From a virus: 32,057 nt of DNA. This document shows, one piece after another, positions 1-32,057 of this stretch. Location of the stretch: positions 1 through 32,057 of IMG/VR virus record IMGVR_UViG_3300025096_000077, one strand, 5' to 3'. The position numbers were made by a program, and so were the translations under genes. Within the stretch, counting starts at the first letter, position 1. Each line of letters opens with the position of its first letter. A model generated the notes under the pieces. That model was not told the origin of the DNA. It was given only the letters and a program-made list of their open reading frames with translations, and ran no database searches.

Positions 1-20
1 TTCTAATTTACTTATAAAGA

Positions 21-28
21 TATTTATG
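21..28 (-). promoter_or_regulatory. Possible late promoter CATAAATA reading out of the window
   Basis: Minus-strand CATAAATA follows the stop of the last oxygenase gene and points left, toward a gene not included. One base differs from the T4 late element. The next gene cannot be seen, so this is weak. Confidence 0.25.
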
Positions 29-31
29 TCA

Positions 32-607
32 TCATATATGATTACACCACCCAGTTACTATGTATTTAATCTGTGAGGGTGAAGGAACCCCTTTATGAAT
101 ATGAGTAAAATATGCTGGCCAAATATAAAGATCTCCTGCTCTTGCTTTTAATGTTATGTTTTGATGTGCGAAATGTGTCCCACCCTTATCAGTAACATCA
201 TTTAAATAAATCAGCCATGCCAAAATTCTCTTGTTAGCAGGTTCATCATCAACAGCATATTCACAATGATCAACCAAATATCCTCCCATGGGTGGATATT
301 TTTGTATATTTACACCAGGATAAACCTCCCAATAACTCAATCCATCTATGTAAGGGTATCTCTTTACAAATTCCCGTATATTTTCTCCTAATATGGTCCT
401 CAACGTAACTATCAAAGGATTTTCATCCGAATAAATCTTAATTCCTAAGTCTAAACTATTTTTAATCTTTCTATCTACCCTCTTCCCATAAAAATCTGAT
501 TGAACACCCGTACCAACCTCCTCATGCTCAAAAAAATCTATTAACTGATTACAATAAAATTTAGAAAGAGCATTCTTCTTTTGATAGATAAGAGTTGATT
601 TCTTCAT
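32..607 (-). CDS. 2OG-Fe(II) oxygenase, prolyl-4-hydroxylase-like
   Basis: This 191-residue protein looks like a small prolyl-4-hydroxylase-type dioxygenase, which uses Fe(II), O2 and 2-oxoglutarate to hydroxylate a substrate. The visible core is H114-x-E116 in 'YLVDHCEYAVD', the strand 'RILAWLIYLNDV', 'GGTHF' near residue 145, and 'WPAYFTHIHKGVPS' at about 163-176. The last segment supplies the distal iron His (H169 or H171), and K181 in 'KYIVTGW' fits the 2-oxoglutarate-binding position. The acidic ligand is Glu where Asp is more usual. It is the last gene of a three-gene cassette: its ATG overlaps the carbamoyltransferase stop as ATGA, so translation is probably coupled. The family and fold are fairly clear. 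The substrate is not known, and a protein, a small molecule or a nucleotide are all possible. Confidence 0.85.
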   Translation of the reverse strand: MKKSTLIYQKKNALSKFYCNQLIDFFEHEEVGTGVQSDFYGKRVDRKIKNSLDLGIKIYSDENPLIVTLRTILGENIREFVKRYPYIDGLSYWEVYPGVNIQKYPPMGGYLVDHCEYAVDDEPANKRILAWLIYLNDVTDKGGTHFAHQNITLKARAGDLYIWPAYFTHIHKGVPSPSQIKYIVTGWCNHI

Positions 608-2085
608 AGTATAATTTGCTTCTCAGGAAAATAAAGATAATCAATATCACTCTTATTTAATGTATTAATCGCATCTTCAACTGTCTCCACAATGGTATCA
701 CCTGCAAGATTAAAAGATGTATTAAGTAACAAAGGAACACCAGTCAATCTATAAAACTCATAAATCAACTGATAGAAATTCTTATTAAATGATTGTCTCA
801 AGGTCTGAATTCTGCATGTATTATCAACGTGACAAATAGCAGGAATTTTATCAGATAAAACATCAAAATTATACAGCATATAAGGAGACTCATCAATAAA
901 ACTCATATCAAACCACTTCTTTGCATGTTCATATAATACAGTTGCTGCCAATGGACGATAATCTTCTCTTCTCTTTAAGGTATTAATCTTATTTCTTCCA
1001 TCAGGATCTCTAGGATCATATAAGATAGAACGATTACCTAATGCACGAGGTCCACATTCAGATCTGCTCTGAAATATAGAAACAACTTTTCCTTCTGCTA
1101 ATAACTGTGCTACTTCTTTGAAGGTGGTTTTCTCTCCTTCAACATCTATCTCTCTCTTTACTCCATTATAAACAGTTTTAAGAGGATTAATTCTTCTACT
1201 CTTAGTCTCATCATACCAACATAGTTTTGCTAATCCAACTGCAACCCCATTATCTCCACATATAGGTTCAATAAAAATCTTAATATCTTTAGGTAAATTT
1301 TTTCTAATATAACTATTTGCTACACAATTTAGAAAATATCCCCCAGATAGACAGACATTATTACATCCAGATAGTTCTACCGCCTGAACCACCAGTCTCC
1401 TTACATATTCCTGACTATAATTTTGTAACCACTTACAAAAATCTGCTTTCTCTTCAAATGTATTAAATTCTGGTTTTAAAGTAACTTCTCTAATATCATT
1501 ATCATCAATCTCAAAGATAGAAGTATCATAATCCACATCATCAGTAGAATATGCTGACATTGCCATCAACTTTCCTGCATCATACCAATTCATTCCCCAT
1601 GTCATACATGTTTTCTCAAACATATCTGCCGGACTTATCCTCTTTAAAGGACGAGTCTTTCCATCTTTTAAAATAATAGGATTATCAAAGGGGACTGAAA
1701 CATAACGGTAAACCAGATCAATCTTAAGAGGATAAGTTAATTTATAAATGCTAATAGATTCTCTACCATAAGTTCCCTCTTTAAAACGAGAATCATCTAA
1801 AGAAACTTCAGATCCCATCCCATCAACTATCACACATACAGCTTCCTTAAATCCAGAATCATAAAAAGAATGAGCTGCATGATAAACATGATGAGTAGAA
1901 TCTAAATCCATTCCTGCATGTGGAGCATTCTCTAAATCCCCAAATTCTTCCATGCACTGATTAGACATCTTATCATGTTTAACATGAGAAAACCTTTCCG
2001 ATTCTAATAGTAAATCTAAATTACCATCTTTGACTAAAGCAATAGATGCATCATGCCATGAACTAAGAGATACTTTATCAGTCAT
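604..2085 (-). CDS. O-carbamoyltransferase, NodU/TobZ/CmcH family
   Basis: This 493-residue protein is a complete NodU/CmcH/TobZ-type carbamoyltransferase. These enzymes move a carbamoyl group from carbamoyl phosphate, through carbamoyl-adenylate, to a hydroxyl of a sugar, antibiotic or nucleoside. The N-terminal half has 'WHDASIALV' (H11, D12), 'HHVYHAAH' at 65-72 (metal-binding histidines) and 'CLSGGYFLNCVAN' at 245-257. The C-terminal domain has 'CGPRALGNRSIL' at 344-355 and 'GVPLLLNTSFN' at 449-459, both family signatures. The length is close to the family's usual 500-580 residues and no key motif is missing. ATGA overlaps join it to an oxygenase on each side, so the three are probably made together. 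Relatives are known to carbamoylate nodulation factors, cephem and tobramycin antibiotics, and hydroxymethylcytosine in some viral systems. The acceptor here is unknown. Confidence 0.9.
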   Translation of the reverse strand: MTDKVSLSSWHDASIALVKDGNLDLLLESERFSHVKHDKMSNQCMEEFGDLENAPHAGMDLDSTHHVYHAAHSFYDSGFKEAVCVIVDGMGSEVSLDDSRFKEGTYGRESISIYKLTYPLKIDLVYRYVSVPFDNPIILKDGKTRPLKRISPADMFEKTCMTWGMNWYDAGKLMAMSAYSTDDVDYDTSIFEIDDNDIREVTLKPEFNTFEEKADFCKWLQNYSQEYVRRLVVQAVELSGCNNVCLSGGYFLNCVANSYIRKNLPKDIKIFIEPICGDNGVAVGLAKLCWYDETKSRRINPLKTVYNGVKREIDVEGEKTTFKEVAQLLAEGKVVSIFQSRSECGPRALGNRSILYDPRDPDGRNKINTLKRREDYRPLAATVLYEHAKKWFDMSFIDESPYMLYNFDVLSDKIPAICHVDNTCRIQTLRQSFNKNFYQLIYEFYRLTGVPLLLNTSFNLAGDTIVETVEDAINTLNKSDIDYLYFPEKQIIL

Positions 2086-2693
2086 TCTTTCAATTGTCCT
2101 TCATCAAACATAAAATTTATAATACATCTCCTATACCCATCAGGACATTTTCCAGCCGAATGATATCTTCTCGCATCAAAAAGAATAGCACGACCTTTCT
2201 TAGTCTCTGCCTTATATTTTGAAGTAAACTTATTAGGATAAGGTTTATCATACATTTCCTTACCAATTAAAGTATAAGAATTGGGAACTGTATTGACAAA
2301 ATACACCATCGACCAACACTCTTGTATAGCATCGGTATGAGGCATAACAATCTTTCTAGTTTTAGGATGATGCGTATTTAAATTTATCTTTGCTCTAAAA
2401 ATTCTATAATCATCACAACCAAAAAATTCTTTACAAGAAGGACGAAATAAACTAACTAAATCTTCACTCCTTTTAGATTGACTTTCATAATTATAAATTA
2501 ATTGATGAACAAACTGATGATGGTCATACGTATTTCTATTAAGGACTGTGTTAATAGACCTCTTCTCCCCATTACTAGCATCATTATAAAAATAAGGAAA
2601 CTGATTACTCAATAAAAGTTCTTCAACAGAATCTTGATCCTGTTTAGGTATAAAATCATCTATTATATAATATCCATCCGCATCGTAAAACAT
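2082..2693 (-). CDS. 2OG-Fe(II) oxygenase (HxD...H type)
   Basis: This 203-residue dioxygenase heads the cassette. The iron triad is legible: 'MPHTDA' gives H119-x-D121, and 'DARRYHSAGKCPDGYRRCIINF' gives H178 with R188 or R189 placed to bind 2-oxoglutarate. The N-terminus ('YYIIDDFIP') is the usual opening strand of P4H-like proteins. It is not closely similar to the 32-607 protein, so the two are unlikely to be a recent duplication and may act on different positions or substrates. The ATG lies about 20 bases downstream of the predicted transcription start of a consensus sigma-70-type promoter, with only a weak ribosome site (GAGAAAAA). Its stop overlaps the carbamoyltransferase start as ATGA. 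The substrate is unknown. Confidence 0.85.
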   Translation of the reverse strand: MFYDADGYYIIDDFIPKQDQDSVEELLLSNQFPYFYNDASNGEKRSINTVLNRNTYDHHQFVHQLIYNYESQSKRSEDLVSLFRPSCKEFFGCDDYRIFRAKINLNTHHPKTRKIVMPHTDAIQECWSMVYFVNTVPNSYTLIGKEMYDKPYPNKFTSKYKAETKKGRAILFDARRYHSAGKCPDGYRRCIINFMFDEGQLKE

Positions 2694-2708
2694 ATACCAT
2701 TTTTCTCA

Positions 2709-2748
2709 ATTATAACAAAATTATAACAAAATTATTTTATAGTGTCAA
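2709..2748 (-). promoter_or_regulatory. Consensus sigma-70-type promoter with duplicated -10
   Basis: Read on the minus strand there is a perfect TTGACA at 2748-2743, a spacer of exactly 17 bases, and a perfect TATAAT at 2725-2720 preceded by TG one base away (extended -10). An 11-base unit, ATTATAACAAA on the plus strand, is repeated in tandem at 2709-2719 and 2720-2730, so a second TATAAT stands at 2714-2709. This fills the gap between the fibre genes and the oxygenase/carbamoyltransferase cassette and points into the cassette. It looks like a host-RNA-polymerase (early) promoter, unlike the TATAAATA-like late motifs before the fibre genes. Confidence 0.85.
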
Positions 2749-2751
2749 TAT

Positions 2752-3135
2752 TTACCTAATTGTTAATGCCCATCCAACTGTCTTTGGATTACCAGTATCT
2801 GCTTGATATGCAGACTCATTCCACATGTATTGCTTGCCATCAGCATCTTGTATTGTTGTAATTCCAGGCTGTGCTATAGGTGGACTATACATTCCACTAG
2901 TTGTGTTTAGAGTCCAAGAAGTTGAAGCAACACCATTAATATCAATGGGTTCTGAATACCTCCAAATATTATTATCCCGATCGTAAACTTTATCACGATT
3001 ACCTGCCGTAGATCCCAACTGATAATCAGCCCATTGTCCACCATGAGGACTTAAAGACTCAACCTCATCCAGGCTATCAGTGTCTAAAATCTCAACAACC
3101 ACTCCCTTCAAATTAATTTTGGAATACTTTGCCAT
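2752..3135 (-). CDS. Putative virion-surface/fibre-associated protein
   Basis: This 127-residue protein was not assigned to a family with known function. It has a short N-terminal strand region ('KYSKINLKGVVVEIL'), an acidic stretch, and an aromatic C-terminal half ('YDRDNNIWRYSEP', 'YMWNESAYQADTGNPKTVGWALTIR'). It ends a run of fibre-like genes and follows the glycine-rich protein by 9 bases, with an AAGGAA ribosome site lying over the upstream stop region. Co-transcription with the fibres suggests a structural or fibre-accessory role. No signal peptide or membrane segment is seen. It is the last gene before the sigma-70-type promoter of the modification cassette. Confidence 0.6.
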   Translation of the reverse strand: MAKYSKINLKGVVVEILDTDSLDEVESLSPHGGQWADYQLGSTAGNRDKVYDRDNNIWRYSEPIDINGVASTSWTLNTTSGMYSPPIAQPGITTIQDADGKQYMWNESAYQADTGNPKTVGWALTIR

Positions 3136-3144
3136 GAGGTTTCC

Positions 3145-4248
3145 TTATACAGTGTATCTAACAACAACAAGACCTGCGCCGCCGCCAGCACCATTTTCAA
3201 AATTACCATTATTGACTGGAGTTCCAGCACCACCACCTCCACCACTACCATTTGCTAATCCAGCTACAGCCGCAGTATTTTTATTGCCTCCACTGCCGCC
3301 ACCATTAGGACCGGGAACCACAGGGTTATCAGAAGGATGTGCGCGACCTCCACTGCCACCACCACCATAGATACCGCTAGTGGGGTTAATACCAGGATAA
3401 CTTATTAAAGGAGCATCCCATCCAGCTGGTCCAAGATCAACACCAGCACCACCTACACCAGGTCCACCACTAGATCCATTGCTACCAACGGCACCGGCAC
3501 CACCGCCACCAGCACCCGTGAAAGGAGGAGATCCAGGAGTACTACCACCATCATAACCATAATTAGTTACCGTACCATCATGAGGATTATTCTGAGCAGG
3601 TTGGTTACCTTCTGCAGCCGGAGAAGCATTAGATCCACCAGAACCCTGACCACCAGCAGATCCGCCACAGTCAGCATTACCTGCATTAGGTCCTGATCCA
3701 CCACCTCCACCGCCTTTTGCGGTTACTTTAATAGTAGTTGGAGAAGTTGCACCAAAAACAGCATCTGTACCGTTAGTCCCTTGATTTCCACCATAAGGAG
3801 CATCTTTAACAGAACATGGAGGTTCAGTATTATTAGTTCCTGCACTAGCATCACCACCACTCCCTCCTCCACCGAGGGTAACATTATAAGTTCCTGCACT
3901 TAAAGTTAAACCAGTAACTAAGGCAACTCCACCGGCGCCACCACCGCCACCACCGTCAGAACCACCATTATTATTAGATCCTCCACCACCACCGGAACCT
4001 ACACAAAGAACCTCAACGGCTTCTGAACCCTGAGAAACAACAAAACTACCCGAAGTCGTGAATGTATGATACTTATATCCATTTCCAGGAGCTGTCCCAT
4101 TTGCCTGATTTCCACCAGTTGCTACAAAAGGTGTATTTAATGTATCTCTCGTCATCAAATAATAGTTATCATCCAAAGAAAACTGTCCGCCAGTAGCACC
4201 GTCTGTAACGGCAGTACCAATACGATTTCCAATAAATCCTCTTGCCAT
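3145..4248 (-). CDS. Glycine-rich tail-fibre/adhesin-like protein
   Basis: This 367-residue protein has a short non-repetitive head (residues 1-60, 'ARGFIGNRIGTAV'). Next comes a segment typical of glycine-rich fibre domains ('YHTFTTSGSF', then 'EVLCVGSGGGGG'). After that are some 250 residues with many Gly runs separated by Asn, Ser, Ala and Pro, ending in 'AGGGAGLVVVRYTV'. That closing strand is characteristic of glycine-rich domains at the end of phage fibre proteins. Known polyglycine tips, such as the phage S16 gp38 adhesin, form packed polyglycine-II helices and bind host receptors. A receptor-binding role is therefore plausible but inferred. The start has a consensus AGGAGG ribosome site. 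The Gly runs produce Pro-rich reading frames on the other strand, which are shadows. Confidence 0.75.
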   Translation of the reverse strand: MARGFIGNRIGTAVTDGATGGQFSLDDNYYLMTRDTLNTPFVATGGNQANGTAPGNGYKYHTFTTSGSFVVSQGSEAVEVLCVGSGGGGGSNNNGGSDGGGGGGAGGVALVTGLTLSAGTYNVTLGGGGSGGDASAGTNNTEPPCSVKDAPYGGNQGTNGTDAVFGATSPTTIKVTAKGGGGGGSGPNAGNADCGGSAGGQGSGGSNASPAAEGNQPAQNNPHDGTVTNYGYDGGSTPGSPPFTGAGGGGAGAVGSNGSSGGPGVGGAGVDLGPAGWDAPLISYPGINPTSGIYGGGGSGGRAHPSDNPVVPGPNGGGSGGNKNTAAVAGLANGSGGGGGAGTPVNNGNFENGAGGGAGLVVVRYTV

Positions 4249-4263
4249 TCTCAGTTCCTCCTA

Positions 4264-4632
4264 TCAATCATCAGTGAGTACTTCATAACCAATAACAATA
4301 TGTAAATCACTATTGGCACTTGCGCCTGCACGAACAGCGTCCCCTTCTTCCAAATATATGGGTGAATTTTTACCCAATACAATAAGAGTGGTATCAGCAG
4401 GAACAGCAACAGTATGTGCTAACTTCCAGTCTGAACTCCCATCATAAAAACTTACCGTAGCATCACAAGAATTAGTTCCATCTATATTTGCCACAATAAT
4501 AGAATTAATCTTATACACATCACCTGATGAACCACCATTTGCTAATATTGAAGTAGTAGTCGTGGTATCAAGTGCTTGGCCATGCGTCTTACCAGTGATA
4601 GTTGTTACATTTACTAAATTTGGGGCAGCCAT
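4264..4632 (-). CDS. Small beta-rich virion protein
   Basis: This 122-residue protein is Thr/Ser-rich with alternating hydrophobic strands and no helix-rich stretch. Its C-terminal half ('ADTTLIVLGKNSPIYLEEGDAV', then 'SDLHIVIGYEVL') resembles the pattern in the 5495-6031 protein ('GSSFVITDAGKTLLETSDSL', then 'VDVALSILKG'). A shared beta-sandwich fold and distant paralogy are likely. It is preceded by a late-promoter-like GATAAATA and a GGAG ribosome site, and sits among fibre genes, so a small fibre, collar or capsid-surface protein is plausible. No specific function can be assigned. Confidence 0.65.
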   Translation of the reverse strand: MAAPNLVNVTTITGKTHGQALDTTTTTSILANGGSSGDVYKINSIIVANIDGTNSCDATVSFYDGSSDWKLAHTVAVPADTTLIVLGKNSPIYLEEGDAVRAGASANSDLHIVIGYEVLTDD

Positions 4633-4654
4633 GTCTTAAAAATCTCCGTAGTTT

Positions 4655-4662
4655 TATTTATC
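4655..4662 (-). promoter_or_regulatory. T4-late-like promoter GATAAATA
   Basis: On the minus strand GATAAATAAAAC lies about 23 bases upstream of the 4632 start codon. It differs from the T4 late -10 TATAAATA at one base. It overlaps the 3' end of the preceding gene. An almost identical GATAAATAAAAC stands before the gp26 gene, which supports both. Confidence 0.5.
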
Positions 4663-5494
4663 CAAATATCATTGCCATGGCAACGGCTTTACCCATTGTT
4701 GCCATACTCTTAGTTCCCTCTTTAAGAGATGTAGCAGTCAAAACTCCAACTACTCTTGCATCACCATGAACGAAAAGACTAGTACCAGAAGTACCAACAG
4801 GACCCACAGTTAGATCAGCTACAGGGTTAGTAGTCCCAATTCCAACCGATGATAATGTATTAATACCAGCAGCAGTCTTGCTCCACAAATCAACTTGTCC
4901 CGGAAGACCAGTTAGATTAGACCCATCACCATAAATCTGATAGGCAGTAAGAATACCAACGTTTGTTATTGAAGTATTATTAACCCTTGAGATTGAATCA
5001 GGTCGTGTAGTACCAATACCCACAGATACTGTAGTATTAATTCCTGCAGCAGTCTTTATCCAAAAATCTGCTTGCCCTGGAAGTCCTGTTAATCCTGAAC
5101 CAGAACCAGAGAAAGAATCAGCAGTAACAATACCACTTGATACTATATCTCCAAAGCTACCAACACCACTGACAGTTAATTTACCACCCAGACTAAGATT
5201 TCCAGTTATCTGGTCAATGCTCTGCCCCATATTAAATGCTTTATAAGCAACTAATTCAAGGATATCTCCACTCTGTGCATACGAAGAAAGTCCAACACTA
5301 GTTCCATTACCAGCTTCATAATCTCTTGCTTCAACTAATTTAACACCGTTAAGGAATACATCCATGTATCCAACGGTATATCCTGCAGCAAATGTAAAGC
5401 TAGTCGTTATTCCACCAGGAGTAAAAACTTCTCTAGCAACAGTTACGGCTGCATCACCAGGATTTCTCCCTATATAACCGCCTCTATCTGCCAT
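4658..5494 (-). CDS. Fibre-like structural protein with VGIGTT repeats
   Basis: This 278-residue protein is modular. Residues 1-90 ('FTPGGITTSFTFAAGYTVGYMDVFLNGVKL', 'GDILELVAYKAF') form a small beta domain common at the N-terminus of marine phage fibre proteins. From about residue 100 there are two copies of a unit of the form YGDGSNLTGLPGQ-DxW-KTAAGINT-SVGIGTT-P, as seen at 'KTAAGINTTVSVGIGTTRP' and 'KTAAGINTLSSVGIGTTNP'. A short helical or hydrophobic tail ('MGKAVAMAMIFG') ends it. The same units occur in the 6058-6954 and giant 9261-15224 proteins. Its start has an AAGGGGGT ribosome site. It is probably a fibre or whisker component. The contact partner is unknown. Confidence 0.7.
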   Translation of the reverse strand: MADRGGYIGRNPGDAAVTVAREVFTPGGITTSFTFAAGYTVGYMDVFLNGVKLVEARDYEAGNGTSVGLSSYAQSGDILELVAYKAFNMGQSIDQITGNLSLGGKLTVSGVGSFGDIVSSGIVTADSFSGSGSGLTGLPGQADFWIKTAAGINTTVSVGIGTTRPDSISRVNNTSITNVGILTAYQIYGDGSNLTGLPGQVDLWSKTAAGINTLSSVGIGTTNPVADLTVGPVGTSGTSLFVHGDARVVGVLTATSLKEGTKSMATMGKAVAMAMIFG

Positions 5495-6031
5495 TTAGCT
5501 AACCCCCTTAAGGATACTCAGAGCCACATCAACTCCATTTGCACTATCACAATAAACTCTTAAAGAATCACTAGTTTCTAAAAGGGTTTTACCAGCATCA
5601 GTAATAACAAAAGAACTTCCAGTTGGAACAGGAATCTTCTGTCCTATACCTACTACAGTATTTGAAGAACTATCATGCACTTCAATCCAAATATTAACTG
5701 CACTATCAGTATTATTAGCAAATGTACCACCAATTAAAATACTTTTATCTGAAGCAGTATACGAACTTGTTAATCCTAAGAATGTAAAACTACCTGTCGC
5801 GGATATCGCAGCAGTGTTAATCGAATCCCTATCAATGTAAACCTTACTAACATCAACTCTATCAACTCTAGTTCCCCCAAGGGTATGAGTACTATCAACA
5901 ATATATCCGGAAGAAATTCCAACTGTTGAAATACCACTAATAATATTAGTTTTAATTCCCACGGAACCTGAGGAGTTCGTAGTTACGATCCCTACTGCTC
6001 TTGATAATGAATTGGTAAACGATTCTGCCAT
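5495..6031 (-). CDS. Small beta-rich virion protein
   Basis: This 178-residue protein has an N-terminal part with short VGI/STVGI turns. From about residue 75 it has a beta-sandwich-like domain ('AISATGSFTFLGLTSSY', 'ILIGGTFANNTDSAVNIWIEVHD', 'DSLRVYCDSANGVDVALSILKG'). The C-terminal domain pattern parallels the 4264-4632 protein. The gene abuts the next one directly, its stop ending one base before the following ATG, and an AATAAATA late-like motif lies about 20 bases upstream of its start. It is probably a virion surface or fibre-associated protein. I do not recognise a named family. Confidence 0.65.
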   Translation of the reverse strand: MAESFTNSLSRAVGIVTTNSSGSVGIKTNIISGISTVGISSGYIVDSTHTLGGTRVDRVDVSKVYIDRDSINTAAISATGSFTFLGLTSSYTASDKSILIGGTFANNTDSAVNIWIEVHDSSSNTVVGIGQKIPVPTGSSFVITDAGKTLLETSDSLRVYCDSANGVDVALSILKGVS

Positions 6032-6051
6032 TGTTCTTTAAGTGTTAAAGT

Positions 6052-6059
6052 TATTTATT
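6052..6059 (-). promoter_or_regulatory. T4-late-like promoter AATAAATA
   Basis: Minus-strand AATAAATA lies 20 bases before the 6031 start codon, one base away from TATAAATA, at the very end of the preceding gene. A+T richness makes chance occurrence possible. The consistent placement before several genes in this run is the main support. Confidence 0.4.
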
Positions 6060-6954
6060 AACCGCCAAGTGCGATTACCATTCCAAGAGATGCACCTGGA
6101 GTGACTGTTGCTGTTGCCACACCTGATGATGGGGCTGTGACCGTCCATGCTGTTCCATTACTGGATGCAAAATTAATAAAGGTAGTACCAGATCCAATAT
6201 AAGTTCCTTCGGAAGCAACACCAATCTGACCACCTGATGCAGCAACTACACCAGTTAAATTGGAACCATCTCCATAGAAGGAATCAGCAGTAACAATACC
6301 ACTTGATACCACATCAGTCATACTGGTGAGTCCAGTAAGAGTGGAAGCTCCACTTACACTTACAGTGGTTGCATGGAAATATGCAATCGTGCCAAGACCA
6401 GTAATATTAATCTCACGACCAGAAACTTGATCGTAAGTAATATCATCCTTGACGTAGAGATCCCCACCAACATACAAATCTCCACCCGTCGTAGTAATAC
6501 CACCTTGGCTTGCAAGTGTAGTAATACCCGTAACAGATAGAGTAGTTGTAATAGCAACGTGACTATTAAATGTGGATACTCCTACAACAGAAAGACCCCA
6601 CCCAACCAAAGCACTACCACTTGGTTGAATAGTAACAGCACGATCTCCAAAAGTAGAAAGGCCAGTAATATTAATCTCACGACCAGAAACTTGGTCATAA
6701 GTAATATCATCTTTTACATAAAGATCCCCACCAACATAAAGATCGCCACCCGTGGTAGTAATTCCACCTTGGCTTGCAAGGGTACTAACACCAGTGACGA
6801 CTATAGAGGTAGCACCAATGCCACCAGCAACTTCTAATTCAAATTTAGGAGCAGTTGAACCAATACCAACTTTCTGATTGGTCGCATCAGCTAAAATAAG
6901 CTTGGTATCTACCTCAAGCCCATTCTTTACAACAAAATTCTTATTGACAGCCAT
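6058..6954 (-). CDS. Fibre-like structural protein with internal duplication
   Basis: This 298-residue protein begins 'MAVNKNFVVKNGLEVD', a head often found on marine phage fibre-like proteins. It continues with beta-repeat units ('LILADATNQKVGIGSTAPKFELEV'). A segment of about 40 residues, 'LASQGGITTTGGDLYVGGDL' through 'DQVSGREINITGL', occurs twice, 88 residues apart. A later unit, 'VVSSGIVTADSFYGDGSNLTG', matches one in the 4658-5494 protein. The C-terminus ends in 'GASLGMVIALGG'. An exact TATAAATA late promoter lies 36 bases upstream. The repeated beta modules suggest an elongated trimeric fibre shaft, though no receptor-binding tip is recognisable. Confidence 0.7.
   Translation of the reverse strand: MAVNKNFVVKNGLEVDTKLILADATNQKVGIGSTAPKFELEVAGGIGATSIVVTGVSTLASQGGITTTGGDLYVGGDLYVKDDITYDQVSGREINITGLSTFGDRAVTIQPSGSALVGWGLSVVGVSTFNSHVAITTTLSVTGITTLASQGGITTTGGDLYVGGDLYVKDDITYDQVSGREINITGLGTIAYFHATTVSVSGASTLTGLTSMTDVVSSGIVTADSFYGDGSNLTGVVAASGGQIGVASEGTYIGSGTTFINFASSNGTAWTVTAPSSGVATATVTPGASLGMVIALGG
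6398..6516. repeat. Direct repeat, copy A (period 264 bases)
   Basis: About 119 bases that recur with scattered mismatches at 6662-6780, offset by exactly 264 bases (88 codons, in frame) within one fibre gene. The mismatches are mostly at third codon positions, so the encoded residues stay the same. This points to an old duplication kept under protein-level selection. Confidence 0.9.
6662..6780. repeat. Direct repeat, copy B (period 264 bases)
   Basis: Second copy of the in-frame duplication whose first copy is at 6398-6516. Both encode the same segment ending in 'GREINITGL'. The two copies differ mainly by synonymous changes such as tcgtaa/tcataa and gacgtag/tacataa. Confidence 0.9.
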
Positions 6955-6989
6955 GCGGGTTCACTTTCCCCCAACAGAGTATTATTATT

Positions 6990-6997
6990 TATTTATA
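6990..6997 (-). promoter_or_regulatory. T4-type late promoter TATAAATA
   Basis: Minus-strand TATAAATA, an exact match to the T4 late -10 element used by sigma gp55. It lies in the 60-base gap between the 744-residue fibre gene and the 6058-6954 gene, 36 bases before the latter's ATG. It is one of two exact copies in this window. Confidence 0.7.
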
Positions 6998-7014
6998 AGG
7001 AATATTTGTTAGAA

Positions 7015-9249
7015 TCAAATCTCAAACTTAACATACCCTGTCTGACTTGTATTACCAAACAATTGCTCAACCGTATTCACATCTCCATTTTGATATCCAC
7101 TTCCACCTCCACCACCAGCACCATTTCCATTTGCAGCATCACCACCCGTAGACCCACTACCACCACCACCTAAGAAGGAATTAGAAGTCTGCCCACCATT
7201 TACTCTATGGGCTAATCCTGCTTTGTATCCTCTTGTTATTGTATCGGTAGATTCACTTATTACACTTCCATCTCCTGCACGGAATTTAACTTTTCCCATG
7301 TCTTGACAAGCACTATATCCTTGTGCGGTCCAATACTGTCCAAAAGTACATGCAGATACTCTACCAGCGGTTGTTTCATAAGCAGACCCAGAAGGGAGCC
7401 AAGTTCCACCAGGGAAAAATCCTTGTAATGGTAATTGACCATCCCCATATCTCTCTCCTCCTTCACCTGCACCATTACCTCCCCCAGGACCATTCTCACC
7501 ACTCACTCCTACTCCTCCACCATCACCACCAACATAATCATCACCAGCTTTACCACCACCACCTACACAAGCGATAAGAGTTCCTCCTTCATATAAAAAT
7601 GTTGCTTCTCCACCACCACCTTTATCACCTTGTGGGGATTCCGCAGAACCAACCTTAACCGCATATTCTACATTTTGTTTAAGAGTCATATAAAATGATG
7701 AAACACCACCCTTACCACCAACATGGTGAGGTGGATTCTCATGAGTTCTACCTGCAGCAGCCGCCATTGTTACTTTAGCAACAATATCCTTCTCTGGTGC
7801 ATAAATGACAACAACTTTAGAACCTACTGCCGCTGAACCAATGGTAATAGAAGAATCTGCCAAGTTAGTCTCTCCACTACTATACCAACTTCCTGACAAT
7901 CCTTCATTCATATTTTCATGCTTTATAATCTCTCTAGCAGTAATAACATTTAAATTAACAATATCCGAATATAAAGGCGAATTACATGCTATGGGGTGAG
8001 TTATTCTACAAGTAACTGTTTGAATTCCAGCTGTTGCTGTACTCAATTCTAAAATAGAACCAGTAGCACCAGAAACTCTATCAGTTAAAGTTCTATTCTC
8101 CGATGTAGGACCAGAAGACACTAGTGGATCTGACTGATACTTAGCAAAATATCCTTGACTTGCTTCCAATAACATATCATTCCAATCATCTCCACCTTCT
8201 TCAATTATCAATCTTTTATTACCACCACCTGCAGGAGTATCTCCTCCAATATACAAATTGGCAGGAGAAGAAAGTGGATAACACTTATAAATTCTACCTC
8301 CTTCAACATCAATATTCCAATTTCCATTTTCCGGGAAATCTCTGATGCCGTCTATCCTAATCTGATGCCATATACCAGATTCTTCCCATGCACGAAAATT
8401 AACTTGTCTGCTTCCAGTCCATGCAATTGTATTATAATAGATATGATTACCTCTTCCACCATTACCACCATCAAATCCTGGAACAGCAACATTAACAGGA
8501 GCAACAGGAACTGATATAGTATAAGATGTCTCACCATTGGATAAATCGCTACCATTTGCTTGCCATTGATAGCTTAAAGTATCTATATTTGAATTACCAG
8601 TTACAATTCCAACTACAGTAAATCTAGCAGTACCTTGCGCTGATGCGGCATTAGTAGCAGGAATTGTTTGTGTCTCTGGTTGAGTTATAATTTGAATAGA
8701 TGGATGAAGTGTAAAATCTACTTTATTACTATCTACACTATACAAAGAAGGCCATCCAGGTGCTCCCCATGGAGAAGTAGAATCTACAACCCCCTCATTG
8801 ATTGCATTACCAGTAGAACGACCAGTAGAAACAGTAACTTGACCTCCTGAAGAATAAGCAGAAGGAACATAATCAGGTTTTAAGAAAAACTTTAACCCAT
8901 CTACAGTTGCGGCAGTACCATTCAACTCATATGTAGTAGAATTGCCATAAACTGTAAGAGTGGTAGTTGCTGCTCCCGTAATGCCCGTCAAACCTATAGC
9001 GGTCATCGTCCCATTACTCATCTTTGCTTGAGTAGGAGCACTTGTTCCCGCCAATTCATACCACCACTGATAAGAAAGAGAACCAGTATTAGTAGCATAA
9101 GATGCTGCAAGTCCAACAGGAAATGTTGCCGTAGCAATGCCTGTAAAAGTACCTACCCCACAAGTAGTAACACCAGTAGGTTGCGATAACCACGACAGCG
9201 TTGGCCCATTCAGGTCAAGGGTGGTTTTTCTCTGAATAAAATTATCCAT
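7015..9249 (-). CDS. Large fibre protein with Ig-like and glycine-rich domains
   Basis: This 744-residue protein has three visible parts. Residues 1-230 contain two Ig-like modules marked by 'LSYQWWYELAG' (about 60) and 'LSYQWQANGSDL' (about 228). Residues 270-400 form a mixed region with 'WTGSRQVNFRAWEESGIWHQIRIDG'. From about 470 there is a glycine-rich C-terminal half ('VIYAPEKDIVAKVTMAAAAG', 'VGSAESPQGDKGGGGEA', 'CVGGGGKAGDDYVGGDGGG') ending 'NTSQTGYVKFEI'. Ig-like domains on phage virions often bind cell-surface sugars, and polyglycine tips bind receptors. A host-recognition fibre is therefore likely, by inference. A strong AGGAGAT ribosome site precedes the ATG, overlapping the end of the giant gene. 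Confidence 0.75.
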   Translation of the reverse strand: MDNFIQRKTTLDLNGPTLSWLSQPTGVTTCGVGTFTGIATATFPVGLAASYATNTGSLSYQWWYELAGTSAPTQAKMSNGTMTAIGLTGITGAATTTLTVYGNSTTYELNGTAATVDGLKFFLKPDYVPSAYSSGGQVTVSTGRSTGNAINEGVVDSTSPWGAPGWPSLYSVDSNKVDFTLHPSIQIITQPETQTIPATNAASAQGTARFTVVGIVTGNSNIDTLSYQWQANGSDLSNGETSYTISVPVAPVNVAVPGFDGGNGGRGNHIYYNTIAWTGSRQVNFRAWEESGIWHQIRIDGIRDFPENGNWNIDVEGGRIYKCYPLSSPANLYIGGDTPAGGGNKRLIIEEGGDDWNDMLLEASQGYFAKYQSDPLVSSGPTSENRTLTDRVSGATGSILELSTATAGIQTVTCRITHPIACNSPLYSDIVNLNVITAREIIKHENMNEGLSGSWYSSGETNLADSSITIGSAAVGSKVVVIYAPEKDIVAKVTMAAAAGRTHENPPHHVGGKGGVSSFYMTLKQNVEYAVKVGSAESPQGDKGGGGEATFLYEGGTLIACVGGGGKAGDDYVGGDGGGVGVSGENGPGGGNGAGEGGERYGDGQLPLQGFFPGGTWLPSGSAYETTAGRVSACTFGQYWTAQGYSACQDMGKVKFRAGDGSVISESTDTITRGYKAGLAHRVNGGQTSNSFLGGGGSGSTGGDAANGNGAGGGGGSGYQNGDVNTVEQLFGNTSQTGYVKFEI

Positions 9250-9260
9250 TAACTATCTCC

Positions 9261-12200
9261 TCAACCGAAGTTTTGACCACCAACTACACCATAGAAACTA
9301 CTTCCACCATCAAATGTTCTAAAGGAATAAATGTCTGACTTACCTGCTCCCGTGGATACTACAGGAATTACTCCACCACCAGGCCACAGAAGGTCAATAG
9401 CATCACCACTATTATCATAGAATGTTTCAATTCCAGTAGTATTATTCGCTGGAGAAACTACGCTAAATCCACCAGTAGAGTCCTGCAAGAACTTAATCGT
9501 AAAGGCACTTCCCTCAGAAGGAATATTCTTTAACTTAACCTGGTTAATATCCTGATCAACAGTACATGTAAATGTCTGTGCTGATGTAAGATCCAATGTA
9601 AGAACATTAGAAGCACTAGTAACGATACCAACCTTATTACGAGATGCAACTAATCTCATTACACCTTCAACATCTAAGGTATCTCTGGCAACAGAAGTTC
9701 CGATACCAACCTTAGATGTAGTAGTGCTTACATTAAATACTGTTCCACCTGTTCCAACATTTAAAGTGCGAGAAGTAGTTACTCCTGCCTCAATGTATCC
9801 AGTAGTAGGTGAAATAAAGTTATAACTTGTTGCAGTAATAGACCCACCAACCACTACATCATAAGTGAAGTCAGCAGTACCAATAAACCTAGACCTATTA
9901 GCAACATACAAATCAGTCTTACCTGTTCCAGCACCAGCCTTGTCATCACCGACTTGCAGACTGAAACTACTGTTAGGTATGGTCGTTCCAATTCCCACAT
10001 TTACATTGCTAACTGGATAAACTCCCGTTCCAATTCCCGATGCAACACCATTCCATCTGCTATCAGTTGGAAGATTAGTCAACGCAGAACCATCACCCGC
10101 ATAAGTTGATGCATACATGCCACCAACGATATTAAGTTTAAAACGGGCAGCATTCGTAGAAGCACTGGTAGTTGCAATACCAACATTTCCAGAACCATCA
10201 ACAAAGAAGACAGATGAACCAGAACCAACCTTAAGTGTTATGTCAGTTCCAATACCAGCATATGTAGTGGTACCAATACCCACATTATCAAATATTGCAG
10301 TAGATGTATTGGTTGAAATACTTACATTACCAAAGCGTCTCCAAGCATTACCGGAGGTATAAACCCATCCCATGTATCCGCCTTGGGCTGGATCAGAGTT
10401 CCATGCTACATCTCCAGGGTTACCTGCAAGAGAAGGAGTTGCAATTCCTACCGTATACTTACGTGAAACAGTAGCATCTCCTTGGAGGAATAAATGATTT
10501 GCTTCCAAACCAGCAGAAGATGTAGAAGTAACCTTCTTACTAAAGACAACAGGACCATCAAATTCTGAAAGAATATCATTATCTGGACCACCCTCAACCT
10601 TTAAAGAACGACTAATAGTTGCTTCTTGAGGGGTAATAACATCAAATCCAACACTAGATCCTGTATCAGCAATATCCTCACCAGTTACAGTAGGAATAGG
10701 AGCATCAAATAATTCTTCTTGTCCTGTAGCAGAACTTACCTTCTTATTACCAATGTAGAAGTCACCATCACTATTCATAGCAGTGTAAACAACTACACCA
10801 CCATCCTTCTTAGTAGACTGTGCCAACAATTCTTCTGACTTAGACAGCTGTCTATCCTGACGCTCAGGTAAAGAAGTAGAGTAGTTACCTGGACCATATC
10901 CCAGATATTCAAATGTATGACCGGATGCACGAAGAATAGAATTTCTACGCAACTCAACTGGAGTTACACGTATTCTTCTAACAACAGTCGCATCAATATG
11001 AGTCTTACGCTTAGTTCCTAAAATACCACGGAATACATTTATAGGATTATCCGCTACCGTAGTTTTAATTCTAACAATCTCATCACCAATTAACAGATAA
11101 TCACCAATACGAAGTCCCAAATTAGAAAGATTAGTAAGACTAATTTCTGTTGTGGTTGCCGTAGCAATTGCAGCATCTAAAGTTGTTGTAACTCCATCAT
11201 ATTCAATAATCTGACGACCACCAATATTCTCATTTTCATTAGTAATACTACCTGCCTGAGAAACAAAACCTTCTCTATAAGCACGCAGTGTTCCAGTTGT
11301 AGCAGGAGCAGAAGTTCCAACTCCAACATTCATTACAAATGTAGTAAGACCTACATTCTCTGTTACAACAAACGAATCGTTATAATAATCATTCGCAGCA
11401 CCAGCAATTCTAATTCTATTATCAACCCTTAAACCATGATTATCAGAAGTAACAACAGTTGCTACACCAGATATCCTATCATATGTCAAAGAAGAAACAC
11501 TAATAGAAGCACCAGTAGGATATGATATTGCATCAGATGTTAAATTAGCACCCAAACCAGTCGTGGAAGCATTACCTACAGTAGATGCAGATGAAACATT
11601 AATTTCTTTCGTTAATCCTGTTGTAATTCCAACAATTCTATACAGTTGGTTATAATCCTGACAATTAGCAGAAGATACACCAGCAATTCTTATAACATCT
11701 CCAGCATTATCATAAATGCTTGTTACACTTACAACACCTACACTATGACCAGTGGTAGTTGCAATACCCACCACATGCATAGTGTTACCAACACCATATG
11801 CAGAACCACCATCCATAATAATACAAGAGGTAATTCCACCAACAGCATCAACACTAACCATTGCTGTTGCAAACTTACCAGTTGTTGAAGATCCAATGGA
11901 AACTAACTTAGCATCATAAAGTGTTGTTGCTGAACCACTACCATATTTTGTACCACTGTTCGCAATACTAACCTTAGTGATGCGATTATATCCATGATCA
12001 TAAGAAGTAAAGATAGTATGAGAACTACCGACTATAGTAGCAGTTCCATCAGACATAATATTAGTAATTCCAATACCAACTGCAGTATCACTTAAATTCT
12101 TAGTAAGTGTTTCTTTTGTAAGACTACTCTGTGGCTCATCAATAACAACTTCACCAACTGGAGTTGGAAGAGCAAAAGAAACAGAATCCTGAGGGTCAGA

Positions 12201-15200
12201 TGAAGGTGTATCTCTATTGTTTTGTGGATAGAGATTCTTAACTGGCTGTGAGAAGTTCTCATTTAAGAACGGAGCAACACTTGGAGAGTTAGTAGCATTA
12301 AGTATCATCAAATGATAGATACCATCTTGCTCTCCCGCAATGTACTTCTGAACCTGTTGAGAGCGATAAACGTAATAGGTATTCTTATAATCTTTACGAT
12401 TAAAATAAGGTAAAGAAGTAGTTCTACTATTAATATCATTACTAAATGTTCCCGGATCTCCCGAAAGAGGACCATAGAAACACTTAGCACTACTAATACC
12501 AGAAACAGTGAAAGTATTATTATATGCAGTACTAGTAAGACCACTAGTATTTTCGGTACTAGTTACTTGAAGAGTTTCAATAACAGAACCAACTGATAAT
12601 TCATGAGGAACTTCAGTTGTATAGTATGCATTTGACCCATCCCATGTTGCATTAGCAATAAATCTTGGATTTCTATTCTCACTTACATTACTTAAAGTAA
12701 CTGTTGTGGGACTAAAATAAGAAGCAATTTCAGTATTATCATCTCCTCTCGTATCATTAGATTCTTGAAGAACAAAACCCTCAATAGGAGGTCTTGCTGA
12801 GGTAATTCCACTTCCCGATGGAATTACATATCTCATCTTATAAATTGTATCCCCTAAGTTTCTAGTATCAGGTTTTCTGGTAATAAACGTTCTAGGAGTT
12901 GCATCTCCCAATGCAGTGGTTCCCAAGGATACAACCTTTGAAGAAAGATTATTATCAGTTCCTGCTATCGCAACATTAATATACCACTGACCTGCAGTAC
13001 TATTATACTGAACTGGGTGACCTATATCACCAGAATTCTTATCAGAAACCCTAGACAGCACATTCGTTGTTCCACCCAAATCATTAAGGGATAGAACAGG
13101 ATCTGCATTTCTAGCATCATTTAATGTGGAAGCAACCTTTATTTGATTGGTTCCAACACCAGAAGTAACTGCATAATAAAGGGTATTATTATCAACCCCA
13201 TCAGGTAATTGCCCAGTATCCGAGACAAATCTAATAGACTCACCATCAATGAACTGGTGAGGTTTGGTAAAGGTAATAGTATTAGAAGAAATACTATTAG
13301 CAGTCCCTGCTAGATTTCTACCAACAATAGATATCTTCTCAGAACTTATTTCCTCATACCCTCCTGTCACTGGACTAACACCTTGAGTGTTAGGCATTAC
13401 AATTTTAGCAGAATATTGAGTTGTTACTCCACTCTGAGTTAATAAACACTTAAGATGATCATCTTCCTTTGCACCAATTCTATATCCTTCAATAACATTA
13501 ACTGGAGGAACTTCTGAGTTTTTCTGATTATAAAGATACAAATGACAAGTAGTAGATGTTCCAACAGCTTGAGTAACAGTTTGTCCTACATCAATTGCAG
13601 TATATTCTATATTTGTATCAGAATTGGTAATCTCTTTAGGTGGAATAACATGCGTAATATATCCTACATCATCCCTCGTGAAAGAATCTCTCCTATATCC
13701 ACTAGAGATAAGAGAAGAAGCACCAAAGTTAGAGTTAGAGTTAGTAATTGACTGGTCACCACCACTCTTAGCAACAAAGTGTTGGGAATAACCAATCGCA
13801 AAGACAGAAACAACCTGTAATACAGCGTTATTATCACACTTAATATGATAGTTGCTATATGCTGGCTTATAAACTGCTAGCGAATCGCTGTGTATATTCT
13901 CATTACCTGCATAAGTACTATCTTGATATGCACCACTAGTCTCATCATACTTAACAAAAGCATTATTATCCTTCTGCAATCCAATACCCGTAAACTGGGC
14001 AAGAACCATTGATTTAAATCCATCTGCTTTATCACCATCAGCATACAAACCACACATACCATATACTGACCTCAGAGAGCAGTTAAAGATATATGGTGAA
14101 GAAGAAGCTACCGTATCAACAGCAAGGTTAACAGTCGATCCTGTAACAGTGGGAAGGGCATTAGAAGGAGCAGTCGAAACTTTATACTTAAATTCTGTAG
14201 AACTTACAACATCACTAATTACAAACTGACCATCATATCCAGATGCAGTAATTCCATTAATTCTAATTGCAGTGTCTGTATCAGCACCTGTGAGAGCAGT
14301 AGTTGTGGTAACAGTAATAGTTGTAGTAGGAGTTGCACCATCACCTGCTTTAATACTATTGATACCTACTTGGCCACCTGTTGGTCCAACAATCCTATAT
14401 TCATCAATCTTAGGTTGAATATCCAATCCTGCTGAAGGATAATCAGGTTCAATTTCACGACCAGAAGAAGGTCCATAAGCAAGACCCACCTTCTCATAAT
14501 ACATATCCAGATCAGTTCTGGTACTGGAAGAGAATGTGAGGAAAGTATCATCAATACTAACAGTATTTGCACCATCAGCATACTCAAAACAAGTTAATTT
14601 ATGGTGAGAGAAGTTAGGAACAAAAGTATTAGTCGTATAATCCTTATATACTAATCCATTTGGATCTCCATCAAACATAGAGAACTGATAGAGATAACAT
14701 CCACCAGTTACACGGAATAAAGCAGATCTCTCAATATTGTCGTTTGTTGGATTAGGAACATACTTAGGTCTTATCTTTGTCTTTCTTAAATCTAAACCTA
14801 CAATCGAAGTACCACGAGGAAGAATTACACCACCGTAGATACTATTAAGCTTATAAAGTGCATTATTTTCACTACTTAAATCAAAATTAGTTGAAAGGTC
14901 CCACTGAGGAAAATCAGTTGAAGTAGTTCCATTCCTTAATTTATAACTATTTGCTCCATCCGGAATCCATCCAGGTCTATTATCTACTGTATGCTCACCA
15001 GGATACAATAATATTGTCGTCTTACCAAATCTATCGTTCTCTAATCCCTTCTGATATGAAAATCTAGATGCCTCAATCAATGCACGTTGAATAGTCTTAA
15101 ACGGACGTGTGAGTGAATTACCCTGATTCTCAATACTGTCAGTAGAATCTAAATCATTTGGGTTGACATAAAGAATATTACCGCGAGTATTCTTTATAAA

Positions 15201-15224
15201 ATTATCTAATCGACTTAGAGGCAT
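9261..15224 (-). CDS. Giant structural protein (1987 aa), fibre or baseplate-associated
   Basis: This single 1987-residue frame is the largest gene in the window. The N-terminus ('NTRGNILYVNPNDLDSTDS', 'RPFKTIQRALIEASRFSYQ', residues 14-57) resembles pectate-lyase-like beta-helix openings. A long middle section is beta-rich with repeated 'SGI...V....HGL' turns. Around residues 1420-1450 there is a distinctive 'SGHTFEYLGYGPGNYSTSLPE' segment, followed by 'DGDFYIGNKKVSSATGQEELFDAP'. The last 450 residues carry VGIGTT-type units ('VNVGIGTTIPNSSFSLQVGD'). Such very long proteins are typical of T4-like cyanophages, where they are virion structural proteins of unclear position. It shares modules with the smaller fibre proteins downstream, so it is probably part of the fibre or baseplate periphery. 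No frameshift or stop is seen. Confidence 0.7.
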   Translation of the reverse strand: MPLSRLDNFIKNTRGNILYVNPNDLDSTDSIENQGNSLTRPFKTIQRALIEASRFSYQKGLENDRFGKTTILLYPGEHTVDNRPGWIPDGANSYKLRNGTTSTDFPQWDLSTNFDLSSENNALYKLNSIYGGVILPRGTSIVGLDLRKTKIRPKYVPNPTNDNIERSALFRVTGGCYLYQFSMFDGDPNGLVYKDYTTNTFVPNFSHHKLTCFEYADGANTVSIDDTFLTFSSSTRTDLDMYYEKVGLAYGPSSGREIEPDYPSAGLDIQPKIDEYRIVGPTGGQVGINSIKAGDGATPTTTITVTTTTALTGADTDTAIRINGITASGYDGQFVISDVVSSTEFKYKVSTAPSNALPTVTGSTVNLAVDTVASSSPYIFNCSLRSVYGMCGLYADGDKADGFKSMVLAQFTGIGLQKDNNAFVKYDETSGAYQDSTYAGNENIHSDSLAVYKPAYSNYHIKCDNNAVLQVVSVFAIGYSQHFVAKSGGDQSITNSNSNFGASSLISSGYRRDSFTRDDVGYITHVIPPKEITNSDTNIEYTAIDVGQTVTQAVGTSTTCHLYLYNQKNSEVPPVNVIEGYRIGAKEDDHLKCLLTQSGVTTQYSAKIVMPNTQGVSPVTGGYEEISSEKISIVGRNLAGTANSISSNTITFTKPHQFIDGESIRFVSDTGQLPDGVDNNTLYYAVTSGVGTNQIKVASTLNDARNADPVLSLNDLGGTTNVLSRVSDKNSGDIGHPVQYNSTAGQWYINVAIAGTDNNLSSKVVSLGTTALGDATPRTFITRKPDTRNLGDTIYKMRYVIPSGSGITSARPPIEGFVLQESNDTRGDDNTEIASYFSPTTVTLSNVSENRNPRFIANATWDGSNAYYTTEVPHELSVGSVIETLQVTSTENTSGLTSTAYNNTFTVSGISSAKCFYGPLSGDPGTFSNDINSRTTSLPYFNRKDYKNTYYVYRSQQVQKYIAGEQDGIYHLMILNATNSPSVAPFLNENFSQPVKNLYPQNNRDTPSSDPQDSVSFALPTPVGEVVIDEPQSSLTKETLTKNLSDTAVGIGITNIMSDGTATIVGSSHTIFTSYDHGYNRITKVSIANSGTKYGSGSATTLYDAKLVSIGSSTTGKFATAMVSVDAVGGITSCIIMDGGSAYGVGNTMHVVGIATTTGHSVGVVSVTSIYDNAGDVIRIAGVSSANCQDYNQLYRIVGITTGLTKEINVSSASTVGNASTTGLGANLTSDAISYPTGASISVSSLTYDRISGVATVVTSDNHGLRVDNRIRIAGAANDYYNDSFVVTENVGLTTFVMNVGVGTSAPATTGTLRAYREGFVSQAGSITNENENIGGRQIIEYDGVTTTLDAAIATATTTEISLTNLSNLGLRIGDYLLIGDEIVRIKTTVADNPINVFRGILGTKRKTHIDATVVRRIRVTPVELRRNSILRASGHTFEYLGYGPGNYSTSLPERQDRQLSKSEELLAQSTKKDGGVVVYTAMNSDGDFYIGNKKVSSATGQEELFDAPIPTVTGEDIADTGSSVGFDVITPQEATISRSLKVEGGPDNDILSEFDGPVVFSKKVTSTSSAGLEANHLFLQGDATVSRKYTVGIATPSLAGNPGDVAWNSDPAQGGYMGWVYTSGNAWRRFGNVSISTNTSTAIFDNVGIGTTTYAGIGTDITLKVGSGSSVFFVDGSGNVGIATTSASTNAARFKLNIVGGMYASTYAGDGSALTNLPTDSRWNGVASGIGTGVYPVSNVNVGIGTTIPNSSFSLQVGDDKAGAGTGKTDLYVANRSRFIGTADFTYDVVVGGSITATSYNFISPTTGYIEAGVTTSRTLNVGTGGTVFNVSTTTSKVGIGTSVARDTLDVEGVMRLVASRNKVGIVTSASNVLTLDLTSAQTFTCTVDQDINQVKLKNIPSEGSAFTIKFLQDSTGGFSVVSPANNTTGIETFYDNSGDAIDLLWPGGGVIPVVSTGAGKSDIYSFRTFDGGSSFYGVVGGQNFG

Positions 15225-15263
15225 CTTCTTCGCACAATGAGTTCTGTTATGGATTATTTAGCT

Positions 15264-15440
15264 TTAATCCTGTCCTTCATATTCATGTTTATCTACGAGA
15301 TACTCAATTGTTGTAGCAATATCACTCATCGCATCTCGAATATGATATTGTTGACCTGATTCTTGTTGTCGCGTTTCAATATCCAACAGTGACCATCGCC
15401 ACTGTTTCAATTGTTTAGAATACCAAACCTTTATTTCCAT
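15264..15440 (-). CDS. Hypothetical 58-residue protein
   Basis: A short gene on the minus strand, beginning 'MEIKVWYSKQLKQWRWSLL' and ending 'YLVDKHEYEGQD'. It occupies most of the 223-base gap between the 2OG oxygenase and the giant structural gene. The ATG at 15440 lies 7 bases after the oxygenase stop, and the frame is open for 58 codons to TAA. It is rich in Trp, Gln and charged residues, with a likely C-terminal helix and no membrane segment. No family is recognised. The close packing and the lack of any other use of this space support it. A CATAAATA motif at 15452-15445 is too near the ATG to be its own promoter. Confidence 0.55.
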   Translation of the reverse strand: MEIKVWYSKQLKQWRWSLLDIETRQQESGQQYHIRDAMSDIATTIEYLVDKHEYEGQD

Positions 15441-15447
15441 AATTTAT

Positions 15448-16038
15448 TTATGGACGCAAATCAATATTAAAAGAAACAGATATTCTCTCTTGATTAGATT
15501 CATTCTCAGCAACATGGTGTGTAAGAAATGAAGGGAATACTACCATTCCTCCTTCCTGAGGTTCCAAATAATAATCCAAATAAGTAGAGGTACTCTCCTT
15601 AAATCCCTCAGAATAAGACTCCAATTCAGCATATCTGTCAAAAGCCTGATGATTACTAAACCATAATTCTCCACAATTTTTAGGAGTTTTAATCCACCAC
15701 ACTCCAGACAGATGAGAGTGTGGATGCGTGTGGTATTTGTTATAAGCACCTTTAGGATTAACATTAATCCAAAGATTGGTAATTTTTAACCCTACATTCT
15801 CTTTAAAAATCTTTTCAATAGAAAAATAATCTACTACTTCCTTTAAAACAGTATCTATTAAAATATTAGGTTCCCCAGGCAAGATAGGCTGGGATTGCCA
15901 TCCACGTTTATTTGATTTAACAACCCCCTTCTTATCCCTCTTTCTCTCCGAATGTATGTATGAAGTTACATCTTCCTTAATTATTTTAAAATTCCTTACC
16001 TTAATCTCATGGATACTCAAAGGAAATAAAGATCTCAT
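15448..16038 (-). CDS. 2OG-Fe(II) oxygenase (TIGR02466-like)
   Basis: This 196-residue protein is a putative 2OG-Fe(II) dioxygenase of the type often seen in T4-like cyanophages. Visible features are 'NPKGAYNKYHTHPHSHLSGVWWI' at about 94-116 (H103 and H105 as candidate metal ligands), 'GELWFSNHQAFDR', and 'GGMVVFPSFLTHHVAENESNQERISVSFNI' (distal H174 or H175, R185 for 2-oxoglutarate). The family is known mostly by sequence and its substrates are undetermined. The start overlaps the 64-residue gene's stop as ATGA, and both lie behind a near-consensus sigma-70-type promoter. It is the third oxygenase in this window and is only distantly similar to the other two. Confidence 0.8.
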   Translation of the reverse strand: MRSLFPLSIHEIKVRNFKIIKEDVTSYIHSERKRDKKGVVKSNKRGWQSQPILPGEPNILIDTVLKEVVDYFSIEKIFKENVGLKITNLWINVNPKGAYNKYHTHPHSHLSGVWWIKTPKNCGELWFSNHQAFDRYAELESYSEGFKESTSTYLDYYLEPQEGGMVVFPSFLTHHVAENESNQERISVSFNIDLRP

Positions 16039-16229
16039 GTCTTCTCTGATAAAGGTTCTGCATAAACCAATCTTTCCTCAGGACATGTCTTGCGCACTAC
16101 ATCCAATACATTCATGAATTCTTCTACAGTATCACAATCTACTACCTTCTCATCCCCTTCATTAGAATAAAGGTAAAATGATCTCTTTGCGGTGTCTACC
16201 ACACACTTCATCAAATACTCGTCTTCCAT
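16035..16229 (-). CDS. Small conserved-type hypothetical protein (64 aa)
   Basis: This 64-residue protein ('MKCVVDTAKRSFYLYSNEGD', 'VDCDTVEEFMNVLDVVRKTC') is probably a small alpha/beta domain: two strands, a turn, then a helix, with an acidic tail. I recognise it only as the kind of short protein common in marine T4-like phages, and no function can be given. It is the first gene after the 16254-16282 promoter and overlaps the 2OG oxygenase by four bases (ATGA), so the two are probably expressed together. An in-frame internal Met at residue 7 could be the real start, since no clear ribosome site marks either. Confidence 0.65.
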   Translation of the reverse strand: MEDEYLMKCVVDTAKRSFYLYSNEGDEKVVDCDTVEEFMNVLDVVRKTCPEERLVYAEPLSEKT

Positions 16230-16253
16230 GCAGTTGATACAGACTACTGTGTC

Positions 16254-16282
16254 ATTATACCACAGTTATTCCTAGGCGTCAA
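16254..16282 (-). promoter_or_regulatory. Near-consensus sigma-70-type promoter
   Basis: Minus strand: TTGACG at 16282-16277, a 17-base spacer, and TATAAT at 16259-16254 with TGG directly before it (extended -10). The -35 element lies inside the last codons and stop of the 16272-16610 gene. The predicted start site is near 16247, leaving a leader of about 18 bases to the 16229 ATG. It should drive the 64-residue gene and the 2OG oxygenase. Confidence 0.8.
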
Positions 16283-16610
16283 CCTGCTCCTCTGCTTTAA
16301 GGTCCGGAATATCCTTTCTTTCTCCAATCAAAAGATAATAGCAGTCAATAGGCATATTACCATGTGCTTGTAAATGAACCTTATTCTCACCAACTCTCTT
16401 CACAATGATATTCTGATGAGCACCTACCGGAGTAAGATGAACCGAGATAGATGTTTCTTCTACAAGATCCTCCCAATATGTAGGAAGGGATATCTCATTC
16501 TGACTAATTATTCTTCCCCTATGGAATACAGCATTCTCTGGTCCAATGAGACCTTCTAGGTTAAGATTATAATTCTTAATTGATGGGTGCTTAATCTGCA
16601 TCTTGTTCAA
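16272..16610 (-). CDS. Stand-alone copy of the HPxKEG/VYxRG C-terminal domain
   Basis: This 112-residue protein consists almost wholly of the C-terminal domain found in its two upstream neighbours: 'IKHPSIKNYNLNLEGLIGPENAVFHRGRI', then 'SLPTYWEDLVEETSISVHLTPVG', then 'PIDCYYLLIGERKDIP'. The first motif has diverged: the usual KEG..L.H reads KNYNLNL, with the His lost. The start overlaps the upstream gene by 20 bases. It looks like a minimal paralogue, perhaps keeping only the oligomerisation or tip domain. Its stop codon region doubles as the -35 box of the next promoter. The role is unknown, presumably baseplate or fibre tip. Confidence 0.7.
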   Translation of the reverse strand: MNKMQIKHPSIKNYNLNLEGLIGPENAVFHRGRIISQNEISLPTYWEDLVEETSISVHLTPVGAHQNIIVKRVGENKVHLQAHGNMPIDCYYLLIGERKDIPDLKAEEQVDA

Positions 16611-17205
16611 CTTCCAAATGATCTACATCTTTACGAGTACCATTAATCGTATAAAAACAATCAATAGGTTTATCATCAGATTCTACCACATGAACCTCTT
16701 GAAGATCAAATTTCTCAACAAGAAGATGTTGACGAGATCCAATAGGTTGCAATTGAACAGTAATAGTATCCTCATGAACCAACCCCACCCAATAATCAGG
16801 TAGCGTAATAACATTATTGGCAGTCAGTCTTCCTCTAACATATACACCATATTCTGGTCCTTCTAAACATCCATGCCATAATCTTTTCCCTTCCTTTATA
16901 GGATGAGGAATATTAAATGACTTAACACCAGCACTTGCCGATGCTCCAGTAACCGCACCACTAACTGTAATAGATGCTCCCGCAAAATTAGTAACGGATG
17001 CTGTTCCACACGTTGCCGTTACTGCAAGATTATCAATCTTTGCATTACCATGATACCTGGGAGGACATGCCTCAGGAGGATAATTCGCCTCATCAATATC
17101 CCCTTTCCAAATATAATCATAGAGACTAGATTTAAGTCCCCAACCACCTGCCTTTTCTGTACAATCTTTACCCGGTGTACCCGGTTTAAATAAGAATTCT
17201 GCCAT
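16591..17205 (-). CDS. Short tail-fibre/baseplate protein with HPIKEG C-terminal domain
   Basis: This 204-residue protein has an N-terminal segment with aromatic and Pro/Gly residues ('AEFLFKPGTPGKDCTEKAGGWGLKSSLYDYIW'). A short beta-repeat region follows at about 58-98 ('DNLAVTATCGTASVTNFAGASITVSGAV'). A C-terminal domain starts at about 100 ('FNIPHPIKEGKRLWHGCLEGPEYGVYVRGRL', 'LPDYWVGLVHEDTITVQLQPIG', 'CFYTINGTRKDV'). This C-terminal domain recurs in many marine phage fibre-like proteins, where it usually ends the chain. It resembles a trimerising tip or intramolecular-chaperone-like domain, but I see no conserved protease dyad. It lies 2 bases after its upstream paralogue. Confidence 0.7.
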   Translation of the reverse strand: MAEFLFKPGTPGKDCTEKAGGWGLKSSLYDYIWKGDIDEANYPPEACPPRYHGNAKIDNLAVTATCGTASVTNFAGASITVSGAVTGASASAGVKSFNIPHPIKEGKRLWHGCLEGPEYGVYVRGRLTANNVITLPDYWVGLVHEDTITVQLQPIGSRQHLLVEKFDLQEVHVVESDDKPIDCFYTINGTRKDVDHLEVEQDAD

Positions 17206-17207
17206 GA

Positions 17208-17999
17208 CTAACCCTCCCTAACATCATAGTGATAACCAACAATTGAAGACTGGCTAAGATCTCCTGGATAATCTTTAGGTGATTCTCCTTCATACTCTGG
17301 AATATTCTTCTCCACATCTTTTCTTTCCGCATAAACATGGTAAAAACATTTAACCTGGGTCAAATACGCTGATGAAAGAATAATCTTGTCCTCCAAAATA
17401 TCTTTTACACATAAAGTTGGATCAGGATTTTTAAAAGGTGTGAGATTAACAGTAATTGTATCATAATCCACCAATTCTTTCCAGTATTCAGGAATTTCTA
17501 TAATGTGATTTCCATCCAACTTTCCTCTAATATAGACATCTGCACTAGGTGCCTCCACACATACATGAGAAAGTCTCCATCCTTCTTTAGTAGGATGAGT
17601 AATATCAAAGTTTTTCTTTGCTGCTAAAACATGACCACCACAATTAGAAAAAACATGTCCTTGAGCAAATAAGTGCTGACCTACTCCAATAGAATCATTA
17701 GTATCAAGCTTACCCAGAAATGCTGAAGATCCCATCACCCCTAATGAATAGGGATTATTAACTCCCGAACATAAAGCACCAGGAATCATGGGAGGAGGAG
17801 GATTAACCGAGGGTCCAACCATCAATGTAGCAGCTGGCCAAGGGAATGCACCAGTCTGCCCGAACTGGACAGGTCCCATCATATATGAAGCACCATCAAT
17901 TGCAGTAGGACCAACACCTCCCAATGCCATCGGTGGCATTCTAGGATCACCTACATGTAATTGTTTTCCTACAACTACATCATCGAGTTTATCTGTCAT
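17208..17999 (-). CDS. Tail-fibre/baseplate protein with HPTKEG C-terminal domain
   Basis: This 263-residue protein starts with a Gly/Pro-rich, helix-poor region (residues 1-130, 'DVVVGKQLHVGDPRMPPMALGGVGP', 'PSVNPPPPMIPGALC'). It carries the same C-terminal domain as the next two genes from about 140: 'FDITHPTKEGWRLSHVCVEAPSADVYIRGKL', 'IPEYWKELVDYDTITVNLTPF', 'CFYHVYAERKDV'. An extra 28-residue tail follows. The ATG overlaps the preceding spike gene's stop (ATGA). Its place directly after hub and spike genes suggests a baseplate or short-fibre component. The family is recognisable only by this shared domain. Confidence 0.7.
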   Translation of the reverse strand: MTDKLDDVVVGKQLHVGDPRMPPMALGGVGPTAIDGASYMMGPVQFGQTGAFPWPAATLMVGPSVNPPPPMIPGALCSGVNNPYSLGVMGSSAFLGKLDTNDSIGVGQHLFAQGHVFSNCGGHVLAAKKNFDITHPTKEGWRLSHVCVEAPSADVYIRGKLDGNHIIEIPEYWKELVDYDTITVNLTPFKNPDPTLCVKDILEDKIILSSAYLTQVKCFYHVYAERKDVEKNIPEYEGESPKDYPGDLSQSSIVGYHYDVREG

Positions 18000-18634
18000 G
18001 ATATCAAACTCCTAATTGCACTTTTTAGTTCTTCCACTGTTCCCATTCCTCCAAGAGAAGTAGAACCTTTAATAACAGTAGAACCACTAACCTGTTCAAT
18101 ATCTTTTCCAATAAGATTCAATTTACTACTTCCTTCTATAAAACATTTAGCACTTGCAAATATACTTATCTGGTCAACAGCACCAAAAAATGCAGTTCCT
18201 TTAGATGAAATTTGAATTTTATTAGGTGCATTAATCTCCACATAACCATTTTTATCAGGGTCTTCGCCACCACCCTTTGATACTATCATAATATTTTTAC
18301 CCTCTATTCTTACATCTCCATCACTTCTTAGGACTAAATCACCTGTTCCTGAATCAATATAAACTCCTGGCATTGGAGTTTTAACATTACTACCATGATC
18401 AATTTGAAAAGTTCCGGGACCAGTAAATATAGTCCCACCTTTCCTCATTTTCTTTTGGTCTCCACTACCAGTTTTATCCATCTGGAAGTAATGGGGAGTT
18501 GGAAGAGGACCATCCCCCGAACTTGTTACTACAAATGCAGAAATAATTCCATCTTGATTTACTTTACCAAGTTCTACAGAAGCATCTACTGTCTCTGCTA
18601 TTTTGTGGTAAGCTTTATTAACTGGTTTTGCCAT
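17996..18634 (-). CDS. Beta-helical baseplate spike protein (gp5 C-domain/VgrG-tip-like)
   Basis: This 212-residue protein has, from about residue 85 on, short alternating strands typical of a triple-stranded beta-helix needle ('GVYIDSGTGDLVLRSDGDVRIEGKNIMIVS', 'KIQISSKGTAFFGAVDQISIFASAKCFIEG', 'GSTVIKGSTSLGG'). In T4 that needle is the C-terminal part of gp5. Here it is a separate polypeptide made directly after the gp5-like protein. I chose the ATG at 18634 because it overlaps the gp5-like stop as TAATG. A reading from 18652 would add six residues inside the upstream gene. A short helical tail ('VEELKSAIRSLIS') ends it. It is probably the membrane-puncturing spike under the baseplate hub. 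Confidence 0.7.
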   Translation of the reverse strand: MAKPVNKAYHKIAETVDASVELGKVNQDGIISAFVVTSSGDGPLPTPHYFQMDKTGSGDQKKMRKGGTIFTGPGTFQIDHGSNVKTPMPGVYIDSGTGDLVLRSDGDVRIEGKNIMIVSKGGGEDPDKNGYVEINAPNKIQISSKGTAFFGAVDQISIFASAKCFIEGSSKLNLIGKDIEQVSGSTVIKGSTSLGGMGTVEELKSAIRSLIS

Positions 18635-21090
18635 TATACTGTACCTACACAATCAATAACGGAAACAACCTTATCCTGAATAGCAGGAAGTTTGAGTTCA
18701 TCAGTAACTCTATCTATACACAGTCTAGCACGAATCTCTGCATTAAATCCAGTATCACTTTCAATATAAATGGTCGGGAATTCCGTAAATCCTTCTCCAC
18801 CCGCAATAAGTTCAACACTAACCAAACTTCCAAAGGAATCAAAAGTAGGAGTAATCTCGGCACCAACATCAGGTTCAATCACTACTTTATCACCAGGTTG
18901 ATAACTAAAACCTGGATTAACAATCCCAACACTACAAATATAAAGTATCGCAGGATAATCTCCTTTTTGGGGACTCTGAGTAGCACATCCAGAAGGGGCA
19001 GTTAAAACACCCTCACTAGGCGCAGTGAAATAACTTCCTCCAAATACTTCATAAGTCTTATCATCAGTCCCAAAAAACTGAGTTTTACATCCAATGGGAG
19101 CACGAATAGAATCCCCAGGTAATGCAGAAATTAATTCATCACCATCATATGGAATATCCCACGTTCCATCACTTCTTAAAACTACAGTTTGATCAAAATC
19201 TGCCCATACTCTTCCATCCCCACCTTGACTTCCATCTGGTGTCTGTAAATATCCAAATCCCGAAGAAGTTATATTCACTCCAATTACTCCAAACTCCACA
19301 GTATTTCCAGATGCATCAATAAATCCAGACCCAGTATTTACAAGTAAGTTGGGATCTATAATCCTATCTGGATCTGAAACCCAGAGCTGATTCACATCAT
19401 CATAAGAAACCGGTCCTATTATTGGAATACCAGTTGCATTCTGACCGTGGCCACAATCATCTTTAAATGTAAGGAAAGGTCTTTTATCAAAATATCCAGA
19501 CCCGGTGTTTATAATATCCACCCCAAGAATATCTCCTGCTGCACTTACAATAGCATTTCCAGATGCAGCACTCCCCGAACCACCCCAGAAAACAGGTTTA
19601 GGAGGACCACATTGAATAGGATTAGTATCACAATCATTTAACTCAAATATATCACTAAAATCAACTCCATCAAAATCAAAACTATCTGGATTAATCACAT
19701 CACTTACACCACCAGCAAACTGCTTTATCTTACCAACAAGATTTTGTGCATCAATTGTACTAGATTGAGGATCTGATCCCAACCAAGTACTCCACTCTTC
19801 GACCTCTGGGCATTGTGGTTCGGTTTCACAACTAAGGAAACTTAGAATATCATCCAAGAATTCCATAGCACTTCCAACAATATCAACTGCTTGTCCTATT
19901 GCACCAAAGAGAGCATCAATAGGACCCATAATAGAATTGGTTATTCCATTAATTAACCCCATCAATTTACCCATCAATGCACCCACAATACTTTCTGCTG
20001 CACAAATAGGAATATTAACATAACGATCTACAATTCCAGTAAGTGCCTTAAAGACCATCTTAAAAAGATTATTAACAATCCTCCTAAAATGACAAGATAA
20101 TAAATCCATAGCAGCATCAGCAGCTTCTCCTACTTTCAACTGCTGTGCCGGATACATCGTAAAATATATTTTCTTCATTGCACTCTCAATTTTCTTCATA
20201 ATCCATTTCTGCATATCCTTTATTTTAGGAATAATCGCCGCAGTAACTTGTTCAGATGCATCTTTAATTTTTTGATTAATATATTCCTGAACACCCTGAA
20301 TTTCCTCAGTAACACTACTATGAAGAGGATTAAGTTGCTTTGCTTTCCATTCTTTTAATCCTTTTTGTGCTCCTTCAATATCCTTCCGCATATTCTTAAT
20401 AGTCAGTGCTACTCCTTTCGCATCTCCACCAGACTTCTTACATGAATAAGTAGATGCTAAACTCTTAGGTTTGGATCCTTGCTTCTTTTTCTTTTCATCA
20501 GCGACACTTGCTTGAGAAGCAGCTTGACCTTGTTTTATTATCTTAGTAGCAGGAGTAACTCCTTCCAAAGCACCAGGTGCTAATTCATCATCAGAGGCAG
20601 GATCAGCTTTTAAAGTATTAGTAGGAATTACCCCCTCATTTCCAGTTTCAGTATATCCTAAAAATGGTACAAAAGGAGGTATCTTGCCATTATCCTTATA
20701 AATGGAGGTATATTGATTATATCCTAATACACCCATAATAATAGGTTGTTGGGCATCTTCACCATCGAGAAAGAACCCATAAACAAAATTACCCTTCTGT
20801 AAATTAGGAGTAGCACCAGAAGAACCGGCCTGTGCTCCAGCAGTTACAGGATACATTACACCAGCCCAAGGCAAATCCTCATTAGGAAGTGCTTCAGGAT
20901 TCGCAGTATGGTATCCCATAATACGAACCTGATATCTCATCTCAAAGCCCTTATTATCACTTAAAGTAATGTTTACAGGTTGAGATCCTTCCCAATTGTC
21001 TTTCCACGAGTCACTAGCAATCTGGCCTATCCACCAGATAAACCCATCTCTACCTACAATATTTTTCTGAAATAGTCCCTGTTCAATCAT
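18634..21090 (-). CDS. gp5: gp5-like baseplate hub protein with N-terminal OB domain
   Basis: This 818-residue protein begins with a gp5/VgrG-type OB domain (residues 10-135: 'NIVGRDGFIWWIGQIASD', 'YQVRIMGYHTANPEALPNEDLPWAGVMYPV', 'GNFVYGFFLDGEDAQQPIIMGVLGY'). A charged Lys/Gln linker and helical region follow (about 190-420), including 'VEEIQGVQEYINQKIKDAS'. The C-terminal 300 residues hold repeats of the form 'I.NTGSGYF..P...F..G.G' ('VDIINTGSGYFDKRPFLTF', 'VNITSSGFGYLQTP', 'VELIAGGEGFTEFPTIYIE'). I see no T4-lysozyme domain, which T4 gp5 has in the middle, and no beta-helix, which is in the next gene. Stop/start TAATG overlaps occur on both sides. Confidence 0.75.
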   Translation of the reverse strand: MIEQGLFQKNIVGRDGFIWWIGQIASDSWKDNWEGSQPVNITLSDNKGFEMRYQVRIMGYHTANPEALPNEDLPWAGVMYPVTAGAQAGSSGATPNLQKGNFVYGFFLDGEDAQQPIIMGVLGYNQYTSIYKDNGKIPPFVPFLGYTETGNEGVIPTNTLKADPASDDELAPGALEGVTPATKIIKQGQAASQASVADEKKKKQGSKPKSLASTYSCKKSGGDAKGVALTIKNMRKDIEGAQKGLKEWKAKQLNPLHSSVTEEIQGVQEYINQKIKDASEQVTAAIIPKIKDMQKWIMKKIESAMKKIYFTMYPAQQLKVGEAADAAMDLLSCHFRRIVNNLFKMVFKALTGIVDRYVNIPICAAESIVGALMGKLMGLINGITNSIMGPIDALFGAIGQAVDIVGSAMEFLDDILSFLSCETEPQCPEVEEWSTWLGSDPQSSTIDAQNLVGKIKQFAGGVSDVINPDSFDFDGVDFSDIFELNDCDTNPIQCGPPKPVFWGGSGSAASGNAIVSAAGDILGVDIINTGSGYFDKRPFLTFKDDCGHGQNATGIPIIGPVSYDDVNQLWVSDPDRIIDPNLLVNTGSGFIDASGNTVEFGVIGVNITSSGFGYLQTPDGSQGGDGRVWADFDQTVVLRSDGTWDIPYDGDELISALPGDSIRAPIGCKTQFFGTDDKTYEVFGGSYFTAPSEGVLTAPSGCATQSPQKGDYPAILYICSVGIVNPGFSYQPGDKVVIEPDVGAEITPTFDSFGSLVSVELIAGGEGFTEFPTIYIESDTGFNAEIRARLCIDRVTDELKLPAIQDKVVSVIDCVGTV

Positions 21091-21353
21091 TAGTCGTCAT
21101 ATACTCTACATTCAAATGCATCTGGATGATTTTCACAATAAACTTCCAGATGTTGATCTTGATGTCTTGTATGATAATCATTTATCTTACCATCGTTTGA
21201 ATCTATTTCTTCTCCTTCATGATACTTGTCATAAAGAGCATGAGAAGTTTTTAAATCTTCCTCTGTGTATTCAAGCATACCATGATTGACATGCTCCTTA
21301 CCATCTGCCTCGATGTAAACTTCGTGGTCTAAATCGTGCTTAATTTCTGTCAT
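21090..21353 (-). CDS. CP12-like protein (C-terminal redox motif) in baseplate operon
   Basis: This 87-residue acidic, His-rich protein ends in 'YCENHPDAFECRVYDD' (residues 72-87). That closely matches the C-terminal motif of CP12, the small disordered regulator that binds GAPDH and phosphoribulokinase and switches off the Calvin cycle. The two cysteines, C73 and C82, have the CP12 spacing of eight residues between them. The central AWD-VEEL motif of full CP12 is not visible, and the N-terminal part is different. I chose ATG 21353, which has AAGGA eight bases upstream and sits 4 bases after the preceding stop, over a reading from 21392 that runs into the upstream gene. Its stop overlaps the gp5-like start (TAATG). 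It could instead be a virion protein that borrowed or mimics the motif. Confidence 0.65.
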   Translation of the reverse strand: MTEIKHDLDHEVYIEADGKEHVNHGMLEYTEEDLKTSHALYDKYHEGEEIDSNDGKINDYHTRHQDQHLEVYCENHPDAFECRVYDD

Positions 21354-21357
21354 TTGT

Positions 21358-22701
21358 TTAGTCCTTAAATGGTATTCGTCCGAAAGTATCACGTACTAGA
21401 GTCAAACTGGTATAAGTATCCTCTCTAGTGATTCTATGGCATAAACTCGCTATCATATATATGCCGCCAGTTTCCTTATTTACTTCTTTATTATGCTCTA
21501 CTGTCATGGTAGGGAAATCACAATAAATTAAGTCACCGGCTCGCAAGCTAAAGTCTCCTGCAATCATAACATTAGTTTTGATAGTAAACAACTGGTTATA
21601 TCTCATAATAGACTGAACCATCGTATTAGCAGCATCAAATGTTGGCAATTCAGGATTTTCCTTCCATTTTTCCAACTGTTTCTTAGGATTTTCTCCGGAA
21701 GGAAGCGTTCCCACATCCAATATATGAGTCATTAAGCGAGAAGGACCCTTTCTAAATTCTTCATGGATCCATCCCAAATCTTGCTTACCAGCATTCTTAA
21801 CTTTACCAATCTGCTTACTAATATTATAATCTCTTACCTTATATTTCATTGCATAGTAATCAAAAAATATACTACGATTAGCATAAATTCCAAAATTTAA
21901 ATTCTGTTCTAAATCAATATACCTATCAATACTAGCGGACAAAATCTTCCCATCATAACCCTCTACCTCATCAGGTTTACCTGTAATAACATATCTCTTA
22001 AGAGGTTCTCCATCCAAGATATAATCTATAGATTTAAAATGATATCCATCATAATTCTCAAAGAAAAAGTATCCTGCTGCACCCCCAATACTAGATTTAC
22101 CATCTACAGTTAGTGCAGGAATTGCTTTTTTTGCCAACCAACTACACACATAAAATGGTTTCTTATCATTCCCAATAAAATTATAAGGAATAGCACTCTC
22201 ATCAATATGAACAGGTTTCTGTGTCTGTATCCCACCCTTCTCAGTAAGAATCGTTTTTACATTACTACTAATTTTTCCATCATATCTTTTAACCACTCTA
22301 GTCTGATTATTAGCAAGGTGTTCTTTAGGACATAACTCGATAGTATAGATATCTTTTTGAGTTCCAGGATCTATATTGTTTATCTTATTAACATATAAAG
22401 CCTTCTCTTTTTTAAAAGATAATTGATTTGGTACACGTTGATTATCATTGATATCCAATAAAACCTCTTCCCCTCCTCTCACAGGAAGAGTATCCAAAAT
22501 TCCAAAAGGTCCAATATCTTTCTTATCAGTAAGACCAGTCTCCATGATTGTAGCTTTTACTTCTATACTAGGATTAAAAACATTTTCATAATAAAAAATA
22601 TCCTGCACAACCGCAGAAAAATCAATAGATTTTGATCCAGTTGGAGAAGTTATAAGAAACTTGGTGATATCACCAGTTCTAGTAGCTTGATTCTGTGACA
22701 T
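21358..22701 (-). CDS. gp27: Baseplate hub protein, gp27-like
   Basis: This 447-residue protein fits a T4 gp27-type hub subunit in position (beside the gp5-like gene) and in pattern. It has an N-terminal beta domain opening 'ITKFLITSPTGSKSIDFSAVVQDIFYYENVFNPSIEVKATIMETG', later strands such as 'DIYTIELCPKEHL', and a middle region with 'FIGNDKKPFYVCSWLAKKAIP' and 'YFFFENYDGYHFKSID'. A C-terminal beta domain follows ('LRAGDLIYCDFP', 'GGIYMIASLCHRITREDTYTSLTLVRD'). That last segment is typical of hub proteins of the gp27/VgrG type. T4 gp27 has 391 residues. The start overlaps the upstream tape-measure-like gene's stop as TAATG. Hub trimers bridge the tail tube and the gp5 spike. The symbol is given by similarity of role, not strong identity. 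Confidence 0.65.
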   Translation of the reverse strand: MSQNQATRTGDITKFLITSPTGSKSIDFSAVVQDIFYYENVFNPSIEVKATIMETGLTDKKDIGPFGILDTLPVRGGEEVLLDINDNQRVPNQLSFKKEKALYVNKINNIDPGTQKDIYTIELCPKEHLANNQTRVVKRYDGKISSNVKTILTEKGGIQTQKPVHIDESAIPYNFIGNDKKPFYVCSWLAKKAIPALTVDGKSSIGGAAGYFFFENYDGYHFKSIDYILDGEPLKRYVITGKPDEVEGYDGKILSASIDRYIDLEQNLNFGIYANRSIFFDYYAMKYKVRDYNISKQIGKVKNAGKQDLGWIHEEFRKGPSRLMTHILDVGTLPSGENPKKQLEKWKENPELPTFDAANTMVQSIMRYNQLFTIKTNVMIAGDFSLRAGDLIYCDFPTMTVEHNKEVNKETGGIYMIASLCHRITREDTYTSLTLVRDTFGRIPFKD

Positions 22702-24209
22702 TATACCTTAGATAATTCGTATTTGTAGATGTCCTTTGTTACATCCTTAGCACTATTTACTATGGGAACAGGAAGAATCTTAACCCCACCTCCACCACCT
22801 CCCGATGAAGGTGCTTCCTGCTTAGCCATAATAACATTAGTAGTTCCTCCTCCTTTTTCATAAGAAGCATGAGTATCAAGTCCTTGAGATAATTTAGCAG
22901 CTTGTTTCTTACTAATAGTTCCCGTTCCCAATAAATCAACACCCTCTACACTATTACTCCTAACCTTTTTTCTAAACTGTTCCACAGTCTCACCTGGGAG
23001 AAGACCAAAATTATCAACACTAGAAGAAGATGGATCACCACCTGTCCCTAATGGTACACCTTTTTTCGCTGATGTAGATCCATTACCATCAGACTTACCC
23101 TTACCCTTATCTTTATCTTTTTCGCCAAAGAATCCATACCTTTTGTCTTCTCCTGTTTCTAATCTATGAATCTGTTCTTCTCTTTCTGCTCCTGCACCAG
23201 TAATAAAATCACCCATTTTCTGCAAAGGATTACGATTTGCTTGCTCCTCTTTTAACTGATCAAGAGTTTCTTCTTTTCCTACATCTTCTACAGACTCATC
23301 AACCTTTTTATCTGGCTTACTTTTACCACCAAGCCATTGTGAAAACTCACCTATCTTTTTCATAAGACCATCAAATCCTTCCTTAACGGGTTTTAATTTT
23401 TCACCCATCTCTTTTAAATTCTGCCCAACCGTCTTTGTATCAGGCTCTTTAACTCCTAATAATCTTGCACTCCAATCAAGAACAAACCGAAATATTGATT
23501 TAAAGAAATCCCATGTTCCTTTGACCCAAGGTTCGAGTGCTTCCCATAATTTTTTTAAAGTCTCAACTGTCTTTTTATATGCTTCAACTATACTATCCCA
23601 TTGATTAAGTATATAAAGAAGAATAGATCCAATTACTACATTATTGATAAACTTCCCCATAGCATCAAAAGTTTTTTTCATCCCCGCAGGAGCCTTAGAT
23701 GCTAATCCCCTTACAAACTTAGATCCACGTTCTAATACTCCTTCTCTTCTCCTCCTTTGTGTCCTCGTATCTTGTAAACGGGCATCCTTAATACTCTGCT
23801 GCTCACCTTTTAACATACCCAGAATTGCATTATCAATATTATTCAGTGCATTATCAATAACTGGATTTCCTGTCGATCCCCCTGAAGAACCTGAAGAAGA
23901 AGGTCCTAATTTACTAGATGTAGATTCACCAGATCCTCCACCTCCTCCTTTTCTCGCTTTCATTTGTTTCCGAATCTCTTTCACATTCTTCATCATATTC
24001 TTCGCCATCTTTTTGCCAGATTTAGCACCTCTTCTCAGACCCTTTCCTGCTGCCTTAGCACCTCTTACCGCACCTCTTCCTGCTACCTTAGCACCACTTA
24101 CAGCAAGTCTACCTGCTCCCTTAGCCCCAGCTCCAGCGGCTCCTTTAGCAGCAACGGCAATTCCTTTAACCAAACCCCCTAGTGCACCAGCTACTGCAGA
24201 TACTGCCAT
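22701..24209 (-). CDS. Tape-measure-like protein, second paralogue
   Basis: This 502-residue protein has an Ala/Gly/Lys-rich basic N-terminus (1-90, many AAKG/GAKxAG repeats). A Ser/Gly linker follows, then a helical segment with 'RTQRRRREG', a hydrophobic stretch at about 188-205 ('FINNVVIGSILLYILNQW') and an amphipathic helix. The rest is a charged, low-complexity C-terminal half ending 'GGGVKILPVPIVNSAKDVTKDIYKYELSKV'. The middle block parallels the next gene upstream ('TFFGNIIAGSAILGFMNWIKEMDPSQW'), so the two appear to be paralogues. Lying between the tail-assembly-chaperone genes and the hub gene, they occupy the classic tape-measure position. No lysozyme or peptidase motif is seen. The function is inferred from position and composition. 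Confidence 0.55.
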   Translation of the reverse strand: MAVSAVAGALGGLVKGIAVAAKGAAGAGAKGAGRLAVSGAKVAGRGAVRGAKAAGKGLRRGAKSGKKMAKNMMKNVKEIRKQMKARKGGGGGSGESTSSKLGPSSSGSSGGSTGNPVIDNALNNIDNAILGMLKGEQQSIKDARLQDTRTQRRRREGVLERGSKFVRGLASKAPAGMKKTFDAMGKFINNVVIGSILLYILNQWDSIVEAYKKTVETLKKLWEALEPWVKGTWDFFKSIFRFVLDWSARLLGVKEPDTKTVGQNLKEMGEKLKPVKEGFDGLMKKIGEFSQWLGGKSKPDKKVDESVEDVGKEETLDQLKEEQANRNPLQKMGDFITGAGAEREEQIHRLETGEDKRYGFFGEKDKDKGKGKSDGNGSTSAKKGVPLGTGGDPSSSSVDNFGLLPGETVEQFRKKVRSNSVEGVDLLGTGTISKKQAAKLSQGLDTHASYEKGGGTTNVIMAKQEAPSSGGGGGGVKILPVPIVNSAKDVTKDIYKYELSKV

Positions 24210-24210
24210 C

Positions 24211-25710
24211 TTAGTTCACCGCCCCTAGAATAAATCGATTACCAATGTTTCCACTATCAGAAGGAAAACTTGGAACACTACTACCACCTTCTGATCCGGA
24301 ACTAGCTCCACCTCCACTTGAAGTATCACCTAAAGGTAAGAAATTAACACTACCCTCCTCACCTAAAGGTTGATCTATCTTTGGTTGAGTAATATTCTTC
24401 TCACCAACAGTTGCTGAAGATGGGGAAGGAATAGATGTTTGCGCTGCAGGAGAAGTAGAAGCTTTTCCTCCGGATCTAATCAAATTATCATATTTCTCAA
24501 CTGTCTTTTGTCTCTGAAGTGTTAATTCTTCCTTTTTCTTCTTCCCTGCTTCATTAAGTTTTCTATTTCTAACACTCGTCCCTGTGCTAAATTTAGGATC
24601 CCCTTTCAAACCGGCAATTTGTTTTTCAAGAGGTCCAATTATTTTATTCCTTTCCTTCTCAAGAGCATTTATCCTAGCACGTTCTGCTTCAACTTCTTCA
24701 AAAATTTTCTGCTGTTCCGCAGTCCTACCCTTATTTTCAAGTTTTTCCATCCTCTTCTGACCCGATCTTCCTGTAAACTGATCAGGTTTTCCAGCCTTAT
24801 CCATTCCAGCATCTCTCATTTTCTGATCAAGTTCTTTATCCTTTTCATAGGATGCTTCACCACCAGAAATCCTTTCACCTAACCATTTTTTTCCTTGTCC
24901 AAATTTCTTCCCAATCCATTGACCAGCCTTCTTACCAACATGAGCAACTGCCATAATAGCTGCTATTGCTGCTGCCGCTATTGCCATAAATGCCAGTGCT
25001 TTAGCTATAACTGCTATAAGAGGTCCAAATACTGTTACTGCACCAATTAATGCAAGAACAAATGTTCCCACTGTTGCTAAAACAGGAAGTGCAGCAACCG
25101 CCAATATTCCTCCCAAAATTAATCCTGCATTATCTTGTAGGGTTTTTATCATGCCCTGCCATTGGGAAGGATCCATCTCCTTGATCCAATTCATGAATCC
25201 CAAAATTGCAGATCCTGCTATGATATTACCAAAGAAGGTCTTAGCAACATCAAATACTCCCGTAAAAGGTGCTTTTATTGCACCCAATACTCCTCCGGCT
25301 CCACCTCCACCAGAACCCTGTTTCGCTTCTTTTTTCTTCTTTTTAGTTTCTATATCCCCTTCTCGTTCTCGTCGCCAAAATCTCAATCGGAATTTTTTAT
25401 TCTCATTGTTTGATTTTTGTTGAACTGCGCCCAAACCCCTCAAAGCTGAAGCAATACCGTTCAACCTCTCTGCAAGAACCTGATTATTAACACCTTCACC
25501 TTTAAGCTGCTTATCAACATTCTCCTTCCGAAGTTTAAGTATTTTGGTTACCTGCGTAATCTTTTTTGCATTAACATCAGACTTCTTCTCTACACCAATT
25601 ACCCTAGCAAGAACATTCTTCTGCACACCAACCATTTGTCCCATTCTCTCATGGGTTACAAAAGGTGTTGCTTTTGATTTTTCTCCTACTGGTGCTGGTA
25701 AGTCAGGCAT
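24211..25710 (-). CDS. Tape-measure-like tail protein, first paralogue
   Basis: This 499-residue protein has N-terminal helices (35-100, 'NAKKITQVTKILKLRKENVDKQ'), a very basic patch ('FRLRFWRREREGDIETKKKKKEAK', 108-130) and a Gly linker. A long hydrophobic region at about 160-256 holds several potential membrane segments ('LILGGILAVAALPVLATVGTFVLALIGAV', 'ALAFMAIAAAAIAAIMAVAHV'). A coiled, charged region and a Ser/Gly tail follow. Hydrophobic cores are usual in tail tape measures. It begins at a TAATG overlap with the gp51-position frame, and a tape measure commonly follows the frameshifted chaperone gene. T4's tape measure, gp29, has 590 residues. It may form the tape measure together with its paralogue. 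Gene identity with T4 gp29 cannot be shown by eye. Confidence 0.6.
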   Translation of the reverse strand: MPDLPAPVGEKSKATPFVTHERMGQMVGVQKNVLARVIGVEKKSDVNAKKITQVTKILKLRKENVDKQLKGEGVNNQVLAERLNGIASALRGLGAVQQKSNNENKKFRLRFWRREREGDIETKKKKKEAKQGSGGGGAGGVLGAIKAPFTGVFDVAKTFFGNIIAGSAILGFMNWIKEMDPSQWQGMIKTLQDNAGLILGGILAVAALPVLATVGTFVLALIGAVTVFGPLIAVIAKALAFMAIAAAAIAAIMAVAHVGKKAGQWIGKKFGQGKKWLGERISGGEASYEKDKELDQKMRDAGMDKAGKPDQFTGRSGQKRMEKLENKGRTAEQQKIFEEVEAERARINALEKERNKIIGPLEKQIAGLKGDPKFSTGTSVRNRKLNEAGKKKKEELTLQRQKTVEKYDNLIRSGGKASTSPAAQTSIPSPSSATVGEKNITQPKIDQPLGEEGSVNFLPLGDTSSGGGASSGSEGGSSVPSFPSDSGNIGNRFILGAVN

Positions 25711-25880
25711 TAACTTGCTTGTTGTTGCTGCTGTTTGAGTTTTTCTTCTTCAAGATGTTGTTGAAGAAGACTCACATAGATGTCTCGTTCCCAAGGAATA
25801 AGATTTTCTATCTCTGTTAAGCTATATTTATGGTACTGAACCAAGGCAAAGTTAATCTTATAGTAATTCTCTAGATCCAT
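25710..25880 (-). CDS. gp51: Small gp51-position baseplate/tail chaperone protein (56 aa), also -1 frameshift extension of gp26
   Basis: This short frame encodes 56 residues from ATG 25880 ('MDLENYYKINFALVQYHKYS', 'LIPWERDIYVSLLQQHLEEEKLKQQQQQAS'). It is mostly helical with a Gln-rich tail. The same frame is open upstream into the end of gp26, so a -1 slip at TTTTTTC (25904-25898) adds 62 residues to gp26 residue 238 and makes a 300-residue fusion. This arrangement mirrors the lambda G/GT tail chaperones. The stop overlaps the tape-measure-like ATG (TAATG). By position it corresponds to the short protein annotated gp51 (hub assembly catalyst) in cyanophages. Independent initiation at the ATG is also possible, with a weak TAGG about nine bases upstream. 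Confidence 0.75.
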   Translation of the reverse strand: MDLENYYKINFALVQYHKYSLTEIENLIPWERDIYVSLLQQHLEEEKLKQQQQQAS

Positions 25881-25919
25881 ATGGACTAGGCCTATCCGAA
25901 AAAACTGGATAATCCCTCC
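25871..25919 (-). promoter_or_regulatory. Predicted -1 programmed ribosomal frameshift signal
   Basis: Three elements lie in order on the mRNA (minus strand). First is an SD-like GGAGGG at 25919-25914. Nine bases later comes the slippery heptamer T TTT TTC at 25904-25898, correctly phased with gp26 codons Phe-Phe. Eight bases after that is a hairpin with arms CTAG-TCC (25889-25883) and GGA-T-CTAG (25878-25871), one bulged base and a four-base loop. The gp26 stop TAG lies at 25894-25892, between slip site and hairpin. The layout matches the E. coli dnaX type of -1 frameshift signal. Confidence 0.8.
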
Positions 25920-26611
25920 AGTACGACAGTACTCTTTACTTTTGTCTTCGGATTAGTAATCTCCACCTCATGAGATAACTTAGGCATAGTAGAAAAGAAA
26001 TTTTCAATCTCCTTAAATTGCTTACTATTCATCTGCTCTAAGAAATCTACAATTTCTTTATGAGTACAATCAGAAGTAGACCAAACTTCTTCCTCATTAT
26101 AAATTTTCTCAATACAAGCAGCAATCATATCAAATGATTGCTCTACTTGATTTTCTTCCTCAAAATCAAAATTCTGAGCAATAAATTGTTCTAATGAAGG
26201 ATATCTCAATTCCATCATAAGTTTATCATCTAAAGCAATTCTCCTCTCATGATCCTCTGATTTCTGCACTTCAATATCATCGATATTAATAACTACAGGA
26301 ACATTAGTCTCATTATCATCAGGACAAATAAGATTAACCTCAATCTCTTCACCCACAGACTTACCACGGATATTAAGAAAAATATATTCAATATCAAAAG
26401 TAGGAAGTTTCTCTACTTTAATTCCTCTACTTTTAATACAACTCTTTAATACAGCTTTAATTGCAGTAGTTATCTGTTTAGTATCTTCACTCTCAAGAGC
26501 AAGAACTAAAAGTTTTTCTTCTTTAACAAGAAAGGGTCTATACTTAATCGTCTTTCCTGTTGATGGCAACTCAAGTTCATATGTAGGAGTCGCAATGGTT
26601 GGTAATGGCAT
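25892..26611 (-). CDS. gp26: gp26-like baseplate hub assembly protein / tail assembly chaperone
   Basis: This 239-residue protein fits the T4 gp26-type family (T4_baseplate). Its opening 'YELELPSTGKTIKYRPFLVKEEKLLVLALESED' is the pattern of this family, followed by a helical hub-binding region and 'EEIEVNLICPDDNETNVPVVINIDDIEVQ'. In T4, gp26 (208 residues) helps assemble the baseplate hub and is thought not to remain as a major virion part. The last codons (AGT TTT TTC GGA TAG) hold a slippery site that would link it to the following 62-codon frame. A GATAAATA late-like promoter lies about 29 bases upstream. No ribosome site is evident. It directly precedes the tape-measure-like genes. Confidence 0.8.
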   Translation of the reverse strand: MPLPTIATPTYELELPSTGKTIKYRPFLVKEEKLLVLALESEDTKQITTAIKAVLKSCIKSRGIKVEKLPTFDIEYIFLNIRGKSVGEEIEVNLICPDDNETNVPVVINIDDIEVQKSEDHERRIALDDKLMMELRYPSLEQFIAQNFDFEEENQVEQSFDMIAACIEKIYNEEEVWSTSDCTHKEIVDFLEQMNSKQFKEIENFFSTMPKLSHEVEITNPKTKVKSTVVLEGLSSFFG

Positions 26612-26639
26612 AATAATTAATAAAGATTTCAGTGTGTTT

Positions 26640-26647
26640 TATTTATC
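26640..26647 (-). promoter_or_regulatory. T4-late-like promoter GATAAATA
   Basis: Minus-strand GATAAATAAAAC, overlapping the stop of the tube-fold gene and 29 bases before the gp26 ATG. The same twelve bases occur before the 4632 start. One base differs from the T4 late consensus. Confidence 0.5.
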
Positions 26648-27293
26648 ACCCAATTGTAGGAGGTGGGACTTCACTTCTAGTTTTGACATAACGCATATAG
26701 TTAAATGATGCAGTATAATTTAAAGCTGCACTCGCATCGTATGAAACTGATGTTGGTGCAATACTGATAGGAAAAGCACCAATAAACTGATAAGTCAAAT
26801 AATAACCCAATGCATCTTTTTCAAATTTTGAAATATAAAGATTATCGCTTTTATAACTACTAGGATAATTCATCCTGTAATAACGACTCCTACTAAGATA
26901 CTCTTCGTTAGTAAAAGTAGTTCCTTGACCAGTTATATAATTAATCCATCCTTCAAAGAACTGAATAACATTATAATCCTTATCCACCATAAATGTAAAG
27001 TCAAGTCTGTCATCAAATACTTTTCGATATGCCATCTTCTCAGTAACCCCAGGATAATCCAGAGTTACATCATGCGTTGCCAATGATTGACCAGGCAAAC
27101 TTGCACTACTACACAATAACTCAATATCTAATCCATCAGTTCCATAATCAAAATCAGGATCAGAGTTATTTAAAAAATCTCGCACTGGAGCTGGTGGCTG
27201 CATCTTAATCTGATATACCGAAGTCTGAGAGAGATTTAATATTCTACTTTTTATCGCAGAGGTACTGACTTTATTTGGCTTTGGACCTGCCAT
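26646..27293 (-). CDS. Tail-tube-fold protein (gp19/gp54-like)
   Basis: This 215-residue protein shows the T4 gp19 tube-fold pattern: 'LLCSSASLPGQSLATHDVTLDYPGVTEKMAYRKVFDDRLDFTFMVDKD', a helix 'VIQFFEGWINYITGQ', then 'YYLTYQFIGAFPISIAPTSVSYDASAALNYTASFNYMRYVKT'. T4 gp19 has the equivalent 'GLWPTNVGELQLDWDS...EVTLALDYW' ending. In T4 both gp48 and gp54 at the base of the tube share this fold. Since gp48 lies just across the divergent promoter, this is plausibly the gp54-like tube initiator, but it could be the tail tube protein itself. The N-terminus is basic and Ser-rich. It starts within a 30-base divergent intergenic region. Confidence 0.65.
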   Translation of the reverse strand: MAGPKPNKVSTSAIKSRILNLSQTSVYQIKMQPPAPVRDFLNNSDPDFDYGTDGLDIELLCSSASLPGQSLATHDVTLDYPGVTEKMAYRKVFDDRLDFTFMVDKDYNVIQFFEGWINYITGQGTTFTNEEYLSRSRYYRMNYPSSYKSDNLYISKFEKDALGYYLTYQFIGAFPISIAPTSVSYDASAALNYTASFNYMRYVKTRSEVPPPTIG

Positions 27294-27294
27294 C

Positions 27295-27302
27295 TATAAA
27301 TA
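27295..27302 (+). promoter_or_regulatory. T4-type late promoter TATAAATA for gp4 block
   Basis: An exact TATAAATA on the plus strand, 21 bases before the gp4 ATG. It starts two bases after the first base of the opposite-strand ATG, so the divergent gap is almost entirely promoter. The minus-strand gene would need its own element further right. TATATAAAG at about 27315-27307 is a weak candidate. Confidence 0.7.
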
Positions 27303-27323
27303 ATTTTACTTTATATATTATGT

Positions 27324-27764
27324 ATGGCCGAAAGTAAGAAGAGTTTATTTAGACCCCACAATCCCAGAAAATATAAAGGTGATGTTAGAAATATTATCTG
27401 TCGTAGTAGTTGGGAAAATAAATTCTGTAGCTGGTGCGATTTAAATGAAAATATTATTGAATGGGGAAGTGAAGAATTCTTTATCCCATACCGTGCTCCT
27501 GATGGTAGAGTGCGTCGTTATTTTCCAGACTTTATTATGAAGGTAAGAGAAAATAGTGGGGATATTAAAACATATGTTATTGAAGTTAAACCTGCTAAAC
27601 AAACCAAACGACCTAAACCCAGAAAAAAAGTGACTAAATCATATCTCTATGAATGTAAAACATATGAGGTCAATCAAGCAAAATGGAAAGCAGCATCCGA
27701 ATGGTGTAAAGATCATCAAGTAGAATTTAAAATCGTCACTGAAAAAGAATTAGGTATCAGATAA
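27324..27764 (+). CDS. gp4: gp4 head completion protein, PD-(D/E)xK nuclease fold
   Basis: This 146-residue protein matches the T4 gp4 (gp50) head-completion family, which resembles TnsA-type endonucleases. Nuclease residues are visible: 'SSWENKFCSWCDLNENIIEWGSEEFFIPY' (E31 and surroundings), 'RRYFPDFIM' (P68-D69), and 'KTYVIEVKPAKQ' (E87-x-K89), which together make the PD-(D/E)xK core. The protein acts at the end of head assembly, possibly trimming or protecting packaged DNA ends before neck attachment. It is slightly shorter than T4 gp4 (150 residues). It starts 20 bases after an exact late promoter, and its stop overlaps the next ATG (TAATG). Confidence 0.88.
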   Translation: MAESKKSLFRPHNPRKYKGDVRNIICRSSWENKFCSWCDLNENIIEWGSEEFFIPYRAPDGRVRRYFPDFIMKVRENSGDIKTYVIEVKPAKQTKRPKPRKKVTKSYLYECKTYEVNQAKWKAASEWCKDHQVEFKIVTEKELGIR

Positions 27765-28216
27765 TGGCAAGAAAAACCCTAAAACAAAGAAGAGATAGAG
27801 ATTTAAATCGAGCGTTAGAAAGACAACAGCTTGAGACTTTTGGGTTGGATGAAACTCTCAACCCTAATGATAGAGTAGGACAACTAAAAGAAAAAATAGA
27901 AGGACTAACTGACCCAGAATCAATTATGCTGGAAATCATTAGTATCTTCCAGGAAACAGAAATTATTCCTGATGTAGGTAAATACTATACCTTTATATAC
28001 ATCCCTAAAACTAAAGACCTTGCCTTTGATAACTTCCCCCTTATTGCCTGTATTGATATCTTTAAATGGGGATTCAGAGGAGTAAACTTCCACTGGAATG
28101 ATTATAGGAATTACACCTGGCAAGAAGTAGCAGGAATGTTACATGTAGTAAAAGATGATGAAATAGAATATATGAAGAGCATTCCTTATGGATATTTCCT
28201 TAGAACTGCTAAATAA
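27764..28216 (+). CDS. Conserved-type protein of unknown function in gp4-gp48 block
   Basis: This 150-residue protein has a basic helical N-terminus ('KTLKQRRDRDLNRALERQQ'), an acidic helix ('LKEKIEGLTDPESIMLEIISIFQE') and a compact aromatic C-terminal half ('YYTFIYIPKTKDLAFDNFPLIACIDIFKWGFRGVNFHW', 'YTWQEVAGMLHVV', 'YMKSIPYGYFLRTAK'). I do not recognise a T4 counterpart. Its place between gp4 and gp48 in a late block, with TAATG coupling to gp4, suggests a virion structural or assembly protein, perhaps at the baseplate. No membrane segments or catalytic motifs are visible. Confidence 0.65.
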   Translation: MARKTLKQRRDRDLNRALERQQLETFGLDETLNPNDRVGQLKEKIEGLTDPESIMLEIISIFQETEIIPDVGKYYTFIYIPKTKDLAFDNFPLIACIDIFKWGFRGVNFHWNDYRNYTWQEVAGMLHVVKDDEIEYMKSIPYGYFLRTAK

Positions 28217-28219
28217 ATA
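28212..28219 (+). promoter_or_regulatory. Possible late promoter AATAAATA before gp48
   Basis: AATAAATA on the plus strand overlaps the stop of the unknown gene and ends 15 bases before the gp48 GTG. It differs from TATAAATA by one base. Given the A-rich context it may be chance. Confidence 0.3.
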
Positions 28220-28234
28220 AAAAGTATTATAATA

Positions 28235-29521
28235 GTGTCAGATTACACCACATATCTCGCTGATAATCCCAATGCTACTTCTAAAACTGCCTTCGTAGAT
28301 GGCAGTAAATTTCATGTGATGACAGATGAAAATGGGAAAGTTAGCAGTCTCTTTGATTGGGAAGGTTCAAAATTTGGAGATTACACCTATGAAAGTGGTG
28401 CATTTTCTGGCGCATCATCAGAAAATATTTCCAATTATCTGAACAATAAAGCAGTTTGGACTAATAGTGTAGGTCTAACAAATGATACAGTAAAAAATGA
28501 AACTCAAGAAAAAAGTCAAAAAGATTCAACTACAAAATATACAGTTGTTGGTGTAAAAAACAAAAGAGAAGGAACTTTATGGAGTGAAAATGCATTCTCC
28601 ACCAAAAGTCGCACTCTTGTTTATCCAGAAGATCATGCTCCCGAACAATTTGACTTTATAAAAGTTACTCCTATTGAATATGTACCTGCACTAGGATCAG
28701 AAAATTTTGGAGCTAACTCATCATCAAAAGATATGTCACAATACTCTACTTCTGATATGAGTTCTGCAGAATGGTTTGGATTTGAAAGTATAAAAAGTCG
28801 TTATCAACGAGTAAAAAGAGTAGGATCCACCATGTTCCTCCCAATGGTTCCAGATATATCTGAATCCAATGCAGTTAACTGGGGAGAAGATACAATGAAT
28901 GCAATGCAAGCAGCAGGAGGTGCTGCTGCCTTTAATGCTATTGGAACAGCAGGTGGAGGAGAGCCTGTTAAAGCCGTTTCAGACTTAATAGGACAAGGTG
29001 GAGATATAGCAAAAGCATTCGTCAATACTCCAGGAATGGGTGATTTTGTTAAGGCATATTTCGCAGGTAAAGCAGTTAATACAAACCTATTAGGAAGAGC
29101 AGGAATAGCACTTAATCCCAACTTAGAAGTTCTCTTTACTGGTCCTGCATTAAGAACCTTCCAATATAGTTTTAGATTTACTCCACGCTCAGAATCAGAA
29201 GCAGAAACAGTAAGAACTATCATCAAAGTTTTTAAGAAGACAATGGCACCTAAAAGAAGAGGTAAAGTCTTCCTAGATGTTCCTGCTGTTTATAAAATTA
29301 AATATGTTTATAATAGTGAAAGAAAAGACCATCCGTTCTTAAATAAAATTAAACCCTGTGCATTAGCTAATTTTAATGTACAGTATGCTCCTGATGGAAA
29401 TTATATGACATATGACGATGGTTCAATGACTTCTTATGGTGTAAGTCTGACATTTAAAGAACTCGAACCTATCTATAATGATGATATTAGAGATGTCGAT
29501 GCAACAACCACAGGATTCTAA
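28235..29521 (+). CDS. gp48: gp48-like baseplate tail-tube cap
   Basis: This 428-residue protein resembles gp48 of marine T4-like phages. The C-terminal 150 residues carry the tube-type domain ('ALNPNLEVLFTGPALRTFQYSFRFTPRSESEAETVRTIIKVFKKTMAPK', 'VYKIKYVYN', 'CALANFNVQYAPDGNYMTYDDGSMTSYGVSLTFKELEPIY'). The middle holds a Gly/Ala-rich helical insertion (about 225-285). In T4, gp48 caps the baseplate and starts tube polymerisation. The start is GTG at 28235 giving 'MSDYTTYLADNP'. No ribosome site is obvious, and an AATAAATA late-like motif lies just upstream over the end of the previous gene. The next Met, at residue 29 ('MTDENGK'), is possible but would cut a conserved-looking beta segment. 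Confidence 0.8.
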   Translation: MSDYTTYLADNPNATSKTAFVDGSKFHVMTDENGKVSSLFDWEGSKFGDYTYESGAFSGASSENISNYLNNKAVWTNSVGLTNDTVKNETQEKSQKDSTTKYTVVGVKNKREGTLWSENAFSTKSRTLVYPEDHAPEQFDFIKVTPIEYVPALGSENFGANSSSKDMSQYSTSDMSSAEWFGFESIKSRYQRVKRVGSTMFLPMVPDISESNAVNWGEDTMNAMQAAGGAAAFNAIGTAGGGEPVKAVSDLIGQGGDIAKAFVNTPGMGDFVKAYFAGKAVNTNLLGRAGIALNPNLEVLFTGPALRTFQYSFRFTPRSESEAETVRTIIKVFKKTMAPKRRGKVFLDVPAVYKIKYVYNSERKDHPFLNKIKPCALANFNVQYAPDGNYMTYDDGSMTSYGVSLTFKELEPIYNDDIRDVDATTTGF

Positions 29522-29523
29522 TA

Positions 29524-30198
29524 ATGCCTAAACCATATTTCCAACAAGTTCCAGATCTCCTCTATCCCAATAGAGCATCTGGAGAAAAAAATATATCGAA
29601 CTATACTCAAGTTAAAAATCTCTTCAAAAGAGGAAAATTAAGAGAGGATATCTACTCCAACCTTGCATTCTTTACTAAGTATCAAATTATAGGAGATGAA
29701 AGACCAGATAATGTAGCAGAAAAAATCTACGAAGATCCTACTTTAGACTGGATAATCCTCCTCGCCAACAATATCAACAATGTCCAAACTGAATGGCCAT
29801 TAACAGAAAATTCCTATCATAATTTTTTAATTGATAAGTATGAAACCGAAGAAAAATTACAAGAAACTCACCACTATGAATGCACAGGTGTAAAAAATAG
29901 TAATGGTTCAATTATAGTAGAAGATGGAATAAAAGTTCCAGTAGGATTTGCTGTTACTTACTATGATGCATCTTTAAGTACATCTGTCTCTGAAACCAAT
30001 ATAACCCAAACAATCACAAACCTTGAATACGAAAACAGAATTCAAGATGCAAAAAGAAATATTTTCATATTAAAACCACGATATCTGAATGTAATATTCA
30101 ATGACTTAGATAGTATAATGGAATATAAAAAAGGTTCCACTCAGTTTGTGAGTGAAACCCTTAAAAGAACAGAGAATATTAGACTTTATTCTAACTGA
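29524..30198 (+). CDS. gp53: gp53-like baseplate wedge protein
   Basis: This 224-residue protein matches T4 gp53 (196 residues) along its length. It shares the N-terminal 'YTQVKNLFKRGKLREDIYSNLAFFTKYQIIGDERPDNVAEKIYEDPTLDWIILLANNI' block, where T4 has the equivalent of 'PRPEELANAIYGNPQLYWVLLMCN'. It also has the 'YHNFLIDKYETEEKLQETHHY' helix and the closing 'RNIFILKPRYLNVIFNDLDSIMEYKKG'. gp53 sits in the inner baseplate next to gp6, gp7 and gp25 and locks wedges to the hub. It starts two bases after the gp48 stop (TAATAATG). Its TGA stop directly touches the end of the opposite-strand gp32 gene. Confidence 0.85.
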   Translation: MPKPYFQQVPDLLYPNRASGEKNISNYTQVKNLFKRGKLREDIYSNLAFFTKYQIIGDERPDNVAEKIYEDPTLDWIILLANNINNVQTEWPLTENSYHNFLIDKYETEEKLQETHHYECTGVKNSNGSIIVEDGIKVPVGFAVTYYDASLSTSVSETNITQTITNLEYENRIQDAKRNIFILKPRYLNVIFNDLDSIMEYKKGSTQFVSETLKRTENIRLYSN

Positions 30199-31113
30199 TT
30201 ATTCCTCTGCAAGTTTTTGGAAGTAACTTAGTGCATCGTCTTCATCTGCTGAAGATGAAGTTACCGCAGCCTTGACTGTTTCTTCTGCTTTACGTGCCTC
30301 AAAGTTGGGAGTAAATGATCCACGACCTTCACTCTCATCCGCAAGTTCCTCATCATACACTCTACGTGCAGGAGGTTTTGCACCTAAAACATAATCAAGT
30401 CTCCTCTTCAAATCCTCATAGGACTTGAACTGATCAGCAGCAGTTACAGCAGTAAGAGAATACTCTTTATTCCATAATGCTTCTAGTGCATCTTCATCCT
30501 CAAGAAGAGCTGTTGGTGAATCGAACTCTGACTTATCATAGTTCCAATAACCATCCTTCTTAACGATCTTCAACTTGAAGTTAGCACCCTGCCAGAAGTC
30601 AAAGGGATTGATTGCTTCTTCATCTTCAAATTCTGGTTGCATTGCTTCCAGGATCTTATCATGAATCTTCTTACCATACTTGTAAAGAAATACTTTACCC
30701 TCATTCTGAGGATTAGTAGGATCTTTTACAACATAGATGTTACTGTAAAAAGACAACTTACGCTTCTGCTTACGGACAACATCCTTATCAGTTTCATTAC
30801 CACTGTTCCAGAGTTCACGATTGTGCTCCGATACAGGATCTTTACCACCAGTAGTAGTTAAAGAATTTTCAATATACCATCCACCAGGGCCTTGGAATGC
30901 ATGTGAATACAACTTTGCCCAGGGAATTTCTTCCTTTTCAGGTGCAGGAAGGAAACGAATAACAGCAAAACCGTTACCAGTTTTATCTACTTCTGGTTTC
31001 CAGAGACGGTCATCACCACCTCCACCACTATTGTTCATCTTCTCTACTTCTTTGACTAACTTCTGGGTCAGTGAACCAAGAGAAGACTGTTTTTTAAGGT
31101 CTTTAAAAGACAT
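30199..31113 (-). CDS. gp32: gp32 single-stranded DNA-binding protein
   Basis: This 304-residue protein is the T4-type gp32. Visible parts are the basic N-terminal 'B' segment ('MSFKDLKKQSSLGSLTQKLVKEVEKMNN') and the core ('FAVIRFLPAPEKEEIPWAKLYSHAF', 'KRKLSFYSNIYVVKDPTNPQNEGKVFLYKYGKKIHDKI', 'PFDFWQGANFKLKIVKKDGYWNYDKSEF'). The acidic C-terminal tail ('SSADEDDALSYFQKLAEE') recruits replication partners. T4's zinc cysteines are absent: where T4 reads C-P-V-C this protein has D-P-V-S (92-95). ATG 31113 is the start: GAGG lies 8 bases upstream, and a longer reading from 31188 would overlap the promoter and its leader. The leader is about 40 A-rich bases, fitting the autoregulatory leader seen in T4. 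Confidence 0.92.
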   Translation of the reverse strand: MSFKDLKKQSSLGSLTQKLVKEVEKMNNSGGGGDDRLWKPEVDKTGNGFAVIRFLPAPEKEEIPWAKLYSHAFQGPGGWYIENSLTTTGGKDPVSEHNRELWNSGNETDKDVVRKQKRKLSFYSNIYVVKDPTNPQNEGKVFLYKYGKKIHDKILEAMQPEFEDEEAINPFDFWQGANFKLKIVKKDGYWNYDKSEFDSPTALLEDEDALEALWNKEYSLTAVTAADQFKSYEDLKRRLDYVLGAKPPARRVYDEELADESEGRGSFTPNFEARKAEETVKAAVTSSSADEDDALSYFQKLAEE

Positions 31114-31159
31114 TAGATTACCTCGGATTTTTTGAGATTTGGCTTGTGTGTACCTTGTT

Positions 31160-31188
31160 ATTCTACTAGGTAGAACTGGTCTTGTCAA
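31160..31188 (-). promoter_or_regulatory. Sigma-70-type promoter for gp32
   Basis: Minus strand: perfect TTGACA at 31188-31183, a 17-base spacer, and TAGAAT at 31165-31160. The -35 and spacer lie over the final codons and stop of the DUF1825-like gene. The predicted start is about 40 bases before the gp32 ATG. It shares the 17-base spacing of the promoters at 2709-2748 and 16254-16282. Confidence 0.75.
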
Positions 31189-31507
31189 TCTGCTCGCGCA
31201 GCATATTCAGCATATTTGTCATATTACCGAATAATACATTCATACTAACATTAGTAGGAAGTCCCATAGCAGCGGCTCCTTTACAGATTTCTTCCTTCAT
31301 CCTCTTAGCTTCGGGATCATCCGATAAACTTAGACGAGTATAAAGAATCTGTTGCTTATTTAATAGTTTTTCAAGGACATCAACATGATATTTTTGATCT
31401 TCCACACTTAATTGAGGAAATGTAAAAACAGTGCTGTAGACTTCTTCTTGAAGTTCAGCAATTTCAGTCATCTCTGCGCGAACGACTTCAGACTCGAAAA
31501 AACTCAT
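31166..31507 (-). CDS. DUF1825-like protein
   Basis: This 113-residue all-helical protein opens 'MSFFESEVVRAEMTEIAELQEEVYS'. It continues with 'LSVEDQKYHVDVLEKLLNKQQILYTRLSLSDDPEAKRMKEEI', then 'NVSMNVLFGNMTNMLNMLREQID'. This spacing of helices and the FFESE start resemble DUF1825, a family of unknown function found in cyanobacteria and their T4-like phages. No Cys cluster or catalytic motif is visible. It lies between the gp59/NUMOD3 genes and gp32, the place where T4 has replication and late-transcription accessory genes. A role in replication or transcription is possible but unproven. Confidence 0.65.
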   Translation of the reverse strand: MSFFESEVVRAEMTEIAELQEEVYSTVFTFPQLSVEDQKYHVDVLEKLLNKQQILYTRLSLSDDPEAKRMKEEICKGAAAMGLPTNVSMNVLFGNMTNMLNMLREQIDKTSST

Positions 31508-31531
31508 AGAACAACTTCTTGTAGGATTTTT

Positions 31532-31885
31532 TTATAACGGGGTACATTTATATTTATTCTTTCGCTCCCATTGTTCTTTACTTCTGCGAGCGAATTCTTC
31601 CTTGTTACGTTGGTAGTATAGTTTAGCATACTCTTTCTTTTTTTGCTTGTTTTCCTCATCCCATCCCTTCTTATACTGAGATTGGTACTCAGGGTTCTTT
31701 ACATTCCAAGCATCCCTTTGCTCCCTGTCCTTTAAGATCCTTTCTTCTGGTGTATACTTACGATTAGCATCACCTATAGCCTTCTTTGCCTCATCACTAT
31801 GCCTCTGCCCCGTCATTCCAAAGTGCCATCCTTTAATAGGGGTAGGATCATAAGGGAATGCTTGTAGTTCTTTAATCCACTCCAA
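31532..31885 (-). CDS. Small basic protein with NUMOD3-like DNA-binding motif
   Basis: This 117-residue protein is highly charged. Residues 23-43 ('GMTGQRHSDEAKKAIGDANR') match the NUMOD3 motif, a short DNA-binding helix unit of phage homing endonucleases. The rest is a Lys/Glu/Arg/Tyr-rich helical tail ('YKKGWDEENKQKKKEYAKLYYQRNKEEFARRSKEQW'). No GIY-YIG or HNH catalytic motif is present. It may be a remnant or stand-alone DNA-binding part of a homing endonuclease, or an unrelated DNA-binding protein. The start is TTG at 31885, overlapping the gp59 end by 14 bases, with AGGAAGGAAG immediately upstream. Confidence 0.6.
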   Translation of the reverse strand: MEWIKELQAFPYDPTPIKGWHFGMTGQRHSDEAKKAIGDANRKYTPEERILKDREQRDAWNVKNPEYQSQYKKGWDEENKQKKKEYAKLYYQRNKEEFARRSKEQWERKNKYKCTPL

Positions 31886-32057
31886 CTTCCTTCCTCAATA
31901 TAGTTTTGTACGTGGGTACATTAATATTTAGGAAGGGAGAGTATTTGCGAATCTTAAGACTTACGGTTTCCCATACCGGATCATTCAATTTTTTATCCCA
32001 GTCTTTCCTGAACTCTAATATTCTATCACATATTACAAGAGTTTCAAGGGAAGTTTT
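31872..32057 (-). CDS. gp59: gp59-like helicase loader, C-terminal end (partial)
   Basis: An open frame enters from the right edge and stops at 31872, giving the last 61 residues ('TSLETLVICDRILEF' to 'LNINVPTYKTILRKEVGVD'). It lines up with the C-terminus of T4 gp59: S-x-E-T, a D-x-x-L pair, 'PVWETVSLKIRKY' against T4 'LVWNNYSIKLKAY', and 'FLNINVPTYK' against 'ILNIDSQKAK'. gp59 loads the gp41 helicase onto gp32-coated DNA. Its place upstream of gp32 matches T4. The start lies outside the window. The identification rests on one short alignment made by eye. Confidence 0.7.
   Translation of the reverse strand, partial: KTSLETLVICDRILEFRKDWDKKLNDPVWETVSLKIRKYSPFLNINVPTYKTILRKEVGVD

Follow-up and report, generated by a model that had tools for sequence, protein, structure and literature searches.

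The window analysed here is the whole 32,057-base record of a marine bacterial virus; it carries T4-like tail, baseplate, head-closure and ssDNA-binding genes, and it has relatives among cyanophages. According to the initial annotation, two oxygenase genes flank an O-carbamoyltransferase gene at positions 32-2693, with ATGA overlaps at both junctions and fibre genes as neighbours. The coordinates proved correct, and all three ORFs are intact and lie on the minus strand in the order OxyB (2082-2693), CTase (604-2085), OxyA (32-607). An ATGA overlap can be read in the sequence at both the OxyB/CTase and the CTase/OxyA junction. The neighbours are indeed a glycine-rich gene of family PF21722 and the fibre region, the full order at this end of the window being Gly-rich (3145-4248), Wsp (2752-3135), OxyB, CTase and OxyA. 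The features are as follows:

32..607, minus strand: OxyA, 191 aa, P4H-like 2OG-Fe(II) oxygenase (PF13640, profile match to Bacillus prolyl 4-hydroxylase structures, alignment)
604..2085, minus strand: O-carbamoyltransferase (CTase) of NodU/TobZ type, 493 aa (PF16861, PF02543, structure relatives, invariant columns)
2082..2693, minus strand: OxyB, 203 aa, second 2OG-Fe(II) oxygenase (alignments, AF2 model, fold matches)
2752..3135, minus strand: Wsp, 127 aa, tryptophan-rich small protein, phrog_7759 without assigned function (family sequences, alignment)
3145..4248, minus strand: glycine-rich fibre/adhesin-like protein, 367 aa, 29% Gly (PF21722, composition, alignment)
4264..9249, minus strand: five more fibre-region genes (4264-4632, 4658-5494, 5495-6031, 6058-6954, 7015-9249)
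9261..15224, minus strand: large tail fibre protein, 1987 aa (phrog_529)
15448..16038, minus strand: third 2OG oxygenase, 2OG-FeII_Oxy_5 (PF13759, 84.7 bits; phrog_81)

The third 2OG oxygenase gene sits upstream of the large fibre gene. At the other end, 31 bases of the window remain beyond OxyA; in a closely related viral locus (L007), the gene following OxyA is another fibre-like gene. The Gly-rich protein contains glycine runs separated by stretches bearing proline and asparagine, and no Gly-X-Y array was seen in its sequence; Gly-rich stretches of such proteins are devoid of Lys and Arg. Its AlphaFold2 model (pLDDT 49) was too poor for use. The product of gene 7015-9249 is also glycine-rich at its C-terminus. 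In the Wsp family alignment, positions SW, W, P and WNE stand out as conserved. A tblastn search of phage records with the Gly-rich protein gave no match, probably due to the low-complexity filter, and Gly-rich genes were therefore identified by PF21722 and composition.

Enzymes of the cassette

2OG oxygenases are hydroxyl-installing enzymes, and enzymes of the NodU/TobZ type carbamoylate hydroxyls via a carbamoyl-adenylate. The CTase carries both domains of the latter family, PF16861 (193 bits) and PF02543 (51 bits), each scoring above the cut-off, and its Kae1-like N-terminal and YrdC-like C-terminal parts place it among the NodU/TobZ O-carbamoyltransferases. The HHxxH (residues 65-69), D278, GPRALGNRS and KRREDYRP motifs are conserved, and H65, H66, H69, D278, R347, N351, R352, R373 and R377 are invariant in 10 phage sequences; these residues presumably have the metal-site and carbamoyl-adenylate roles known from the family. 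The motifs align with those of NovN, and the best relatives in the PDB are TobZ, GdmN and NovN. The description of the enzyme as full-length holds for the intact ORF and the presence of both domains, but not for the N-terminal domain, which lacks ∼40-70 residues before the HHxxHA motif compared to relatives. NodU, TobZ, NovN and GdmN share with it both Pfam domains, the metal-site HHxxH and GPRALGNRS, yet they act on Nod factors or antibiotics, whereas the CTase of the window is phage-borne, short at its N-terminal domain, flanked by oxygenases and adjacent to fibre genes.

OxyA scores 35.5 bits against 2OG-FeII_Oxy_3 (PF13640), above the Pfam cut-off of 27, and its profile matches Bacillus prolyl 4-hydroxylase structures (E ∼5e-7). 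Its likely Fe/2OG residues, judged from the alignment, are H114, E116, H171 (or H169) and K181. OxyB stays below the same cut-off, at 16.9 bits, while its relative in another viral locus (L030) reaches 33.6 bits. AlphaFold2 gave a good model of OxyB (pLDDT 81, pTM 0.83), most of which could be matched to 2OG oxygenases (Z ∼14-16, rmsd 3.0-4.0, 152-186 residues), at a sequence identity of 13-18%. OxyB is therefore predicted to have a double-stranded beta-helix fold with the HxD...H motif, the likely active-site residues being H119, D121, H178 and R189, of which the first three are invariant in nine alignment rows. The fold matches comprise the PHD2 prolyl hydroxylase and SnoN-type 2OG oxygenases, small-molecule oxygenases ranking as high as PHD2; neither AlkB nor TET structures are among the top matches listed. 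Thus, the claim of two 2OG-Fe(II) oxygenases stands by Pfam for OxyA and by fold for OxyB, and their description as P4H-like is upheld for the sequence of OxyA, while OxyB resembles small-molecule enzymes as much as PHD2. The similarity to bacterial P4H and PHD2 is one of sequence profile for OxyA and of fold for OxyB, at low identity. In the alignments, the likely iron-ligand residues are kept in OxyA, OxyB and the CTase; the OxyA copy of L030, in which the last iron-ligand histidine is apparently a tyrosine, calls for caution.

A combination of hydroxyl-making and carbamoylating enzymes could also act on DNA or nucleotides, the oxygenases forming a hydroxymethyl base that the CTase would convert, for instance, into 5-carbamoyloxymethylcytosine. 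A phage-associated 5-hydroxymethylcytosine carbamoyltransferase of the same superfamily, likewise paired with a hydroxyl-making gene, was described in the MetaGPA study (PMC8670742), and thyX adjoins the CTase gene of some cyanophages (S-RIM44, S-SCSM1). However, the partner of the MetaGPA enzyme is a thymidylate synthase homologue rather than 2OG oxygenases, and its substrate is DNA, RNA or a nucleotide. Its sequence is very distant: in a quick tree including the published sequence, it was separated by a long branch of ∼7 changes per column, and the CTase of the window did not fall into its clade. No thymidylate synthase or hydroxymethylase gene was recognised in the 32 kb window, itself a fragment of a genome. 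This distance and the lack of a hydroxymethylase-type gene in the window, together with the resemblance of the oxygenases to P4H and PHD2, make modification of DNA very improbable, in agreement with the initial annotation, which had argued somewhat against it.

Conservation of the OxyB-CTase-OxyA triple

The initial annotation had named the lack of co-occurrence in related genomes as one case against a joint pathway. The same three-gene order does recur. Close scans of viral contigs yielded loci L007, L013 and L008, and a wider scan L025, L030 and L040. The order OxyB, CTase, OxyA is retained in L007, whose CTase is 95% identical to that of the window, and in L013; L008 has the same order with one extra oxygenase between CTase and OxyA. 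The oxygenases of L008 and L013 are 45-52% identical to those of the window. Comparison with L007 gave dN/dS values of 0.19 for OxyB, 0.19 for the CTase and 0.25 for OxyA, which indicates that the three genes are under purifying selection. The order preserved at such oxygenase divergence (L013) and the low dN/dS values argue that the cassette is more than a chance arrangement.

The triple was found again in a single lineage, represented by the near-duplicate loci L025, L030 and L040, with the order CTase1, OxyB, CTase2, OxyA. In a quick tree of 101 CTases, CTase2 of these loci and the CTase of the window belong to different groups (99-100% SH-aLRT). Their OxyA and OxyB belong to the same subfamilies as those of the window, although a closest-sister relation was not supported by the comparison made. 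Either the triple exchanged its CTase or it arose twice, and both histories favour a functional link among its genes. Taken together, the conserved order, the purifying selection and the recurrence with a non-sister CTase support the view that the cassette is a single unit, and in this respect the single pathway proposed initially gains ground.

The exact triple was not found among phage isolates, and genes resembling OxyB and OxyA are present elsewhere with no CTase alongside (S-RIM2, L106-L153). Such separate occurrence would fit oxygenases and a CTase encoded in one operon yet directed at unrelated substrates. We consider this improbable, as the triple is kept in related loci and reappears, with a different CTase, in a second lineage.

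Association with glycine-rich fibre genes and Wsp

In the CTase groups of the window and of S-CAM8, the distance from the CTase to a Gly-rich fibre gene is at most three gene positions in all 12 loci (10 without near-duplicates), in either orientation. In L007 there are three Gly-rich fibre genes, and a separate set of enzyme genes comes after each one: 2OG genes with a tryptophan halogenase, the triple, and a single 2OG gene. A 2OG gene is the immediate neighbour of 36 out of 102 CTase genes, compared to 10.8% of other genes of the same loci, which were chosen by CTase (p 2e-4).

CTases outside the groups of the window are mostly accompanied by GT9-like and heptose-type genes. This large part of the phage family, found with a GT9-like protein, an HldE-like nucleotidyltransferase and kinase, and a heptose epimerase, makes a sugar substrate possible. 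The sugar could be free, nucleotide-bound, attached to a fibre glycan or located at the host surface, in the manner of NodU and Nod factors, with the oxygenases acting on the same sugar or independently. Known enzymes of the NodU/TobZ type use small molecules. Against this, no neighbour of the CTase in the window, L007, L008, L009, L013 or L014 was recognised as a glycosyltransferase or sugar-nucleotide gene, and no GT9-like or HldE-like gene was seen in the neighbourhoods of the window, L007, L008 and L013. Moreover, the sugar-linked clade often adjoins Gly/Cys-rich fibre-like genes itself, so that even this association does not remove the link to fibres. We regard a sugar substrate as rather unlikely, though a serious contender.

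Since the earlier loci had been picked by CTase, viral contigs were scanned with Wsp alone, using a closer Wsp alignment as query. The resulting 56 non-redundant loci (near-duplicates removed) were not selected by enzyme content. In 52 of 65 cases, the gene immediately upstream of Wsp was Gly-rich, as called here by composition and not by Pfam, compared to 13 of 328 for other genes (Fisher p 6e-40, genes being taken as independent, which related loci are not). On the same assumption, a 2OG oxygenase lay directly downstream in 17 of 67 cases versus 6 of 340 other genes (p 3e-10). All 17 Wsp genes followed by a 2OG gene also had a Gly-rich gene upstream, while 50 of the 67 had no adjacent enzyme. 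Ten oxygenases from these loci were checked with Pfam as a sample, and nine were confirmed. Virion proteins, named among several candidate substrates in the initial annotation, thereby gain support from linkage in a survey independent of the enzymes.

Larger assemblies were observed in several loci. L147 and L151 contain a Gly-rich gene, Wsp, 2OG, CTase, 2OG, a tryptophan halogenase and four further 2OG genes, and L134 and L114 three Gly-rich genes, Wsp and three or four 2OG genes. Among cultured phages, the Synechococcus phage S-SM1 has a Gly-rich gene and Wsp followed by a run of 2OG-type genes, the Pelagibacter phage HTVC008M has the pair with 2OG genes on the opposite strand, and in HTVC025P, CRP-207 and Melnitz-2 no enzyme adjoins it. 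The Synechococcus phages S-SSM5 and S-CAM8 have an island made up of Gly-rich, CTase, 2OG and Wsp genes. As the pair is also found without enzymes, the Gly-rich gene and Wsp look like the core of an island in which enzymes are optional.

The association is less uniform when viewed from the oxygenases. In 10 genomes, including one S-SSM5-type representative, 13 2OG genes lie within 6 kb of a Gly-rich (PF21722) gene, compared to 5.0 expected (p 0.009; p 0.07 without the S-SSM5 group), and in 13 isolate genomes the majority of 2OG genes are far from Gly-rich genes. In loci chosen by OxyA, Gly-rich genes are no closer to the enzymes than by chance (6 of 13 versus 5.8), and an enzyme follows Wsp in 7 of 10 cases (2.9 expected, p 0.003).

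The many 2OG genes distant from fibres would be expected if fibre regions were insertion hot spots and the oxygenases and CTase metabolic cargo with no link to the fibre, altering the 2-oxoglutarate/nitrogen balance or repair of the host. In the parts of the cyanophage literature consulted, 2OG genes are ascribed to nitrogen balance, energy or DNA repair (PMC3037559, PMC2984593, PMC9602691). The 2OG-Fe(II) clusters described there belong to the same gene families and partly to the same loci (S-SSM5, P-RSM4), but are presented, in the sections consulted, as auxiliary metabolic genes without a link to a Gly-rich fibre or Wsp (PMC3037559, PMC9602691). However, hot-spot cargo should lack a fixed partner, and the strict Gly-rich, Wsp, 2OG order across diverse viral contigs counts against it, as do the ATGA-coupled junctions and the association of CTase and Gly-rich genes in both orientations. 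We regard cargo without a link to the fibre as rather unlikely too, though likewise a serious contender.

A possible fibre-modification island

We tentatively favour, at slightly less than even confidence, the view that the triple supplies the enzymes of a modification island linked to the fibre, and infer that these enzymes act on the Gly-rich adhesin or on Wsp. Such a unit would consist of a Gly-rich adhesin, Wsp and at least one modifying enzyme. During virion assembly, OxyB and OxyA, with O2, Fe(II) and 2-oxoglutarate, may hydroxylate prolines or other exposed residues between the glycine runs of the adhesin, or residues in Wsp. The CTase, with carbamoyl phosphate and ATP, could then cap a hydroxyl as a carbamate, and the receptor-binding tip would become chemically diversified. 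A strict two-step order, with hydroxylation preceding carbamoylation on one and the same residue, is a more doubtful part of this scheme. Blocks of this kind recur next to such fibre genes in many other phages, which hints, without amounting to proof, that these phages alter the chemistry of the fibres with which they bind their hosts.

The closest precedent is distant. Mimivirus enzymes modify the virus's own collagen-like protein (PMC9546862), which resembles the action proposed here in that virus-encoded enzymes act on a glycine-rich protein of the virus; however, that case concerns a eukaryotic virus, Gly-X-Y collagen and glycosylation, in contrast to the Gly-run fibres and putative carbamoylation of the window. 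The enzyme families are known, the kind of process proposed has this distant precedent, and the arrangement is new. To our knowledge, O-carbamoylation of a phage protein has no precedent. A limited literature search, with subscription papers outside its reach, revealed no report linking phage fibres to hydroxylation or to the cyanophage halogenase, whose role is given as unknown (PMC2984593), and no published description of a Gly-rich/Wsp/enzyme module.

It is conceivable, although we hold this with some reserve, that many tailed phages carry adhesin-modification islands composed of a Gly-rich receptor-binding protein, a dedicated Wsp and exchangeable hydroxylases, CTases and tryptophan halogenases, which introduce non-standard residues into the adhesin or Wsp. 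If so, phages would have dedicated enzymes for decorating their receptor-binding proteins, whose chemistry could be altered by enzyme swapping in addition to mutation. A function would thus be found for a considerable fraction of those 2OG oxygenases of marine phages that lack an explanation. Phage CTases and tryptophan halogenases are likewise unexplained, and a fixed genetic partner, the Gly-rich fibre with Wsp, makes the question directly testable.

Endonuclease labels on probable oxygenase genes

The 'denV' gene of S-SSM7 (L103:8064-8618) and the families phrog_274 and phrog_2297 carry labels reading DNA endonuclease V or DNA endonuclease. This naming is likely an annotation error that has been propagated, judging from sequence matches, because the 'denV' product matches 2OG-FeII_Oxy_3 (37 bits) and both PHROG families match the 2OG-Fe(II) oxygenases (2OG) of the window.

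Gene arrays near fibre genes

In two other viral loci (L147:1260-9129 and L151), a Gly-rich fibre gene is followed by the gene for the small tryptophan-rich protein Wsp (phrog_7759), 2OG, carbamoyltransferase, 2OG, tryptophan halogenase and four further consecutive 2OG genes. This island is adjoined by a phrog_3287 structural gene, which was not found in the window. In L007:304-4827, the genes after a Gly-rich fibre gene encode two 2OG oxygenases confirmed by Pfam, then a third 2OG-like protein that has no Pfam match, and then a tryptophan halogenase. In the near-duplicate loci L030 (5637-10323), L025 and L040, CTase1, OxyB, CTase2 and OxyA alternate. Ahead of them lie Cys/Gly-rich fibre-like genes and one for a GT9-like protein; after them come genes for a heptose-type nucleotidyltransferase and kinase.

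Three tandem ORFs of the window (16272-17999), which have the baseplate hub region on one side and the fibre genes on the other, share families (phrog_17490 / phrog_28536) and apparently represent repeated duplications of one uncharacterised gene.

Carbamoyltransferase variants

The window carbamoyltransferase (604-2085, minus strand) has some 40-70 fewer residues than other phage carbamoyltransferases in the stretch that links its N-terminal region to the HHxxHA motif. This gap could widen the acceptor site and admit a large substrate. In S-SCSM1 (L105:3187-6769) and S-RIM44 (L099:4995-6616), one carbamoyltransferase is encoded by two genes, the C-terminal (PF16861) part first, adjoined by thyX. 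This split enzyme is possibly a two-subunit form, and a candidate for DNA or nucleotide modification.

Follow-up and report, generated by a model that had tools for sequence, protein, structure and literature searches.

We predict, with a probability of roughly 95%, that gene 26 of this marine T4-like phage ends in a programmed −1 frameshift that yields a short and a long tail assembly chaperone, a pair resembling the lambda G/GT proteins. The prediction draws on the slip site, its conservation, the open and conserved −1 frame, the homology of the downstream domain and the existence of a one-piece equivalent, T4 gp51. The window, that is, the whole stretch of 32,057 nucleotides analysed here (IMG/VR record IMGVR_UViG_3300025096_000077), is a further example of a known system: Vladimirov, Gautam & Davidson (Virology 2022, 566:9-15), cited in PMC10885494 and PMC12846349, named gp26/gp51 the tail assembly chaperones of T4-like phages. 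As far as the citing papers convey it, their system involves the same genes and the same junction. The preliminary description of this DNA had known of no account of such a frameshift for T4 gp26; the 2022 report had already described it.

We infer the occurrence and efficiency of slippage and the roles of the two proteins as follows. gp26 would act as the short chaperone, TAC-N, in the place of lambda gpG. Some ribosomes would slip back by one base on T TTT TTC, just ahead of the gp26 stop, aided by pairing of the upstream GGAGGG with 16S rRNA and possibly also by a downstream hairpin, and would continue in the −1 frame to give a long form of 300 aa (TAC-NC, comparable to lambda gpGT) whose C-terminal domain comprises 62 residues. 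If lambda is a guide, binding of the tape measure protein would fall to the gp26 part and recruitment of tail tube subunits to the added domain; given these expected roles, the ratio of short to long form should matter for tail assembly. The elements concerned, all on the minus strand of the window, are the following:

26646..27293 (−): upstream gene, tail tube protein in the position of lambda V (Phage_TTP_2, 1.1e-10; phrog_45 tail tube, 6.3e-30)
25892..26611 (−): gp26, 239 aa, predicted short tail assembly chaperone form (TAC-N, G-like) (Pfam T4_baseplate, phrog_150)
25919-25914 (−): Shine-Dalgarno-like GGAGGG, candidate stimulator, 9 nt upstream of the slippery heptamer (AGGG codon bias)
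25904-25898 (−): putative slippery heptamer T TTT TTC, in phase for a −1 slip (in-phase T TTT TTN in 237/239 loci)
25894-25892 (−): zero-frame stop TAG, 3 nt past the heptamer (read from the sequence)
25889-25871 (−): downstream hairpin, possible stimulator; window form bulged, 7 pairs (fold −7 kcal/mol)
25883-25887 / 25874-25878 (−): hairpin core conserved in the window's clade (86% paired; covariation)
25710..25898 (−): −1 frame extension, 62 codons plus stop TAA, predicted TAC-C / T-like domain (phrog_634, phrog_150, pN/pS)
25878..25880 (−): ATG inside both extension and hairpin, the usual annotated 'gp51' start (weak Shine-Dalgarno sequence, GGA at 11 nt)
24211..25710 (−): next gene, 499 aa, tentatively tape-measure-like only (weak similarity to a P-TIM68 gene)

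On the minus strand, the 3′ end of gp26 reads ...AGT TTT TTC GGA TAG, and the elements follow one another in the order GGAGGG, 9 bases, TTTTTTC, GGATAGGC and the hairpin CTAGTCC-ATAT-GGA-T-CTAG (25889-25871). T TTT TTC (25904-25898) is thus a heptamer of the X XXY YYZ type lying in phase ahead of the zero-frame stop. The components that the preliminary description had placed in the interval 25871-25919, namely GGAGGG, a 9-nt spacer and an in-phase T TTT TTC, with the gp26 stop between heptamer and hairpin, are all present, and its claim of an open 62-codon −1 extension reaching the next gene is borne out by the sequence. The TAA of the extension (25712-25710) overlaps the ATG of that gene (TAATG). 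The predicted fusion comprises 238 + 62 = 300 aa, with STVVLEGLSSFFR as the predicted junction peptide. No Rfam family matches the element.

gp26 belongs to the T4 gp26 family, as seen from its matches to Pfam T4_baseplate (PF12322, 2.3e-75) and phrog_150 (3.2e-80). The 56 residues of the extension from the internal ATG onwards match phrog_634, 'baseplate hub assembly catalyst' (8.5e-28), and the same residues also match positions 241-281 of phrog_150, i.e. its last ~40 positions; some gp26-family members therefore carry the domain fused. AlphaFold2 returned a confident model of gp26 (pLDDT 88), for which Foldseek gave the highest probability in the PDB to the HK97 tail assembly chaperone 2ob9 (0.69), a weak match with an E-value of 1.3 over 62 columns. 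No relative turned up when PDB sequences were searched with the gp26 profile, and the resemblance of the modelled fold to 2ob9 is a hint only.

The order of genes around gp26 may follow the lambda arrangement of tail tube, chaperone and tape measure, with the tail tube gene upstream and a downstream gene that is tape-measure-like only through relatives. The product of the 499-aa gene gave no tape-measure family match of its own; it weakly resembles a P-TIM68 gene (9e-07), which in turn matches tape-measure PHROGs (2.7e-07). The preliminary description had the extension end at a tape-measure-like gene: the adjoining gene is there, and its tape-measure identity stays tentative, by way of the P-TIM68 gene. 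The second gene past gp26 (window 22701-24209, minus strand) shows a weak match to the tape-measure family phrog_4200 (1.1e-05), so that two genes may share the tape measure function here.

We assembled 239 gp26 loci from five scans of viral contigs by protein similarity and a panel of named phages; the scans did not select for the slip site. In 237 of them, the corresponding position carries an in-phase T TTT TTN and the −1 frame continues without a stop into the shared C-terminal domain, the two exceptions being one Ackermannviridae phage and one T-even phage. The site is also present in seven named phages examined in addition, among them P-SSM2, P-SSM3 and three Aeromonas/Cronobacter phages. 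The loci span Kyanoviridae, Pelagibacter, Methylophilales, Sinorhizobium, Stenotrophomonas, Acidovorax and non-T-even Straboviridae phages and include very divergent gp26 proteins. Across the 237 loci the last base of the heptamer is C in 171, T in 37, A in 28 and G in one; the second residue is accordingly Phe or Leu, and the slip run is kept regardless. The codon ahead of the T run (AGT, TCT, AAT, GAT, GCT or GGT) ends in T in every case, the zero-frame stop lies 0, 3 or 6 nt past the heptamer in all 237, and the extension measures 55-69 codons. Elsewhere in gp26, the run occurs in 14 of 540 F[FL] codon pairs. For 148 representatives, codon choice alone would have a probability of ~1e-54 if they were independent, a figure that is overstated because the loci are related. 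Among other ORF ends of the same loci, 0/762 had both an in-phase TTTTTT within their final 12 codons and a −1 extension of at least 40 codons; seven raw matches were gp26 itself in the added phages and were not counted among the other ORFs.

The −1 frame is under coding constraint. It is free of stops in 148/148 representatives, and the extension has a pN/pS of 0.15 in the window's clade. Between the slip site and the ATG, pN/pS is 0.38-0.54 in the −1 frame and above 1.2 in the other frames; since these constrained codons lie upstream of the only candidate start codon, they would be translatable only after a shift. In about 40% of the loci (95/237) the first 12 codons of the extension contain no Met, which leaves no way to make the domain there from a gene of its own. 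Conservation, codon choice, −1 coding constraint, missing start codons and T4 gp51 thus jointly support the G/GT-like frameshift that the preliminary description had proposed.

Under the most obvious alternative, the downstream frame would be an ordinary small gene ('gp51, baseplate hub assembly catalyst') translated by re-initiation at ATG 25880, with no meaningful frameshift product. Such a gene is annotated separately in S-SM2, P-TIM68, B23, P-SSM2 and others, and the ATG at 25880 is kept across most of the window's clade, being missing in loci L057, L063 and L065 and replaced by TTG in L080. However, this explanation has to contend with the 95 loci that lack an early Met, with the coding constraint on the −1 frame ahead of the ATG, and with a start codon that has a weak Shine-Dalgarno sequence and sits in the hairpin. 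Moreover, annotators truncated the domain in Syn19 and HTVC008M and missed it in Aeh1, CC2, S13 and ACG-2014j, and the invariant TTTTTT is left unexplained. We consider it very unlikely as an account of the locus, while in the window's clade some separate translation of the domain from the kept ATG 25880 may accompany the frameshift.

Slightly less likely again is a frame change made by RNA polymerase slipping on the T run (transcriptional realignment) instead of by the ribosome. HTVC008M and Melnitz-3 contain runs of eight T (GTTTTTTTTAA), which favour it, yet most loci have only six T followed by C, A or G, a short stretch for a polymerase to slip on; the run stays in ribosome phase with a T-ending codon ahead, and the Shine-Dalgarno-like element at a fixed distance points to translation. 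The least probable reading, which we consider extremely unlikely, is that the T run merely meets a protein-level need for Phe-Phe and that the overlap is incidental. The pair does belong to a motif of the gp26 family, and T4 gp26 has it too (GLKEFFELL), but T-even phages write it TTC TTT, and in 29 loci the second codon is TTA or TTG (Leu) and the T run is still there. In addition, the preceding codon ends in T whatever its residue, and none of the 762 other ORF ends looks alike. All three alternatives were rejected as main explanations in favour of programmed ribosomal frameshifting. In Pelagibacter and Methylophilales phage relatives (loci L086, L087 and L159-L174) longer T runs extend into the stop, and there transcriptional slippage could add to ribosomal slippage.

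Codon usage upstream of the heptamer points to a stimulatory role for the Shine-Dalgarno-like element. In the conservation check proposed for the GGAGG-type element, AGGG is kept in 126/137 Glu-Gly codon pairs at the site versus 10/49 elsewhere in gp26. Where Glu is encoded by GAA, Gly is GGG in 23/34 cases at the site versus 1/40 elsewhere. By these counts, the choice of Glu-Gly codons keeps an SD-like AGGG beyond what protein coding explains.

The hairpin is more restricted. In the window, the bulged 7-pair structure (−7 kcal/mol), which starts 8 nt past the heptamer, is the minimum-energy fold given by RNAfold; compared with shuffled sequences it is unexceptional on its own (z −0.1 to −1.3). 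What the window's clade keeps is a stem of five pairs with a 4-nt loop (offsets 17-21/26-30), beginning 10 nt past the heptamer, a spacing that is long for a stimulator. The bulged hairpin reported in the preliminary description is therefore present in the window, whereas as a conserved unit it gives way to the 5-pair stem. This stem is paired in 86% of cells, double changes number 36 versus 8.2 in shuffles (0/500), and the strongest covariation of any pair in the region falls within it; by this measure, covariation in the window's clade goes beyond what protein coding explains. The stem was sought in lineages outside the clade and is not kept there, so that a role of the hairpin as stimulator is plausible only for the window's lineage. 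Some clade members lengthen the hairpin to about 13 pairs with −14 to −16 kcal/mol (L054:3715-3756, L072:1659-1700); such lengthened stems begin close past the heptamer and reach z −3.3 to −5 against shuffles.

T4 gp51 provides an independent view of the long form. Its residues 1-201 match PF12322 (3.9e-52), the same Pfam family as gp26, it matches phrog_150 over 3-248, and its residues 15 to 246 align end to end with a profile of the frameshift fusion. phrog_634 matches both the window extension and T4 gp51, indicating a shared, homologous C-terminal domain. T4 gp51 (L094:3980-4729) thus combines, like the predicted window fusion, a gp26-family N-terminal domain and the same C-terminal domain, the composition of a long chaperone. 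Unlike the window fusion, it is encoded by one uninterrupted gene, on the strand opposite gene 26, and involves no frameshift. T4 and its near relatives write the Phe-Phe of gp26 as TTC TTT, which is non-slippery, and there gene 25 comes next. Judged from these genomes, T-even gp26 has lost its slippery codons and the T4 long form exists without frameshifting. The 2022 study reportedly found the frameshift to persist in several T4-like groups, with genes 26 and 51 taking its place in the T4 group. PMC10885494, citing Vladimirov et al. 2022, describes some T4-like phages that do not frameshift but have two genes, a short one and a longer fused one; PMC3004832 lists T4 gp26 and gp51 as hub assembly chaperones, gp51 being required and absent from the particle. 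The wide sampling amounts to a natural experiment, in which the slip site is gone where a fused gene is present, and T4's essential, long-unexplained gp51 makes sense as a one-piece long chaperone.

In lambda, ribosomes slip by −1 shortly before the end of a short gene that lies between those for the tail tube and the tape measure, which gives a low-abundance long form; this type of tail chaperone frameshift was reportedly found by Xu, Hendrix and Duda in 2004, cited in PMC10885494, to be widely conserved. The window shares with G/GT the predicted −1 slip at the end of the short gene that makes a long form; the lambda slip site is G GGA AAG, in contrast to T TTT TTC with an SD-like element here. 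The comparison with lambda and HK97 is made by gene order and the weak match to the HK97 chaperone fold. We regard the gp26/gp51 frameshift system as the equivalent of lambda G/GT in T4-like phages. The equivalence suggested in the preliminary description is supported with one amendment: the T4 long form is gene 51 itself, so that what cyanophage annotations call 'gp51' corresponds to no more than the C-terminal domain of that protein and the label needs correction. PMC12846349 reports poly-T −1 frameshift signals in T4-like TAC-N genes, citing Vladimirov et al. 2022, and an invariant GTTTTT for the TAC frameshift of Vandenendeviridae and Andersonviridae. These virus families differ from that of the window; compared by site and annotation, they resemble it in having a T-rich slip at the end of TAC-N and a downstream domain that is annotated separately or missing.

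In Ackermannviridae, a gp26-family gene is followed by a related domain in the −1 frame (phrog_9633; phrog_634 at 0.0027). The candidate site there is N NTT TTC, one codon ahead of the stop, as in GAG ATT TTC ATT TAA, and in Kuttervirus no start codon precedes the domain. The pattern [AGC]TT TTC plus one codon and stop, often with an unannotated −1 domain, recurs in Ackermannviridae and related Vibrio phages (L253, L254, L255, L257, L258-L272, L279, L092, L252); this putative slip site is a weaker and unusual one. A viral-contig scan with gp26 of Vibrio phage SUMAE as query gave no match. In the searchable literature, where Vladimirov et al. 2022 is represented through citing papers, we found no description of the SD-like codon bias, the clade-specific hairpin or the Ackermannviridae form. 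We tentatively suggest, at a little short of even odds, two additions to the known system that we did not find described there: use of the gp26/−1-domain junction beyond T4-like phages with a different slip site (N NTT TTC with a mostly unannotated −1 domain in Kuttervirus, Limestonevirus, Taipeivirus, Miltonvirus and Vibrio relatives), and a covarying hairpin that holds the annotated gp51 start in the window's cyanophage clade.

For annotation, these results would correct how one core gene is labelled in cyanophages and marine T4-like phages, with hundreds of genomes affected. Named genomes give the domain as a separate small gene, as a truncated gene or not at all, and 'gp51, baseplate hub assembly catalyst' in those genomes is best read as the tail end of a frameshift protein, often truncated or missed. 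The C-terminal chaperone domain is wholly unannotated in Aeh1, CC2, S13, ACG-2014j, phiMAM1 and SUMAE (L090, L246, L247, L250, L254, L255). Elsewhere in the window, a head completion (gp4-like) gene at 27324-27764 on the plus strand matches the Pfam TnsA-like endonuclease N-terminal domain (5e-25) and also has a head closure PHROG match.
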